From positions 1 to 53,928 of IMG/VR virus record IMGVR_UViG_3300045996_002424: a stretch of 53,928 nt of DNA; one strand, 5' to 3'. The stretch comes from a virus. Below, one piece after another: positions 1 through 53,928 of this stretch. Within the stretch, counting starts at the first letter, position 1. Every line of letters starts with the position of its first letter. The notes below the pieces were generated by a model. The model saw only the letters and a program-made list of their open reading frames with translations. It did no database searches and had not been told where the DNA came from. The position numbers and the translations under genes are program-made.

Positions 1-2
1 TC

Positions 3-107
3 AGGGCCGGAACGACCGCGCCCCACGGCGCCGGCAAAGCCGCGGCCAGCCCCTCGACCGAAACCGAAGCCGAGCAGGCCATAGGGGCCGATAGGGAGAG
101 TATGTGA
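3..107 (+). CDS. C-terminal end of a truncated ORF (partial)
   Basis: An open frame enters from the left edge and stops at TGA 105-107. It encodes about 34 Ala/Thr/Glu-rich residues with G/C in most third positions, which the other two forward frames lack, so it is probably the tail of a real gene. If the genome is circular this gene would lie next to the large terminase, where a small terminase subunit would be expected, but nothing in these residues proves that. Confidence 0.35.
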   Translation, partial: RAGTTAPHGAGKAAASPSTETEAEQAIGADRESM

Positions 108-153
108 GCTGATTTTTCGTAACCGGGTCATTTCTTGTGTGGAGGTTGTGGTG

Positions 154-414
154 GTGAGTGCGCCGCCTTTGGCGTTTGAGATTATGGCGAATGCGCCGGT
201 GTATGGGGTGGAGGATCGCCGAACGCTGCGGCTGTTGGTCGAGCAGGCTCGTGATGAGGCGGGGAGGATTCTGGTGAGGCAGGCGAAGGGCGACCGGTTG
301 TCGCGCGCATCTGGCGGTGTGCAGGATGCGGTGGTAGCTGCCGTGGTGGGGGCGATGACGTTGAAGGAGCGGATGCGGTGGCTGAATGAGCGGCAGCCTT
401 TGCGCAGGAGGTGA
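154..414 (+). CDS. Hypothetical protein, about 86 aa
   Basis: Small, charged, predicted helical protein with no family I recognise. The first complete gene of the left rightward cluster. A GGAGG ribosome-binding site at 141-145 is followed by several in-frame GTG codons; 154 gives the best spacing, and 139, 148 or 151 are possible. The next gene starts 4 nt after the stop, implying co-transcription. Confidence 0.6.
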   Translation: MSAPPLAFEIMANAPVYGVEDRRTLRLLVEQARDEAGRILVRQAKGDRLSRASGGVQDAVVAAVVGAMTLKERMRWLNERQPLRRR

Positions 415-417
415 GGG

Positions 418-594
418 GTGTTCACGTTGACGTTGGACCTATCGCAGGAGGAGCACGATTTCTTGCTGGAGGTGCTGCATCAGGCGTCGCGGAACCGGAA
501 GCGGTCGCCGGTGTGGCGGGCGACGGCGAAGCGCATCGTGGAGCAGGTCGACGGCTACGACCAAGCGGTGGTTGAGGACGAACAGGGGAGGTGA
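418..594 (+). CDS. Small hypothetical protein (58 aa)
   Basis: GTG start just after the upstream stop, preceded by an AGGAGGTGAG ribosome-binding site. The product has a Leu-rich N-terminus followed by a basic stretch and an acidic tail. No family recognised; called from ribosome-binding site, spacing and high third-position GC. Confidence 0.6.
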   Translation: MFTLTLDLSQEEHDFLLEVLHQASRNRKRSPVWRATAKRIVEQVDGYDQAVVEDEQGR

Positions 595-598
595 GCAA

Positions 599-742
599 AT
601 GGGAGCGTGGGTGCTTCTTTTTCCCGCGCTGGGAATTGTCGTGGCGCTTGCCGCGATCTACGTCGGCGTGAACCCGCCGAAGCGATTCAAGAATCCGAGA
701 GGCAGGTCGGGATGCCAAAGAACGGAAAGGGGGAAGCTGTGA
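599..742 (+). CDS. Small single-span membrane protein (47 aa)
   Basis: ATG at 599 follows GGGGAGGTGAG. Residues 3-24 form one hydrophobic segment, followed by a Pro-Pro-Lys-Arg turn and a basic tail, so the tail is probably cytoplasmic. The stop overlaps the next GTG start (739-742), a translational-coupling arrangement. Function unknown. Confidence 0.55.
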   Translation: MGAWVLLFPALGIVVALAAIYVGVNPPKRFKNPRGRSGCQRTERGKL

Positions 743-984
743 CGGTTTACGTACTGCTGACCGATAACGACGACGGGTACGCGCTCGTCGCGTGCCCGAG
801 TGGAGCCGACGCGACGAGCCTGGCCTCCACGGCCATCTTCAACGACGGCGATGTGTTGGCGTGGCGGGTTCCGGATTCTGCGATCACAGACTGGGAGCGG
901 GTCCGGGAGATTCTCCGGGACGGCGGGGGCATCAATGAGATTGAGGCAGCCGTACTACACGAGGAGCCGCGGCGCGGGTATTAG
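739..984 (+). CDS. Hypothetical protein (81 aa)
   Basis: Starts at GTG 739, overlapping the upstream stop, after an AAAGGGGG ribosome-binding site; ATG 712 is an alternative. Acidic product of mixed predicted strand/helix content, no recognised domain. Its last 4 nt overlap the end of the convergent leftward gene, so this cluster ends directly against the early block. Confidence 0.6.
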   Translation: MTVYVLLTDNDDGYALVACPSGADATSLASTAIFNDGDVLAWRVPDSAITDWERVREILRDGGGINEIEAAVLHEEPRRGY

Positions 985-1586
985 CCGGCGGTGGCGTGTT
1001 GGGCGAGGAGGCCGATGGTGTGGTCTTCCTCGCTCCACACCTGTCCGCACGCGCGGCACAGGGCGGTGACGGTGGTGAGGTTGACGCGGATGCTGTCGGG
1101 GGTTTGGCAGTCCGCGTGGGGGCAGGTGACGCCGCGGAGTCGGCGGACGTGTTCCCAGCCGGTCATGACGAGGCACCAGCGACGCCATCGGCGTAGGTCG
1201 CTGATGAGCAGGTGCGCGGTGGGTTCGTCGAAGGACATGGCTTTGGCGGCGAGTTGTCGCAGGTTGGATTCGACTCTCGGCCGGATTTCGAGGCCGATTG
1301 AGGTGCACCAGGTGCGGACGGCGGCGGTGATTTCGTCGTGGGTGGAGAGGGCTTCGATGGCCAGGGGTGGGCGGCTGCCGGGTTTGCCGCCGCCGGGTTG
1401 GCCGTCGGCGGGTGTGGTGGTGGGTGTGACGGCGTTGTGGAGTTGGGCGAGGAGGCCGGGTTGGCGGGTGATGTGGTGGCGGATGCGGCGGTGTCGGCTG
1501 TGGTCCCAGTAGTGGATGGGTTCGCGGTGCAGGTAGGAGTCGGTGAGGGCGTCGGCGTTGTCGCGGATGTCGTCTTGCCACGTCAT
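981..1586 (-). CDS. Phage protein with C-terminal zinc ribbon
   Basis: A 201-aa protein, last gene of the leftward early operon. The N-terminal two thirds is helical. The C-terminus has a CPHADC pair and a CRAC pair, fitting a four-Cys zinc ribbon. ATG at 1586 overlaps the upstream stop as ATGA. Similar Cys-ended proteins occur in early regions of many actinophages, with no assigned function. DNA or RNA binding is a guess from the ribbon. Confidence 0.75.
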   Translation of the reverse strand: MTWQDDIRDNADALTDSYLHREPIHYWDHSRHRRIRHHITRQPGLLAQLHNAVTPTTTPADGQPGGGKPGSRPPLAIEALSTHDEITAAVRTWCTSIGLEIRPRVESNLRQLAAKAMSFDEPTAHLLISDLRRWRRWCLVMTGWEHVRRLRGVTCPHADCQTPDSIRVNLTTVTALCRACGQVWSEEDHTIGLLAQHATAG

Positions 1587-1711
1587 TCCGGCTCCAGGTG
1601 GTCGAGGAACGTGTCGTAGTCGGCGAACCAGGCGCCGCAGAGGGGACACTGTTCGGCGCCGCATCGGGTGCAGACGTAGTCGTCTGGGGAGTCGGTGACG
1701 TGGCCGGTCAC
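1583..1711 (-). CDS. Tiny zinc-finger protein (42 aa)
   Basis: GTG at 1711 overlaps the upstream LuxR-type gene as GTGA; the stop overlaps the next start as ATGA. The sequence has CTRC and CPLC pairs within 12 residues, a compact zinc-binding knuckle, then an Asp/His-rich C-terminus. Function unknown; overlaps on both sides support it as real. Confidence 0.65.
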   Translation of the reverse strand: MTGHVTDSPDDYVCTRCGAEQCPLCGAWFADYDTFLDHLEPE

Positions 1712-1926
1712 TGGTGGAGGTGGTCGGCGGTGATGAGGCCGGTGACGGCGCCGATGGCGACGGCGTGGGTGGTGTTGCGGGCGCCGATGGCGTCGCGGAC
1801 GGCTTGCAGGTGGGTGCGGACGGTGTTGCGGGTCATGCCGAGCTGGTGGGCGATGCCGGTGTTGGTGTAGCCGATGGCGGCCAGGCGCAGGCATTCGATC
1901 TGTCGGGGGGTGAGGTCCGTGGTCAT
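1708..1926 (-). CDS. LuxR/GerE-type helix-turn-helix protein (72 aa)
   Basis: Stand-alone C-terminal domain of the LuxR family. It opens with LTPRQIECLRLAAIGYTN, the typical first helix, and has the recognition helix in MTRNTVRTHLQAV, with no receiver or ligand domain. Probably a phage transcription regulator. A second protein of the same type lies at 16921-17139 in the rightward operon, and both end in a GARN(T/K)xHAV segment. Confidence 0.85.
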   Translation of the reverse strand: MTTDLTPRQIECLRLAAIGYTNTGIAHQLGMTRNTVRTHLQAVRDAIGARNTTHAVAIGAVTGLITADHLHQ

Positions 1927-2099
1927 CCTGCGTCTCCTTCTTCGTCGTCGACGCTTTCGTCGATGGTGCTGATGCTGTTGTTGACGGCGACGCCATCGAG
2001 GGCGAGGCCGGCGCCGGCTCGGGAGAACACTTCCCACACTTTGACAGCGACGTTTTCGTCGTCGGTGATGACGGCGAGGTTGAGGGAGAACAGGGTCAT
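1923..2099 (-). CDS. Hypothetical protein (58 aa)
   Basis: Short acidic protein coupled on both sides by 4-nt overlaps (starts inside the end of the nuclease gene, ends inside the start of the LuxR-type gene). Strand-rich N-terminus, Asp/Glu-rich tail. No family recognised. Confidence 0.6.
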   Translation of the reverse strand: MTLFSLNLAVITDDENVAVKVWEVFSRAGAGLALDGVAVNNSISTIDESVDDEEGDAG

Positions 2100-2452
2100 C
2101 GCTGCTCCGGTGGTAGGTGCCCGGTGAGGCGTAGGACGTCGAGGAATTGTTGGCCGGTCATGGTGACGAACCATTTGCGGGGGTCGGTGGTTCCTCGTCG
2201 TTTGTGCCAGCAGACAGCTATTTGTGCGTGGTCGTTGATGCCTTCGATGGTGGTTTCGTCGATCCAGGCGCCGAGGGCGTCTCTGCGGCAGTTTTTGACT
2301 TCGATGCAGACGCCGATGATTCCGGCGATGTCTCCGCGGTCGAGGGCGCCGTTGAGGGCTCTGCGTTCGGCGTGGGGTGCTCCGTTGGCTTGCAGGAGGG
2401 TGACGATGGCGGTTTCGGCGGCGGTGCCTTTGGTCTTGCTGGGGTTGGCCAT
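2096..2452 (-). CDS. Holliday-junction-resolvase-like PD-(D/E)xK nuclease
   Basis: A 118-aa protein with a compact PD-(D/E)xK layout: Glu13 in the first helix, Asp41 in GDIAG, and Glu51/Lys53 in CIEVK. This matches small Hjc-like resolvases found in actinophage replication modules. It would cut branched recombination or replication intermediates in the cytoplasm. It shares the module with primase-helicase, an SSB-like protein and a RecB-like nuclease. A VRR-NUC-type endonuclease is the main alternative. Confidence 0.8.
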   Translation of the reverse strand: MANPSKTKGTAAETAIVTLLQANGAPHAERRALNGALDRGDIAGIIGVCIEVKNCRRDALGAWIDETTIEGINDHAQIAVCWHKRRGTTDPRKWFVTMTGQQFLDVLRLTGHLPPEQR

Positions 2453-2455
2453 GTG

Positions 2456-2689
2456 TTAGGTCTCCAGGCTGTGGAGCCAGCGCAGCAGCCTGATGGCGGT
2501 GTCGTTACTGGCGCTGCCGACGTGGCGTTCGAGGCGGCTGAGGGTGGCGTGGTGGACGCCGATGATGTCGCCGATTTCTCGGAAGGACATGTCGCGCTGC
2601 TTGCGGACCATGCGCAGCAGGGTGCCGAGGTTGGCGAGGACGTCGGCGAGTTCGGCGTAGGTGCTCAGTTCGGTGTCGTTGTTGGTCAT
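2456..2689 (-). CDS. XRE-family helix-turn-helix regulator (77 aa)
   Basis: Residues 20-60 form a Cro/CI-type HTH, with MSFREIGDIIGVHHATLSRLE as helices 2-3. Short enough to be little more than the DNA-binding domain. Its ATG overlaps the upstream XRE gene, giving a tandem XRE pair directly downstream of WhiB; a role in the lysis-lysogeny decision is inferred from context only. Confidence 0.8.
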   Translation of the reverse strand: MTNNDTELSTYAELADVLANLGTLLRMVRKQRDMSFREIGDIIGVHHATLSRLERHVGSASNDTAIRLLRWLHSLET

Positions 2690-3057
2690 GGCTGGGGCCT
2701 CGGGATCACTCGGTTGAGGATGTCGGTGACTCGGCGGGCTTGTAGGGGGTTGAGGCGGTGTCCGTCGGCGGCGGTTTGGGCGGCGCGGAGGATGGCGACA
2801 ACGTCCGCGGCGTCCAGGTCGAGGAGGTTGGCGAGGTGGGGTGGGACGGCGGCGACGTCGAGGCCGACGGCGTGGGCGTAGGCGAGGATGGTGTCCATGC
2901 GGCTGTAGACGTGGCCTGCTTCGAGGCCGTGGATGGTGCTGCGGGAGACGCGGAGGCGGCGGGCGAGGGTGGGGCCGGATAAGCCGGCGCGGTTGCGGGC
3001 GGTGCGGAGTCGTTCGCGCAGCCGGTTCCAGCTGCGTTCGGTGGCGCGGGCGTTCAC
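2686..3057 (-). CDS. XRE-family helix-turn-helix regulator (123 aa)
   Basis: The HTH lies near residues 15-65 (SGPTLARRLRVSRSTIHGLEA is the HTH core), followed by a helical C-terminus. Start is GTG 3057, coupled as GTGA with the small gene upstream. With the adjacent 77-aa XRE protein it forms a tandem regulator pair. Confidence 0.8.
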   Translation of the reverse strand: MNARATERSWNRLRERLRTARNRAGLSGPTLARRLRVSRSTIHGLEAGHVYSRMDTILAYAHAVGLDVAAVPPHLANLLDLDAADVVAILRAAQTAADGHRLNPLQARRVTDILNRVIPRPQP

Positions 3058-3182
3058 GGGGTTCCTCCGGTGCGGAGCAGGGCTGCGAGGCGTGCCTTGG
3101 TGGTGTCGCTGAGCGGTGGGGCGTGCTCGACGAGTTTTCGGATGAGCGTGTCGATCATGGCGGCGTGTTGGGTGGGAGTCAC
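3054..3182 (-). CDS. Small conserved actinobacterial-type protein (42 aa)
   Basis: Reading GTG 3182 to TGA 3054 gives a small helical protein (pattern TPTQHAAMIDTLIRKLVEHAP...LAALLR) of a kind common beside phage regulators in actinobacteria. Both ends fit overlaps or tight spacing with neighbours. Function unknown. Confidence 0.65.
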   Translation of the reverse strand: MTPTQHAAMIDTLIRKLVEHAPPLSDTTKARLAALLRTGGTP

Positions 3183-3197
3183 GTCGTCTAGACCTTC

Positions 3198-3551
3198 CTA
3201 GGATGCACGAGGGGGTGTGTCCTTTTTTTCTTGGAGCTTGCGCCGTTCGCGGGGGTCGAGGCCGCCCCACACCCCGTCGGGTTGGCCGGTGCGCAGAGCC
3301 CAGGCGGCGCAGTCGTCGCGGGCGGGGCAGGGGCGGCAGATGCGTTTGGCCTTCTTGTAGGCGGTGACGGTGGGGCCGTCGGGGAAGAAGATCGCGGTGT
3401 CGTCGGGGGAGCAGGCGAGGTCGCTGCGGTGGGCGACCGGGGGCATGTCGCGGTAGTTGAGGGTGCCGTCGAAGCGGGGGGCCCGTGAGGGTTGGTTGGA
3501 GGGCCCAATGGGGCGCCCGATGGGGCGCAGGCCGGTGGGTCGGGGGCTCAT
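3198..3551 (-). CDS. WhiB-family iron-sulfur transcription regulator
   Basis: A 117-aa protein with the four cluster cysteines Cys47, Cys72, Cys75 and Cys81 (C-x24-C-x2-C-x5-C) and the GVWGG turn at 93-97, followed by a basic C-terminus for DNA contact. WhiB proteins are actinobacterial regulators that bind sigma factor region 4, and phage homologues can antagonise host WhiB. ATG 3551 overlaps the primase stop as ATGA. Upstream in-frame ATG 3623 would run far into the primase gene and is less likely. Confidence 0.93.
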   Translation of the reverse strand: MSPRPTGLRPIGRPIGPSNQPSRAPRFDGTLNYRDMPPVAHRSDLACSPDDTAIFFPDGPTVTAYKKAKRICRPCPARDDCAAWALRTGQPDGVWGGLDPRERRKLQEKKDTPPRAS

Positions 3552-6145
3552 GCGTTGCCTTCCTCGCTGCGTCGACACTGGTAGTGAGCGTAAGTATTGG
3601 TCGGCCAGGAGCATCGAGGGCATACCTCGTCTAAGTTCCCGACACCCTGGTTTGCGTGGTTCTCTTGGTGTGAACCAGGCGAACCAAGCAGTTGGGAACT
3701 TTTTTCAGTTCCACGCGTAGATGAGGAAAAGTTCCCAACTGCTTGGTGCGCTTGGTTCGCGCCTGGTTTTGGCTGCTCAGGCGGGCTGCCCGGATCTGCC
3801 CCGCCAGGGGCGTCGAGGAGGGTCGGAACGTCTGGTTCTGGTTTCGGCTGGTCGTCGGCGTCGTTGTCGGGGCCGGCCGGGACGAGGCTGTCGGTGAACC
3901 GCAGACCGCGGATGACCGACGGCTTGGCGGGGGGTGGGGAGGCTGCGCGCCACGCCGGCCGGGACAGTCCGGCGGGCAGGGTCTTGGCCTGGATGCGGTC
4001 GGCGTAGACGTAGTCGGGCAGGGCCGAGTGGCCGGTGATGCGCTTCTTGAACTCGGCGTCGCCGAGGGGTTTGCCGCTGTCGGAGCGCCAGGTGCGGAAT
4101 TCTTGGTAGAGCTCGGAGGCGATGACGTAGTAGCCGGGGTCGACGTCGAGGCGTTCGTTGAGGAACCGGAGGATGACGTCGCAGTCCTGCCGCCAGGACC
4201 AGATGGCGGCGTCGACGCTGGGCGGGTTGGGCATGCCGCGCAGGCTGGCGCCGCCGCCGTAGTAGAGGCGGGCGCCGTGCACGAGCCAGGCGAGGATGGC
4301 TTCCTGGACGGCCTTGGTGGTGAGTCGACGCTTGAGGGTGGGGTCGCCGACTCGGTCGTTGGCGGTGTCGAGGGCCTCGCCGTGCTGCTTGAACTTGTAG
4401 GGGAAGCTGATGCGCAGCAGCCGCCGCCAGGTGCCGTGGTCGGTGTCGGTGACGGTGGGGACGTGGTTGGTGTTGAGGAACATCGAGTGGGTGGGCTTCC
4501 AGGAGACGATGTCCTTGTAGAGGTGGCGGCCTTCGATTTCCTGGGCGTCGAGGAGGTCTTTGGCGATCTGGGTGTCGAGGTAGCCGTTCTCGGGAGTTTC
4601 TTCCATGTAGGCGAGGCGGATGCCGCGCAGGGTCATGCGTTCGGGGGTGGCGCCGCCGGTTTGGCGGGTCTTGAGCAGCAGGGTGTTGGGGACTTTGGCG
4701 GCGTAGGTGTTGAGGGTGCGGAAGATGGAGCCGAGCAGGGCGGTCTTGCCGTTGTCGCCGCCGCCGGTGAGCAGGACGAGGCGTTCGGAGGCGTGGCCGG
4801 TGATGGCTTCGCCGAGGACGGTTTGGAACCAGTCGTGGGTGTCGTCGGGTAGCGCGGAGAGGGCGGCTTTCCAGTCCATGCTGGTGGCGGCGGGGTTGTA
4901 GCCGACGGCGGTGATTTTGGTGATGAGCATGGAGGGGTCGTAGGGGGTTTGTTCGCCGGTGCGCAGGTTGATGACGCCGGTGGGGGTGTTGAGGATGTCG
5001 GGGTCGGTGTCGAAGTCGGCGGCGTCGCGCCAGACTCCTTCGATGCCGCGGGCGAGGGCGGTGATGTTGCTGACTTTGGTGCGGGATTGGACGGTGGCCC
5101 AGCCGTCCATTTCGGGGCTGCTGGCGGCGACGGTTTGGCCGGCGGCGACGCGTTCTTTGTGGGTTTCGACGGCGTCGAGGTATTTGCTGAGGACCCATTG
5201 GCGGACGGCTTCGGTGACGATGGGGTCGTCGACGGGTGCCCAGTGGGTGCCGGTTTGGTGGAGCCAGCCGAGGGCGGCGGTGCAGAGGAAGTGGCCTTCC
5301 ATGACTTCGGCTGCGCATAGTTCTGCGAGGCGTACTTCGGTGAATTCGTTGATGCCTTTTTGGGGTTCGGGGCAGGCGCCGGTGCGGTGTTCGATGAGTT
5401 CGTCGAGGGTGCCGCCGGCGTGGAGGTAGTCGTCGACGCCTTTGACGGCGGTGCCGCGGGTTTCGCCGGGGACGACGAGGTACCAGACGCGGGCTGCGCC
5501 TCGGCTTTTGAGGAATCGGCCGAGGCGTTTCATGGCTTGTTGGATTTGTGGTTTTTCGACGGTGTCGGCGTCGAAGCAGATGGTTATTTCGCGGCCTTTG
5601 AGGGCGATGTCTTCCCAGGCGCCGTGGGTGCCGGTGCTGCCGCGCCAGTTCCATACGCCGGCCAGGGCGACGGTGACGACGTCGCGGCTGGTGAGGGCGT
5701 CGGCCTTTTTGATGCCTTCGGTGATCCAGAGGGGTTTGGTGACGTCTTTGATGTAGGGCAGCAGGACGGGGTCGTCGGCGCCGCGGTCGCGGGTCCAGCG
5801 GGGGTGTACGTCGAGGTCGGTGGGCCGGTTCTTGACGCCGACGTACTTCATGGTTTTGCCGTCGGCGGTGCGGACGGCGACGTTGGGCTTCCATTCGTAG
5901 GACACGACGCGGCCGTTGGCGCCCCAGATGGGGGTGAGGCGGCCGGGGAAGTAGCGGTCTTCTTCGGTGGCGAATTTGGGGAAGCCGAGGGATTCGAGTT
6001 CGCGGCGGGGGGCTTGGTCGTTGGCGGTGGGGCGGGTGATGGTGCGGTAGCCGCGTTCGGCGATGACGTCGGGGTGGATGGTGGAGGCGTCGAGTTCGTG
6101 GCGGTGGTGGGGGTAGAGGTGGGTGGTGAGGTAGTCGCTGGTCAT
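3548..6145 (-). CDS. Primase-helicase (TOPRIM-like plus SF3/D5 helicase)
   Basis: An 865-aa replication protein. The N-terminal TOPRIM-like part has Glu143 in WITEG and Asp192/Asp194 in CFDAD. The SF3 helicase has Walker A GGGDNGKT (461-468), acidic Walker B near Glu515/516 in YMEE, the Asn sensor in FLNTNH (556-561) and an Arg pair at 574-575. The C-terminus is a Pro-rich, low-complexity linker followed by CPRC and YQC residues, perhaps a zinc knuckle. The linker region carries a perfect 20-bp inverted repeat. ATG 6145 overlaps the upstream stop. It would unwind and prime phage DNA. No phage polymerase is visible, so host polymerase is probably used. Confidence 0.92.
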   Translation of the reverse strand: MTSDYLTTHLYPHHRHELDASTIHPDVIAERGYRTITRPTANDQAPRRELESLGFPKFATEEDRYFPGRLTPIWGANGRVVSYEWKPNVAVRTADGKTMKYVGVKNRPTDLDVHPRWTRDRGADDPVLLPYIKDVTKPLWITEGIKKADALTSRDVVTVALAGVWNWRGSTGTHGAWEDIALKGREITICFDADTVEKPQIQQAMKRLGRFLKSRGAARVWYLVVPGETRGTAVKGVDDYLHAGGTLDELIEHRTGACPEPQKGINEFTEVRLAELCAAEVMEGHFLCTAALGWLHQTGTHWAPVDDPIVTEAVRQWVLSKYLDAVETHKERVAAGQTVAASSPEMDGWATVQSRTKVSNITALARGIEGVWRDAADFDTDPDILNTPTGVINLRTGEQTPYDPSMLITKITAVGYNPAATSMDWKAALSALPDDTHDWFQTVLGEAITGHASERLVLLTGGGDNGKTALLGSIFRTLNTYAAKVPNTLLLKTRQTGGATPERMTLRGIRLAYMEETPENGYLDTQIAKDLLDAQEIEGRHLYKDIVSWKPTHSMFLNTNHVPTVTDTDHGTWRRLLRISFPYKFKQHGEALDTANDRVGDPTLKRRLTTKAVQEAILAWLVHGARLYYGGGASLRGMPNPPSVDAAIWSWRQDCDVILRFLNERLDVDPGYYVIASELYQEFRTWRSDSGKPLGDAEFKKRITGHSALPDYVYADRIQAKTLPAGLSRPAWRAASPPPAKPSVIRGLRFTDSLVPAGPDNDADDQPKPEPDVPTLLDAPGGADPGSPPEQPKPGANQAHQAVGNFSSSTRGTEKSSQLLGSPGSHQENHANQGVGNLDEVCPRCSWPTNTYAHYQCRRSEEGNA
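3684..3746. repeat. Perfect 20-bp inverted repeat in the primase gene 3' region
   Basis: Left arm 3684-3703 and right arm 3727-3746 are exact reverse complements with a 23-nt spacer; imperfect complementarity extends outwards through GAACC/GGTTC-type repeats. It lies in the low-complexity linker of the primase-helicase. Such a structure could be an origin, a protein-binding site or an intragenic terminator. Confidence 0.8.
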
Positions 6146-6375
6146 GCGAGCAGCCAGAAGATGATGGCGGTGATGGCGATGGTGGAGCTGATCCAGCCGG
6201 CGATGAAGTAGAGGGTGGCGCGGTCTTCGCCGGGGTGGGGGATGTGGTGGAAGCGGTGGCTGAAGACGCGGTCGGTGTAGTGGGTGCGTTGGGTGTGGTT
6301 GAGGCCCCAGAAGTCGGCGTCGCCGTCGATGGTGTTGGGGTAGTCGGTGGTGTGGCGGTGCCGTCCGCGGGCCAT
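6142..6375 (-). CDS. Small membrane protein (77 aa)
   Basis: Basic N-terminus rich in His and Arg, then one hydrophobic stretch at residues 57-77 (LYFIAGW...IIFWLLA) ending the protein, so probably C-terminally anchored with the N-terminus in the cytoplasm. Its stop overlaps the primase start. Function unknown; possibly tethers replication to the membrane, but that is speculation. Confidence 0.6.
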   Translation of the reverse strand: MARGRHRHTTDYPNTIDGDADFWGLNHTQRTHYTDRVFSHRFHHIPHPGEDRATLYFIAGWISSTIAITAIIFWLLA

Positions 6376-6575
6376 CACTGCTCCTGGCAGGTGTGGGGGA
6401 GGGCGGCGGCGTAGCCGGCCATGGCTTTGTGGGGGGCGTGTTCGTGGGTGTGTTCGAGGTGGCCGGTGAGGCGGAACTGCAGGGCGGTCTGGTTGTTGAT
6501 GAGTAGCCAGTGGCGCAGCGCTTCGCAGGCGTGACAAATGGGGACAACGGTGAGGTCTTGAGTGGTTGCGGGCAT
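6375..6575 (-). CDS. Hypothetical His/Cys-containing protein (66 aa)
   Basis: ATG 6575 with AAGGA upstream. Contains CHAC near residues 14-17 and HLEHTHEHAPH near 39-49, suggesting metal binding. Stop shares a base with the next ATG. No family recognised. Confidence 0.6.
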   Translation of the reverse strand: MPATTQDLTVVPICHACEALRHWLLINNQTALQFRLTGHLEHTHEHAPHKAMAGYAAALPHTCQEQ

Positions 6576-6625
6576 GGCGGTATCCTTGGGGGTGACAGGG
6601 GTTCCGGGTTTCGGATCTGAAGAAG

Positions 6626-6652
6626 AGGCTCTCGTTGGCGCGGGAGCCTTTT
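6626..6652. terminator. Rho-independent terminator candidate
   Basis: AGGCTC (6626-6631) pairs with GAGCCT (6644-6649), with a T run to the right and, read leftwards, a T-rich tail. It sits between the MerR/Xis-like gene and the gene at 6375 and could attenuate early leftward transcription. Confidence 0.5.
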
Positions 6653-6658
6653 CTGTGT

Positions 6659-6844
6659 TCAGGCGGCGGTTCGTTGATGCTCCCGGGGTGGGTTGAGCAT
6701 CGCTTCGAGGTCCGTTTTGCGGATGCGGACGAGCCGGCCGAATTTCTGGTAGGGCAGGGTCCCGTCGTACCTGCGGGCGTCGATGGTCTGTAGGGAGCAG
6801 TTCGCGATCGTGGCTGCTTGCTGGCGGGTGATCCACTCGGTCAT
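6659..6844 (-). CDS. MerR/excisionase-type helix-turn-helix protein (61 aa)
   Basis: Compact winged-HTH sequence (WITRQQAATIANCSLQTIDA then a wing ending in RIRKTDLEAML), typical of the excisionase/MerR-like family. In integrating phages such proteins direct excision, but no integrase is present in this window, so it may instead be a repressor or replication factor. First gene of a leftward unit, with a repeat-rich regulatory region upstream. Confidence 0.75.
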   Translation of the reverse strand: MTEWITRQQAATIANCSLQTIDARRYDGTLPYQKFGRLVRIRKTDLEAMLNPPREHQRTAA

Positions 6845-7063
6845 GTCCGGAACCTACCATCACTGGATACGTCTCCTCAGCACTTGGCATCACTCGGCAT
6901 GTCTTGATATGTGTCGGGTGTGGGGTGTGACCCGGCGCCCTCTCGACACCACCGGGCCTATGGCGGAGGCGCACCGAGTGGCGGAGCGTGGGCGGCCGGG
7001 TCACACCGGTCCCTGCCGGTCGCAACCCACGGGGCAGGGGCGGGACCGGACCGGCAGGGACGC
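6845..7063. promoter_or_regulatory. Early leftward control region
   Basis: A 219-bp gap upstream of the MerR/Xis-like gene. On the minus strand AGTGATG occurs at two places plus a related CAAGTGCTG within about 45 nt, arranged like direct-repeat operators. No clear -35/-10 pair can be fixed by eye. No ORF here looks coding. Confidence 0.4.
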
Positions 7064-7702
7064 CTAGAAGGGCGGTTCGTCGCTGAACGCGGCCGGGGCG
7101 TACGGGGTGACCACCGGCCGGGCCTGCTGCTGTTGGGGTTTGCGCAGGGCGAACTCGGGGGTCGGCGCCGGCCCGTGCAGCCCGGCCCGGTCCACGATGG
7201 ACGCGGTGTCCGGGTACGCCCCGGCGCCGGCGGCCAGCACGGGGGTCATGTCGGGCTTGCGGCCCTCCCCGGCAGCCGGCGGCCGGTAGGTGAAGGAGTA
7301 CAACTTGGCGTCCTGGCCGCCGCCGGTGGAGGGTTCGGTGCCGGTCCAGGCGCAGGACAGGTGCCCGCCGATGAGCAGCCCGTCACGTCCACCGCCCCCG
7401 GCGACCACGGCTTCCCGCAGGGCGTTCTCCATGCGCTTGCCGCGCACGAACAGCCGCCGCTCGGTGATGCCGTTCTCGTCCTGCTTGCCGGTGTCGATGG
7501 TGATCTCGTACTGCAGCTTCGGGTCGTTGGGCAACCCCGTGCGCAGGTTGACCGGGTGGTTGACGACCTGCTTGTCCTGCCAGTACAGGGGGATGTTGGT
7601 CTTGTACTCGGTGTGCTGAGTGCGGCGGGCGTCGACGATGATCCCGTCGACCTGCTCACCGATGCGGGTGAACCGGGCCCCCGGTGCGCGAGTCTCGAAC
7701 AT
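7064..7702 (-). CDS. SSB-like single-stranded DNA-binding protein candidate
   Basis: A 212-aa protein with a strand-rich N-terminal ~150 residues, a Gln/Pro linker and the C-terminal tip SDEPPF. That tip resembles the acidic hydrophobic end by which SSBs recruit partner enzymes (DDDIPF in E. coli). It lies next to a RecB/Cas4-like nuclease and the primase-helicase unit. The OB fold cannot be confirmed by reading; the tail and context are the evidence. Confidence 0.6.
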   Translation of the reverse strand: MFETRAPGARFTRIGEQVDGIIVDARRTQHTEYKTNIPLYWQDKQVVNHPVNLRTGLPNDPKLQYEITIDTGKQDENGITERRLFVRGKRMENALREAVVAGGGGRDGLLIGGHLSCAWTGTEPSTGGGQDAKLYSFTYRPPAAGEGRKPDMTPVLAAGAGAYPDTASIVDRAGLHGPAPTPEFALRKPQQQQARPVVTPYAPAAFSDEPPF

Positions 7703-7705
7703 GCG

Positions 7706-7966
7706 TTATTCCTCCCGAGGGTGGTTGCGGACGAGCCGGTCGACGGCGATGGCGAGGAGTTCGGCGAGGCCGACGTGGTCGACCTCGCGGGCGAGGAACG
7801 TCGCGAGGCCCGCGAGGGCCAGTTCCGGGTTGGGCGCCATCTGCGGGTCGGTGGTGATGGCGGCGTAGTGGGTGTCGAGCAGCCCGTCGAGGGCCTCGCT
7901 GAGGGTGGCCTTGATCTGGTCGAAGGTGGCGAGGCTGGCCGCGGTGGGCTTGAAGTCGTCAGTCAT
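7706..7966 (-). CDS. Hypothetical replication-module protein (86 aa)
   Basis: All-helical, mildly acidic protein, coupled by a 4-nt overlap to the RecB-like nuclease gene upstream and 3 nt from the SSB-like gene downstream. No domain recognised. Start ATG 7966; the longer in-frame extension reads into the nuclease gene and is rejected. Confidence 0.65.
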   Translation of the reverse strand: MTDDFKPTAASLATFDQIKATLSEALDGLLDTHYAAITTDPQMAPNPELALAGLATFLAREVDHVGLAELLAIAVDRLVRNHPREE

Positions 7967-8997
7967 GCTGCGGAACCTAGCTGACGCTTGCGGTCGGCGG
8001 CGGCGGCGGTGTGTTCGAGGGTCCATTCCCCGGCGGCCAGGGCGGTGCGCCACACGGTCACCAGCTGCGCCGGGTCCGTCGCTTTCTTGATCTGTTCCAG
8101 AACACGGTCGGTGTCGAGGGCGAGTTGGGTGTGTTGCGGTGGGGTCCACGGCCAGCCCATGCGGCGGGACTTCGCACGTACTTCACGGATGGCGAAGGCC
8201 AGCTTCGCGGCTTCCCACCCTTGTTCGAGGTCAACTTCGTACAGGGTGCAGGTGCCGGACCGCACGGGGATGTGGATGACCATGCCGCGGGTGATGTCGA
8301 GGTCCGGGGGCAGCGCCTCCAGGTCTCCGGTGGTGGGGTTGAGAACGGCGTCGGCGTGGGCGTACTGGGCGAGTTGGATGGCGATGGCGAGCCAGTCGAA
8401 GATGTACTGCTGGCTCTTGAGGTCGCCGACGACGAGGCGCCCGTCGGGCAGGCGCAGCAGCCGGTCGTAGGTGCCAGCGGTCTGCACGGTGGTGTTGACG
8501 ACGATCCGTTCGATGTGCTCGACCGGGCGGGCGATGCGGTGGTGGTCGAGGGTGCGTTCGTAGACGGCGAGGTCGGGCAGCAGGGCGACGGGGACGTCGA
8601 TGTCGGACAGGCGACCGGCGTCGTGGTACTCGGTGACGGTGTGCAGGGCGGTGCCCCACCCGGAGCCCTGGTTGGCGCCGGCGATGTCGGCGGCGGTGTC
8701 GCAGATGGCGTCGAGGGCGGCCTTGAGTTCCTTGGCCTCGCTGCTGTCGGCCAGGATCAGGGCGTCGGTCAGCTGCGGGACGGTGGTCAGCAGGGTGGGG
8801 TCGGCGGCGGCGCCTTGCAGGACCATCCGCCGCTTCCACCGGGTGAGGGCGGTGGTGTCGTCGAGGGTGTGGGCGAGGGTGGTGGCCCGGGTCCAGGGGC
8901 GCATCACCCCGGTGTGGGGGGTGGGCAGCAGGTAGCGGCCGAACCGGTCACGTTCCGGTTCGGGGCGCAGCCCGGGGATCTCCGGTGGCCTATCCAC
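7963..8997 (-). CDS. RecB/Cas4-like PD-(D/E)xK exonuclease
   Basis: A 344-aa protein with the RecB-family layout: His119 in GTALHTVTE, Asp178 in TYDRL, Asp192/Lys194 in GDLKS, and the Q-x3-Y motif at Gln208/Tyr212. Homologues are encoded in many actinophages and are expected to process DNA ends for recombination. No Fe-S cysteines are visible, unlike true Cas4. It starts with GTG 8997 overlapping the upstream gene. Confidence 0.85.
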   Translation of the reverse strand: MDRPPEIPGLRPEPERDRFGRYLLPTPHTGVMRPWTRATTLAHTLDDTTALTRWKRRMVLQGAAADPTLLTTVPQLTDALILADSSEAKELKAALDAICDTAADIAGANQGSGWGTALHTVTEYHDAGRLSDIDVPVALLPDLAVYERTLDHHRIARPVEHIERIVVNTTVQTAGTYDRLLRLPDGRLVVGDLKSQQYIFDWLAIAIQLAQYAHADAVLNPTTGDLEALPPDLDITRGMVIHIPVRSGTCTLYEVDLEQGWEAAKLAFAIREVRAKSRRMGWPWTPPQHTQLALDTDRVLEQIKKATDPAQLVTVWRTALAAGEWTLEHTAAAADRKRQLGSAA

Positions 8998-9160
8998 GGG
9001 TCACCGCCCGCTGGGCGGGGCAGCCTCGCCGGTCGTGGTCGCGTTGTTCGTCGCGGTTACGGGCGGCGGCGGAGCAGTGCAGGCACTGCTGCCAGGCGGT
9101 GAATGGGTCGGTGGATTCGGTGTGGGTTTCCCACTGGTGGGTGGTGGTGGGTTCAGTCAT
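8990..9160 (-). CDS. Small zinc-finger-like protein (56 aa)
   Basis: Too short for usual ORF calling. ATG 9160 to TAG 8990 gives a protein with CLHC and a later RRGC, plus His residues, consistent with a small zinc site. Overlaps the nuclease start by 8 nt and the upstream gene by 8 nt. Confidence 0.55.
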   Translation of the reverse strand: MTEPTTTHQWETHTESTDPFTAWQQCLHCSAAARNRDEQRDHDRRGCPAQRAVTRG

Positions 9161-9326
9161 GGGCTGTCCGCCAGAGGCGGTGGTGGCCGGTGAGGGGGCC
9201 GTGGCGGTGTTCGGCGCAGGCTGCCCAGGTGCGGGGGCCCAGGCGCAGCATCTTGCGCCAGAGGGGTTGGTGGGCGGCGACGAGGCGGTAGCGGGGCGCT
9301 TCGTGGCAGGCGTAGCAGGACCTCAT
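9153..9326 (-). CDS. Small Cys/His-rich protein (57 aa)
   Basis: ATG 9326 overlaps the upstream stop. Starts MRSCYACHE and has a later CAEH, a C-x2-C plus C-x2-H metal-binding pattern. One of three consecutive tiny zinc-binding proteins in this operon; function unknown. Confidence 0.55.
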   Translation of the reverse strand: MRSCYACHEAPRYRLVAAHQPLWRKMLRLGPRTWAACAEHRHGPLTGHHRLWRTAHD

Positions 9327-9514
9327 GCGGCACCTCGGGTGGGGTAGGGGTGCAGCAGGGGGTTGCGGTCGCGGTCGCAGGAGGCGCGGTGGGCCCTAGG
9401 TGGTTGTCCGTCGGTGCGGTAGACGCCGCAGGAGGGGCATTGGTTGTCGGCGCGGCCGTGTTGGGCGGCGTCGATCTGTTGCATGCAGTAGTCGTGGGGG
9501 GTCAGGTCGCTCAT
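9323..9514 (-). CDS. Small zinc-ribbon-like protein (63 aa)
   Basis: Contains CPSC and downstream HRASC, with another Cys early. Coupled as ATGA on both sides. Function unknown. Confidence 0.65.
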   Translation of the reverse strand: MSDLTPHDYCMQQIDAAQHGRADNQCPSCGVYRTDGQPPRAHRASCDRDRNPLLHPYPTRGAA

Positions 9515-9840
9515 GCGGCGACCTCGGGCTGGGTGTCGGGTTGGTCGTCGGCGGGGGTGAGGGAGCGGACGACGGTGAGGAGGTCTTCGAGGCTGGCGAG
9601 TAGCCAGGGGTGTACGGCGCGCAAGTCGCGGCCGAGGACGGCGTTGGCTTGTTGGCTGGCGCGGCCTCGGCGGCCGGCTTCGCGGAGTTTCTCGACCTGG
9701 AGTTCGCGGACCTTGTCTTCGAGGTCGTCGTCGGTGAGGTCGGGCCAGCGGTGGCGGGCGATGTTGCGGAGGCGTTCGCGTTCGGCGGCGCGGGCGTTGC
9801 GGAGGATGGCTGCGGTGGTTTCGGCTGCGGTGGGTGCCAT
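9511..9840 (-). CDS. Hypothetical coiled-coil-like protein (109 aa)
   Basis: First gene of this leftward unit. Residues 10-60 are a long charged helix with Arg/Glu/Leu spacing, then a second helical segment and an acidic tail. ATG 9840 is chosen because upstream in-frame extension enters the non-coding control region. No family recognised. Confidence 0.65.
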   Translation of the reverse strand: MAPTAAETTAAILRNARAAERERLRNIARHRWPDLTDDDLEDKVRELQVEKLREAGRRGRASQQANAVLGRDLRAVHPWLLASLEDLLTVVRSLTPADDQPDTQPEVAA

Positions 9841-9956
9841 GGCGGTGGCCGGCCCTCCCTCACGATTCGCGGGGAACCCGCCTGCGTGTGGGAGAGGGCC
9901 TGTGGCGCGGACCGGGTGTGCCGTCCTTCGTCCGCCGGTTGGCACGTGCCCGTTGG

Positions 9957-9985
9957 TTGAGGCCTGGTGCGTCGACGGTTATGGT
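9957..9985 (+). promoter_or_regulatory. Sigma70-type promoter for the GGA-hairpin RNA
   Basis: TTGAGG (9957-9962), 17-bp spacer, TATGGT (9980-9985). Predicted start is near 9992, just before the first hairpin of the RNA below. Confidence 0.6.
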
Positions 9986-9991
9986 GAAGTA

Positions 9992-10121
9992 CGGCGTGGG
10001 CGAGTGGAGTCGCCCTGTCGCCGGTTCGGCCCTCTGGGAGCGCAGAGGGTTCGGGTCAAGTTGTGGTTCGAAACCGCCCAGGTCCCCTGTGAACTGGATA
10101 TTCATGGGGGCCTGGGCTTTT
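9992..10121 (+). ncRNA. CsrB/RsmZ-like sponge RNA candidate (GGA apical loops)
   Basis: About 130 nt between a good promoter and a terminator, with no convincing ORF. Hairpin 1: GGGCGA (9998-10003) pairs with TCGCCC (10010-10015), loop GTGGAG. Hairpin 2: CCCTCTG (10030-10036) pairs with CAGAGGG (10043-10049), loop GGAGCG. The terminator hairpin (10076-10117) has an inner stem GTGAA/TTCAT closing the loop CTGGATA. So three of the main hairpins expose GGA in a 6-7-nt loop, the known recognition element of CsrA. The window also encodes CsrA (14860-15027). A role as CsrA antagonist is inferred, not shown. Confidence 0.55.
10076..10121 (+). terminator. Rho-independent terminator of the GGA-hairpin RNA
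   Basis: GCCCAGG (10076-10082) pairs with CCTGGGC (10111-10117) and is followed by TTTT. Inner pairs CCCC/GGGG and GTGAA/TTCAT lengthen the stem. Confidence 0.7.
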
Positions 10122-10568
10122 AACACGCGTTCAATTAGCACATATGTTCGGGTGCCCGCGGGATAGAGCCGTGGACAGTAAGGCCAAGCTTAAGCAGGTA
10201 GCGTCACGTTCCGCAAGGATGGTAGGGCGTGAGCCGCATCGGCCGAACGGTTGAGTGACTGTCGTGGCATCGGGTCGTTGTGCTGCGGTTATGCCCCGTG
10301 ATAAAACCCCCCATGGGGTATTGAGCCCAGCACTGTGGTAATGGTCTGACCTTATACTCTGGGTGACGATCCGATGTGGATCTTGCCACATTGGGAGCGA
10401 GCCCAGGGTGACGCGGAGCACTGCACGACCTGCATGTTTCCGCAAAAGACCCGACCATGCGTCGACCGACACGCTCCGGTGATGTTCCCGTGCTGGGGTC
10501 CACTCGCACCCCTTTCCCTGTCGTGCTAGCGTCGACGTTGTCGACACGCATGTGCCAAGGAGGGCAAG
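10122..10568 (+). promoter_or_regulatory. Control region of the main rightward operon
   Basis: No convincing gene. A -10-like TATACT is at 10353-10358 and TAGCGT at 10527-10532. The inverted repeat GTCGAC-N3-GTCGAC at about 10531-10545 overlaps the presumed start of the operon transcript and is a candidate operator. A CCCC-AT-GGGG hairpin followed by TTTT on the minus strand lies near 10305-10320. The segment near 10213-10222 (GCAAGGATGG) resembles a CsrA-type binding sequence. Confidence 0.4.
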
Positions 10569-11057
10569 TTGATCGTCACCGGTTCCCCCCACGACGAAGG
10601 CGCCGAACCGGCCGCCAAGGCCCGGCTGCAAGACACCCTGCGCGAACTCGAAGACCTCGACCGCGAGGTGGACCAGCTGACCGAGCGGCTCAAGCTGCTA
10701 CGCCGCCGCCAGTCCCAGCTACGCGGACAGCGCGAACGTCTGATCCGCGAAGTCTCCGGCCGGCCCCCGACCCTGCCGAAACCACCGCACGTGAGCGCCG
10801 AGAAGTACTTCGACGCCGTCATCGGCTGGGTCACCGACGTCGCCAAGGAAGGCGACGCCGACCGGGCCGCCCTGCTCCTCATGGCCCGGCTGCGCGAGCA
10901 CCCCGGAACCAACGGTCTGCTGAACTCGGACCTCCAGGGCGAGCTCCTGCTCACCGTCATGCGCGAAGGCCCCGACGGTGTCATCCAGTTCGTCACCAAC
11001 CTGCCCCGACCTGCCCAAGGGAAGGAGACCGATGACCGCGCGCGAGATCAGGGCTGA
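10569..11057 (+). CDS. Coiled-coil protein, first gene of the rightward operon
   Basis: TTG start 9 nt after an AAGGAGGGC ribosome-binding site. The 162-aa product has a heptad-rich coiled coil at about residues 17-60 and a helical C-terminal domain. No family recognised. Translation is coupled to the next gene by overlap (11032-11057). Confidence 0.65.
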   Translation: MIVTGSPHDEGAEPAAKARLQDTLRELEDLDREVDQLTERLKLLRRRQSQLRGQRERLIREVSGRPPTLPKPPHVSAEKYFDAVIGWVTDVAKEGDADRAALLLMARLREHPGTNGLLNSDLQGELLLTVMREGPDGVIQFVTNLPRPAQGKETDDRARDQG

Positions 11058-11454
11058 CTGCCCTCGCTGCCAGGCGTCCGGGACGATCAGCGTCCGCCGG
11101 GTGCTGACGGCCAAGCCGCTTGGCACGTTCTCGCTGGCGGGCGCGCAGATCAAGGTGTCCGCCGTCGAGTCCGCCGTCGCCGAGTGCTCGGCATGCGACC
11201 TGTCGGTGGTGGGCCATCTGGAAAACGCGACCTTGAGCCCGGACGGGCGGGCGTTCACCGGCGGGCACTTCGTGTCCACGGCTAGCGCGCCGAAGCTGAC
11301 GGGCTCAGCGTGCAGCTGGTACGAGGGCGATCCGATCGAGGACGTGCCCGACGATTACAACGGGCCGTGCATCCACTGCCACCAGCCCCGTGATGCCCAC
11401 GGCCCGGACGACACGGTTACCGCGCCGTATTCAGGCGGGGTGAATCGTGGCTGA
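11032..11454 (+). CDS. Zinc-ribbon protein (140 aa)
   Basis: ATG 11032 follows GAAGGAGACC. Two Cys pairs near the N-terminus (CPRC and later CSAC) and a C-terminal CIHCH motif suggest one or two zinc sites. No enzyme motif seen. Part of a long run of overlapping small genes. Confidence 0.65.
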   Translation: MTAREIRADCPRCQASGTISVRRVLTAKPLGTFSLAGAQIKVSAVESAVAECSACDLSVVGHLENATLSPDGRAFTGGHFVSTASAPKLTGSACSWYEGDPIEDVPDDYNGPCIHCHQPRDAHGPDDTVTAPYSGGVNRG

Positions 11455-11686
11455 CATTCCCCAGGTGGAAGCAGACGCCCAGCAGTGGCATGACGCCCAG
11501 GTGGAAGCAGACCCGGAGCACGAACAGTTTTCGTCGTGCTGGTGCTGCTGCTGGTCTTGCGACCCCGATGCGACCGGCGACAAGGGCAATCCGTTCTATA
11601 CCGCCGCGCAGGCTGGGATGCGTGCTGAGCGCGCTGCGAGCGATACCGGTTCGAATTCAACATCTGAAGAAAAGAGGGATTTGTGA
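11447..11686 (+). CDS. Small Cys-cluster protein (79 aa)
   Basis: GTG start overlapping the upstream gene. An unusual block, SCWCCCWSC, sits near residue 30, flanked by acidic segments; six cysteines in a short span suggest metal binding. No family recognised. Confidence 0.55.
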   Translation: MADIPQVEADAQQWHDAQVEADPEHEQFSSCWCCCWSCDPDATGDKGNPFYTAAQAGMRAERAASDTGSNSTSEEKRDL

Positions 11687-11922
11687 GTAACGATCTGCAC
11701 CTGGCGGCCATCTTCTTCTGGTCCGCCGCCGTGCTGTTCCTGATCAGCGCCGTGTACTCCGCGGTCTTCCCGCAGGACGTGCGGGTGTGGCGGGCGACCC
11801 TCGCCGCCGGGTTGGTGACGGTGGCGGGAACGTTGGGAATGGTGTTCTGGACCGTGGGCTCTGCGGTCAGTGAGTTGCAGAAGAACCTGTCGGAGATCGG
11901 CTCCTCGTTCCCCGGGTCGTGA
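11683..11922 (+). CDS. Two-span membrane protein (79 aa)
   Basis: GTG 11683 after GAGGGATTT. Hydrophobic segments at residues 8-27 and 41-62 give two membrane spans; the C-terminal tail is short and amphipathic. Function unknown. Confidence 0.6.
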   Translation: MSNDLHLAAIFFWSAAVLFLISAVYSAVFPQDVRVWRATLAAGLVTVAGTLGMVFWTVGSAVSELQKNLSEIGSSFPGS

Positions 11923-12194
11923 GCGGGGGTCGTGAGCTGTGGGGCGCCACGGAGGCTCAGGCCCACCTTGGCGTCTCCCGGCAGCGCATCGGTCAGCTGG
12001 CGCGGGCGTACCCGCGGCTACTGCCGGTGGTGTTCAGGAACCCGGTCACCGGTAAACGGTGGTGGTTGGCTGACGACTGGCGGGCGTTCGCGAGGATTCC
12101 CCGGCCAGCTGGCCGGCGGGTCGGCACCGGTGGCCGCACCGGCCTGGCCGAACATCCACCTGAGACGATCCGGGCCACCGACAGATTTCGTTGA
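11919..12194 (+). CDS. MerR-like HTH protein (91 aa)
   Basis: Residues 6-55 read as a winged HTH (ATEAQAHLGVSRQRIGQLAR, then a wing ending KRWWLADDWRAF), the form seen in phage DNA-binding proteins of the excisionase/MerR type. Basic C-terminus. GTG start coupled as GTGA to the membrane-protein gene. Confidence 0.65.
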   Translation: MSGGRELWGATEAQAHLGVSRQRIGQLARAYPRLLPVVFRNPVTGKRWWLADDWRAFARIPRPAGRRVGTGGRTGLAEHPPETIRATDRFR

Positions 12195-12208
12195 AGGGTC
12201 CATCTCTA

Positions 12209-12388
12209 ATGGACGGTGTGACCGACGACAAGGAACAACCGACGTACACCAGGGCCGAGGTGGATGCCGCAGTTGCCGAGGCGCTGCGACGCGTGAGGCG
12301 GGAGCTGGAGCACTGGGAGTGGTACGGCGCGGTGCCTCATGTGGAACACGTCGCCGACGCTCTCGGGGTGCAGATCCCCGATGAGTGA
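12209..12388 (+). CDS. Hypothetical protein (59 aa)
   Basis: ATG 12209 follows GAAGGGT; TTG 12191 overlapping the upstream stop is an alternative start. Central charged helix (VAEALRRVRRELEHWEWYGAV). No family recognised. Confidence 0.55.
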   Translation: MDGVTDDKEQPTYTRAEVDAAVAEALRRVRRELEHWEWYGAVPHVEHVADALGVQIPDE

Positions 12389-12410
12389 CCGAACCCAAGG
12401 AGGGGTTGTT

Positions 12411-12635
12411 GTGAATGTGCTGATGTTGCCGGTGCGGCGCCCGCTGACCGTCGACGACGCGATCGAGGTCCTCGACGAGTTGGCCGGGCAGCAGCTGCCG
12501 GTGGTGCTGGCCGCGGATCAGGCGGTGGTGCACCTGTTCCCGCAGCGGGACATGACCACCCGGGAAGAGGTGCGGGTGCTGCGGTGCTGCTCCGCGCACA
12601 CCGACGCGAGGTTGGTGTGGCACCCATGCCGCTGA
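12411..12635 (+). CDS. Hypothetical protein (74 aa)
   Basis: GTG 12411 is chosen because AAGGAGG lies just upstream; ATG 12381 is in frame but poorly spaced. The product has a helix at DDAIEVLDELAG and a C-terminal CC...C pattern. Possibly zinc-binding; function unknown. Confidence 0.55.
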   Translation: MNVLMLPVRRPLTVDDAIEVLDELAGQQLPVVLAADQAVVHLFPQRDMTTREEVRVLRCCSAHTDARLVWHPCR

Positions 12636-12934
12636 AGCACGACGACCACCGGCTGTCGACGAGGGTGTCGCGGCGGCCGAAGAGGAACGACAGCCCGCCG
12701 GCCCACGAGTTGCGGTCGCTGATGGTGCACCGCTTGCGGGACACGTTCAAGGTGGTGTTCCGGCGCAGTCTGCGTGGTGGTCAGGTGAGCGCGTTCTGCG
12801 AGTACTGCGATGGGTGGTCCGCGCACCTCGATGAAACTGGGATCACCACGGTGTTCACGTGTGCCGGGTGTTCGCGCACGTTCCAGCTGGAGTTCGCGGT
12901 GTTCTCCGAGGTGGAGGAAGTGGTGGAGCCGTGA
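12626..12934 (+). CDS. Zinc-ribbon protein (102 aa)
   Basis: Basic N-terminal half rich in Arg/His, then CEYC and CAGC pairs 20 residues apart, a standard zinc-ribbon spacing, and an acidic tail. Possible nucleic-acid binder. Overlaps the upstream gene by 10 nt. Confidence 0.65.
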   Translation: MPLKHDDHRLSTRVSRRPKRNDSPPAHELRSLMVHRLRDTFKVVFRRSLRGGQVSAFCEYCDGWSAHLDETGITTVFTCAGCSRTFQLEFAVFSEVEEVVEP

Positions 12935-13332
12935 ACACGGCCACGGTTGTGGCGGTGGTCGTCATCATCGGTTCGATATTCGCGGCACTGATCGCAGATG
13001 GGGATGGCCGTGGTCTGACATCACAGCCCGGGTCTATGCGATCGTGGGGTGGATTGTCCGGAACCGAGGGGGCGGGAGTTTATCGCGTGGCCAGTTCATC
13101 GCCGAATGTGCGACTGAAGACCGGTACGAACGACCTGTTTCACACGGTCCAGGCGCGGGTCGCCGGCGAGTTGAGTTTGGGTTTGCGGGGTGTGACCGCC
13201 GACATCCTGGTGGCGTCGATGCTGCGCATGTGTACGACGCCGACGAACTTCCCCGCATTGGTTCAGGCAGTGGTTGCCGAACGGGAACACCGAGCGAAAG
13301 GACCCGACGACGCCGATGGCGAAGTGGACTGA
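12931..13332 (+). CDS. Hypothetical membrane-anchored protein (133 aa)
   Basis: GTG 12931 overlaps the upstream stop as GTGA. Residues 4-23 form a hydrophobic span; the C-terminal ~65 residues look like a normal helical soluble domain. The middle (about 13010-13110) is less protein-like here than in another forward frame, so a frameshift or two overlapping small genes cannot be excluded. Confidence 0.5.
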   Translation: MNTATVVAVVVIIGSIFAALIADGDGRGLTSQPGSMRSWGGLSGTEGAGVYRVASSSPNVRLKTGTNDLFHTVQARVAGELSLGLRGVTADILVASMLRMCTTPTNFPALVQAVVAEREHRAKGPDDADGEVD

Positions 13333-13480
13333 GGTCGACAACGAGACCGGACAGACGAGGGAGGTGGAGCTGCCGGACGAGCTGGCCGAGCTCGTCGACC
13401 GGGCGTTGAACCCGCCTGCGGGATACGACCCGTACGACAAGATGACGCGCCGCACTCTGCCGGTGGACGACCAGGATTGA
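13316..13480 (+). CDS. Small acidic protein (54 aa)
   Basis: ATG 13316 lies inside the end of the upstream gene, with GAAAGGA before it. Acidic, helical middle (LPDELAELVDRAL). No family recognised. Confidence 0.55.
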   Translation: MAKWTEVDNETGQTREVELPDELAELVDRALNPPAGYDPYDKMTRRTLPVDDQD

Positions 13481-13588
13481 GTGCTAGTCGTCACGTCCAC
13501 CGCAGCAGCCGAGCAACCCGAAGCCGCGGCCGAGTACGCAGACACCGAAGCCGAACACGCCGCGCCGACCGTGAATGAGTCTGAGTGA
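13481..13588 (+). CDS. Tiny Ala/Glu-rich protein (35 aa)
   Basis: Starts at GTG 13481 directly after the previous stop and overlaps the next GTG start by 4 nt. Very acidic and Ala-rich. Called because the overlaps match the style of the operon; could be a non-functional spacer. Confidence 0.4.
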   Translation: MLVVTSTAAAEQPEAAAEYADTEAEHAAPTVNESE

Positions 13589-13842
13589 ACACCAAAGCCG
13601 CCTGCGTCTACGCGCTGCTGGTTGTCGCCACGATGGTGATGCCGCTGAAGGACGCCATGTGGCGGATGCGGGCGGCGGCGCTGGCCGGCGTGGTGGCGCT
13701 GGTACTGCTCGTCGCGAACCTGGTGACAGTCAGGCTGTGGGCGGCGCTGGCGTGGCTAATCGCAGTTTTGCTGGCGGCCCGCCTCGGTGAGGTCGCCCTG
13801 AATCAGTGGATGAAACAACTCAATGAACCAAAGAAACGCTGA
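13585..13842 (+). CDS. Small polytopic membrane protein (85 aa)
   Basis: Three hydrophobic stretches (about residues 4-19, 29-48, 50-67) and a basic C-terminus. GTG start coupled as GTGA. Function unknown. Confidence 0.6.
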   Translation: MNTKAACVYALLVVATMVMPLKDAMWRMRAAALAGVVALVLLVANLVTVRLWAALAWLIAVLLAARLGEVALNQWMKQLNEPKKR

Positions 13843-13878
13843 GGCGCGGGGGATCTGCTAAACGGAAGGAACCGAACT

Positions 13879-14202
13879 GTGGAATACGCCAAGCCCATCA
13901 TCGCTGGAATAGCCGTGGGACTTTTCGTCCTCGGTGTGATCGTGGGGTTTCTGATCCGCGGTGTCGTCGGCCTCGCTTTCGGTGAGGATCGGATCGTGCC
14001 GACGGACCCGATGCCCCGCAAACCGGAGCGTGACCCGGCCGCTGTCGGGCCGCTGATCGGGGTGGCGTCAGTGCCCGACGACACACCCCCCGCCCGACCG
14101 GGCAGACATAGCCTGGAAGACCGACCGACCACAGACCTCAAGCACATGATGCGGCCGTACATCGGTGAGCCGCCTGTGGTACGGCCCCCGACCCCCCACT
14201 GA
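13879..14202 (+). CDS. Single-span membrane protein (107 aa)
   Basis: GTG 13879 after GGAAGGAACC. One N-terminal membrane span (residues 6-34) and a Pro-rich, probably extended C-terminal region. No known family. Followed by a ~100-nt spacer before the next gene. Confidence 0.6.
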   Translation: MEYAKPIIAGIAVGLFVLGVIVGFLIRGVVGLAFGEDRIVPTDPMPRKPERDPAAVGPLIGVASVPDDTPPARPGRHSLEDRPTTDLKHMMRPYIGEPPVVRPPTPH

Positions 14203-14303
14203 AAGTCCAGGACACAGGAAAGGTGGGGCCCGCGGTGCGGGTGATGGAGAGGCAGCACCGCACCGTGGACCCCACGAACACAGAGATGAAGGGACCATCT
14301 CCC

Positions 14304-14654
14304 GTGCGAAACGATACACAGACCGAGCCAATGACGAGCCGCGGGTTCAAGGACTTTTTCTCCCGCACCCGCGACAACGACGTCAAGATCGTGATCAACG
14401 ACGTTCAGGTTCCGGTGGCGGCGCTGACCTACGACCCGAGCTCAGACAACTACCTGATCCTGCCGGTCGAGGACGAGTACTACCGGATCGCGTTGGAGCC
14501 GGATCTCGACGTGTACGTTCGCCGGGACTGGAAGGTCGCCCACGACAACGGTCGCACCTGCACGCGCTGCGACAGGGCGATCCGTATGGGGGAGGCGTAC
14601 CTGCCTCACGACGACAGCCACGTCCACGTGCACTGCCCAAAGAGCGTGTCGTGA
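14304..14654 (+). CDS. Hypothetical protein with CTRC zinc knuckle (116 aa)
   Basis: Start uncertain: GTG 14304 (after AAGGGACC) or ATG 14286. Strand-rich centre followed by RTCTRCDRAI and HVHVHC, a LIM-like C-x2-C/H-x3-C arrangement. Coupled as GTGA to the following gene. Confidence 0.6.
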   Translation: MRNDTQTEPMTSRGFKDFFSRTRDNDVKIVINDVQVPVAALTYDPSSDNYLILPVEDEYYRIALEPDLDVYVRRDWKVAHDNGRTCTRCDRAIRMGEAYLPHDDSHVHVHCPKSVS

Positions 14655-14860
14655 CCCGGCCGGCGCTGACGCTGAAGCGTGACGGGTTGGTGTTCGAGCT
14701 GGTGCCCGGCGCCGACCGGCGCCGCTGGGTGTGTCGTGACTGCTCGAACCTGCCCGGGGCGTGCAGCCGCACCGGCTGCGCCGGGCGCCGGCCGCGCGGG
14801 TGGCGCCGCCAGACCGGTGGCATCACCGAGAACACCGCGAACGAAAAGGGGGCCGCTTGA
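14651..14860 (+). CDS. Small Cys-rich basic protein (69 aa)
   Basis: GTG start overlaps the upstream stop; its TGA shares the A of the csrA start codon. Contains CRDC...CSRTGC, a four-Cys cluster, and a basic Arg/Gly tail. Probably zinc-binding; may be translationally coupled to csrA. Confidence 0.6.
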   Translation: MTRPALTLKRDGLVFELVPGADRRRWVCRDCSNLPGACSRTGCAGRRPRGWRRQTGGITENTANEKGAA

Positions 14861-15027
14861 TGCTGGTGCTGTCGCGCCGCATAGACGAAGCCGTGCGTAT
14901 CGGCGACGACGTTGAAGTGATCGTGGTCGGTATCAAGAAGGGTGAGGTGCAGCTGGGTATCAGCGCACCCCGCAGCGTGGACGTGGTCCGCGTGGAGCTC
15001 GATGTTCAGGAGGCAAGGGGCTCATGA
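14860..15027 (+). CDS. csrA: CsrA-like RNA-binding regulator
   Basis: A 55-aa protein aligned end to end with CsrA: it begins MLVLSRR, keeps Arg6/Arg7, Gly15-Asp16, Gly24, Gly33, Ala36-Pro37 and Arg44, the key RNA-contact residue; His43 is Val and Glu45 is Val. CsrA dimers bind GGA in hairpin loops and block or stabilise mRNAs. CsrA is not a normal component of actinobacteria, so a phage-borne copy is notable. ATG 14860 overlaps the previous stop; the stop overlaps the next ATG (15024). The GGA-loop RNA at 9992-10121 is a candidate partner. Confidence 0.88.
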   Translation: MLVLSRRIDEAVRIGDDVEVIVVGIKKGEVQLGISAPRSVDVVRVELDVQEARGS

Positions 15028-15491
15028 CATTGGAGAACGACGACCTGGTGCAGGCCTGCCTGGACTTGGCCGGGCGGGCTGGGGCCACCGGTGTGGAGAT
15101 CGGGTTCGTCCGCGAGGATGTGCCGTCCGAGCAGGCCGGCTGGTTCGCCTTCGCCAAGTACAGGGGTGCACGGATCTCCGTCGAGGAGCAGACGTCTCCG
15201 GCGACCGCGGCGCTGAGCCTCGCGCACCGCATCCTGCGCGGTGCGCGGTGCCGGTGCGGGGACATGGTGTCGCTGTCGGACCGGCAGCCGGGCTGCCGGT
15301 GGCGGCTGGAAGGGGCCCGGTGGCAGCCCGGCTGCAACGCACCGACGATGAAGGTCCCTGAGGGGTTGCGGGGTGACTACACCGGCATGGCCCGGGTGTA
15401 CGCCGAGCAGGCGCCGGCGAACCGGCGGGAGCGCCGCCGCCGCCGCGGGTCGGGTCCAACGCGGGGGTGGGGTCAGTGGCTGGGCAACTGA
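15024..15491 (+). CDS. Hypothetical protein with Cys cluster (155 aa)
   Basis: Coupled to csrA as ATGA. The N-terminal ~75 residues look like an alpha/beta fold, followed by RCRCG and PGC cysteines and a strongly basic C-terminus (RRERRRRRG), suggesting nucleic-acid contact. No known family. Confidence 0.6.
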   Translation: MTLENDDLVQACLDLAGRAGATGVEIGFVREDVPSEQAGWFAFAKYRGARISVEEQTSPATAALSLAHRILRGARCRCGDMVSLSDRQPGCRWRLEGARWQPGCNAPTMKVPEGLRGDYTGMARVYAEQAPANRRERRRRRGSGPTRGWGQWLGN

Positions 15492-15697
15492 ACGAGATGT
15501 TCATGGTGACCCTGCGGTACCCGGACGGGGTGATGGAGGAATCGATGGTGACGTTCCACCCCCTGCTGGTGGACGCGGTGGCTGAACGGGATGCCACCGC
15601 CGACGACGACGAGGAGCAGATGGTGCGGGTGTTCCGGGTCGTGCAGGTGTCGGACGAGGAACTACAGCAGGCGCGTGAGCAGAAGGGGCAGGCATGA
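15476..15697 (+). CDS. Hypothetical acidic protein (73 aa)
   Basis: Start GTG 15476 or ATG 15497. Short strand-rich N-terminus (FMVTLRYPDG) and an acidic middle; directly upstream of parA and overlapping it as ATGA, so co-translated with the partition genes. Confidence 0.55.
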   Translation: MAGQLNEMFMVTLRYPDGVMEESMVTFHPLLVDAVAERDATADDDEEQMVRVFRVVQVSDEELQQAREQKGQA

Positions 15698-16482
15698 GTT
15701 TGCGGTTGGACGTGCTGAACAACAAGGGTGGGGTCGGCAAGTCGACGATCACCCTTGTCCTGGCCGAGGCGGCAGCCCGGATGGGCAAGCAGGCCTTGGT
15801 GGTCGACATGGACCCGCAGGCGAACGCGACGCGGCGTCTGGGAGTGCGGTCGACGAAGACGCTGACGACGTGCCTGCAGATGGGAGTGCAGCAGGGCGAG
15901 GCGTCCAACTACATCCACGGCCACCGGTGGGCTGGGTTCGAGCACCTCGCGATCGACGTGCTGCCCGCCAACCTGGACCTGGAGGATCGGGCGTTGGAGG
16001 CGGGGCAGCCGGGTGCCCACTACCGGCTGCGGCGGGCGCTGTTCGGCGTCGACGACCGCTACGACCTGACGATCATCGACTGCCCGCCCACCCTGAAGGG
16101 GCACCTGACGACGCTGTCGCTCGCGGCGCTGGACGGCCCCGGTGATGTGGTGCTGGTGCCGCTGGAGCCCGAGTACGACGCTGTGGCGTCGGCCCGCCGC
16201 ACCGTCGACTACGTCCAGCAGTGGCGTGACGACCTGGGTGTGCCGAACGCGCGGGTGGCGGGGGTGATCGTGAACCGTGTCCGTGGCACGAACCTGCATG
16301 GGATCCGGGAGGCGCAGTTCGTGGACACGCTGCCGGATGCGTTGCTGCGGGTGCCGTTGCGGGCGCGGATCGCGGAGCTGCAGGACGCTGGCCGGCCGCT
16401 GTCGAGCGACCCGAGCATGAAGGACATCCTCGAACAGTTCGAGGGCCTGGTGAAGATGTTGCTGAAGGAGGAGAAGGCGTGA
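15694..16482 (+). CDS. parA: ParA-family partition ATPase
   Basis: A 262-aa protein with deviant Walker A KGGVGKST (residues 11-18), Walker A' VVDMDPQANAT (Asp38/Asp40) and Walker B-like IIDCPP. There is no N-terminal HTH, so this is a small type Ib-like ParA. These ATPases pattern the nucleoid and segregate low-copy replicons with a centromere-binding partner. The next gene overlaps by 4 nt and carries the candidate centromere. Supports plasmid-style maintenance of the prophage. Confidence 0.9.
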   Translation: MSLRLDVLNNKGGVGKSTITLVLAEAAARMGKQALVVDMDPQANATRRLGVRSTKTLTTCLQMGVQQGEASNYIHGHRWAGFEHLAIDVLPANLDLEDRALEAGQPGAHYRLRRALFGVDDRYDLTIIDCPPTLKGHLTTLSLAALDGPGDVVLVPLEPEYDAVASARRTVDYVQQWRDDLGVPNARVAGVIVNRVRGTNLHGIREAQFVDTLPDALLRVPLRARIAELQDAGRPLSSDPSMKDILEQFEGLVKMLLKEEKA

Positions 16483-16928
16483 GCGCGCGACGTGAGCCGC
16501 CACCGGTGGTGGATGACAACCCGGCGACCCCGCCGCCGCGGCGCGGGCGGGGGTCGTTGGAGCAGGCTGCGGTGTTCGAGCAGGAACAGCCGGCTGGTGC
16601 GGGGGATGACCAGGACCCTGGTGTGCTAGCAAGCTTGCTAGCAAGCAATGGGGATGGTGAGCAGGCTGGTCCGGACACGGCGCAGGTGATGGCCGGGCTG
16701 GTCGGGCTGCGCCGCCGGCCGGTGGACCCGATGAACGACTACGTTGCCGATGGCACCCGGGAGTTGCGGTGGGTGCAGGCGGCGATCGCACACCAGGCGG
16801 CGTTGACCGGGCAGACGCAGCAGGAGATCAAGCGCGACGCGCTGCTCGGGGTCCGGCCGATCTCGGCGGAGCTGCTCGACGCCCACTACAAGGATACGTA
16901 TGGGCAGGATCGGCCACGTCATGGCTGA
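16479..16928 (+). CDS. ParA partner: putative centromere-binding protein
   Basis: A 149-aa protein. The N-terminus is Pro/Glu-rich and disordered-looking; the C-terminal ~60 residues are helical (WVQAAIAHQAALTGQTQQEI), resembling small ParA partners rather than full ParB. No CTPase-type ParB motif is present. The gene contains a 20-bp perfect palindrome (16624-16643) repeated at 50294-50329. Position and site make it the likely ParB analogue. Confidence 0.6.
   Translation: MSARREPPPVVDDNPATPPPRRGRGSLEQAAVFEQEQPAGAGDDQDPGVLASLLASNGDGEQAGPDTAQVMAGLVGLRRRPVDPMNDYVADGTRELRWVQAAIAHQAALTGQTQQEIKRDALLGVRPISAELLDAHYKDTYGQDRPRHG
16624..16648. repeat. parS-like palindrome inside the partner gene
   Basis: TGCTAGCAAGCTTGCTAGCA (16624-16643) is a perfect 20-bp palindrome made of two TTGCTAGCAA-type units; the right unit continues into AGCAA. 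It is translated in the partner gene. A longer version stands at 50294-50329. Confidence 0.7.
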
Positions 16929-17139
16929 GGAGGTGCGATTGGAGGACTGGCAGATCTTGATCTTGCAGCGGGTGGCCGACGGTCGCACCTACGCGGAGAT
17001 CGGTAGGGAGTTGCGCCTGGCCGAGGACACGATCAAGAAGTACATGACCAGCATCCGGGCGGTGCTGGGTGCGCGGAACAAAGCACACGCTGTGCACATC
17101 GCGAACGGCAAGGGACTGGTGACACCGTGGTCGAGTTGA
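16921..17139 (+). CDS. LuxR/GerE-type helix-turn-helix protein (72 aa)
   Basis: Stand-alone HTH: LEDWQILILQRVADGRTY, then YAEIGRELRLAEDTIKKYMTSI as turn and recognition helix. Paralogous in type to 1708-1926, with the same GARNxxHAV ending. Located immediately after the partition genes; probably regulates phage transcription. Confidence 0.8.
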   Translation: MAEEVRLEDWQILILQRVADGRTYAEIGRELRLAEDTIKKYMTSIRAVLGARNKAHAVHIANGKGLVTPWSS

Positions 17140-17243
17140 TCCTCGGTGCATCGAAGGCGCCGTCATGGATGGGGTGGGTGCTGCTCGGATTCGGGTTGGC
17201 CTGCACCGGAGTTGCGGGTTGGATGCTCGGGCGTCGGTGGTGA
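17127..17243 (+). CDS. Tiny membrane protein (38 aa)
   Basis: GTG 17127 to TGA 17243. After an N-terminal 12 residues, residues 14-34 are a hydrophobic Gly-rich span ending in GRRW. Overlaps both neighbours; function unknown. Confidence 0.45.
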   Translation: MVELILGASKAPSWMGWVLLGFGLACTGVAGWMLGRRW

Positions 17244-17419
17244 GCAGCAACGGCCGTAGTGTTCGGCGGCAGGCGCAGCAGCACGCAGACAATGCGGCGT
17301 TGCTGCGCCTGCCGGTGGTCGAGTACCTGGCGTTGCCGCGCCGGGAACGTAAACGCCGCCTTCAGGCGGCCAGACACCTGGCCGGTCGGCCGGGGGAGGA
17401 GAGGCGAACGGATGCCTAG
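17240..17419 (+). CDS. Small basic protein (59 aa)
   Basis: GTG overlapping the previous stop as GTGA. Arg-rich and helical (LPRRERKRRLQAARHLA). No family recognised; may bind nucleic acid. Confidence 0.55.
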   Translation: MSSNGRSVRRQAQQHADNAALLRLPVVEYLALPRRERKRRLQAARHLAGRPGEERRTDA

Positions 17420-17684
17420 GGCATTGAGGACGGTGAAGGGGTGTCAGCTGCCGGCGGAGGTGCGGGCCGGGCTGACAACGCGTCGGCAGGTCCTCGGGCT
17501 GTCGCAGCGGGCTCTGGCCGAGATCATGGAGAGCAACCAGTCGACCCTGTCGCAGCTGGAGAACGGCCGCTCTGACCCGTTGGTGGGAACGTTGGTGCGT
17601 TGGGCTGAGGCGTTGGGGTTGCGACTGACGATCGGGCTGGAGGTCAACGCCGAGGAGAAGGAGGAGGGCGCCGGTGCCGGGTGA
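17412..17684 (+). CDS. XRE-family transcription regulator (90 aa)
   Basis: Residues 18-65 form a clear Cro/CI HTH (TRRQVLGLSQRALAEIMESN then STLSQLENGR), followed by an acidic Glu-rich tail. Its start overlaps the upstream gene and its end overlaps the next. A candidate repressor or operon autoregulator. Confidence 0.85.
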   Translation: MPRALRTVKGCQLPAEVRAGLTTRRQVLGLSQRALAEIMESNQSTLSQLENGRSDPLVGTLVRWAEALGLRLTIGLEVNAEEKEEGAGAG

Positions 17685-17880
17685 TGTGATCGAGCGGGTC
17701 GCGACGGGGGTGCGGTACGTCAAGCGGCGGGGGGTGTACGACGTGCACGAGCTGCTCGACGCGGTGGGTGACTCGGTGATCGGCCGGACGTACCGGGCGC
17801 GGTGCGGGCGGGTGCTGCTCGGTCAGCTCGGTGCGGTGTTGACCACGAAGGAGGTGACGTGTTCGCAGTGTTTGAGGTGA
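17674..17880 (+). CDS. Hypothetical protein with C-terminal Cys pair (68 aa)
   Basis: GTG 17674 overlaps the XRE gene. Basic; ends VTCSQCLR, and an earlier Cys occurs in YRARCGR, so a zinc knuckle is possible. Last gene before a strong inverted repeat. Confidence 0.6.
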   Translation: MPGDVIERVATGVRYVKRRGVYDVHELLDAVGDSVIGRTYRARCGRVLLGQLGAVLTTKEVTCSQCLR

Positions 17881-17888
17881 GGGTTTTC

Positions 17889-17939
17889 GGGGGGTGGCCG
17901 GCGCCCTCCCGGAACACCCCCCGGAACCGGCCACCCCCC
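17889..17939 (+). terminator. 13-bp-stem hairpin, probable terminator or attenuator
   Basis: GGGGGGTGGCCGG (17889-17901) pairs perfectly with CCGGCCACCCCCC (17927-17939). No T run follows, as is common in high-GC actinobacteria. It separates the pre-17880 operon from the ParB-fusion gene. The remaining gap to 18136 holds a possible -10 TACACT at 18080-18085 and no other gene. Confidence 0.6.
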
Positions 17940-18136
17940 GATGTCTCCCTGCAGCGAAGGTTCGCCGCCCAGTGAACCCCCTCGACTGGGCGGGTACCGC
18001 GCGGGGAGAGGGAAAGTATGCATCATGCCGTGGAGGGGGGTGGCGTGTGGGGTGGTGGCGTTCACCACAATCAATAATCTACACTGCGCGGCACTGCACA
18101 TGAGTGCCAGACTCTAAGCTGGAAGGACGGTGCACC

Positions 18137-20047
18137 ATGCCCCCAGGTGTCGACGTCGTCACCAGACCCCTCCGGACCAAGGCACTGCAGGAGATCAGAC
18201 GCAGACTGAGAGGGGAGCAGAGACGTGAGGCAGAGACCTACGTCAACAGCCGCAGGGCTACATCGAAAGGTATCTACAACCTCGTCGACCGGCTGAAGGA
18301 CCTGCCCGATCTGACCGACCACAGCACCCACACCCGTTACGACCAGGAATTCAAAGACCAGGTCGTTGCCGAGTTCCGGGCTGGCGTGAGCATTTCGGAA
18401 CTGTCACGGCGATACGGTGTCAGCCGCAAGGCCATCAGCGAATGGTGCGGCCCATCCGGCCGGTACAACAACGAAGAAACCAGAGACCAGGCGAGGGAGG
18501 AATTCCTCGACGGCGCGACCGTCGGCGACCTTGCGAAGAAATACCACGTCGCCGTCCAGACCATGTACGCCTGGCTCAAACCAGCGAGAGAGGAACGTGA
18601 AATGGCATCACGGCAGGCAGAACAACTTCGAATGGTGAAGCGGTGCGAAAAAGTCGGGTGGAGAACCGAGTACTCCGGTGACGGCGTCAAGGTGTTCACC
18701 CCCGAAGGCCCTCGGGTGGTGCACCTTTCCCCGAGCGACGGGGCATGGTCGGCGAAGAACATGCTCAAGGAGCTGGAGAACTGCGGCCTCCTTGTGGCAG
18801 AAGAGGAACTGAAAAGGCAGAATGCGGCTGACCGTAAGGCCAAGCTGGCCCAGGAACGCCAAGCAGCGGACGCGAAGGCTGAGCAGATCGCCAAGCGCAA
18901 CGGCAACAACAGTGCCGCGCTGATCCGGGCGGCCGGCCCGTACCTGGTGGAACCCGAGGACCTGCCGCTCAGCTGGTTCGTCGAGGCGCATCCGGCGCCG
19001 CAGATGCGGTGGGTGTGGGTCAACGCCTCGCTGGCCGATTACCTGCTGGAGCACCACAACATTCCTGGCGGTGCCGGGCGGCCCGGCTCGAACCGGCCGC
19101 AGTCCGAAACGCGGATCATGTTCTACCGTGACGTCATCGTCTCCGGGCAGTGGTACCTGACCCACCAGGGCATGGCCATGGACCGGCGCCAACCCAAGCC
19201 GATGGTGCAGGACGGTCAGCACCGCCTGGCCGCGGTCGTCGCCGCCCAGGAACTGCTGGACAAGCTGCGGGAGATGGATCCTCTAGAGCGTGAAGCGCTG
19301 ATCGAGGACGGGTCCTCCTACCAGGGCATCCTGAACGACAAGGGTGAACTGCTCAACGAACTGCGGGTGCCTGCGGCGTTCTTCGTCGGCATGGACCCCC
19401 GTAACTTCGCGGCGATCGACGACGTGCTGCTGCGTAACGCCAACCAGCTGTTCACCCAGGCCGGCGAGAAGCACGGCGGGACGCTGCAGACGGCGGCCCG
19501 GCTGATCACCGCGTTCCGCAGCCGCGACCCCCGGGCCCGGATCCGTAAGCGCCTCACCAACATCGACTCCATGGAAGTGCTCAAGGAGGGCAAGGACCAC
19601 CTGCGCAAGGGGGCGCAGATCGCGAACACCCACGCCCGGAAGATTCCGCTCAGCAACGGTGTGCTCGCTGCGGCGTACTACCTGATCGGGACGGCCAACG
19701 GCTTCGACAACCGGTTCGTCGAGGCGTTCTGGCATGGTGTGATCAACGGTGTGCGGCAGGGCACCCGGTACATGCTCGACGACGACGACCCGCGTCAGGC
19801 GCTGCGCACCACCATGAGTGAGAAGAAGGAGAAGGGGAGGATGCCTCGGCCGATCGATCAGCTCGGCATCGTCATCACCGCCTGGAACAACCTGGTGACC
19901 GGTAAGCACGTGCGGCGGATGCGGTGGGCCGACGGCGCGGACCTGCCGGAGCTCCTGATCTGCGCCGACCGTGGGCCCAACGCGTCCGCGACGCCGCGGT
20001 CGCTGGTGGGCGAGATCGATAACCTCGCGGAGGCCGCTAGTGAATAA
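18137..20047 (+). CDS. HTH-HTH-HicA-like-ParB-like fusion protein
   Basis: A 636-aa multidomain protein. HTH 1 spans about residues 70-103 (VSISELSRRYGVSRKAISEW) and HTH 2 about 114-147 (VGDLAKKYHVAVQTMYAWL). A HicA-toxin-like segment follows at about 170-217, then a charged coiled coil at 220-255. The ParB/sulfiredoxin-like core follows with DGQHRLAA at 359-366. The C-terminal ~250 residues are helical. ParB-like nuclease-fold proteins occur widely in actinophages, with roles in DNA binding or regulation. ATG 18137 after GGAAGGA is preferred over GTG 18104. Confidence 0.75.
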   Translation: MPPGVDVVTRPLRTKALQEIRRRLRGEQRREAETYVNSRRATSKGIYNLVDRLKDLPDLTDHSTHTRYDQEFKDQVVAEFRAGVSISELSRRYGVSRKAISEWCGPSGRYNNEETRDQAREEFLDGATVGDLAKKYHVAVQTMYAWLKPAREEREMASRQAEQLRMVKRCEKVGWRTEYSGDGVKVFTPEGPRVVHLSPSDGAWSAKNMLKELENCGLLVAEEELKRQNAADRKAKLAQERQAADAKAEQIAKRNGNNSAALIRAAGPYLVEPEDLPLSWFVEAHPAPQMRWVWVNASLADYLLEHHNIPGGAGRPGSNRPQSETRIMFYRDVIVSGQWYLTHQGMAMDRRQPKPMVQDGQHRLAAVVAAQELLDKLREMDPLEREALIEDGSSYQGILNDKGELLNELRVPAAFFVGMDPRNFAAIDDVLLRNANQLFTQAGEKHGGTLQTAARLITAFRSRDPRARIRKRLTNIDSMEVLKEGKDHLRKGAQIANTHARKIPLSNGVLAAAYYLIGTANGFDNRFVEAFWHGVINGVRQGTRYMLDDDDPRQALRTTMSEKKEKGRMPRPIDQLGIVITAWNNLVTGKHVRRMRWADGADLPELLICADRGPNASATPRSLVGEIDNLAEAASE

Positions 20048-20666
20048 ACCGGGCATCGGAGGTCGGCTGCGGCGGGTGTGGGAACCGGACCCGACCGCGT
20101 CCGTGCCGGCGAAGGCCCGGGAGGTGGCGCGCGCCTACCGGGCCGCGGCGATGGAGCAGCAAGCGCGGGCCGAGGCGGCTGAGGCGTTGCTGAACACCCT
20201 CATGAACCGGGTTCGGGGTTTGATGCAGACAACGAACCCGGACATGGTCCGGCTGGTCGACAAAGCGTTGGCCGGTGGCCCGTCGGACCAGGTCCGCGAC
20301 CTGGACGTGCGCTTCACCGAGTGGGGTGAGGACTGGCACGTTCGGGAGCCGGTGGAGTTGGACTACGACGACTCCGACTGGCTGCCGTCGAAGACCATCA
20401 TCAAGTTGATGGGTATCTCCGACAGCACGTTGTGCGACATGCGGATGAAGGGGTTGGTGAAGCACCGGTTCCTCGGGGAACGGGCGGGGCACGTGTATCA
20501 GCTCGGTGAGGTTCGCGAGGTGCGGGCCTCGTTGCCGGGGCGGGGCCGTCCCGGGCTGCCGAAGGTCCCGGACGGTCAGCCGAGGCCCAGGCCGGCCAAG
20601 AAGGCGGCACCGAAGAAGGCAGCGGCCAAGAAGAAGGCTGAGCGGGGTCGTGGCAACCGCCGATGA
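20040..20666 (+). CDS. HTH protein with histone-like Lys/Ala tail (208 aa)
   Basis: Helical N-terminus, a MerR-like HTH/wing near residues 110-170 (LPSKTIIKLMGISDSTLCDM), then a Lys-Ala-Pro tail (KKAAPKKAAAKKKAERG) like histone H1 or HupB tails. GTG 20040 overlaps the ParB-fusion stop. Likely a DNA-binding protein acting with its upstream neighbour. Confidence 0.65.
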   Translation: MNKPGIGGRLRRVWEPDPTASVPAKAREVARAYRAAAMEQQARAEAAEALLNTLMNRVRGLMQTTNPDMVRLVDKALAGGPSDQVRDLDVRFTEWGEDWHVREPVELDYDDSDWLPSKTIIKLMGISDSTLCDMRMKGLVKHRFLGERAGHVYQLGEVREVRASLPGRGRPGLPKVPDGQPRPRPAKKAAPKKAAAKKKAERGRGNRR

Positions 20667-20847
20667 GGCGCCGAAGATCACGGGCCACAAGTTCCGCCGG
20701 TACGCCGGTTCGAACCCGAAGAAGTACAACGACATCTGCGCGTACAACGGCACGTGTGAGCGGTCGGCGGCCGAGCACGCAGCGGCTCGATCGCTGCAGA
20801 AGCCCCGTAGAAAGCCCGGTGAGGACGCCCCCCAGACCGGTCGATAA
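20650..20847 (+). CDS. Small basic protein (65 aa)
   Basis: GTG 20650 overlaps the previous gene. Basic, with two Cys (DICAYNGTCERSA) that could form a metal site. No family recognised. Confidence 0.55.
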   Translation: MATADEAPKITGHKFRRYAGSNPKKYNDICAYNGTCERSAAEHAAARSLQKPRRKPGEDAPQTGR

Positions 20848-20853
20848 GTGCCC

Positions 20854-20866
20854 TACACTGTTCGGG
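20854..20866 (+). promoter_or_regulatory. Promoter for a leaderless transcript
   Basis: TACACT at 20854-20859 lies 6 nt before the GTG start at 20866, the spacing of a -10 element to a +1 start codon. No clear -35. Confidence 0.45.
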
Positions 20867-21000
20867 TGTCGAGTTCAGTGAAGGTCCGCGTACTGCGGGG
20901 CCTGACCGTCGTGACTATCATGGCCGGGCTGGGCTGGGTGTGGCAACGAAGCCGTGTCCAGCCCAGTCCAGCCGCCCCCGACTGGAAGGAACGACCATGA
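20866..21000 (+). CDS. Small membrane protein (44 aa), probably leaderless
   Basis: GTG 20866 has no ribosome-binding site but sits at the predicted transcription start of TACACT. One hydrophobic segment (residues 10-26), then a Pro-rich tail. Ends overlapping the next ATG. Confidence 0.45.
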   Translation: MSSSVKVRVLRGLTVVTIMAGLGWVWQRSRVQPSPAAPDWKERP

Positions 21001-21071
21001 CGACGTCACCTGGCCCGATCGGCGACCCCGCACCCCCGCGGCCACGTCCCACCCCCAAGCCCGGAAACTAG
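20997..21071 (+). CDS. Tiny Pro-rich protein (24 aa)
   Basis: ATG 20997 follows GGAAGGAACGACC, a good ribosome-binding site. One third of the residues are Pro; ends in RPRPTPKPGN. Too small for domain assignment. Confidence 0.45.
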   Translation: MTTSPGPIGDPAPPRPRPTPKPGN

Positions 21072-21086
21072 CAGGAGACCGTAGCC

Positions 21087-21176
21087 ATGAGCACTGAAGG
21101 TATGCCGCCCACGTATCCCGGTTCCCCGCCCACGCCGCCGCCACCCCCGCCGCCACCCCAGCCCGGCGCGCACTGA
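21087..21176 (+). CDS. Tiny polyproline protein (29 aa)
   Basis: ATG 21087 after CAGGAGACC. Contains a run of eight prolines. Second consecutive Pro-rich microprotein, just before the operon terminator. Polyproline needs EF-P for translation; a stalling-leader role is possible but untested. Confidence 0.45.
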   Translation: MSTEGMPPTYPGSPPTPPPPPPPPQPGAH

Positions 21177-21198
21177 CCCTTTCTCGCCAGCACAGGGA

Positions 21199-21246
21199 AA
21201 AGGCGCCCCACCAGACCAGTTGCCAGTGGTCTGGTGGGGCGCCTTT
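21199..21246. terminator. Bidirectional terminator between early and late blocks
   Basis: A 20-bp perfect stem (21199-21218 with 21227-21246) and an 8-nt loop, with AAAA on the left and TTT on the right. It ends the rightward operon and can stop leftward transcription arriving after the lysis genes. Confidence 0.9.
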
Positions 21247-21271
21247 GTGTATGTGGTGCCTATGTGGTGCC

Positions 21272-21610
21272 TCAGTGCAGGGGCTGGGGGTCGGAACCGT
21301 TGACGGTTCCGGCGTTGCGGACCCGGTAGGTGGCCGCCCCGGCGACCAGGGCGGCGGCGAGGCAGCCGGCGATCAGGCTGACCCAGCCCTCGGTGGTAGC
21401 GGGCTGGTCGCCGTTGACCAGGGCGGTGGTAAGGCCGGTGGCGAACGCCGCCACGCCGGCCATGATGGCCTTACGTACTCGGTTCATGATGAACCTCCAA
21501 TGTGGACGGGGGTGGTGCTTGGACGGCAGCATGATCACCTGGATGTACAAGGTGGTGAACGAGACGCAGCCGGCCAGCACGATCAAGACGATGCAGAACC
21601 AGGACTCCAC
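21272..21610 (-). CDS. Holin-like membrane protein with two possible starts
   Basis: One frame supports a short form from ATG 21487 (71 aa, GGAGG ribosome-binding site) and a long form from GTG 21610 (112 aa, weak site). The short form has two hydrophobic spans. The long form adds an N-terminal span (SWFCIVLIVLAGCVSF) and a basic loop. Position in the lysis cassette suggests a holin; two in-frame starts with different membrane topology recall holin/antiholin pairs. Confidence 0.6.
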   Translation of the reverse strand: MESWFCIVLIVLAGCVSFTTLYIQVIMLPSKHHPRPHWRFIMNRVRKAIMAGVAAFATGLTTALVNGDQPATTEGWVSLIAGCLAAALVAGAATYRVRNAGTVNGSDPQPLH

Positions 21611-21616
21611 GGCAGA

Positions 21617-21910
21617 TCAGGTGATCAGTCCGCTGGGGTACGGTGGTGGCGGTGGTGGGTCCCCGTTGGCGATGTGCCGCCGCAGCTCGCCGATGTAATC
21701 GCCCTGAATGCGGGCGATCCTTTCCAGGCGGTCAATGCGCAGGGCGTCCTTGGCGCGTTCCGCTCGTAACTCCCTGATGTCTTCCTGATGCTGGTCGATC
21801 ATCTGCATGTTCGTGTCCGCCCGCTGTTTGCGGCTGGACACCCGGGCGGTGATCCACGAAGCGCCGAGAACCCCCAACGCCGCCAAGGCGGCGGCAATCA
21901 GTGGATCCAT
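21617..21910 (-). CDS. Holin-accessory type membrane/coiled-coil protein (97 aa)
   Basis: Short N-terminal membrane span (residues 4-22), then a coiled coil (about 35-75) and a Pro-rich tail. This is the layout of small proteins beside holins in many actinophages. Overlaps the end of the upstream membrane-protein gene. Confidence 0.6.
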   Translation of the reverse strand: MDPLIAAALAALGVLGASWITARVSSRKQRADTNMQMIDQHQEDIRELRAERAKDALRIDRLERIARIQGDYIGELRRHIANGDPPPPPPYPSGLIT

Positions 21911-22317
21911 GGCTGCTCCCGGTCGTCGGCTTCATGACCGGGTCCCGGGATCCCACCTGCCACGCGAAACACGAAATACGCGAACCCCAGCCAGATCATC
22001 GCCGAGACGTAGCCGCGGTCATCCGCGCCGGCGATCCAGCCGAACAGCGACAGCAACCCCCAACCGACCTTGATGGAAATGCAGACGGTGAACGCGAGCG
22101 TGTCTCGGGGCTGGAACGCGTACACCAGGGCGATTGCAGCGGTCACCGCCCACAAGGTGCCCCACACCCATAACGGCAGGACGCTGTCCAGCCACACGTA
22201 CTGCGGGTTCAGCGGCCGGCGAGGGTTGAACACCGCGTAGGCGAACACCCCGTCGAGCAGGGCAAAGAACAGCAGCACCTCACCACGGCGCCCCACCCGG
22301 GGGCGGTCGACAATCAT
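21898..22317 (-). CDS. Four-span membrane protein (139 aa)
   Basis: Hydrophobic segments near residues 14-32, 45-62, 70-92 and 100-120. ATG 22317 is preferred over the in-frame start at 22368, which lies inside the endolysin-like gene. Lies in the lysis cassette; may assist lysis or alter the host membrane. Confidence 0.6.
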   Translation of the reverse strand: MIVDRPRVGRRGEVLLFFALLDGVFAYAVFNPRRPLNPQYVWLDSVLPLWVWGTLWAVTAAIALVYAFQPRDTLAFTVCISIKVGWGLLSLFGWIAGADDRGYVSAMIWLGFAYFVFRVAGGIPGPGHEADDREQPWIH

Positions 22318-22324
22318 TGGATGG

Positions 22325-23314
22325 CTACACCGCCGGGTCCGGGTCAGGTTCGGGCTGCACGTCCGCAAGCAGGTCCCGGATCTCGGCCACCTTCGCGTGG
22401 ATCGCCGCGGTCTGCTCGTCGTTGGCGGCGTCGGTGTTCGCGATCAGCTCCGCCAGGTCGGCCAGCAGGGCGTGGGTGGTCTGGTGCCACGACGCCGACG
22501 GTGTCCACCCCCAGATCTCTCGCAGCGGCTGCATCCGCTTGGAGTACGGGTTCCACACCTGGTAGTCCGCGACCGCCTTGGCGATCGCTTCCGGTGTCAC
22601 CGACTCAGCAACAGCGGCGGTCACCACCTTGGTGACCGCGGCGGTGACCCCCTTGACGATCAGGTCAATGTCTTCCTTCCGCACGACCTCTTCCTCCCTC
22701 GGTGTCACGGACTGCTGCCACTCGGCGTACGTCCACCCCATGTCGATCGTCAGGGCCTTCCACATGGACCAGAAGTCGCCGATGATGTTGCGGCGCAACG
22801 AGTCGTGCCGGTGCCACAGGTGCGACGAGTCCCCGGTCTCCGGGTCGTCGGTGTACTCGTTCCACCCCTCGACCACCCGGTCGCCGTCGACCTGGCCGAT
22901 GGTGTAGGCGTACACGTCGTCCGGCCGCAGGTCCGTCAGCGAACTCATCGCCTTGACCAGCCGCTTGGTGTACTTGTTGATCTCGGTGTAGTTGCCGGTG
23001 TGCGCCCTGGTGAACGTCCAGTCGTGCGCAGCGCACTTGGTGCGCCAGTGCGGGCCGCGCCGGTCCGGGGCACGGCGGATGGAGTGATCGGTGCGAGGGT
23101 CGCCCAGGCCGTAATCCGGCAGGTCCCCGCCGACGTTGTGGTAACCCGCCTTGTCGGCGAACGTGCCGCCGTTCTCCGACAGCGGCTCCAGGGCCAGCCG
23201 CATGCAGACCAACCACCACAGGGCGTCGGTCATCCGGGCGGGGTTCGGGTTCGGGCGCGGCAGCCCGAAGTCCGGCGGCGCACCGCGCGGGTGGGTGCGT
23301 GGGTTCATCACCAT
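22325..23314 (-). CDS. Putative endolysin / M15-like peptidase
   Basis: A 329-aa protein. The N-terminal half has His/Asp-rich motifs (TDHSIRRAPDRR, CAAHDWTF and SSHLWHRHDSLRR) of the kind seen in phage DD-peptidase-like domains, though the zinc ligands cannot be assigned with confidence. The C-terminal half is helical and ends in an acidic Pro-rich tail. Its place between minor tail genes and the holin-like genes fits an endolysin. ATG 23314 follows AAGGGGG. Confidence 0.5.
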   Translation of the reverse strand: MVMNPRTHPRGAPPDFGLPRPNPNPARMTDALWWLVCMRLALEPLSENGGTFADKAGYHNVGGDLPDYGLGDPRTDHSIRRAPDRRGPHWRTKCAAHDWTFTRAHTGNYTEINKYTKRLVKAMSSLTDLRPDDVYAYTIGQVDGDRVVEGWNEYTDDPETGDSSHLWHRHDSLRRNIIGDFWSMWKALTIDMGWTYAEWQQSVTPREEEVVRKEDIDLIVKGVTAAVTKVVTAAVAESVTPEAIAKAVADYQVWNPYSKRMQPLREIWGWTPSASWHQTTHALLADLAELIANTDAANDEQTAAIHAKVAEIRDLLADVQPEPDPDPAV

Positions 23315-23330
23315 GCCCAGCCCCCTTCTG

Positions 23331-23639
23331 CTATTGGCCGCGGTCTTCGGGGGTGACACCGGCGGCGGCGTCCCACACGTCACGGACCTTGTTCTGCAGG
23401 GCCTCGTCGGGCTCGTCGACCGGCACGTCCTGCGATGCCAGCAGCAGCGCGAACCGTTGGGTGACGCCGATCGGGTCGGCCAGCACGTACCGCGACAGCT
23501 CCCACCGCTTACGCGCCCACACCGGCTTGGCGACGGTTTCGTTAGCGACTTCCAGGGCGACGCGGGTGACGGCGATCCCGACCCGCACCTGGAACGCCTG
23601 GGTGTTGTAGACCAGGTACCGGGCAGCGAAGTCGGCCAT
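23331..23639 (-). CDS. Hypothetical tail/lysis-region protein (102 aa)
   Basis: Helical, mixed-charge protein (QAFQVRVGIAVTRVALEV...), no recognised domain. Its ATG shares a base with the upstream stop. Conserved position between the tail-tip gene and the endolysin. Confidence 0.6.
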   Translation of the reverse strand: MADFAARYLVYNTQAFQVRVGIAVTRVALEVANETVAKPVWARKRWELSRYVLADPIGVTQRFALLLASQDVPVDEPDEALQNKVRDVWDAAAGVTPEDRGQ

Positions 23640-24148
23640 TACTCGACCCGGTTCAACTTGAGGTACGAGTTGGTGAACAGGCGGGTCGGTGTCGCGTTCG
23701 ACACGAACTGAGCCCAGTGCACCTGGATCGTCCCGGCGGTCACACCGGTGACGACCAGACCGTTGACGTAGCCGACCATCGTGGCGCCGGCACCGTTGCA
23801 CCCCCACACACCGCTGCCGTTCTCGGCGTACGGCGGCAGGTGGACGTCGGTGTAGCTCGACCCGGTGCTCTCGATGATCGATCCCATGCCGTCGAACGTG
23901 GTGCCGACCGGGCAGAAGTACATGAGCTTGAGGTCGGCCGCGGCGGCACCGTCGTAGATGATCATCGACCGCAGCTCATACACCGCGTTCGCGTCGACGG
24001 CGACTTGCAGGTGGCCGTCGACGATGAGGGTGGTCGAGCTGGTCACTGACGTGTCGGACAGCTTGCGGGCGAAGTTCACCCCGACGAGCCAGTCGTTGAA
24101 CTCGTCGGCGGTGGGAACGTCGCCGGTTGCGTAGACAGGCTTGGCCAC
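23639..24148 (-). CDS. Minor tail / receptor-contact protein candidate (169 aa)
   Basis: Beta-rich, low in charged residues, with repeated Gly/Thr/Ser stretches after a short N-terminal part (ADEFNDWLVGVNFARKL). Located at the distal end of the tail operon, where host-recognition proteins usually lie. Jelly-roll or tail-fibre fold is inferred. Confidence 0.55.
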   Translation of the reverse strand: MAKPVYATGDVPTADEFNDWLVGVNFARKLSDTSVTSSTTLIVDGHLQVAVDANAVYELRSMIIYDGAAAADLKLMYFCPVGTTFDGMGSIIESTGSSYTDVHLPPYAENGSGVWGCNGAGATMVGYVNGLVVTGVTAGTIQVHWAQFVSNATPTRLFTNSYLKLNRVE

Positions 24149-24160
24149 AGAGGACCCCCC

Positions 24161-25450
24161 TCAGTAGGAAACCGGGTAGACGCCGACCTGACCCAGCTCG
24201 GGGTGGCCGACGGTGAAGAACGAGTAGGCGTGGGCGCTCTCCAGCACGAACGCGGTGTCCCACCGCTCGCCGTCTGAGGCCATCCGTACGCCGCGGATGA
24301 AGCAGTCCTGCTGGATCGGGTCACCACCGCCGGCTGGGCGCCGCAGAATCGTGATGCGGTCGCCGAACTCACGGCCCAGCAGCGTCGGCCACATGACGTC
24401 GTCCATGTCCGGTGACGGCCGCAGGAAAGAGATCTCAGCGAACCGGCGATCCGGGTGCCGGTGGCGGTACAGCACCGCCTCGGCGTGGCTGAGCGCCTCG
24501 ACGTCGGTCATCTGCAGCAGGTCGGTGCGCTCGAAGGTGCGTTCCATGTACCGGGCGATGCTGTCGGTGTCGGTGGCCTGCTGCGGGGTGCCACCAACCC
24601 GAGTGATCGTCACACTGTTGACGAGCCCGTCGACGAGGCTCGACATCTTCGTGTCCGCGTACGGCAATTCACCGGTGGCGTCGTACCCGCCGTCGCCAAA
24701 CGTTGCTTGCGAAGTGGTCGAGCGGGGATCGGTCAGCATCGACAGCCGATCCCGGAACGTGGCCTTGCCGTCAGGGTTGATGAAGAACTCACCGAGCTCG
24801 GTGTCCTGAACCAGCTGCAGCTCCGACATGCCGTTGCCGGACAGCTCCGTGCCCTGCAACGTCATGGCGCCGGTGTCGATCTGCCGGTCGGCGGTGGGCC
24901 AGCCCAGCGAGGTGAGGATCCGACCTATCCGGGCGCCGCTGTACTCCCCGGACCCGGCGATGAGGCTGGGCAGGGGCCGGTCCTTGTCGAGCAGCTTCGA
25001 ACCGTCGGTGGCGGTGACGGTCACGTACGTCCAGAACGACCCCTGGTAGTCGGGTGACCAGTCGTCGACGTAGCCGTAGAACAGCGGGTACACGGTGCCG
25101 TTCCACTCGGCGAGGATCCGCAGCCGGCGTTCCGGTTCGACCTCGGTGATTCCAGCGGTGACGTACGGCCCGGACAGGTTCTCCGGGTCGAAGTCACGGT
25201 TCGGGTCGTGCAGCACCACCGTGGCGGTACCGGGTTCGTAGCGGCGGGTCGGCTGGTCGCCGGAGTTGACGCCGCGCCGGAACGACCAGGACTGCACCAC
25301 GGTGGCGTTGTCGAGGCGGACCCAGATAGCGTCCGGGCCGATCTCGGCGATGCCGACCTTGCCGCGTTCGGGGTCGCCGACGACGAAGATGTCGTCGGCG
25401 ACCAGCGTGCTGGTGAAGCCGATCTCGATGCGGATGTCGGGCAGGGTCAC
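24161..25450 (-). CDS. Minor tail protein (429 aa)
   Basis: GTG 25450 overlaps the tape-measure stop as GTGA. N-terminal region includes YEPGTATVVLHDPNRDFDP, which I recognise as typical of actinophage tail-tip (Dit/Tal-like) proteins. The product would form part of the baseplate below the tape measure. Confidence 0.8.
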   Translation of the reverse strand: MTLPDIRIEIGFTSTLVADDIFVVGDPERGKVGIAEIGPDAIWVRLDNATVVQSWSFRRGVNSGDQPTRRYEPGTATVVLHDPNRDFDPENLSGPYVTAGITEVEPERRLRILAEWNGTVYPLFYGYVDDWSPDYQGSFWTYVTVTATDGSKLLDKDRPLPSLIAGSGEYSGARIGRILTSLGWPTADRQIDTGAMTLQGTELSGNGMSELQLVQDTELGEFFINPDGKATFRDRLSMLTDPRSTTSQATFGDGGYDATGELPYADTKMSSLVDGLVNSVTITRVGGTPQQATDTDSIARYMERTFERTDLLQMTDVEALSHAEAVLYRHRHPDRRFAEISFLRPSPDMDDVMWPTLLGREFGDRITILRRPAGGGDPIQQDCFIRGVRMASDGERWDTAFVLESAHAYSFFTVGHPELGQVGVYPVSY

Positions 25451-28170
25451 GGCAGGACCGGCTTTCCGTGGACGACCATGCGACCTCCGCGTTCGAAGTA
25501 GGCCGACAGGTGCGCCACGACCTGCCGGCCGACCTCGGCGGGGTGGGCGCCGGCGGCGACGGTGATGGGCATGTTGATGGTCACCGACCCGGCGCCACCA
25601 CCGGCGGCGGTCTGAGCGGCGGACAGGACCCGTTCGGGGCCGCGTTCGGCGAACGAGTAGGTGGCCCCCGACGCCCCCACTCCGAGGACCGGTTCGCGGA
25701 TGATTCCACCGTTTTGCATGGCAATGTGAATATGGTTGCGGTGCGCTTCCATAAGGGCGTTGTTGAACGAGCCCTTGTTCTGGCCGCGGGTGTACGCGTA
25801 ATCGCGGGAATTGGTGCGGTGGATCAGTTCCAGCGGGCGCTTGTTCGCCAGGAACGACGCCAGCCGGTCCTGGCCGTACCCCATCCAGTCCACCGCACGG
25901 CCCGATCCGTGCCATTTGGGGTCACCTGGGCGATATGCGTTGCCGAACGACCCGGACATCGGGCCGGTCGACTGGATCAGGGCGACGATCTTGCGCCACA
26001 CCCCGGAGTCACCGCGCTGCGCAGACGGCGACGACGGCCAGTCCCCGAACTTCGGGATGACCCGTGACAGCGCCCATTCCTTCGACGGCACCCACGACTT
26101 GCGCAGGTTCGTGTGCATGGGGATGCCGCGCCGTGTCTCGACCGGCATGACGTGGCCACCGACGGCATAGCCGGCAGGGACCTGACCGGTGGCGTTCATC
26201 TCTTCGAGCAGCCCCGGGTGCTGCTTCTCGATCTGCTGCCGGGACTGCTTGCGGATGACGTACTCGTCGGCGTGGACCACACCGGCCGGCTGCATCTTCG
26301 GGCCCGGTCCGGTCCAACCACCGGCGTGCCAGGTCAGCGACCGCATCGCGGCCTTGCCCTCGTTGCGGACCGCGGCGATGGTCTTGCCTTCGGCCAGGGC
26401 CCGCTGCGAGACGTACAACGCCTGCAGCTTGTCGGCGATCGTGGCGAGGCCGTCGAGCAGCACCTTGGTGTGCTTGTCCGGCGGGATCTTGCCGTAGGTC
26501 TTGATCAGGTCCTGGGTGGTCTTGTTGTTGCCGAAGGTGCGGGTGGTTTCCTTCTCGATCGCCTTGGTGCGCTTCTCGTGCTGCTTGCGGGCCTCGTCGA
26601 TCGACATGCCGTTGGCGACGTTCGCGAAGTACGACTCGTTGTTCGCGAGCAGCAGTTCTTCCAGGGCGTCGCGGTTGGCCCGACCCTTGGTGGTGTTGAT
26701 GTCGAGGCTGGTGCCGTTGTCCTTGACCGACTTCGACAGGGCGTCCCACGACTTGGCGTACGCCTCGTTGGCCTCTGAGGCGCTGACGGCAACCCCGATG
26801 GTGTTCTGCCAAACCTGCTTGAGGCCGGCCGACAGCTGGGTGGTGCGGGCCAGCGCCGGGTTGATGTTCTCGATGGACGCCTTGTAGTCGTCCTGGGAGG
26901 CCTTCAACGCGTCTTGGGCGGCCTTGAGGGACGCCTCGTTCTGTTCGAGGAGCTTGGCGCTGATCGCCATCTTGGTCATGCCGTCGGCGGCGGTGAACGT
27001 CCCGAGGGCGTACCGGCGCACCGCCCCGGTGGCCGGGTCGATGACCTGGGTCGTCTTCTGGATCGAGGTGTTGAAGTCGTCGGCGGCGTTCTTCGCGAGC
27101 TTGGCGTTGAGCTCCAGCCGGATGTACTCCAGCTGCGCGTCCCGGCCGAACGCCCCGAACTTGACGAGGAACCCGTACGCCTCGGTGAGCCCGTTGATGA
27201 TGATGCCGATGGACGCGAGGGTGGCTTCCAGGAGGCTGAACGCCTGCCGCAGCGCGACCGCAGCTTCGATGCCGTTGTCGGACAGGCGGCTGAAGATGTC
27301 CTTGATGGTGCGGCCGATACCGGCCAGGCCCTGCGCGATCGCCTCGACTGCGGGACCGGCGGCGGCGATGCCGATACGGAGCCCTTCGACGATCTGCCGC
27401 ACCATTTCGGCCAGGCCCTTGGCGAGGGGTTGGACGAACTTGGTGGAGTCGCCGAGGAGCCCTTCGAGGTCCATCCTGTTGATGGCCTGCTCGAACACGC
27501 CGAGGGCGACGATGGCCTGGCCGACGAACTTCTCGGTGACGCCGGACAGGCGGGTCTCGATGCGCATGCCGAGGGCGTTGACGGCCCCTTTGACGCGGTC
27601 GTCGCGGGCGGCCAGAGCCAGACCACCGGCGACACCGCCGATACCGGCGCCGCCGATGATCGCCCCGGACACCATCGCCCCGAGCAGCGGCAGCATGTAG
27701 GCGACGCCGCCGAGGATGGTGCTGCCGAGGGGGATAGCGACGTTGCGGGCGATGCTCATGAATCCGATGTGGAACCGTCGGCCGGCTTCCAGCCCGGCCT
27801 TTTCCGCTTCGCCGGGGGGCAGCAGCTTACGGACGGTGGTGAGTTCCTTGAGTCGTTTCTGCTGTTCCTTGATCTGCTCGACGACGGTGGTGTTGCCTTC
27901 TGCGTACGCGGTGGACAGGCCTTGCAGGTTTCGGCGGACCACGGAGATCTGCCGGTCCATCTCGGCGATGTTGGCGCGCATCATTGCGGAGTTGCGGGCG
28001 ATGTCAGCGCTGGTCTTGCGGGCGTTGGCGCCCATGTTGCGGAAGGTGCCGGTGGCCTTCTCGGCGGTGTCCTTGAGGTGGCGTACGGCGTCGGCGCCGG
28101 AGCGGAACGCCCGCTTGAACTGGTCGATGTCGGCGATGAGCCGTACGCCGGTGGTACGCACCCCGGGCAC
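25447..28170 (-). CDS. Tape measure protein with C-terminal peptidase-like domain
   Basis: A 907-aa protein and the largest tail gene. The N-terminus is coiled-coil-like, and a hydrophobic Gly-rich segment lies near residues 140-190. The C-terminal ~150 residues contain RPGDPKWHGSGRAVDW and HRNHIHIAM, matching His/Asp/His ligands of M15/Hedgehog-type zinc peptidases that open cell walls during DNA entry. Length predicts a tail of roughly 130-140 nm at 1.5 angstrom per residue. GTG start with GGGG upstream. It is separated from the chaperone genes by a 9-kb island. Confidence 0.9.
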   Translation of the reverse strand: MPGVRTTGVRLIADIDQFKRAFRSGADAVRHLKDTAEKATGTFRNMGANARKTSADIARNSAMMRANIAEMDRQISVVRRNLQGLSTAYAEGNTTVVEQIKEQQKRLKELTTVRKLLPPGEAEKAGLEAGRRFHIGFMSIARNVAIPLGSTILGGVAYMLPLLGAMVSGAIIGGAGIGGVAGGLALAARDDRVKGAVNALGMRIETRLSGVTEKFVGQAIVALGVFEQAINRMDLEGLLGDSTKFVQPLAKGLAEMVRQIVEGLRIGIAAAGPAVEAIAQGLAGIGRTIKDIFSRLSDNGIEAAVALRQAFSLLEATLASIGIIINGLTEAYGFLVKFGAFGRDAQLEYIRLELNAKLAKNAADDFNTSIQKTTQVIDPATGAVRRYALGTFTAADGMTKMAISAKLLEQNEASLKAAQDALKASQDDYKASIENINPALARTTQLSAGLKQVWQNTIGVAVSASEANEAYAKSWDALSKSVKDNGTSLDINTTKGRANRDALEELLLANNESYFANVANGMSIDEARKQHEKRTKAIEKETTRTFGNNKTTQDLIKTYGKIPPDKHTKVLLDGLATIADKLQALYVSQRALAEGKTIAAVRNEGKAAMRSLTWHAGGWTGPGPKMQPAGVVHADEYVIRKQSRQQIEKQHPGLLEEMNATGQVPAGYAVGGHVMPVETRRGIPMHTNLRKSWVPSKEWALSRVIPKFGDWPSSPSAQRGDSGVWRKIVALIQSTGPMSGSFGNAYRPGDPKWHGSGRAVDWMGYGQDRLASFLANKRPLELIHRTNSRDYAYTRGQNKGSFNNALMEAHRNHIHIAMQNGGIIREPVLGVGASGATYSFAERGPERVLSAAQTAAGGGAGSVTINMPITVAAGAHPAEVGRQVVAHLSAYFERGGRMVVHGKPVLP

Positions 28171-28196
28171 CCCCGATTTTTCTCAAGCTGGACGGA

Positions 28197-28226
28197 TTGA
28201 CCTCGGCACTGTGCGAGGGCGAGACT
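28197..28226 (+). promoter_or_regulatory. Sigma70-type promoter of the accessory island
   Basis: TTGACC (28197-28202), 18-bp spacer, GAGACT (28221-28226), pointing into the plus-strand island and divergent from the tape-measure gene. Confidence 0.5.
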
Positions 28227-28248
28227 GGGGCCCGTGGGAAGGCCGCCG

Positions 28249-28407
28249 GTGAAAACGGCAGACGAGCAGGACGTCGTCACGAGGTGGCGGCGGATGCTGT
28301 GCTGGACGAGGCGCGCCGGGGCCACCTCACGGGTCAAGCGGAGGATCCGCCGGCGGGAGCGGCACACCGCGAAGACCGAGCTACGCCAGGGAGGGGACAG
28401 CTCATGA
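28249..28407 (+). CDS. Small basic protein (52 aa), first gene of the island
   Basis: Reads GTG 28249 (after GGGAAGG) to TGA 28407; GTG 28234 is an alternative. Arg-rich C-terminal half (VKRRIRRRERHTAK), a pattern common in small actinophage proteins. The stop overlaps the next ATG. Confidence 0.55.
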   Translation: MKTADEQDVVTRWRRMLCWTRRAGATSRVKRRIRRRERHTAKTELRQGGDSS

Positions 28408-28949
28408 CCACAACCAGCACGGTGACGATGCGGGAAACGCTCACCTTGTCGCGTGAGGACATGCTGAGTGCGTGGCTGGTGTACAACGAGGCCTTCGCGG
28501 AATTGGAGACCCTGTCCGCCACCCGGCATCTGTTCAACTGGCCAGAGTTCGAGTGGTGCGCGAAAGACCACCGCATCCTCAAATACATGCCCACCAACGC
28601 CGACCGGCGGGTGGTGGGAATCGGTGCCCTGACCAACTACCTGGATGCGTGGCCGACGATCTCGGCGCCGTTCTTCAAGCGGCACTGGCCGCAGCTGTAT
28701 GAGGAGCACCGGATCTGGTACGTCGGGTTCGTCGCTGCCGCGAAGCGCAGCGGTGTGTTCCCGGATTTTCTGCGGGCAATGACGAACGGCCGCAAGAACG
28801 ATCTGTTCATCATGGATTTCTGCGCGTACAACGAGCTGGAGCGGCACATGCCGGAAGTGTCAAAAGCTGTTCTGCTGCGGAACAACCCGCATGTGCAGAT
28901 GCACCGTTTCGATCAGCAGTCGTGGTGGGCGGTGGCATTCCATGCCTAA
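28404..28949 (+). CDS. Hypothetical protein (181 aa)
   Basis: ATG 28404 after GGGAGGGGACAG. Helical, Trp/Phe-rich, no recognised motif. Overlaps the SpeD-like gene downstream by 8 nt, so the two are co-translated and may be functionally linked. Confidence 0.65.
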   Translation: MTTTSTVTMRETLTLSREDMLSAWLVYNEAFAELETLSATRHLFNWPEFEWCAKDHRILKYMPTNADRRVVGIGALTNYLDAWPTISAPFFKRHWPQLYEEHRIWYVGFVAAAKRSGVFPDFLRAMTNGRKNDLFIMDFCAYNELERHMPEVSKAVLLRNNPHVQMHRFDQQSWWAVAFHA

Positions 28950-29355
28950 CGCGCTGAACAAGGCCATGCAGTGGATCCGGGGGTTGTTCCGGAACCGGGA
29001 CGAGGACTACGGCTACGAGCTGCAGCTCGATCTGTACGGCTGCGACATGAGGTTCGTCAACGACGCCGAGCGGCTGCGGCGATTCGTTGAGGAGCTCGTC
29101 AGGCGAATCGACATGGTGGCGTTCGGCGAGTTCGTGTGCCCGCACTTCGGGCACACCTCACCGAAAACATCCGGGTACTCGTTCCAGCAGTGGATCGAGA
29201 CCAGCATGATCTCCGGCCACGTCCGCGAGGCCAACGGGACCCTGTACCTGAATGTGTTCAGCTGCAAGGAATTCGACCCGAAGGTCGTGATCCGGTTCTC
29301 CTACCAGTACTTCAACGCGAAACACCACCGGGCGCGCATGCGTGTCCGGCACTGA
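28942..29355 (+). CDS. SpeD-like (AdoMet decarboxylase family) protein
   Basis: A 137-aa protein with the layout of pyruvoyl-dependent S-adenosylmethionine decarboxylase. TSMISGH places Ser88 and His93 at the spacing of the self-cleavage Ser and the catalytic His, and Cys108 in LNVFSC matches the catalytic Cys. The residue before Ser88 is Thr, whereas classical SpeD has Glu, and the usual HTWPE segment is replaced. Some bacterial and phage SpeD homologues have been reported as arginine or ornithine decarboxylases, so the substrate is open. Polyamine supply or AdoMet depletion are possible roles. Confidence 0.65.
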   Translation: MPNALNKAMQWIRGLFRNRDEDYGYELQLDLYGCDMRFVNDAERLRRFVEELVRRIDMVAFGEFVCPHFGHTSPKTSGYSFQQWIETSMISGHVREANGTLYLNVFSCKEFDPKVVIRFSYQYFNAKHHRARMRVRH

Positions 29356-29364
29356 GGGAGGCCC

Positions 29365-29535
29365 GTGCACGTCGGACAGCGCTGCGCGTTCTGCATCAGG
29401 CTGGACGCGATCTACCGGCAGGACCTGCCGGTAGATCAACAGAACGCCGCGATCGACGCCCTGTTCGACCTTGCGGACCGGGCGCGGCGTGCCCGCCGGG
29501 TGTCCGGCCGGCGGCGGAAGCGGCGGAACTACTGA
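29365..29535 (+). CDS. Small basic protein (56 aa)
   Basis: GTG 29365 after GGGAGGCCC. Two Cys (CAFC) near the N-terminus, helical middle and Arg/Lys-rich end (RRRKRRNY). No family recognised. Confidence 0.55.
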   Translation: MHVGQRCAFCIRLDAIYRQDLPVDQQNAAIDALFDLADRARRARRVSGRRRKRRNY

Positions 29536-29547
29536 GAAGGAGTGAGC

Positions 29548-29754
29548 GTGTCCACCGAGGCGCAGTCGTCGACATCGTCGACAGACGACCCCGTCGACGA
29601 CATGCACCACATGTACTGCTGTGACCAGGAGAAGTCGCTGTGCGGCACCGACCTCAGCGGGGCGCCGGACCTTGGGCACGTGGCCTGGGACCGGCTGTGC
29701 CCGATGTGTGAGGTGCTATCCCGGCTTCCGTGCGCGTGGTGCGGTGACATCTGA
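29548..29754 (+). CDS. Small Cys-rich zinc protein (68 aa)
   Basis: GTG 29548 is preferred (AAGGAG 5 nt away); GTG 29542 is in frame. Contains CC, CPMC and CAWC; the last two pairs are 11 residues apart. Function unknown. Confidence 0.6.
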   Translation: MSTEAQSSTSSTDDPVDDMHHMYCCDQEKSLCGTDLSGAPDLGHVAWDRLCPMCEVLSRLPCAWCGDI

Positions 29755-29966
29755 TGGACCCCGCGGGCGAGCAAGATCCCGAGGATGTCCGCGACCGGGC
29801 CCTGATCTTCGTGTACACCGTGAGCAGCACGTTCTGTCTCGTCGTCGCAGCGCACGCAGCGGTGTTCGACCTCACCGCCCGATTCGCCGTGTTCGCCGTG
29901 CTGGCGATGGTGATCAGCGGGGCCGGGCTGATCCGCTTCGTGAAGATGCTCACCCGAAAACGGTGA
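29754..29966 (+). CDS. Two-span membrane protein (70 aa)
   Basis: Acidic N-terminus, hydrophobic spans about residues 17-36 and 42-60, basic tail LTRKR. Start shares a base with the previous stop. Function unknown. Confidence 0.6.
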   Translation: MDPAGEQDPEDVRDRALIFVYTVSSTFCLVVAAHAAVFDLTARFAVFAVLAMVISGAGLIRFVKMLTRKR

Positions 29967-30202
29967 ACGTGCGAAACGTCGACACCGAGGACTACACTGA
30001 GAGGAGCCCGGCATTGGGAGCGAGGTCGTACACCCGCTACTCCCGCATCACCCCAGGCATGGTCGCAGTGATGAAAACCCTGTACGAACAGGGCTGGTCG
30101 CTGCGCGCCATCGCCGAAGAAATGAACGTGTCCTACGGATCGACCTACAACCACCTCCGGAAAGTCGTGACCCTGCGCCCCCGAGGAGGCATCCGCAAGT
30201 GA
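29963..30202 (+). CDS. Small helix-turn-helix protein (79 aa)
   Basis: GTG 29963 (overlap) or GTG 29969. C-terminal HTH: GWSLRAIAEEMNVSYGSTYNHL, of the resolvase/transposase-like HTH kind, with a basic tail. Probably DNA-binding and regulatory for the island. Confidence 0.7.
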   Translation: MNVRNVDTEDYTERSPALGARSYTRYSRITPGMVAVMKTLYEQGWSLRAIAEEMNVSYGSTYNHLRKVVTLRPRGGIRK

Positions 30203-30372
30203 CCGTCTGGCTGATCGTCAGCGCCTACATCCTGATCGTCGTCCTCGCCGTCGTCTACGTCGTGAAGGCGTTCCTCCAGGAACGACTCTCGGAATGGACG
30301 GCGCTGAAAATGCTCGGCGTACTGATCTTCCTCGGACTCGTCGCTGCCGCCGGCGTCGGCGCCGCATCATGA
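30199..30372 (+). CDS. Two-span membrane protein (57 aa)
   Basis: GTG overlapping the previous stop as GTGA. Hydrophobic residues 4-25 and 39-56 with a charged loop (QERLSEW). A putative 11-codon ORF, 30369-30404, bridges to the next gene and may only serve coupling. Confidence 0.55.
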   Translation: MTVWLIVSAYILIVVLAVVYVVKAFLQERLSEWTALKMLGVLIFLGLVAAAGVGAAS

Positions 30373-30400
30373 GCTACCTCGACTACTGCGCCGGTCGACC

Positions 30401-30568
30401 ATGAAGCGGCACCTGCCGCGCGGCCGATGGACCCGCGAACTGCTCGACTCGCTGCCGTGGCGGGAGCTGGCAGAGATCAGCCGCTACCGGTACCGCGGCA
30501 CCAAGAAGTGGGCCAAGCGGCGCATCCACAAGATGGAGCGCCAGCAGGCCAAACGAGACCAGGCGTAA
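30401..30568 (+). CDS. Small strongly basic protein (55 aa)
   Basis: ATG 30401 to TAA 30568. Lys/Arg-rich (KKWAKRRIHKMERQQAKR), likely nucleic-acid-binding. Last member of the overlapping gene train before the cassette-like array. Confidence 0.55.
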   Translation: MKRHLPRGRWTRELLDSLPWRELAEISRYRYRGTKKWAKRRIHKMERQQAKRDQA

Positions 30569-30595
30569 GACTCATTATCGACTAGGGAGGGCAGA

Positions 30596-30892
30596 ATGCA
30601 CGATCAGCTTGGTGGAGAACTCTTCGACCCAGAGACCTCTCCGCTTCTGAAGGGCAAGCCGATAAGCGGGTATGTCGAGGTAATCGACCGCGAAGAGCTG
30701 GTGGCGCTCCGAACCCGTCTGTTCGACGCCGAGGCGGCACTGGCCGAGTTGGTGCGACTCCGCGACGACCCCCACCACTGGGCGGACCCGGCGGCATGGT
30801 CTCGCGCTCGCGCGGTACTGGAGCAGATCCCGTGCGGCGACGCCCCAGCACCATGCAACTGCGATGACCCGGTCCTCCATCGGGGTCATTAA
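30596..30892 (+). CDS. Hypothetical protein (98 aa)
   Basis: ATG after GGGAGGGCAGA. Helical middle (LRTRLFDAEAALAELVRL) and a C-terminal CNC. Preceded and followed by the array boundary sequence. No family recognised. Confidence 0.65.
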   Translation: MHDQLGGELFDPETSPLLKGKPISGYVEVIDREELVALRTRLFDAEAALAELVRLRDDPHHWADPAAWSRARAVLEQIPCGDAPAPCNCDDPVLHRGH

Positions 30893-30930
30893 CCTGACAT
30901 AAGAACAGCTATCGATCATATAGGGGCAGA

Positions 30931-31335
30931 ATGGACTACCACGCCGACGGCACCAAATACGACTCCCGCTGCAATTGCGACGAGGTGTGCGATGTCAGCC
31001 TGAGGGCCGCCGACGCGCAGATCCGCGAAGCCGCCGCCAAGGACCCCGCCTACGCGCAAGTGCTGATCGAGATTTTCGAGGAGGACGCGTTCGCCGTCGA
31101 GGCCATGCGGGACGAGTCCAGCAGGATCGCGCGCCAGAGCTGGAACATCCTCGGCGAGGACGGCCACCACGAGTACCTGTCGACGGGCTGCCTGCACGGA
31201 GAACACGAGTACTGCAAGAGCATGACGGGGCTGGCGGGGGCGAAGCGGCCTGCGGAGTGCAAGTTCTGCAAGGCGCCGTGTATCTGCGGGTGCCACAAGG
31301 ACACGTCCGTCATCGAGGGCGGCATTGCAACCTGA
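30931..31335 (+). CDS. Zinc-binding protein (134 aa)
   Basis: N-terminal CNCDEVC and C-terminal CKFCKAPCICGCHK flank a helical centre; the C-terminal cluster looks like a treble-clef or double zinc knuckle. ATG after AGGGGCAGA. Function unknown. Confidence 0.65.
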   Translation: MDYHADGTKYDSRCNCDEVCDVSLRAADAQIREAAAKDPAYAQVLIEIFEEDAFAVEAMRDESSRIARQSWNILGEDGHHEYLSTGCLHGEHEYCKSMTGLAGAKRPAECKFCKAPCICGCHKDTSVIEGGIAT

Positions 31336-31358
31336 CATAACAACAGAGGAAGAACCCC

Positions 31359-31655
31359 ATGATTGAAACCGTTTTGGTGGACAGCCGCGGCGCCCGGTGG
31401 ATGCGTACTCAGGAGTACCAGGAGGACCGGCCCGGCGAGTACGGATTCCTGACCCTCGCATCCGACAGGGGTGAAAAGGAAATCTACGAATGGGTCGTGG
31501 AACGCTTCGGGTTCCGCGACGACCGACTCGACGGCAAGCCGTATCTCATCGGATTCCTGTCCGACGAAGCTACCGAGGAACTGGCCGCCATGGACGACGA
31601 GGAGCGCGCCCTGCGTAACGCCGTCCGTGTCCGCCGCGACCGCAACCTGACATAA
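31359..31655 (+). CDS. Hypothetical protein (98 aa)
   Basis: ATG after GAGGAAGAACCCC. Compact alpha/beta-looking protein with acidic centre; ends RNLT at the array boundary. No family recognised. Confidence 0.65.
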   Translation: MIETVLVDSRGARWMRTQEYQEDRPGEYGFLTLASDRGEKEIYEWVVERFGFRDDRLDGKPYLIGFLSDEATEELAAMDDEERALRNAVRVRRDRNLT

Positions 31656-31657
31656 CA

Positions 31658-31858
31658 ATGGTTATCGATCACGAGCATCCGTGCCCGTCGACGGCCTGTC
31701 GCGACGATCTTCGGCGCCAGGGTTACGACCTGCCGGATGACATGGAATGTTGCATCTGCTGGAAGCAGCAACACGCCCCCGAGCTGTTGGTGGGGCCGCT
31801 CCCGCCGCCCTACCCGCCCGCGCCAGACATAGCGAAGGTTATCGATAATGAAGATTGA
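31658..31858 (+). CDS. Small Cys/Pro protein (66 aa)
   Basis: ATG 31658 lies inside the array boundary, so the first codons (MVID) come from it, and the C-terminus KVIDNED repeats the same TTATCGAT element. Contains CPSTAC and CCICW. Function unknown. Confidence 0.6.
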   Translation: MVIDHEHPCPSTACRDDLRRQGYDLPDDMECCICWKQQHAPELLVGPLPPPYPPAPDIAKVIDNED

Positions 31859-32156
31859 GCCGGGTGAGATCCGGGTGGCTGGCGCCGACATGATGCTCGA
31901 CCGGCCCCGCATGAAGGTCTGGCACCTCGACCTCGACTCGAAGTACGCCGAGATCCTCTCGTACTCCACCAGCGAGGTTCTGCTTGCAGCTGGCGACCGC
32001 ACACTGCGGACCGACGAAGAATTCAAAGGTCAGCCGACCGCAGTCATAATCGACCTACCCGACGATTGGCACGTTATCGCGGAATGCGCACGGTATACGT
32101 GCCGCATCGTTGCCTACCAATACGACAAACGCATGAAGCAAATCACTCTGACATAA
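31848..32156 (+). CDS. Hypothetical protein (102 aa)
   Basis: ATG 31848 overlaps the preceding gene by 11 nt inside the boundary element. Beta-rich, ends ITLT at the next boundary. No family recognised. Confidence 0.65.
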   Translation: MKIEPGEIRVAGADMMLDRPRMKVWHLDLDSKYAEILSYSTSEVLLAAGDRTLRTDEEFKGQPTAVIIDLPDDWHVIAECARYTCRIVAYQYDKRMKQITLT

Positions 32157-32190
32157 CGTCAAGTATCGACCAGGAAGGAGGATCCCCGAC

Positions 32191-32499
32191 GTGGCGTTAA
32201 TCGACCTCACGGAGCTGTCCGATTCCGATCTCGCAGGAATGATGGATGGGGAGGTTCCCTGTGAACTCAAAGAAGCATTCGTAGGAGCCGCCGCGAGGTG
32301 GCTGCCAGGAAAATGTCAAGAGGTCGCCACTCACGCGATGAAGTTGACATGCAGCTCATGTGGCAAGGGCGGCACGGTACGCACCTGCCTGCGTTGCGCG
32401 AGACTTGTTCGCTGGGGTCTCAGGTTGCACGTACTTGAAATCAAAACGGAGCCCCACAGCTGTCGGCCACCCATCAGGTGGCGCATCAACCTGGCATAG
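32191..32499 (+). CDS. Zinc-ribbon protein (102 aa)
   Basis: GTG after GGAAGGAGGATCC. CSSC and CLRC pairs about 14 residues apart in the second half. Ends INLA at an array boundary (CTGGCATAG). Confidence 0.65.
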   Translation: MALIDLTELSDSDLAGMMDGEVPCELKEAFVGAAARWLPGKCQEVATHAMKLTCSSCGKGGTVRTCLRCARLVRWGLRLHVLEIKTEPHSCRPPIRWRINLA

Positions 32500-32514
32500 C
32501 GGAGGTTATCGACC

Positions 32515-32991
32515 ATGTCGGGCGAAGCGATGCAGAAGCCAAAGGTCGGCGACGTCGTGTGTGACTGCCGCATGGTCCACTCGCAGGTAATCACCGTAGC
32601 CAATGGCGGCAGAACCGGTGACCGATCACAGGAGGCATGCATGAGCTACGCCCGGTGGGGCTGGAACTCCTCAGACGTCTACATCTACGGCGGCACGTCG
32701 ACCGGCGGCAACGTGCTGGTCTGCTGCGGCTGCGACGACGGCGACTGCCCCACGTACGGCGACATGCTCCGGCACATCAGCAAACACCGGGCCGCCGGGC
32801 AGCACGTGCCGGCCTACGTCGACGAACGCCTCCAGGCCGAAATCGCCGACCCGGCACAACAATGGGTCGAGGTCGGCGAGCTTCCCGAGACCATGCACCC
32901 CGACCCGGGACCGCAACGGCCCGAGCCGCCGCAGTTCACCCAGCTGCGGGAAATGGTCGAGAAGGCGTGGGCCGACGAGGACCGCGGATAG
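32515..32991 (+). CDS. Hypothetical protein, probable in-frame fusion of two short genes
   Basis: One open frame from ATG 32515 (GGAGG upstream). An internal ATG 32641, also with GGAGG, begins MSYARWGW...SDVYIYG, the start of a small protein type common in actinophages. The first 42 codons resemble the start of a separate short protein (VGDVVCDCRMVHS) that usually continues to its own Cys-containing end. The frame may encode a 158-aa fusion, a 116-aa protein, or both. Confidence 0.6.
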   Translation: MSGEAMQKPKVGDVVCDCRMVHSQVITVANGGRTGDRSQEACMSYARWGWNSSDVYIYGGTSTGGNVLVCCGCDDGDCPTYGDMLRHISKHRAAGQHVPAYVDERLQAEIADPAQQWVEVGELPETMHPDPGPQRPEPPQFTQLREMVEKAWADEDRG

Positions 32992-33020
32992 CTCGAACCA
33001 CCCCGACCAGAGAGGACACC

Positions 33021-33281
33021 ATGGCCGCACACCGGCGGTGGGCCGACGTACGCGACGAGGCCGGCCTTGAGGCAGCCCGCTGCCAGCGGTGCGGCGGCCT
33101 GATCAGCGACGTCGACCTCGTCAGCACGGAATGCCGAGCGGGCTACTGCACCATCGTCGCCTGCGCCTGCGGCGAGGAGATCGGGTCGTTCGGGCCGGTA
33201 GGCTGCCCGTCCTGCACACCGTGGCGGTCGGCGCGCCTGCGCAAGATCCGGCAGGCGTACGCCCGCCGGCGGCGGCGGTGA
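33021..33281 (+). CDS. Zinc-ribbon protein (86 aa)
   Basis: ATG 33021 after AGAGGACACC. CQRC, CACG and CPSC pairs suggest one or two zinc sites; the C-terminus is poly-Arg. Probably nucleic-acid-binding. Confidence 0.65.
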   Translation: MAAHRRWADVRDEAGLEAARCQRCGGLISDVDLVSTECRAGYCTIVACACGEEIGSFGPVGCPSCTPWRSARLRKIRQAYARRRRR

Positions 33282-33301
33282 ACGACGCTAGGGAGAACAC
33301 G

Positions 33302-33537
33302 GTGACTCTTCGCCCGGTAAGAGACTCGCTCGCGACGGCGATCGGCCAGCTGATCGGCGACCCGTTCCTGATCGCCGGCCATCCGCTGACATGCAACGGC
33401 GGGAATCCCGACGTACGCACCCACCATGATCACGAGGTACGGATGATGCTCAGTTCTGCAACTGGTGCCCCGTGCCCACCGCCCCCAACCCGCGGGCGCA
33501 CCCGGACGGCAAGGCGCTCCACCGCGAACCGTCCTGA
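33302..33537 (+). pseudogene. Frameshifted small zinc-protein gene
   Basis: From GTG 33302 (GGGAG upstream) the frame reads well to THHDHE near 33433. A coherent continuation (DDAQFCNWCPVPTAPNPRAH) then lies in another frame and stops at 33537, while the original frame drifts into low-complexity Pro/Arg until 33562. This suggests a 1-nt loss near 33433-33445, a sequencing error, or recoding. Confidence 0.5.
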
Positions 33538-33548
33538 GAGGAGGCCAG

Positions 33549-33995
33549 GTGACAGTCCGTGACGACAAGCCCGAGAAGCTGCGCATCGACCACGTCGAGC
33601 GTGGCCCCCTCCCGTGGCGGGAGGTTGAGCTGACCGAGTGTGGCCTGCCGATCGCTGGCCATCCGGTCATCACGCGCGATGCCTACGTGGCGCGGCGGCG
33701 TCAATGGGGCCGCGAGCGGACCCTGTTCACGGTGTGCCGTACGTGCGCCAATACCGCCGCGAACTACAAGCCGTGGGATGAAGATCCCGTCTCCATCATC
33801 AAGAGGGAGGCCGAGCGGTGCGGCTGGTTCCCGCATCCCGATGACCTTGGGCGGGACCTGTTCACCCGCGAGCTCCGCGCCCTCGCCGCACTCGTGGAGG
33901 CGCACCGCGAGGAATTCCTGGGCTATGTCGAAGGGCTCACAGAAACGGTGTCACTGGACGCGGCCCGCAAGGCGCGGAAACGCCAAGCGAAATAG
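33549..33995 (+). CDS. Hypothetical protein with CRTC motif (148 aa)
   Basis: GTG 33549 after GAGAGGAGGCC. Contains a Cys in LTECGLP and a later CRTC, consistent with zinc binding, then a helical C-terminus ending in Lys/Arg. No family recognised. Confidence 0.65.
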   Translation: MTVRDDKPEKLRIDHVERGPLPWREVELTECGLPIAGHPVITRDAYVARRRQWGRERTLFTVCRTCANTAANYKPWDEDPVSIIKREAERCGWFPHPDDLGRDLFTRELRALAALVEAHREEFLGYVEGLTETVSLDAARKARKRQAK

Positions 33996-34010
33996 AAAAA
34001 GGGGAAACGG

Positions 34011-34268
34011 TTGCTGTATCGCAATTTGCGGTTGGTCATTGCCATCATCTTGATCGTGCCAGTTTTAGCGGCGCTGCTTCAGGTCATGCCGATGAACTGC
34101 CCGACCACCTTGAGTGCAATGTTCAGCGCTGACCAATGCGACCAGACGTCGCAGATCGGTGTCTTTTTCCTTGGCCTTGCCTCTGGTCTCATCGCGTTCC
34201 TGATCGGCCACGGCATCGAAGGCCTGGTGCACAGACACCGCAATCGGAAGGATTCCGAGAATGAATGA
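34011..34268 (+). CDS. Two-span membrane protein (85 aa)
   Basis: TTG 34011 after AAAAGGGGAAACGG. Spans about residues 8-25 and 49-67, with a Cys-containing loop (MNCPTTL...QCDQT) that may carry a disulfide on the outer face; basic C-terminus. Function unknown. Confidence 0.6.
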   Translation: MLYRNLRLVIAIILIVPVLAALLQVMPMNCPTTLSAMFSADQCDQTSQIGVFFLGLASGLIAFLIGHGIEGLVHRHRNRKDSENE

Positions 34269-34280
34269 GCGAGGCGCGCA

Positions 34281-34865
34281 GTGAAACGCCTGGTTCTCCC
34301 AGGGCTGGGGTGCCCGCCGCGAATCTACGGCAAAGACACTGTGGTGGTGTACAACCCCGACCTGACCCTGGTCGGCAACGCGGCCTGGATCGCTCAGTCA
34401 CTGTCCGAGCGGACCTTGCTGATCGGGCACTCGATGGGCGGGATCATTGCGTCGTTGGTGGGCGGCAACCACCCCGTACTGAACATCGAAGGGTTGCCGA
34501 CCCGGCCGTCAAAGGGGACGCTGCAGCTCGGTGCAGGGGTCGAGCCCAGCGCAGCGAGCATGTTGTGGCGCAGCCTGCTGGCTGAGTGCAATCCGGCGGC
34601 CACGTCAACGCTGGCCGGCCACTACGAGCGGTGGCTGCACAACAACTCCGCCGCGACCCTGTGGCGGCACGTCAAGGCCCCGAAGCTGTACGTATACGGC
34701 GAGGAATCCACTGCCGATCGGGTCCATCTGCAGGTCGGAGTCGGCGACCGGATCGGGATCCCCGGTGCCAGCCACTTCCCGATGGTCGACCGGCCGGATG
34801 CGCTGTCGGCGATCATCCACGCCTTCGAACAATGCTTAGAAATTCCTCGGCGTGCACGACTCTGA
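34281..34865 (+). CDS. Alpha/beta-hydrolase-fold protein
   Basis: A 194-aa protein. The nucleophile elbow GHSMGG places Ser51; a candidate acid is Asp146 or Glu141 and the catalytic His is His165 in GASHFP. No signal peptide, so cytoplasmic. Shorter than most hydrolases. Not obviously the mycolylarabinogalactan esterase LysB, which is usually larger and sits with lysins. Substrate unknown. Confidence 0.75.
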   Translation: MKRLVLPGLGCPPRIYGKDTVVVYNPDLTLVGNAAWIAQSLSERTLLIGHSMGGIIASLVGGNHPVLNIEGLPTRPSKGTLQLGAGVEPSAASMLWRSLLAECNPAATSTLAGHYERWLHNNSAATLWRHVKAPKLYVYGEESTADRVHLQVGVGDRIGIPGASHFPMVDRPDALSAIIHAFEQCLEIPRRARL

Positions 34866-34886
34866 TCTCCCTGGGAGGAGTGGTCG

Positions 34887-35054
34887 TTGATCTACGCGTT
34901 GTTCATCGCGGCGGTCGCCGGCTGGCAGGTGTACACCGTCACCGATCAGGGTGAACCTGTTCTGGTCTGGGTGCCGCCCGAGGTGTTGCCGCTGGTCGCG
35001 ACCGTTGTGGCGGTGTGGTTCCTGTGGCGGCAGGAATCCTGGTGGCACAACTAG
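34887..35054 (+). CDS. Small membrane protein (55 aa)
   Basis: TTG 34887 after GGGAGGAG. Hydrophobic residues 2-15 and 31-47, Trp-rich end. Function unknown. Confidence 0.5.
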   Translation: MIYALFIAAVAGWQVYTVTDQGEPVLVWVPPEVLPLVATVVAVWFLWRQESWWHN

Positions 35055-35063
35055 TGTCGACGG

Positions 35064-35071
35064 TATAGAGT
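35064..35071 (+). promoter_or_regulatory. -10 element of the promoter for the 35113 gene and permuted tRNA
   Basis: TATAGAGT at 35064-35071 lies about 35 nt upstream of the ribosome-binding region of the next gene. The same TAGAGT hexamer precedes the structured RNA near 51883. No obvious -35. Confidence 0.5.
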
Positions 35072-35112
35072 TCGGCACTGCTAAGCCGAAGCAGGGAAGA
35101 AGGACCAGGCCA

Positions 35113-35850
35113 GTGACACGCCTCAGCCAGATCATCGCGATCGAGAAGGACAACAAGACCCGCGCCGAACAGGTCGCGTTCGCCGCCTACAAGCTGCTGG
35201 AAAAGCCCGAGCCACTGGCGGGCATCAGCCGGGCCTACACGCCCCGCGACGCCGAGGGCGAGCAGCTGCCGACGCAGACCACGCGGGTACAGACCACGGT
35301 CGCCGAGACACTGCGCGACATCAGCGTGTTCACCGGCCGGTACCTGGACCTGGTCGGCACCAAGGAGCGCACCGACCAGGACGCCCGCGCCGACGTGGTC
35401 GTCGATGGCGAGGTGTTCATCCCCGACGCACCGGTGACGTTCCTGCTCGCGCTGGAGCGGCAGCTCAACGAGGAGATGGTGCAGGCGAAGAAGCTGCCCA
35501 CCCTCAGCCCCGAGTTCGAGTGGGCTCCGTACGACGGCAACGGCACCTACGTGACCACACCGATCACCACCGTGCGGTCCAAGAAGGTACCCCGTAACCA
35601 CGTCAAGGCGCCGGCCACCGACAAGCACCCGGCGCAGGTCGAGGTGTACTTCGAGGACACCGCCGTCGGTGACTGGGTCACCAAGCACTTCTCCGGCGCC
35701 CTCCCGGCCTCGGTCAAGCAGCAGATCATCAACCGCATCACCAAGCTGCTCGAAGCGGTCAAGCAGGCCCGCGAGGAAGCGAACACCACCACCGTCACCG
35801 ACTACAAGTACGGCAACAAGGTGTTCGGCTACATCTACGGCCAGAGCTAA
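35113..35850 (+). CDS. Conserved unknown protein (245 aa) next to the permuted tRNA
   Basis: GTG 35113 with AAGAAGGACC upstream. Soluble, charged, mixed helix/strand; notable motifs KKVPRNHVKA, KHPAQVEV and KQAREEAN. I recognise it as an actinobacterial/actinophage family of unknown function, recalled as DUF7873 but not checked. It is transcribed from its own promoter, with the structured RNA region directly downstream before a strong terminator. That suggests it may bind, process or depend on that RNA; no catalytic motif is visible. Confidence 0.75.
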   Translation: MTRLSQIIAIEKDNKTRAEQVAFAAYKLLEKPEPLAGISRAYTPRDAEGEQLPTQTTRVQTTVAETLRDISVFTGRYLDLVGTKERTDQDARADVVVDGEVFIPDAPVTFLLALERQLNEEMVQAKKLPTLSPEFEWAPYDGNGTYVTTPITTVRSKKVPRNHVKAPATDKHPAQVEVYFEDTAVGDWVTKHFSGALPASVKQQIINRITKLLEAVKQAREEANTTTVTDYKYGNKVFGYIYGQS

Positions 35851-36084
35851 AATCCCAGATGTCCTGCCGGTCGTAACTCGGCAGGAAAAGGGCGCAGGCG
35901 GCTCTGACGAGGGTCGCCCGCGTTCAAGGGGGTGTCGGGCTCACAGCACCCCGGCACCTCCACGCAACACAGCAGCAGCACGAGAAGCAACACCAGTAGG
36001 CGGCAGCTGTGCCGCACCAGTATCAGCTAGATGTTGCAGCAGGGAGCACAACGCCAAGCGTCGCATCTTGAAGTGATGGCTGAT
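35851..36084 (+). ncRNA. Structured leader preceding the permuted tRNA
   Basis: No ORF. Hairpins: CCTGCCG/CGGCAGG near 35863-35886; GGTGTCGGG/CCCGGCACC near 35931-35958; GCAACA/TGTTGC enclosing GCGGCA-GCTG-TGCCGC near 35987-36037. CATC/GATG with a 7-nt loop TTGAAGT (36065-36078) is extended by bulged pairs to T36061-A36083. The last hairpin abuts the tRNA 3' half. Could be half of a ribozyme or a processing signal; canonical group I core sequences are not seen. Confidence 0.5.
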
Positions 36085-36160
36085 TGCAGGGGTCCCAGGT
36101 TCAAGTCCTGGTCCCACCTCCAAACGTGGTGGGGTAGCTCAGTTAGGCAGAGCACTGCGT
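36085..36160 (+). tRNA. Circularly permuted tRNA (3' half precedes 5' half)
   Basis: The 3' half comes first: anticodon-stem strand TGCAG (36085-36089), variable GGGTC, T arm CCAGG-TTCAAGT-CCTGG (36095-36111), acceptor TCCCACC (36112-36118), T discriminator and encoded CCA (36120-36122). After a 5-nt linker the 5' half follows: acceptor GGTGGGG (36128-36134), TA, D arm GCTC-AGTTAGGCA-GAGC (36137-36153), A26, anticodon-stem CTGCG (36155-36159). Acceptor strands pair 7/7 (one G-T) and anticodon-stem strands 5/5 (one G-T). The break falls in the anticodon loop. The residues before TGCAG (CTGAT) would give anticodon CUG with A37, but position 33 would not be U, so decoding is uncertain. Confidence 0.7.
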
Positions 36161-36170
36161 CGCAGCAAGA

Positions 36171-36234
36171 CCGTCACGTGTGGCGGCGTACCGGATGGGC
36201 GTACAACAAAACCATTGGTCTGAGATACCAATTT
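36171..36234 (+). ncRNA. Structured trailer after the permuted tRNA
   Basis: CCGTCA-CGTG-TGGCGG (36171-36186) is a tetraloop hairpin; GTAC/GTAC closes a loop near 36188-36204; ATTGGT-CTGAGAT-ACCAAT forms a 6-bp hairpin near 36214-36232. GGCGT here can pair with ACGCC at 36051-36055 in the leader, which would bring both flanks together. Confidence 0.4.
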
Positions 36235-36240
36235 GGTGAA

Positions 36241-36272
36241 GACCCCCCAGGGCAGGGTAGTCCTGGGGGGTC
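36241..36272 (+). terminator. Strong terminator after the permuted tRNA
   Basis: GACCCCCCAGG (36241-36251) pairs perfectly with CCTGGGGGGTC (36262-36272), 10-nt loop. It ends the transcript that contains the 35113 gene and the RNA. Confidence 0.8.
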
Positions 36273-36307
36273 GCTCCCATCTCAGGACCTTTACCAACCG
36301 GTGACCC

Positions 36308-36334
36308 CATACAGCCCGGCTGTATGGCTAAGAT
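36308..36334 (+). promoter_or_regulatory. Promoter/operator of the LPXTG gene
   Basis: CATACAG (36308-36314) and CTGTATG (36320-36326) form a 7-bp inverted repeat just upstream of a -10-like TAAGAT (36329-36334). Overlap of a dyad with the promoter suggests repressor control. Confidence 0.5.
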
Positions 36335-36377
36335 GTCGCGGTCAGTGTGATCCCCTGTGGAAGGACACCCCTCAACA

Positions 36378-37265
36378 ATGAACAAGACCCTGACGGCAAC
36401 GCTCGCCGGTACGGTGGGCCTGCTCGCCGCCGGTCTGGTTGCCTTGCCCACCACCGCGCAGGCCACCCCGAAGCCGTGCCTGCCCACGAAGGTGGGAGCC
36501 AAGACGACGATCCCGACGTGCCCGCCGCAGCAGGAGCCTCCGGTGTGCGGCACCTGGAAGGCCCGCGGTGCGACCGGCGCCTACCCGAACATCACGTTCG
36601 GCGGGAAGCCCGCAGGCACCGAGATCAGCGCCACCACCGCGAAGCTGACGAAGCCGGCCGACGGTATCGACCCGGGTGTGGAATTCGCCGCCGCCGACCT
36701 GGACGTGGTTCTGGACAAGGCCACCAAGGTTTCCGTGAACTTCGAACTCAGCGGTGGGGCGTCGGCCGCCGCCGGCGCCATCCGCATGTTCGGTTACACC
36801 ACCAAGGGCGCCAACACCATCACCGACGGCCCGGACTTCAAGGACGAGGCGTCGGGTAACAGCGGCACCCTGAAGTTCACCGTGCCCGCCGGGAAGCTCG
36901 GCACGCTCGGGCTGGTGTACGACGCCAGCAACAACAGCCAGGGCGCCGTCACGTTCAACAACCTGACGATCGGTGACCGGCTGGTGAAGTTCACCCCGTG
37001 CACCCCGCCCACCACGACGCCGACGACGCGGCCCACCACCACCGCACCGACCACGACGCCGACGACCGTGCCGACGAGCACCCCGCCGTCGTCGACGCCG
37101 CCGGTGGTGGACCCGGGTACCGGTGGTGGTGACGACGCCGACAGCCCGAGCCTGCCGGTGACCGGCCCGACCACGGGCATCATCGCCGCGGTGGCCGTGT
37201 TCCTGATCGGGCTCGGCGGTGTGGCCGTGTACGCGTCGCGCCGCAAGCGCCAGTTCGAGGCGTAA
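36378..37265 (+). CDS. LPXTG cell-wall-anchored surface protein
   Basis: A 295-aa secreted protein. It has a signal peptide (MNKTLTATLAGTVGLLAAGL, cleavage after QA near residue 29) and a beta-rich ectodomain with cysteines. A Thr/Pro stalk (about 205-245) follows, then the sortase signal LPVTG, a hydrophobic span and a basic tail ASRRKRQFEA. The host sortase would attach it to peptidoglycan. It has its own promoter and terminator, typical of a moron expressed in the lysogen. Possible roles are surface modification, superinfection exclusion or adhesion. Confidence 0.88.
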   Translation: MNKTLTATLAGTVGLLAAGLVALPTTAQATPKPCLPTKVGAKTTIPTCPPQQEPPVCGTWKARGATGAYPNITFGGKPAGTEISATTAKLTKPADGIDPGVEFAAADLDVVLDKATKVSVNFELSGGASAAAGAIRMFGYTTKGANTITDGPDFKDEASGNSGTLKFTVPAGKLGTLGLVYDASNNSQGAVTFNNLTIGDRLVKFTPCTPPTTTPTTRPTTTAPTTTPTTVPTSTPPSSTPPVVDPGTGGGDDADSPSLPVTGPTTGIIAAVAVFLIGLGGVAVYASRRKRQFEA

Positions 37266-37280
37266 GCCTCCAGAAATCCG

Positions 37281-37310
37281 GCAGCCCCCAGGATCGCCCC
37301 TGGGGGCTGC
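37281..37310. terminator. Bidirectional terminator
   Basis: GCAGCCCCCAGG (37281-37292) pairs with CCTGGGGGCTGC (37299-37310), loop ATCGCC; flanking AGAAAT and ATTTCT also pair. It separates the convergent LPXTG gene and tail-assembly-chaperone frame. Confidence 0.85.
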
Positions 37311-37312
37311 TG

Positions 37313-37735
37313 CTATTTCTGAGCCCTTACCGACCACAGCAGTGCGCCGTGCGCCGGCTTGGCGTCCTTACCGTTGTTGGTGAACGACTGTTGCGACTCG
37401 ATCAGCGTCTTACGGGCCAGGCAGTACCGCTTGGCCACCACGAACCGGGGTGCGTCCTTCTCGTCGGCGAGGGTCATCGCCTTCGGTAGCCCGCAGCACG
37501 AACACAAGCTGTCGCGGTACTGAGCCAGGGCGATCATCACCGCCTGGTCGTGTTCAGTCCACTCCGGCTCGGTGACCGTGACCGCCCGGACGAGGCGTTC
37601 CCCGTCGTACTCGTACTCGGTGACCGTCACAGGTTCGCGGCCCTCGAACTTCGACAACGGCACCCCGAGGCGTTCGACCGTCTCTAGCCGTTGTCGGAAC
37701 TCGGGATCGCCGCCGACCCGGCGAACGAGAAAGGG
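37313..37735 (-). CDS. Tail assembly chaperone, frameshift extension (GT-type)
   Basis: This frame is open from the slippery site at 37735 to the stop at 37313. Translation entering it by a -1 shift from the upstream chaperone gives a fused product (LVRRVGGDPEFRQRLETVER...). It contains CSCCGLP and other cysteines. An internal GTG at 37663 exists, but the position and overlap match the G/GT arrangement of siphophages. Confidence 0.7.
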   Translation of the reverse strand, partial: PFLVRRVGGDPEFRQRLETVERLGVPLSKFEGREPVTVTEYEYDGERLVRAVTVTEPEWTEHDQAVMIALAQYRDSLCSCCGLPKAMTLADEKDAPRFVVAKRYCLARKTLIESQQSFTNNGKDAKPAHGALLWSVRAQK

Positions 37736-38253
37736 ATGTCAACCTTCCCCTGGTTCAGCAGCCACGCCGCGCCGACCAGCTCGTCGAACTGGCCCTGCGA
37801 CAGGTCGAGCAGGTCCCAGTCCTCGTCGGTCAGTGGGGGGTCCACGATGGAGTGCCGCACGAGGGGGTCGGGGAACGTTTCAGAGTTCACGAACCCGGCC
37901 ATCATGTCCTCGCGGAGCATCTCCCCGCCCTTCTCCCGGGGCGGGTGCTGCGCCTTCAGTTCCGCGAACGATGGCCGGTGGTCACCCGGCCGGCGGGTCC
38001 GCGGCAACGCCCGCAGCCGGAACTCCACAATCGACTCACGCATCTGCTCCGCGACCGCAGTCAGGCGGTCTTCGAGCTCCGCCGTGCCCGCCCCGGCCAG
38101 GGATGTGCTCTTGTGTTCCTTCGCTTCGTCGAGCTGCCGCTTGAGCAGTTCGTGTTCTGCGGCCAGGTCTCCGCGTAGGACGACCGGGACGATCGTCTCC
38201 GGCAACCGGGCGGCCTTGATCTTGTCTCGCCAGTGCGGCTTCGTCATTTTCAT
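37684..38253 (-). CDS. Tail assembly chaperone (G-type)
   Basis: A 189-aa protein between the major tail protein and, after the island, the tape measure: the standard chaperone position. Helical, charged N-terminus and an acidic middle (LTDEDWDLLDLSQGQFDEL). ATG 38253 after GGGAG. A heptamer CCCTTTC near its end lets some ribosomes shift -1 into the next frame. Confidence 0.8.
   Translation of the reverse strand: MKMTKPHWRDKIKAARLPETIVPVVLRGDLAAEHELLKRQLDEAKEHKSTSLAGAGTAELEDRLTAVAEQMRESIVEFRLRALPRTRRPGDHRPSFAELKAQHPPREKGGEMLREDMMAGFVNSETFPDPLVRHSIVDPPLTDEDWDLLDLSQGQFDELVGAAWLLNQGKVDIPFSFAGSAAIPSSDNG
37729..37735 (-). other. Programmed -1 frameshift site CCCTTTC
   Basis: On the minus strand the zero-frame codons are CCT TTC within C CCT TTC, a canonical X-XXY-YYZ heptamer. 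After a -1 slip (CCC TTT) the new frame has no stop until 37313. Confidence 0.75.
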
Positions 38254-38312
38254 ACTCTCCCGATGAGGTGCGCGGGTCCGGGGCTCGGGAGAACACCCGA
38301 GACCCGCGCACG

Positions 38313-38333
38313 AAAAAACCGCCCTCAGGGCGG
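38313..38333 (-). terminator. Rho-independent terminator after the major tail protein gene
   Basis: Read leftwards: CCGCCC-TGA-GGGCGG followed by TTTTTT. It limits read-through from the abundant head/tail transcripts into the chaperone genes. Confidence 0.85.
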
Positions 38334-38349
38334 CTGTCTTCTGCAGTGC

Positions 38350-38355
38350 TAGCCT
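38350..38355 (+). promoter_or_regulatory. -10 element of a leaderless DUF397 transcript
   Basis: TAGCCT (38350-38355) then 7 nt then ATG 38363; the following CTCGGCC matches the element upstream of the second DUF397 gene (TAGCCTCTTGGCC at 39923-39935). Confidence 0.55.
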
Positions 38356-38362
38356 CTCGGCC

Positions 38363-38644
38363 ATGCCGAGCAAGCAATGGGCCAAGTCCACCTACAGCAG
38401 CCTGACCAACACGTGCCTGGAGGCCAGGTGGGCCAAGTCCACCTACAGCACTCGTTCGACGACCTGTGTGGAGGCCCGCACGAACGACGGCGTGGTGCAG
38501 GTGCGTGATTCGAAACTGGGCGACACCAGCCCGATCCTCGAATTCCCCTTGGAATCCTGGAGGGAATTCCTCGACGGCGTGGCCGCCGGGGAATTCACCC
38601 AGACGGCCCTGACTAGGCCACCACAGCGCGCAGGTTCGGCGTAG
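38363..38644 (+). CDS. DUF397 domain protein with internal duplication
   Basis: A 93-aa protein. The DUF397 pattern (W-x-K-S-x-Y-S ... CVEA ... VQVRDSK ... FPLESWREFLDGV) is clear. The opening unit WAKSTYS...TCLEA is duplicated in tandem (about 51 bp), giving two N-terminal repeats. In Streptomyces DUF397 proteins act with WhiJ-like XRE regulators. Here it is a single plus-strand gene inside the minus-strand tail operon, overlapping the end of the major tail protein gene. Confidence 0.85.
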   Translation: MPSKQWAKSTYSSLTNTCLEARWAKSTYSTRSTTCVEARTNDGVVQVRDSKLGDTSPILEFPLESWREFLDGVAAGEFTQTALTRPPQRAGSA

Positions 38645-39092
38645 ACGTGACCGTCAGCGGCACCTGGTACCGCTCCAAGCTGTTCTCTTCCACGTCAACG
38701 TGCTGGACCTCGCCGCACTGCACCGGGTACACCCGCACCGCCTGCGACGCCGCCCACGCGGTGCCTTCAGTGAGGCTGGTCCGAACCACGATGTAGCCGG
38801 TCGCGTCGCGGATCAGGGTGGTGTACGCGGTGTCCGACGAGTCCTGCTTCTTCAACGTCAGCATCGGCTGGTCGAACGACGTCCGCCCGTTACGGGCCGT
38901 GTTGAACGTCGACGCCAGGCTGGACGTGTCCACCTTCGCGGTCTCCGGCTGGAAACCGGACAACCCGTCGGCGGTGAGCAGGGACTGCAGCAGCATCCCC
39001 GCGTTCAGCTCAGCGGTGGTCGGGGCGGCGATGTTGGCGATGGTCGGAACCCACGCCACCCTGGTACGACCATCAGCGACAATGTCGGCCAC
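38613..39092 (-). CDS. Major tail protein
   Basis: A 159-aa beta-rich protein in the position of the tail tube subunit: upstream of the tail assembly chaperones, downstream of head-tail connectors, and followed by a strong terminator. Low Cys content and a central LTLKKQDSSDTAYTTLI segment resemble actinophage tail tube proteins. Tubes of this subunit would surround the tape measure. Confidence 0.8.
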   Translation of the reverse strand: MADIVADGRTRVAWVPTIANIAAPTTAELNAGMLLQSLLTADGLSGFQPETAKVDTSSLASTFNTARNGRTSFDQPMLTLKKQDSSDTAYTTLIRDATGYIVVRTSLTEGTAWAASQAVRVYPVQCGEVQHVDVEENSLERYQVPLTVTSTPNLRAVVA

Positions 39093-39095
39093 AGG

Positions 39096-39446
39096 TCACT
39101 CCTTCGTGTTCTTGTCGGCGCCAGTGGCCGGCTTGCTGGTGGTGGACGTCGACACAGCCGGCGCCGGGGCCTTCGGCTGGTCGAACAGCTGGGAGTCCTT
39201 CGTGACGTCGACCGGCTCCGGCGGTGCCGAGTACTCCCAGCCCATCGCCTCCCACGTCGGCGCAGCGCCGTACGGGAACCGGGCCGGGGCGTCGAGACCG
39301 TCCTTACGCATCCACACGAAGTCGGTGGGCGACGGCTCGTCGACGACCTGGTAACCCAGCGGGGTCCACCGGTCGCGTTCCTCCACCCCGGTGACCCGGC
39401 CGTGGGTGCCCTCAGTTGTGGTGATCCAGTACGTGGTCTTGCTCAT
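39096..39446 (-). CDS. Hypothetical structural-operon protein (116 aa)
   Basis: Beta-rich N-terminal domain with several Trp, then an Ala/Thr/Pro tail. Just upstream of the major tail protein, 3 nt away. Possibly a tail-associated protein; no family recognised. Confidence 0.6.
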   Translation of the reverse strand: MSKTTYWITTTEGTHGRVTGVEERDRWTPLGYQVVDEPSPTDFVWMRKDGLDAPARFPYGAAPTWEAMGWEYSAPPEPVDVTKDSQLFDQPKAPAPAVSTSTTSKPATGADKNTKE

Positions 39447-39787
39447 CGCGCGGGCCCCCGCAGCAGCTTGTAGGTGACAGACGTGGTCCCGGAGAACGTC
39501 ACCGTCGCCACACCGGTCGACGAGTTGACGTGCGCCTGGGTGATCAGGAACCAGCGGTCCGCGCCGTTGGCCACGGCCTGGTTCGGGGCGGTCGTGGTGT
39601 TCCCCGCAGCAGTGGTGCCGGGGTCAACGAGCACCACGTTGATCGACCCACCGCCGCCGTTGATCACGTTCAGCAGGGCGCCGTTGGTGCCGATGTCGGC
39701 AGCGGAGATGGTGTCCGAAGCGGACACCGCCGCACCGGTGACAGTGGTGGCCGTGGTCCCAACGGACACGGCAGTGAGCAGCGCCAT
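39443..39787 (-). CDS. Hypothetical structural protein (114 aa)
   Basis: Gly/Thr/Ser-rich beta protein without charged clusters, resembling phage surface or decoration proteins. ATG 39787 has AAGGGGG at good spacing; GTG 39796 is in frame. Overlaps the next gene as ATGA. Confidence 0.6.
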   Translation of the reverse strand: MALLTAVSVGTTATTVTGAAVSASDTISAADIGTNGALLNVINGGGGSINVVLVDPGTTAAGNTTTAPNQAVANGADRWFLITQAHVNSSTGVATVTFSGTTSVTYKLLRGPAR

Positions 39788-39796
39788 ACGGCGCAC

Positions 39797-40007
39797 CCCC
39801 TTCAGGGCCGGAAGTTATTGCGATCAAGAGCAGACGCGTGGTGAGATGAAGACCCCGGCACACGGAGTCCCAGCTGCGTGTGCCGGTCACGATTTCCCGG
39901 CCCGGCCAGGCAACGGCACGTTTAGCCTCTTGGCCGGGAACAGAACCCCCAGGGGGGTATTCGCCCTCTACCTGGTCGGGCCGGGGTACCCCAGATCAGG
40001 GAGACAG
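39797..40007 (+). promoter_or_regulatory. Promoter region of the second DUF397 gene
   Basis: A 10-bp hairpin (CCGGCACACG 39855-39864 with CGTGTGCCGG 39877-39886) lies upstream of TAGCCT (39923-39928), giving a ~70-nt leader to ATG 40008. The hairpin could be a leftward or rightward terminator insulating the moron. No gene otherwise. Confidence 0.5.
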
Positions 40008-40343
40008 ATGAGGCCGAACGCCGGCTGGGCGACTGCGTCCGCCTGCGGTAATGGGCACGCCTGCGTGGAGGTGGCGCACAACAACGCGTTGCACGGCGGG
40101 CAGGTCCTGGTCCGCGACAGCAAGCAGGCCGACGACCCAGACCGGGTCGTGCTGCGGTACACCCCCGCCGAGTGGATGAACTTCATCGGCGGGTTGAAGC
40201 TGGGCTACGGAGCCATTCACACCCTGCAGGAAGACGGCTTCGTCATCCTTCACGATGAGCTGCTGCTGCGTTTCGACCGCGACGAATGGGAGACGTTCAT
40301 GGGCGGTGTCCACAAGGGTGAGTTCGACATCGCCCCGATCTAG
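40008..40343 (+). CDS. Tandem DUF397 protein (111 aa)
   Basis: ATG 40008 after GGGAGACAG. The first DUF397 unit is complete (ACVEVA..., VLVRDSK, YTPAEWMNFIGGL); a second, shorter unit ends LRFDRDEWETFMGGVHKGEF. Plus-strand moron in the minus-strand structural operon with a promoter like that of the other DUF397 gene. Likely mimics or sequesters a host DUF397 partner; inferred from family only. Confidence 0.85.
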   Translation: MRPNAGWATASACGNGHACVEVAHNNALHGGQVLVRDSKQADDPDRVVLRYTPAEWMNFIGGLKLGYGAIHTLQEDGFVILHDELLLRFDRDEWETFMGGVHKGEFDIAPI

Positions 40344-40747
40344 GCGGGCACCGACCGCAGCACGTACACCAACACCATCGACGCAGCGAGGGTCCCGGTC
40401 CGTTCGTGGATCGGGATGTCTGTCGACTCCTCCCACCGAATCGGGTAGCACTTACGACCCGACACCGTCGGGGTGACATCTTGTAAAGCGGTCCGGACGC
40501 GTCCCACCACGGTCCGGACCGCAGCATCAGTGCCGGCCACGCAGTGACACACGATCCGCATCGCGTACACATGCGTCATCCCGACGAAATTCAGATCCGG
40601 CGGCGCCTCAGAGAACCGCACCAACACATACGGCGCCACGCTCGGGTCGGTCTGCGCGGGCACCACCCCGTCGTGCCAGTTCAATGGTGGGACGTCGTTG
40701 ACCGCATCCAGCAAGGCCAGCACCGCCGCCGCGTGTTCTTTGATCAT
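40340..40747 (-). CDS. Tail terminator-like protein (135 aa)
   Basis: Position two genes before the major tail protein, with an alpha/beta pattern, fits the tail terminator (gpU/gp17-like). Not identifiable by motif. ATG 40747 overlaps the upstream stop. Confidence 0.6.
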   Translation of the reverse strand: MIKEHAAAVLALLDAVNDVPPLNWHDGVVPAQTDPSVAPYVLVRFSEAPPDLNFVGMTHVYAMRIVCHCVAGTDAAVRTVVGRVRTALQDVTPTVSGRKCYPIRWEESTDIPIHERTGTLAASMVLVYVLRSVPA

Positions 40748-41127
40748 TCGAACGCCTCACCGGCCGCGCGTTCCAACCGGTCGATCCACCGCGGGATCTC
40801 CCGGTCAGCCGCCGGCCTCCAGTGCGGGTGCTCCCGCGACGTCGGCGTACCGAACTCGATGTACACGTCCAACTTGCCCTGCAGCCGTTCGTGTTCGGCG
40901 CCGGCCTCCCCCACTACCTGAGTGCGGACCTGGTCGCGTTCCACGTCGTACGTGAAGGACCGGGCCAGGTGCGGCAAGTGGGCGTAGCCGCGGACCTGCC
41001 GTTGCGCGTCCGCGACGATCTTGCGCATCGACGCCCGGGTCGCCCAGAACGCCTTGTCCATCATCTCGTCGGCGGCGTCGTCCATGTCCTGGGCCAACAC
41101 ACCCAGGCCCTGCGTTTCCACCCTCAT
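40744..41127 (-). CDS. HK97 gp10-like tail completion protein (127 aa)
   Basis: Helical start (DDAADEMMDKAFWATRASMRKIV), then a strand region with VYIEFGTPTSREHPHWRPA, which resembles the conserved end of HK97 gp10-type head-tail proteins (EFGT...HP...PA). It joins the head connector to the tail. Confidence 0.75.
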   Translation of the reverse strand: MRVETQGLGVLAQDMDDAADEMMDKAFWATRASMRKIVADAQRQVRGYAHLPHLARSFTYDVERDQVRTQVVGEAGAEHERLQGKLDVYIEFGTPTSREHPHWRPAADREIPRWIDRLERAAGEAFE

Positions 41128-41153
41128 GACGACCCCCCTCCTACACTGGAACA

Positions 41154-41384
41154 GTGGCCGACACTGAAGAATCTGAAGCGGTGCGGGAACACCAGGAGTG
41201 GGCTATCCGGATTCACTGCCCCATAGGAGGCGTGCCCGGGCCCCACCTACTGCTGAGCTACCGCGACGAAAACGTCACCCGGATGAGATACGCCTGGTGG
41301 TGTGAGCACCGACCCGACGCCCAACCCGAGCTACTGACCCGCATCGTCCTGGAATTCCGGGAGCGATGGCGGCCGACCAGCTAG
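41154..41384 (+). CDS. Leaderless plus-strand moron protein (76 aa)
   Basis: GTG 41154 lies 6 nt after TACACT (41142-41147), so the transcript is probably leaderless. Small Trp/Arg-containing protein with one CxxG-type Cys; no family recognised. Overlaps the 3' end of the convergent connector gene by 4 nt. Confidence 0.6.
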   Translation: MADTEESEAVREHQEWAIRIHCPIGGVPGPHLLLSYRDENVTRMRYAWWCEHRPDAQPELLTRIVLEFRERWRPTS

Positions 41385-41782
41385 CTGGACATCTCCAGCA
41401 CGGTGATCCGGCGGGCAGTCAGGAACGACTTCATCATCGAGTCCCGCACGATCAGCGTCTTCCCGACGATCTGCGGGTCCAGCACCGACGACACCATCAC
41501 CACCCGGTCCCCTTCCAGGGCCTCCGGTGCGTCCATCGGGATGTGCAGTTCGAGGCGGGACACGATGACCTGCTGCTCGGCCAGGTCCACCCAGGAACCA
41601 CCGAGACGTTCCCGGGTACGCACCATCAGCCGGCACTTACCCGAGTACACGGCCGTGGTGGTTTCGGAGATGACGCCACCCGCGCCCTCGGTGGAACCGG
41701 TGACCCGCACGATCGTGCACTCGTCGATCATCAGCTTCTCCGCGGCCTGACGACCCCGATGCAGCGCAGACTGTGCACCCAT
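41381..41782 (-). CDS. Head-tail stopper/connector-like protein (133 aa)
   Basis: Helical N-terminus (ALHRGRQAAEKLM), then beta-rich sequence with RLELHIPMDAPEALEGDRVVMV, a pattern I associate with actinophage head-closure proteins. Position between connector and tail completion genes agrees. Confidence 0.7.
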   Translation of the reverse strand: MGAQSALHRGRQAAEKLMIDECTIVRVTGSTEGAGGVISETTTAVYSGKCRLMVRTRERLGGSWVDLAEQQVIVSRLELHIPMDAPEALEGDRVVMVSSVLDPQIVGKTLIVRDSMMKSFLTARRITVLEMSS

Positions 41783-43308
41783 CACGGACCTCCCCAGCTG
41801 GTGACCCCGGCGTACGGGCGGGCAGTGATACCGCCGGCGGGGGCGGTGGTGGTACCGGTGAACGGGCGGGCGGTGGTGGCACCGCCGCCTGGGGCCGCAG
41901 TCACCCCGTCGTCCGGGCGGTAGGTGGTACCCCCGGACACCTCCGTCACCGCGACCGCGACCGCCGTGAACACCGCCGCAGTCAGCCCGACAACCACCGC
42001 GATGGGAACCGGGGTGACAGCAACACCCGTGAAAGCTGCGGTCGCGGCTGTCACGGACACCGTCACGGCGCCTGGGGCCGGGGCGACAGGCTGCCCCGCC
42101 CATGTGCCCGACCCTGCCGTGAGGGTGACCTCGCTCGGGGCCGGGGCCGGGGTGACAGCAACACCCGTGAAAGCTGCCGTGGCCACCGTGAGGGTGAGCC
42201 CACCGACCGACACCGCGTCCACCGCGACCGCGGTGAAAGCTGCCGTGGCCGGGGTGACGGTGACCGACACCGGCTGCGGCACGGGGGTGACAGCAACACC
42301 CGTGCGGGCCGCTGTAGCCACCGTGAGCGTGACCGTGACAGCACCGGGGACCGGGGTGACAGCAACACCCGTGCGGGCCGCTGTAGCCACCGTGAGCGTG
42401 ACCGTGACAGCACCGGGCACTGGAGTGACCGCGACACCGGTACGAGCCGCTGTAGCCACCGTGAGGGTGACCGCGCCGGGCGTGGGTGATGCCGCTACCG
42501 CGACGCCGGTGAACGCTGCGGTAGCCGTCGTGGGGGTGACGGTGACCGGGCCGGGAACCGGAGTGGTGGTGACACCGGTGAACGCCGCCGTGGCCGGGGT
42601 GAGGGTGACCTCGCTGATCTCGGAGGCGACGGTGTAGAAGCCGAAGTCGTCGAGCTGCAGCGTCGTGGTGGACGCCTCGACGGCGTCCGTGCCGATCATG
42701 ATGTACGGCACGCCGACGGTGTCCGCGCCGAACGGTGTCGCCAGCGTGGTGGTGACGGTCCACGTCAGCCCGTCGGTGGACCACGACCATTGCAGTTCGC
42801 CTTCGACGATGCCGACCGCGAAGTACTTGTGCGTTGCCGGGACGTAGGTGAACTCGGCCCGGTTGACGGTCACTCCGGCGACCTGGGTGTTGCAGCGGGC
42901 CAGGTTGTTGGTGATGAACCAGTAGAACTCGTTGGCCGAGCTCAGGCTCATGATGACGGGGTAGGCGCCGAACGTGATCAGCGACTGGTTGCCCGCGGAC
43001 ACGACGTGGACACCGATGTGCCGCCCCGCCACGTCCCAGGTGTCTGTGCGTTGGATGCCGTAGTACCCGGCCGCAAGGGTCGTGGTCAGGTTGAGCCGCT
43101 GGCTGGTCTCGGTGACCTGCGCCCCGCCCCAGTTGTCCCAGCCGGCGCCGATCGAGTTGTTGTTGAAGTCGTCGATGGGGACGAAGTGCGGGGTTTCGCC
43201 TTCCTCGATGAACTCGGCGAACTCCAGGTCGTCGACGAAGGTCAGGTCACGTACGAGGGCCCGCTTGTGGGCCCTGGACAGAACAATCGTGCCCTCGTCA
43301 TGCGACAT
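41782..43308 (-). CDS. Repetitive surface-adhesin-like head protein (508 aa)
   Basis: The N-terminal ~230 residues are a beta-sandwich-like (LamG/ConA-like) domain with Trp-rich strands. The next ~220 residues are about ten repeats of 21-24 residues built on TVATAAxTGVAVTPVPG. The C-terminus is Gly/Thr-rich. At least two repeats are nearly identical at DNA level (about 42290-42430). It may be a head fibre or decoration protein that contacts the host or surfaces. Confidence 0.65.
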   Translation of the reverse strand: MSHDEGTIVLSRAHKRALVRDLTFVDDLEFAEFIEEGETPHFVPIDDFNNNSIGAGWDNWGGAQVTETSQRLNLTTTLAAGYYGIQRTDTWDVAGRHIGVHVVSAGNQSLITFGAYPVIMSLSSANEFYWFITNNLARCNTQVAGVTVNRAEFTYVPATHKYFAVGIVEGELQWSWSTDGLTWTVTTTLATPFGADTVGVPYIMIGTDAVEASTTTLQLDDFGFYTVASEISEVTLTPATAAFTGVTTTPVPGPVTVTPTTATAAFTGVAVAASPTPGAVTLTVATAARTGVAVTPVPGAVTVTLTVATAARTGVAVTPVPGAVTVTLTVATAARTGVAVTPVPQPVSVTVTPATAAFTAVAVDAVSVGGLTLTVATAAFTGVAVTPAPAPSEVTLTAGSGTWAGQPVAPAPGAVTVSVTAATAAFTGVAVTPVPIAVVVGLTAAVFTAVAVAVTEVSGGTTYRPDDGVTAAPGGGATTARPFTGTTTAPAGGITARPYAGVTSWGGP

Positions 43309-43313
43309 CTAGA

Positions 43314-44102
43314 TCACCCCTGCGCGACGTGGAGACCGCCCATGATGTTCGGTGACGTCGTCGTCTGCGGAAGCCAGATCAGTTCGAGGCAGGCGTTGTC
43401 GCCGATCTGGCCCAGCGCCGTCTCCGGCCACCCCAACGTTCCCGTCGCACCCACACCCGCGATGTTCAGCTGTGCGAGGTGTTTGCGCAGCACAGCGTTG
43501 AACTTCCCGGTCGACGCGGTAGTCAACTGCACCTGGGTGAGGTTCCTGACGCCCTTGTCGCCGGACGCCAACGACACCGGCATGGCCCGGCCGATCGGCG
43601 CCGACGCCGCGAACTGGCCGAGCGCGGTCGACCCCGCGTTGCCATCCTGATCGGTGTAGTTGATCGCAATGTTGCCGGTCTGGGTCGCGCCGAGCGCGGT
43701 TTCCACCTCGAACCACAACTGCATGTCCGTCCAGGCCGTGGCCCGAGTCGGCAGGGTCACGGACGCCATCGCCTGGGCTGTGTTCACCGCGGCGCTGACG
43801 CCCCAGTCGGCAACCCGGTCCGTGAGGATCAGCGTGCCCGCGACGTTGCAGCACGCCTCGAACGACGCCAGGTAGCTGGTGTTGCTCGGTGCGGGCAACG
43901 AGATCGCACCCTGGCTGGCGCTGGTGTACGTGGCGTTGGACCCGTTCGCCGGGCCCGCTGCCGCGGCGGCGGGGGTGCCGGAGGTGCGCCACTGCGCCTG
44001 GAAGAAGTTCAACGCCGGCGCCGTGCCGCCGATCTTCATGAAGTACTGGTGTGAACTGGCCGCGATCGCCGCGATGAGTTGGTCGCGGGTGGTGATCGCC
44101 AT
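43314..44102 (-). CDS. Head-associated structural protein (262 aa)
   Basis: Beta-rich protein starting AITTRDQLIAAIAASS and poor in charged residues. It lies between connector and decoration-like genes. May be a head fibre or decoration subunit; no certain family. Confidence 0.6.
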   Translation of the reverse strand: MAITTRDQLIAAIAASSHQYFMKIGGTAPALNFFQAQWRTSGTPAAAAAGPANGSNATYTSASQGAISLPAPSNTSYLASFEACCNVAGTLILTDRVADWGVSAAVNTAQAMASVTLPTRATAWTDMQLWFEVETALGATQTGNIAINYTDQDGNAGSTALGQFAASAPIGRAMPVSLASGDKGVRNLTQVQLTTASTGKFNAVLRKHLAQLNIAGVGATGTLGWPETALGQIGDNACLELIWLPQTTTSPNIMGGLHVAQG

Positions 44103-44103
44103 G

Positions 44104-44517
44104 TCAGGTCAGCCGGATGAAATCGGTGACGGTCACGTTCAGCCCACCGTCCATCGGCTGCGGGAACCCGGTGGTGTGCACGCTGATCAAGTCACGGGTG
44201 GAGTCGGTGCCGCTGCCCTCGTCGTAGAAGATCAGCCCTTGGGCGGTGACGCCGGGGGCGGCGGCGAACGTCAGGTTCGCGCAGTCGATGTTGACCCGGC
44301 CGTTGGCGTCGTCCTCGGTGACGGTGACCGAGCCCGGGGTGACGCGTTCGGTGTGGATCGACACGGAGGTGACGGCGTCGAGGTCGGCCACGGTGTTGAG
44401 GGTCAGGGAGTGCACACCGGTCTGGGTGCCGGTGATGATCCCGGCCCGCCACGTGATCGCGGACCCGCCGCCGGTGGTCAACCGCAGCTTCCCACGGTTG
44501 GTGATGGACTCAGCCAT
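44104..44517 (-). CDS. Head decoration/fibre-like protein (137 aa)
   Basis: Small beta protein with Gly-Thr-Asp turns, ending TVTDFIRLT. Lies directly downstream of the connector gene. Function from context only. Confidence 0.55.
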   Translation of the reverse strand: MAESITNRGKLRLTTGGGSAITWRAGIITGTQTGVHSLTLNTVADLDAVTSVSIHTERVTPGSVTVTEDDANGRVNIDCANLTFAAAPGVTAQGLIFYDEGSGTDSTRDLISVHTTGFPQPMDGGLNVTVTDFIRLT

Positions 44518-44529
44518 GAGTTGCTCCAG

Positions 44530-45060
44530 TCAGGCGATCAGGGAACCGCGGTACGCGGCGGCGACGTCCCGCCACGGCCGGCCGGGGACGATCTTGTAGT
44601 TCGGGTCGTAGCGGACGGTGTAGTCGTCGATGCGTTCCGACACCGCGGAGGTCGGGTTGCTGTACATGCCGGACGCGATCTCCAGCACCGCCAACTTCAC
44701 GTCGTCAGGGACGGTCGTGTATCCGTGGGTGAGGTCCACTTCGAGCAGGTCGGGCACCGATGGGGAGTAGGACCCGAACCCGGCGGCCCGGTACAGCACG
44801 CTGTTGATCAGCGTCCACCCGGTCACGGCGACCCCGTTGATGCGGACCTCGTCGATGGCGGTGACCGGCTTGAACGGCAGGATCACGTTGGTGTGCCGGG
44901 TGCCGGTGGTGACCCAGGTGACCGACTGGGCGGCGAACCAGGTGTCGGCTGCGGCCGAGAACTCCCCGGATGCCAGCGTCAGTGCCTGGTTCGCCGACGC
45001 CGTGTCGACATCGCTTTGTAGGTAGGCGGCCAGCTCCGACGCGAGGGCGTACTGGACCAC
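44530..45060 (-). CDS. Head-tail connector (adaptor-like) protein (176 aa)
   Basis: GTG 45060 after GTAGGAGGCG. Begins ASELAAYLQSDVDTASANQAL, the helical opening typical of gp6-like connectors, followed by a strand region with LPFKPVTAIDEVRING. Binds beneath the portal. Confidence 0.75.
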   Translation of the reverse strand: MVQYALASELAAYLQSDVDTASANQALTLASGEFSAAADTWFAAQSVTWVTTGTRHTNVILPFKPVTAIDEVRINGVAVTGWTLINSVLYRAAGFGSYSPSVPDLLEVDLTHGYTTVPDDVKLAVLEIASGMYSNPTSAVSERIDDYTVRYDPNYKIVPGRPWRDVAAAYRGSLIA

Positions 45061-45097
45061 GTCGCCTCCTACTGTTCAATTGAGCGGTGTGACTGCT

Positions 45098-45185
45098 ATG
45101 TTGTTCGGGCCTCTTCCAGGGCACAGCTGGCGGCAACTGGAGAGTCCCCGTTCGAAGTCCCTCCGGTTGTCGCCAGCGCCCTTTT
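45098..45185 (+). ncRNA. Small plus-strand RNA with terminator (candidate)
   Basis: TATGTT at 45098-45103 could be a -10. About 20 nt further a 16-bp near-perfect hairpin (45127-45142 with 45161-45176) ends in CGCCCTTTT, a good terminator. The segment between two minus-strand genes has no ORF. It may be a short RNA or a terminator insulating the late operon. Confidence 0.5.
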
Positions 45186-45191
45186 ATGCGT

Positions 45192-45434
45192 TCAGTCCGC
45201 GGTGATCGAGTCCCGCACGACGCGGCGGGTGCGCCGCTCCCCCGGCCCCGCCGACGTGGTTTCCGTGGCCGTCGAGGTCGTGGAGTCGCGAGCGGCGGCA
45301 GCGTCTGCCGGCTCGTAGAACCGCTCTCGACCGATGACCCGGGGGTCGTCTTCCGGGACCAGCGCCCCGACCCGCATGGTCACCGGGACGCCTTGGTGGT
45401 CGAACGAGTGGGCTTCCTTGACGCGCAGAGCCAT
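45192..45434 (-). CDS. Hypothetical structural-operon protein (80 aa)
   Basis: Short N-terminal beta part (MALRVKEAHSFDHQGVPVTM), then a Thr/Arg-rich tail. The stop of the gene upstream shares a base with its ATG. Similar small proteins precede head connectors in actinophages; function unknown. Confidence 0.6.
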   Translation of the reverse strand: MALRVKEAHSFDHQGVPVTMRVGALVPEDDPRVIGRERFYEPADAAAARDSTTSTATETTSAGPGERRTRRVVRDSITAD

Positions 45435-46060
45435 CAGCCGTCCGCCTTCGGCCCCTGCGACTGGGAGTCCTTCAGCTCACCCTCGGTCAGCGACTCGGTG
45501 CCGTACAGGGTCTGCCGCTCCCCGATCGGGCCGCCCTCGCGCAGCGACTCGTCCGACAGCCCGTGCGGGCCGGGCGAGAACATGCCCTTGCGGTCCTCGG
45601 CGGCCTTGTTCTCCCGGTCTTGCAGGTGCTTGCGGGTGAACGCGGCCTGGCCCATCACGTCCGGGCCGTCGACCTGCTGCGGCTTCGCCGGCCACTCCTC
45701 GACCTTGGGCCGCTGGTCTCCGACCCGGTTGTCGAGGCGGGCATCGACGTTGTCGGCGCCCGGCACGGTGGTGCGCCGCTCGTAGGACTCCCGCAGCTCG
45801 TCGGCGATGCCCGAGTTCGGGTCCTGGTCGCGGTTACCGGTGCGCTGGCCGCGGACCGAGTCGCCGGAGGCGGTGCGGGCGGTGGTCTCCGACCGGGCAC
45901 CGGTCGCGGACCGGTCACCGGTGGTGGCCTGCTTGTCGCCGGTGGCCTTGTCGCCGGCCTTGTCGCCGGTGGCCTTGTCCGCAGCGTTCTGCGCGGCCTT
46001 CTGGTAGTCGGCCGCCGACCGGTCGGGCGCGGCCTTCGGCTGGTTCTCACTGGTCGCCAT
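45434..46060 (-). CDS. Low-complexity Ala/Lys/Asp-rich protein (208 aa)
   Basis: ATG 46060 after AAGGGACGCC. The first ~70 residues are repeats of KATGDK/TGDR type, the rest is hydrophilic and helical. Possibly a scaffold- or DNA-interacting protein in the head region; no family recognised. Confidence 0.6.
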   Translation of the reverse strand: MATSENQPKAAPDRSAADYQKAAQNAADKATGDKAGDKATGDKQATTGDRSATGARSETTARTASGDSVRGQRTGNRDQDPNSGIADELRESYERRTTVPGADNVDARLDNRVGDQRPKVEEWPAKPQQVDGPDVMGQAAFTRKHLQDRENKAAEDRKGMFSPGPHGLSDESLREGGPIGERQTLYGTESLTEGELKDSQSQGPKADG

Positions 46061-46108
46061 CAGGGGCGTCCCTTCTTGTCGATGATGCGGTTGTTACAGT
46101 GCGCGGCT

Positions 46109-46327
46109 ATGAAGCGGGTGCAGGTCATTTACGAACTCGGTGAGACGGTTCTTATTGACGAAGTTGTCGCCGAATACGTGAACGTGCGAGTACTGCCGGG
46201 ACGGCGGGCCACCGTGAAAACGGCCACTCAATCAGCGCACTACTCCAAGGCTGGGCGCGTTCTGATCGACGAGAACTACGACGGCCCACCGATGCCGTTC
46301 ACCCGCACACCGGTGACCGACCGGTAG
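46109..46327 (+). CDS. Leaderless plus-strand moron protein (72 aa)
   Basis: ATG 46109 lies 8 nt after TACAGT (46095-46100), with no ribosome-binding site. Small beta-rich protein with basic middle (RRATVKTATQSAHYSKAGR). No family recognised. Confidence 0.6.
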   Translation: MKRVQVIYELGETVLIDEVVAEYVNVRVLPGRRATVKTATQSAHYSKAGRVLIDENYDGPPMPFTRTPVTDR

Positions 46328-46328
46328 G

Positions 46329-46745
46329 TCAGCGCTTGACGGGCTTGCTGGTTTCGCCGCCGAGGACGACGATCGCGCCGACGGTGCCGCCGGTGGTGGC
46401 GCCGGCGCCGGTGACCGAGGCCCGCACGTACCGCTTGGGGCCGTCGTAGCCGATCTCGGCGATGGTGTTCTGGGTGGCGGTGGTGAACGCGGCGGTGCCG
46501 CGGACGTGTTCAGCAGCAGCGGCGGCGAATGAGCTGCCGTCGTCGGAGTCCTGGACGGTGACGGTGTGCGTTCCATCGGTGATGGTGCCGGCGATGACCA
46601 CCACCAGGCAGGTGGTGAATCCGTCGACGCCGCCGGACGGGTCGGACTTGTCGACCGAGGTGCCGTTCGCGGTGACGTTCGCCCGCAGCGCGAGCGGCAG
46701 GGTGAGCCGCGCCAGGACGTCGTCGTACAGAGGCGATTTCGCCAT
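46329..46745 (-). CDS. Decoration-like protein, paralogue 1 (138 aa)
   Basis: Beta-rich small protein. Paralogous along its whole length to 47023-47448: same start (MAKSPLYDDVLARL versus MGKSSLYDNVLARL), same VTVQDSDDGSSF core and same GGETSKPVKR end. Two copies downstream of the capsid gene suggest a head decoration or cement protein. Confidence 0.65.
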   Translation of the reverse strand: MAKSPLYDDVLARLTLPLALRANVTANGTSVDKSDPSGGVDGFTTCLVVVIAGTITDGTHTVTVQDSDDGSSFAAAAAEHVRGTAAFTTATQNTIAEIGYDGPKRYVRASVTGAGATTGGTVGAIVVLGGETSKPVKR

Positions 46746-47022
46746 GGGGCGTACTCCCTATTGAGCTGAGCAGTGTGTAAGCTGGGCGGTGGGTCCCTGT
46801 CCCGACCGCGTTGGCAGGGGCCCGCCAGACTCGGTGGGTCCGCTCCCTGGCCGGCACAGACTCACCGCCGCGGCCCCCGCCCGGAAGCGGGCGCCGCACG
46901 GCGCGGTGGTCCCTTCTGCAGGGGGAGGGACCACCGCACCACAAGCCACCTCACCCGACCGGCGCTGGTCAGGTGAGGTTCCGGTGGCCCCCGCCTCCGA
47001 GACAACCGGCGGGGGCCACCAC
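46746..47022. other. Hairpin-rich spacer between paralogous genes
   Basis: No coding frame looks real. Elements: TAAGCT at 46778-46783, a possible plus-strand -10; GTGGTCCCT/AGGGACCAC hairpin near 46907-46935; CTCACC/GGTGAG near 46949-46978; a perfect 12-bp hairpin GTGGCCCCCGCC/GGCGGGGGCCAC near 46984-47019. May hold a small plus-strand RNA plus terminators. Confidence 0.45.
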
Positions 47023-47448
47023 TCAACGCTTGACCGGCGTGCTGGTTTCACCGCCGAGGACAACGGCCGCACCGATCGCACCGCCGGTAGTAGCCCCGGT
47101 GACGGTGACCGAAACCCGCAGGTACCGCTTCAGGCCGTTGTAGCCCAGCTCAGCCATCGAGTGGCTGTCCCCCGATGACGCAGCGATCGACGGCGGCCCG
47201 CCGAACACGTCAGCCGCAGCGGCCGTGGCGAACGATGACCCGTCGTCCGAGTCCTGAATTGTGACGGTATGCACCCCGTCGGTGATCGCCCCGGCGATGA
47301 CCAGGAACAGGCAGGTCGTGAAGCTGTCGACGCCGCCGGACGGGTCCTGCTTGTCGATGACGGTGCCGTTGGTGGTGCCGTTCGTGCGTACCGCCAATGG
47401 CAAACAGAGCCGCGCCAGCACGTTGTCGTACAGCGACGATTTCCCCAT
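47023..47448 (-). CDS. Decoration-like protein, paralogue 2 (141 aa)
   Basis: Copy next to the capsid gene of the paralogous pair; differs from 46329-46745 mainly in a loop (FGGPPSIAASSGDSHS). ATG 47448 is chosen because upstream in-frame codons lie in the capsid terminator. Likely head cement or decoration. Confidence 0.65.
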   Translation of the reverse strand: MGKSSLYDNVLARLCLPLAVRTNGTTNGTVIDKQDPSGGVDSFTTCLFLVIAGAITDGVHTVTIQDSDDGSSFATAAAADVFGGPPSIAASSGDSHSMAELGYNGLKRYLRVSVTVTGATTGGAIGAAVVLGGETSTPVKR

Positions 47449-47475
47449 TGGCCGCGCTCCCCTTGAGCCCAACAA

Positions 47476-47503
47476 CAGGGCCGGAGCGTTCACCCCGGCC
47501 CTG
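47476..47503 (-). terminator. Terminator after the capsid gene
   Basis: CAGGGCCGG (47476-47484) pairs with CCGGCCCTG (47495-47503); read leftwards it is followed by TTGTTGGG. Placed 12 nt beyond the capsid stop. Confidence 0.65.
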
Positions 47504-47514
47504 CCGTTCACTTA

Positions 47515-49035
47515 CTACGTGACGTTGAGCATGCGGAACGCGGCGTCGTTCACCGAGTCCGCACCCGTGCGGTAGTACGCGAACCAGCCACGCTGGCCGG
47601 TCGGGCGGCCGTTGGCCGTGCCGAACAGGTGCGGGATGAACTCGACGGTCATGCCGATGCGGTCGGCGATGACGTAGTTCGAGAAGTCCCCGAACACCGC
47701 CATGTAGTTCTCCTGGGTGGCGTTGATGACGCCATCCATGTCCTCAGCCTCGTAGATCGGCTTGCCGAGCAGGTTCGCCGGCCGGTCGTCGCCGAGCTGC
47801 GCCCACAGCGACGAACCACCGGCGGTGTCGAACTGCCGGGCCCGGTTGTAGAACGCGTTCGTGGCCAGCCACGCCGCCCGCGAACGGAACCGCGCCGGCA
47901 GGGCACCCTGCACGCTGTACAGGTCACCGACCGCGAGGGTGTCGGCGCCCGCGCTGGCGACGATCGACGAACCGCCGACCAGGGCGGTGACGATACCCGT
48001 CGGCTGGCCGGTACCCGTGCCCACCGCGAACGCGGCGGCCTCCAGGATGTCGCGGCCCTCGGCGAGCAGCCGGGCCACCTCCGCCGCGCCGTTGGCCATG
48101 TCCTGCAGCGCCTCGATCGACACCGGCACGAAACCCCGCGCCATGTAGATCGGGATGGTCGGCTGCGCGAACGTCGGGGCGTCGTCGGAAACCTGCGACG
48201 CCTCCGCGTCCCACGACCACGACACCGCACCCGCGGACACACCGTTCCAGACATCGCCGGTCGCGACGACCTGCCGGGCGATCCGCCGGATCTCGTTGAG
48301 CGAACCGTTGGCCGTCACGATGACGGTCGGGTCCAGCTGGAACGGGATCAGGTAACCACCGGCCGAGTCCGTCAGCGACATGGCACGCACCGCGTCCAGG
48401 GCCCGCTTCTCGGTCTCGTCGAGCTCGTGCATCCGGTTCGTCGCGGCCTTCGCGAACGCCCGGATGTACGCCGGGCTGGAGCCGGCGAGGACCAGCTTCG
48501 CGATCTTCGCGTCCTTGTCGTCGAACCGCTCCAGGATCTGGGTGGCGGCCTCCCGGACCTTGTCGTTGGCCGACGGCATCTTCTCGATGGCCGACAGGGC
48601 CCGCGACCGCAGCTCCAGGTTCACGTCCTCCCGGGTCCGGCCAAACGTGCGGATCTCGGAGAGGTCCCACGGGTTACGGAACCGCTTGTCCTCGACGCTG
48701 TCGGGCTCCAGGAACGCGTCCCGGTCGTACTCGCCGGTCGAGTGCGGCGACGTGCTGGCACCGAACGCGCCGCGCTCCAGGCGCAGGTTCGCCGCCGACA
48801 CCCCGGCCGCAGCGGCCTTGATCTCGCCGACCTGAGCCTGACGCTCCAGGTACTTGCGGTGCTTGTCGGTGATCTTGAATTCCTCGCGGAGCTCCGAGAA
48901 GTACTGCTCGTCCTCGGGGTTGAGCTCGTCGAGCTCGCCGAGGCGCTCCAGTTCGGTGGTGATCTCCCGGAGCCGGTTGATGCACTGGGAGTGGGTCAGG
49001 GTGGGGCCCTTGTTCTGGCCCGTGTCGTCCGCCAT
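47515..49035 (-). CDS. Major capsid protein (HK97 fold)
   Basis: A 506-aa protein. The N-terminal ~190 residues are charged and coiled-coil-like, corresponding to the delta/scaffold region removed by the protease. The mature part begins near AMSLTDSAGGYLIP and includes the E-loop-like strand region and FGDFSNYVIADRIGMTVE, typical of HK97-family capsids. Preceded by its protease gene and followed by a terminator. Confidence 0.93.
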   Translation of the reverse strand: MADDTGQNKGPTLTHSQCINRLREITTELERLGELDELNPEDEQYFSELREEFKITDKHRKYLERQAQVGEIKAAAAGVSAANLRLERGAFGASTSPHSTGEYDRDAFLEPDSVEDKRFRNPWDLSEIRTFGRTREDVNLELRSRALSAIEKMPSANDKVREAATQILERFDDKDAKIAKLVLAGSSPAYIRAFAKAATNRMHELDETEKRALDAVRAMSLTDSAGGYLIPFQLDPTVIVTANGSLNEIRRIARQVVATGDVWNGVSAGAVSWSWDAEASQVSDDAPTFAQPTIPIYMARGFVPVSIEALQDMANGAAEVARLLAEGRDILEAAAFAVGTGTGQPTGIVTALVGGSSIVASAGADTLAVGDLYSVQGALPARFRSRAAWLATNAFYNRARQFDTAGGSSLWAQLGDDRPANLLGKPIYEAEDMDGVINATQENYMAVFGDFSNYVIADRIGMTVEFIPHLFGTANGRPTGQRGWFAYYRTGADSVNDAAFRMLNVT

Positions 49036-49041
49036 GGCGGG

Positions 49042-49926
49042 TCAGGTCCTTTCGATGGAGAGCAGGTAGCCGCGGGCGTGGCGGGCGAATTCCTTCGCCG
49101 GGTTCTTCACACGCTCCGGGGCAGGGGCGGACGGGTGCTCTCCAGACGAGGGCTCGCTGACGGGCGGCGCGGCCGGAACTTCTTCGGCCGGGTGCTCGAC
49201 GGGCGGTTCCTGGTTGGGGGGCGGCGCGTCATCTTCAGCAGTGCGGGTGGAACGGGTAGCCGCGTCAGCGATGAACACGGCCTCGGCGAGCTTGTGACGC
49301 TCGCTCGGCTCGGTCAGCCGACCCAGATCGATCACGACCCGGGACCGGACACCGACCGACGTCTCGACGTAGGCGGGCCACACAACCGGCCCCGCCTCGG
49401 TGATCTTCACTTCCTTCAACGTGCGCTGCAGCGGCCCGCGGTCCTGCGGGTCCCACAGCAGGTTCATGACTTCCTTCGGGTCCCGGATCAGACCGCCGGC
49501 CTTGTCGCGCCACTCCTCACGCACGACCGAGAACCGGAACGACATGCCCTCGACCGACTTCTCCCGGATCGCGTCACGCACCGGCTCGACGAGCCAGTTG
49601 TTGTGGAGCCGGCCCACCGCGTGCAGGCCGACGCCGCGCTTCTCCTCCATGGAGTCCCACCGGCCGATCGGCAACGACCCGATCAGCGGGTGGTGGCCGT
49701 GGTCGAACTGCAGCTTCGGCATCCGCTCCGAGATCGACTTACGGAACGCGCCGAACGCCAACTGCTCGTCGAACGTGCCTTCCCACGAGTCGATCCGGGT
49801 GGGGGTGTTGAACACCGCGGCGATGCCGTCGATGGTCAATCCGTCGCCGGACTGGTCGTCGATCGCGCGGAGCGTGAACTGGGCCTCTCGGCACAGGTCA
49901 TCCTGGTAAAGAGCCCGTTCAGGCAT
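49042..49926 (-). CDS. Prohead protease (HK97/S78 family)
   Basis: A 294-aa protein. Catalytic His lies in FDHGHHP (His76 or His78) and Ser in VEGMSFRF (Ser129), with IDGIAAVFN upstream as in the family. The Pro/Glu-rich C-terminus may act as a scaffold or delivery tail. It cleaves the capsid N-terminal domain during maturation. Confidence 0.9.
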   Translation of the reverse strand: MPERALYQDDLCREAQFTLRAIDDQSGDGLTIDGIAAVFNTPTRIDSWEGTFDEQLAFGAFRKSISERMPKLQFDHGHHPLIGSLPIGRWDSMEEKRGVGLHAVGRLHNNWLVEPVRDAIREKSVEGMSFRFSVVREEWRDKAGGLIRDPKEVMNLLWDPQDRGPLQRTLKEVKITEAGPVVWPAYVETSVGVRSRVVIDLGRLTEPSERHKLAEAVFIADAATRSTRTAEDDAPPPNQEPPVEHPAEEVPAAPPVSEPSSGEHPSAPAPERVKNPAKEFARHARGYLLSIERT

Positions 49927-49966
49927 CCGAGTCGACTCCTTCCGGAAGGCATGTCAGGCTGACGTT

Positions 49967-50299
49967 GTGACGTTCATGGACGAGCTACGCGCTGGTCGCG
50001 CGAGCGCTGAAGACATCGATGACTGGATCGATTGCTGGCACATGGCCGACGGCATCGGCCGCCCACTGCACGTGCACCTCGGGCTGACCTGGGAGGAGTA
50101 CCGGCACTGGGGCGCTACCGGGCGCCTGCCGGGGTACTGCGAGGTGTGCACACTCGCCTACCGCGGCACGTGCTGCCCGAACGGCATCGCCCGTTCCCCC
50201 GAGGAACACCAGGCGGTACGGGTGAACGTTGAAGCCGCCCGCGCCGGCCGCAAGACCGCCGTCCAGGAACTCCAAGAACTCAAGGACGGAACCTGCTAG
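49967..50299 (+). CDS. Leaderless plus-strand moron protein (110 aa)
   Basis: GTG 49967 lies 6 nt after CAGGCT (49955-49960). Helical N-terminus (DELRAGRASAEDIDDWIDCW), then a CEVC/CC cluster. I recognise the general form from actinobacterial small proteins but not a function. Its stop codon TAG is part of the parS-like palindrome at 50294. Confidence 0.6.
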   Translation: MTFMDELRAGRASAEDIDDWIDCWHMADGIGRPLHVHLGLTWEEYRHWGATGRLPGYCEVCTLAYRGTCCPNGIARSPEEHQAVRVNVEAARAGRKTAVQELQELKDGTC

Positions 50300-50329
50300 C
50301 AAAGTTGCTAGCAAGCTTGCTAGCAACTT
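50294..50329. repeat. parS-like palindromic repeat cluster
   Basis: Three TTGCTAGCAA-type units: one at 50294-50302 and two forming a perfect 22-bp palindrome at 50305-50326. The same 20-bp core occurs at 16624-16643 inside the ParA-partner gene. Placed between protease and portal genes, in a 143-bp non-coding gap. Confidence 0.7.
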
Positions 50330-50442
50330 CCCAGGTACCGTGACGCGGTACGGCCTAGCACTAGATAAGAGCCCGCGTGCCCCGCCCCTTAAGAAGAGTG
50401 CTGAGACGGTGTAACCCCGTCATGGGGCGCGCGGGCCGCCCG

Positions 50443-51840
50443 CTAGGCCTCGTCGTCGGTGACGTCGGTCTGGTCCGCGTCGCCGTCGTTGTCGTCCGCC
50501 GGGTGAGGCGGGTTGACGTTCTGCACCTGAACGGTCGGGATACCCGTGTGCTCCAACAGGCCCCAGTCCTCCGCGTCGACCGCAGCCACAACAGACTCCG
50601 GCTTCCACGCACCATCAACCAGCAGCCGCATGGTGGCCGCCTGCGCCTGCTGAATCTTCGCCGCAGCGTCGCGGTCCTCCCGCAGGAACGGCACGTCGCG
50701 GGAGTCGTACCACAACCGCTGCGCCGGGCCCGGCGGCGGCACCAGGTGCTCGAAGCTGCCGGCGGCGTTCTGCCACAACGGGTGCATCGTGCCGTCCGCG
50801 AACCGGCGCCGCGCCTGACCGTAGTTACCGGCGTTCAGGCTGGACCCCTGCAAACCCTCGGACAGGCCGACGATGACCGGTGGCACCCCGGCCGCCGCCG
50901 CGATCCGCGTCTCACCGGCACCCTGCACGACCTTGAAGTCGAGCTGCTTCATGTCCCGGCCGACCACAGTCGCGTCCGCACCCGGGGTCATGTACAGGGT
51001 GCGGTAGGCGTTCGCGACCCCCGAGTGGGAGCCCTCGATCATCTCGACCTTCTTCAGGAACTCCTCGTTGGAGCGCGCCTCGATGCCCTTGATGACCATG
51101 TTCGGGGTGGCGCCGTTCTCGAAGAACTTCCGCTTGTGCGTGGTCATCAGCTGGTCGTTCTGGATCTCCCGGACCACCGGCGTCAACCACGACATTCCCC
51201 GGTACGTGGCAAGGGGGTCGGGCATGGGGGCGTGGTGGGCGACCTCGTCGCGCAGCAACGCCACCGAGTCGTTCCCGGAGTGCTGACCGCCCTCGGTGTA
51301 CAGGTACCCGACCCGCCGCCACCCGACGGTGGCGCCCTGCATCCGCATCGGCGCGAGGACGATGTCGACCCAGTCCGGGCGCAGCCGCACGAGCTGCCCG
51401 TCGACGACCGTCCAGTACGAGTTACCGGCCAAGTCGACGTCTTGGATGACGCGAGCCAGGAGGTCCTGGGTGGTGCCGCCGGGCCACGGCTTCTCCAGCA
51501 GTGTCAGCGACGGCATCCCGAACATCGTCGACGGGCGGCCCTTGTTCAGCCGCTGGTACTGGAACCGGATCCCCGAGAACACCAGCTGCCGCACAGCCAT
51601 GCACGCGAACACCACACCGTTCGCGGCGAACGCCTGCGTGGCGTACGACTCCAACGAGTTGGTGATCCGCTCGGCCTTCTCCCCGGCCAAGGTCTGCTGG
51701 ATCCCGACACCGGTGATGGGGTAGGCGTGCCCGTTGAACCAGAATTCCGACGTGGCCGCGAGGTAATCGTCGACCGTGGTGATGGAACGCTCCGCGGGCG
51801 GGTCGAAGAACCAGTTCCGGAGCGCGTCTCGGAGGCCCAA
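50443..51840 (-). CDS. Portal protein
   Basis: A 465-aa protein with the HK97-type portal pattern: NGVVFACMAVRQLVFSGI near residue 75, a basic crown/wing region, and IAAAAGVPPVIVGLSEGLQGSS, a signature-like segment near residue 305. Located between terminase and protease. It forms the dodecameric DNA channel of the head. Confidence 0.93.
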   Translation of the reverse strand: MGLRDALRNWFFDPPAERSITTVDDYLAATSEFWFNGHAYPITGVGIQQTLAGEKAERITNSLESYATQAFAANGVVFACMAVRQLVFSGIRFQYQRLNKGRPSTMFGMPSLTLLEKPWPGGTTQDLLARVIQDVDLAGNSYWTVVDGQLVRLRPDWVDIVLAPMRMQGATVGWRRVGYLYTEGGQHSGNDSVALLRDEVAHHAPMPDPLATYRGMSWLTPVVREIQNDQLMTTHKRKFFENGATPNMVIKGIEARSNEEFLKKVEMIEGSHSGVANAYRTLYMTPGADATVVGRDMKQLDFKVVQGAGETRIAAAAGVPPVIVGLSEGLQGSSLNAGNYGQARRRFADGTMHPLWQNAAGSFEHLVPPPGPAQRLWYDSRDVPFLREDRDAAAKIQQAQAATMRLLVDGAWKPESVVAAVDAEDWGLLEHTGIPTVQVQNVNPPHPADDNDGDADQTDVTDDEA

Positions 51841-51868
51841 CGGATACCTCCAGATAGCTAAGCGGTGA

Positions 51869-51987
51869 TAGAGTTGGACTCTGTCGGGCTGGGGTGAGTA
51901 GGCATGACCCCGACTGCAAGGGCCGCCGGGACTTAAACCGGGTAAGACGGGGAGGCAAACCCCGCGCCTCCAACACCTCGGCCCGAC
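51869..51987 (+). ncRNA. Structured RNA candidate with its own promoter
   Basis: TAGAGT at 51869-51874 would start a transcript near 51881. From there GTCGGGC (51883-51889) pairs with GCCCGAC (51981-51987), enclosing GGGGT/ACCCC, CCGG/CCGG with loop GACTTAAA, and GGGAGG/CCTCC: a multi-branched fold. The same segment also opens a 169-codon plus-strand ORF (GTG 51894 to 52403), so a coding function for the first ~70 codons cannot be excluded. Confidence 0.45.
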
Positions 51988-52097
51988 TCAGCCAGGTACT
52001 GACGGACACCGAGTGCCGCGAACGTGATGCGGGCATCAGGATCGACCCAGTCGTGATCCTGGACAGCGAGGGCAATGACGTGAGGCCTTCGCAAGGT

Positions 52098-52189
52098 GGT
52101 GGGTCCGGACAGCCAGGGTCAAGAACCGCGGTAAACCACGCCGGGCTGGTTGGGCGTGTGCAGCGGTCACGTGGCCGCGGTCACCCACC
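52098..52189. ncRNA. Terminase-portal RNA fold, copy A
   Basis: Three nested helices: P1 GGTGGGT (52098-52104) with ACCCACC (52183-52189); P2 ACCGCGG (52125-52131) with CCGCGGT (52175-52181); P3 CACGCC (52137-52142) with GGCGTG (52153-52158). The linker between P1 and P2 contains GGACAGCCAGG. Helices match copy B with different bases. Strand not determined; read leftwards it is the terminase-portal intercistronic RNA. Confidence 0.6.
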
Positions 52190-52197
52190 GCCTGTAG

Positions 52198-52296
52198 CGG
52201 TGACGGGCCCGGACAGCCAGGTAAGAACCGCAGCGACCACGCCTGGGCTTGGTTGGGGCGTGCTAGTAGCGACGTCGCTGCGGTCGCCCGTCACCG
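52198..52296. ncRNA. Terminase-portal RNA fold, copy B
   Basis: P1 CGGTGACGGGC (52198-52208) pairs 11/11 with GCCCGTCACCG (52286-52296); P2 ACCGCAGCGAC (52227-52237) pairs 11/11 with GTCGCTGCGGT (52274-52284); P3 CACGCC (52238-52243) with GGCGTG (52257-52262). The linker GGACAGCCAGG is identical to copy A. The last bases overlap the terminase stop codon. Confidence 0.65.
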
Positions 52297-53892
52297 CCAC
52301 GCCGCGAAGAACTCCTGCACCGGCTCCTCCACCAACGCGCCGTCCTCAATGGCCTGTCCGCGGGCGTGGTACGCCAGGACTGCAGCCACGGCGGCGTCGA
52401 TGAGCTGACCGGTGCCGCGCTTGGCCATCTTCAGGTAGTGCTGGCCGAGTTCCTCTTCCTCACCCGGGCGGGGCTTCTTCCGGGCGCCCTTGACCAGCAC
52501 CGCGTTCTTGCAGTGCTTGGTGAGGATCTCGTCGCCGTCGTGGGTGAGCTGGCCGGCGGCGAACGCCGTCGTGAACCGCTCGATCGCCTTGTCCATGCGC
52601 ATCTCGACGTTCGTGGGGAACTCCACGATCTGCTTCGGCCACCGCCCCGACCACGCATCCAGGTAGTCCTGCCACCGGTACGGGTCAGCGAACAGCAGCG
52701 TCACGTCGTACGCCTCGAACGCGTCCTCGACGGTGGCGTTGACTTCCTCGGACGGCACCTTCCACGACACCACATTGTCCGGTCGTTCCCACGTCCGAAG
52801 GTGAAAAAGCTTCCCATCCGACATCCGGGCCGCGATCAACGAAGTGGCGTCCCGAACCTTCGCGCCGTCGAACCCGAGAGCGATCTTCTCCCCAGCCCGC
52901 AGCTCCTCCGGGCCGGCGAGGGCATCCCACTTGATGGGGTCCACGAACACCGATTCGCCAACGACGATCTCGTTGAGGAAGAATCGGCGCCGGTCCGCTT
53001 CCATGTGGCGGGGGGAGCGGACCTCATGCATGATCCGACCCCGGATATTCACCCAGCCACCACGTTCGAGGGCGCTGTCGCCGTACTGGCGCAGCAGTTC
53101 CGCATACAGCTCGTCGTCGTTATTCAGGTCCTCGACCCGGCAGGACTCGACTGAATCGACCAGGACCCGGTCGTCGGGGTTGTCGTTGGTGATCTGCGCC
53201 TCGGAACCCTCCGTCGGGTCCCACGCGTTCGTCAGCTCCAACCACCGGCCGTCCATACCGGCGACGTTCCGCTTCACCGCGCCGGCGACTTTGCGGTACC
53301 CGCCCTGCAGCGTGAACAGGTGGCTTTCGGTGATCGTGAGGAACGTCAACGGGGCACCCAGCCGGGCCTTCGCCGACGTCGTCACCGGCTCCACCTTCCC
53401 GCCACCCGGCAGCACACACCGCGTCAGGCCGATGTCGAGGCCGGTCATGTCACCCAACGGGCCTAGTTGCCCCATGGCAACGAATGGACGCCAGGTGTTG
53501 TCGGTCTGCTCCTCGGACGTGCCGAGGCACACGATCAGTGGGGTGGGGTAGGGGGAGCCGACGGGGTCGCCGGCCGCGTTCCACCCGTCGAACCGAGTCG
53601 GGCCCAACGCCTCAGCCCAGATCATCGCCGCACCGAAGGGGTCCTTGCCCCACTTCTGCGACCGGCGCAGCTGGGCGCCGGTGAACCGCAGGTTGTCCGG
53701 CGACGGCCACGGCGCCGCGTGCGGGTACAGGCGGTAGAAGTGGAGCAGGAAGTTCCACATCTCGTCGGTCAGCCGGTACGGCTCACCCTGCCGGTACCCG
53801 TCCGGGATCACACAGTGCGCTTCGATCCACTCGCCAACCTCGTACCCCAGGGTGGGGAACTCGCCCTCGACTTCTGGTCCACGCCAGGGCAT
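52291..53892 (-). CDS. Large terminase subunit
   Basis: A 533-aa packaging motor. The ATPase part has an atypical Walker A around RSQKWGKD (residues 77-84) and a Walker B-like FLTITES. The C-terminal RNase H-like nuclease has FDGAKVRDAT and LLFADPYRWQD as acidic motifs. ATG 53892 after GAGGGGTGAG gives a natural N-terminus. No small terminase subunit is recognised in the window. Confidence 0.92.
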   Translation of the reverse strand: MPWRGPEVEGEFPTLGYEVGEWIEAHCVIPDGYRQGEPYRLTDEMWNFLLHFYRLYPHAAPWPSPDNLRFTGAQLRRSQKWGKDPFGAAMIWAEALGPTRFDGWNAAGDPVGSPYPTPLIVCLGTSEEQTDNTWRPFVAMGQLGPLGDMTGLDIGLTRCVLPGGGKVEPVTTSAKARLGAPLTFLTITESHLFTLQGGYRKVAGAVKRNVAGMDGRWLELTNAWDPTEGSEAQITNDNPDDRVLVDSVESCRVEDLNNDDELYAELLRQYGDSALERGGWVNIRGRIMHEVRSPRHMEADRRRFFLNEIVVGESVFVDPIKWDALAGPEELRAGEKIALGFDGAKVRDATSLIAARMSDGKLFHLRTWERPDNVVSWKVPSEEVNATVEDAFEAYDVTLLFADPYRWQDYLDAWSGRWPKQIVEFPTNVEMRMDKAIERFTTAFAAGQLTHDGDEILTKHCKNAVLVKGARKKPRPGEEEELGQHYLKMAKRGTGQLIDAAVAAVLAYHARGQAIEDGALVEEPVQEFFAAWR

Positions 53893-53928
53893 AAACTCAC
53901 CCCTCGCGCACAGTGCCTGACACTTGCT

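Follow-up and report, generated by a model that had tools for sequence, protein, structure and literature searches.

The virus seems to have soil actinobacteria as hosts. It appears to express a small, folded RNA from the DNA that separates its two principal early gene sets. Through base pairing with the mRNA of the replication genes, this RNA probably adjusts their expression; for sequestration of the phage's own CsrA by the RNA, the evidence is weak. If it is real, the small RNA identifies the chief regulatory site in a group of actinobacterial phages about which little is known, and antisense control of phage replication could be tested in a simple way in actinobacterial hosts.

Gene organization and probable host of the phage

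The whole stretch of DNA that was analysed (hereafter the window) is a virus record of 53,928 bp (IMG/VR IMGVR_UViG_3300045996_002424) with a G+C content of 67%. Its right end carries the portal, capsid, protease and large terminase genes. The leftward gene block (981-9840) contains an exonuclease and a D5-type primase-helicase, and the rightward gene block (10569-20666) contains csrA, a ParA ATPase and a LuxR-type regulator.

The Cas4/RecB-like exonuclease of the leftward operon (7963-8997, minus strand) was assigned to PHROG 466 (E 2e-75). Comparison with actinophage exonucleases by tblastn showed that its type is common in phages of Mycobacterium, Streptomyces and Gordonia. The D5-type primase-helicase of the same operon lies at 3548-6547 (minus strand). 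The first leftward gene (9511-9840, minus strand, 109 aa) has a coding signal in codon statistics, and a family search with its product returned no match. Also in the leftward block, a small protein encoded at 1708-2037 matches the phage sigma-factor family PHROG 3282.

The ParA-like partition ATPase (15694-16482, plus strand) lies near csrA in the rightward early block; ParAs from plasmids of Streptomyces and other actinobacteria share 36-40% identity with it. Among the window proteins scanned, which represent part of the ORFs of a record that may be incomplete, none was recognized as an integrase. The plasmid-type ParA, together with the lack of an integrase so far, suggests a plasmid-like prophage state. 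The host is probably an actinomycete, since a Planotetraspora genome holds a prophage whose portal is 61% identical to that of the window.

Two further features of the window were observed. At 21201-21244, an inverted repeat of 18 bp without mismatches, flanked by T-tracts, forms a strong bidirectional terminator, which separates the rightward early block from leftward genes. Beside the major capsid gene, two similar neighbouring genes (46329-46745 and 47023-47511) apparently represent a tandem duplication, and related contigs match both of them at the same place.

A likely small-RNA gene at 9957-10121

The preliminary description of this segment had placed a TTGAGG-N17-TATGGT promoter and a terminator around about 130 nt, and our analysis recovered both. 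The promoter, predicted from consensus (9957-9985, plus strand), ranked first among the 1693 candidates in the window when scored with actinobacterial -35/-10 weights, which were set by hand from the actinobacterial consensus. It was absent from the matches of a stock E. coli-type promoter scan. The pattern TTGA-N19-TANNNT occurred twice in the window (0.36 expected). The 5' end of the putative small RNA was estimated from the position of the -10 box at about 9992, giving a predicted non-coding transcript of about 130 nt (9992-10121, plus strand).

Secondary-structure prediction, which had been proposed as a check, gave a fold of -81 kcal/mol for the segment 9957-10121 (z -3.6 versus shuffles). 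The likely transcript (9992-10122, 131 nt) folded at -71.3 kcal/mol (z -4.6), and none of the shuffles folded as well. Three hairpins with GGA loops were predicted on the plus strand: hairpin 1 (9992-10023) with the apical loop GUGGAG (10004-10009), hairpin 2 (10029-10050) with the apical loop GGAGCG (10037-10042), and a 17-bp terminator hairpin with the apical loop CUGGAUA (10094-10100), followed by TTTT (10076-10121). The loops of 6-7 nt reported earlier (GTGGAG, GGAGCG and CTGGATA) were therefore present as described, with GGA unpaired in the predicted fold.

The terminator stem (17 bp, -31 kcal/mol) was the fourth strongest of 228 hairpin/T-tract combinations in the window; the stronger ones were two overlapping matches of the terminator at 21201-21244 and one at 37314. 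A stricter terminator scan did not list it because its tail is only TTTT. The top-ranked promoter is thus found about 130 nt before the fourth-strongest hairpin/T-tract, on the same strand and with a non-coding gap between them. Codon statistics showed no coding signal in any of the six frames over 9860-10540, and a minus-strand ORF across the element (9860-10141) was rejected as coding by the same statistics. Rfam returned no match for the whole window, and no tRNA was detected by ARAGORN, which was run because of the GGTTCGAAACC motif.

Because promoter, fold and terminator are present and none of the six frames is coding, the segment is likely a small-RNA gene with its own predicted promoter and terminator. 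By prediction it also has the build of an antisense RNA, that is, its own promoter and terminator, a length within 70-220 nt and no coding capacity, with a short tail of four T.

The complementary strand of the element folded even more strongly (z -6.0) than the plus strand. Three consecutive inverted repeats that adjoin the replication and parA modules and fold well on both strands might act as duplex DNA, for example as an origin, a partition site or an operator. However, no iterons or notable direct repeats were present in the region, and the layout of promoter and T-tract is that of a transcription unit. We regard such a DNA element as highly improbable.

The small RNA probably lies opposite the leader of the replication operon

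Three of the 11 best promoter candidates in the 54 kb of the window fall within 260 nt at the element. Besides the promoter of the small RNA, a rightward early promoter candidate (TTAACA-N17-TATGTT, 10120-10148, plus strand, rank 7) begins at the terminator of the small RNA and was also detected in the E. coli-type scan. A leftward candidate (TTGCGG-N18-TAAGCT, 10187-10216, minus strand, rank 11), identified by consensus match, may serve the replication operon. It was the best leftward candidate in the intergenic region, and the stretch from the element to the first leftward gene contained none of similar score. The rightward and leftward candidates in 10120-10216 point towards each other across a few tens of bases, and transcription interference between the two early operons is possible.

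If the leftward promoter is right, the mRNA would start at about 10180, and its leader of about 340 nt would contain the full complement of the small RNA. This putative 5' leader (9841-10180, minus strand) was delimited by the positions of the promoter candidate and the first gene, and its fold has a z of -3.5. The small RNA would then lie opposite the probable 5' leader of the exonuclease/primase operon. The gene order fits an RNA opposite the replication message, and the overlap hinges on the consensus match at 10216-10187.

The sequence, folds, non-coding nature, promoter and terminator ranking and gene order were observed. From them we infer transcription with its start sites, and the antisense pairing with its consequences, as follows. 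The divergent control region would separate the leftward replication operon (exonuclease, primase-helicase) from the rightward early operon (csrA, parA). The RNA of about 130 nt would be made rightward from 9957-9985 and would end at 10121, where the rightward early promoter starts. The leader of the replication operon, starting from 10216-10187, would run through the DNA of the element on the opposite strand. The hairpin loops of the small RNA would make the first contact with their complements in the leader loops, and the pairing may lower the expression of the replication operon or cause an early end of its transcription, like OOP or plasmid counter-transcribed RNAs. The terminator of the small RNA would keep its transcription out of the rightward early operon.

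Judged from this context, the chance that the small RNA is a cis-antisense regulator of the replication operon may be a little short of even. This reading is favoured because both strands fold far above shuffles, as expected of an RNA and its target, because the best leftward candidate lies upstream of the element with no similar one nearer the first gene, and because the leftward genes are replication genes. In a plasmid-like prophage with ParA and no integrase found, antisense control of replication would also make sense. On the other hand, the leftward promoter is a consensus match ranked 11th, and a leader starting to the left of the element would have no overlap with the small RNA. Opposite strands are necessarily complementary throughout, so their match is no proof. 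A structured leader without a separate small RNA would also agree with the minus strand's stronger z-score.

In such a structured leader or attenuator, the minus-strand hairpins would govern how the replication mRNA is translated or whether it is terminated early, and the plus-strand promoter would be incidental. The folds of the minus strand over the element and of the whole leader agree with this explanation, but the best promoter is directed rightward, as is the T-tract, and two G-U pairs of the plus-strand terminator stem become A-C mismatches on the minus strand. We consider it unlikely. The G-U asymmetry, considered as a pointer to the plus strand, lost weight because the minus strand has the stronger z-score.

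The unit of promoter and terminator directly before the rightward promoter could also be a simple insulator, or the gene of an independent small RNA that targets host or phage mRNAs in trans, with no special role for GGA or antisense pairing. No target or relative was identified for such an RNA, however, and the context of the replication operon would be left unused. This explanation appears improbable to a similar degree as the structured leader, and cis-antisense control of the replication operon is the reading that we carry forward.

A CsrB/RsmZ-like sponge is an unlikely reading of the GGA loops

The RNA had originally been described as a CsrB/RsmZ-like sponge. Such a sponge would use its three GGA loops to capture CsrA of the phage or the host, one or two dimers in all, and would thereby lift CsrA control of phage or host mRNAs. 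Consistent with this idea, all three strong hairpins expose GGA in short apical loops (unpaired probability 1.0 each), as sponge RNAs do, and when the segment was shuffled 2000 times with its dinucleotides kept, three GGA loops appeared only once. When 140-nt windows were scanned over the whole stretch on both strands, the element was the only one of 5380 with three GGA loops. The pattern was also found in 3 of 14,500 windows of related phage contigs in which no csrA was found, and at this rate about 0.6 such windows are expected per 54-kb phage. That a phage genome contains one place with three GGA loops is thus unremarkable; the rarity is that the three loops coincide with the best promoter/terminator unit. 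The pattern was chosen post hoc, as the preliminary description could have picked any motif.

The CsrA site consensus is A-N-GGA, and the A at -2 is contacted in RsmE-RNA structures (PMC4066749, PMC7652899). None of the three sites in the element has the A-N-GGA core and no GGA has an A at -2, whereas E. coli CsrB and CsrC, run through the same script, have 7 and 5 such cores, respectively. The GGA density of the element (2.3 per 100 nt) equals the background (3 triplets observed in 131 nt versus 2.3 expected), against 6.0 in CsrB and 5.7 in CsrC. Selected CsrA ligands mostly have at most 4 contiguous base pairs (PMC7652899); unlike most of them, the element has long and very stable stems of 6, 7-8 and 17 pairs. 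Similarity to a known Csr/Rsm family was also lacking, as a search of the region against Rfam at E 10 gave no match.

Deviating secondary sites are known (PMC4066749), so weak binding of CsrA by the element is possible. Gammaproteobacteria have RNAs that antagonize CsrA; outside the proteobacteria with Csr RNAs the known antagonist is the protein FliW, which serves in B. subtilis and Campylobacter (PMC7652899, PMC7366521). Given the missing A-N-GGA cores, the background GGA density, the long stems and the lack of an Rfam match, the description as a CsrB/RsmZ-like sponge was not sustained. We consider a CsrA sponge very unlikely, and cis-antisense regulation fits better.

The phage encodes a genuine CsrA

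The csrA gene noted earlier at 14860 (14860-15027, plus strand, 55 aa) proved genuine. Its product matches Pfam CsrA with 62 bits (E 4e-17) and B. subtilis CsrA of known structure (1t3o) with 44 bits, and the key RNA-contact residues L4, R6 and R44 are conserved. Such a gene 4.7 kb from the element speaks for the sponge. So does the absence from the phage CsrA of the C-terminal extension found in many of the actinobacterial CsrAs examined, a few of which are also short; this extension is the part bound by FliW in B. subtilis (PMC7652899), and no FliW is encoded in the window.

The proposal that one phage carries both the regulator and its antagonist RNA thus held in part: the genuine csrA and a likely small-RNA gene stood, and the sponge identity of the RNA did not. 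An actinophage with CsrA and a compact three-site RNA antagonist would have a self-contained Csr switch, whose RNA would perhaps also be antisense to the replication leader. We regard this combination as far-fetched. If true, the switch would operate in hosts for which FliW, a protein, would be the only antagonist expected, and an RNA with the dual role of sponge and antisense regulator might link the CsrA level to replication.

The distribution of csrA was also quantified. Of 297 genomes taken from the class to which the Planotetraspora genome belongs, 37 carried the gene; the Planotetraspora genome with the related prophage is itself without csrA. None of 50 portal-related viral contigs, most of them fragments, contained the gene. 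A search of 50,697 phage records with an actinobacterial CsrA gave 87 matches, and the organism groups listed for them were all proteobacterial phages or unnamed, with no actinophage. The phage's own CsrA matched no phage record. The presence of csrA in phages is known from a survey of 30 phages, in which the table lists proteobacterial hosts and metagenomes (PMC7366521). A csrA gene in an actinophage is outside the proteobacterial phages where it is known, and it raises the question of the role of a phage CsrA in such hosts; in the family that holds the related prophage, only 14 of 343 genomes have the gene.

Relatives of the region

No DNA similarity to the region was found in phages or in plasmids. 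Viral contigs searched with the exonuclease, primase, csrA, ParA and 647-aa proteins gave no locus covering the element region. The closest relative is a contig of a different metagenome, whose structural genes are essentially identical to those of the window and which does not extend to the element region. A scan for the hairpin pattern gave 7 matches, no more than chance for a collection of that size. The matches of a covariance model built from the single sequence of the element are at chance level. Neither the match in 1 of 297 actinobacterial genomes (25.8 bits, E 7e-4 per genome, about 0.2 expected over the set) nor the one in a phage that has a related exonuclease (10.8 bits), which lies in the gap between divergent genes but on the other strand, was accepted.

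Comparison with known systems

The element shares GGA in short apical loops with CsrB/CsrC and RsmX/Y/Z, and csrA is present in the same genome. In contrast, E. coli CsrB has 22 GGA in 369 nt and CsrC has 14 in 246 nt, compared with 3 in 131 nt here, and the G+C content and stability of the element are much higher than those of the Csr and Rsm RNAs. The csrA phages of proteobacteria F116, phi297 and Vibrio phage 234P8 share a small early-region csrA with the window; no Csr sRNA family was found in the searched parts of these three phages. In Pseudomonas phage phi297 (17225-20372), csrA and a ParA-like gene lie within about 3 kb on one strand, as in the window.

ColE1 RNA I, R1 CopA and pIP501 RNAIII are plasmid RNAs of about 100-150 nt with several stable hairpins and 6-7-nt loops, and they lie opposite the leader of a replication gene. 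The element shares with these counter-transcribed RNAs the size, the multi-hairpin build and the 6-7-nt loops, and the phage also has a plasmid-type ParA. The plasmid RNAs target a rep gene or primer, whereas the putative target here would be a phage replication operon, with the leader, the pairing and the copy control all conditional on the proposed model.

Among phage RNAs, OOP RNA is a precedent for antisense control (PMC12197685). Lambda OOP overlaps the cII coding sequence, whereas the putative small RNA here would overlap an untranslated leader; similarity in sequence is not to be expected. As proposed for the element, lambda OOP and aQ and P22 sar are short phage RNAs with their own promoter and terminator, located in the early control region and opposite a phage message.
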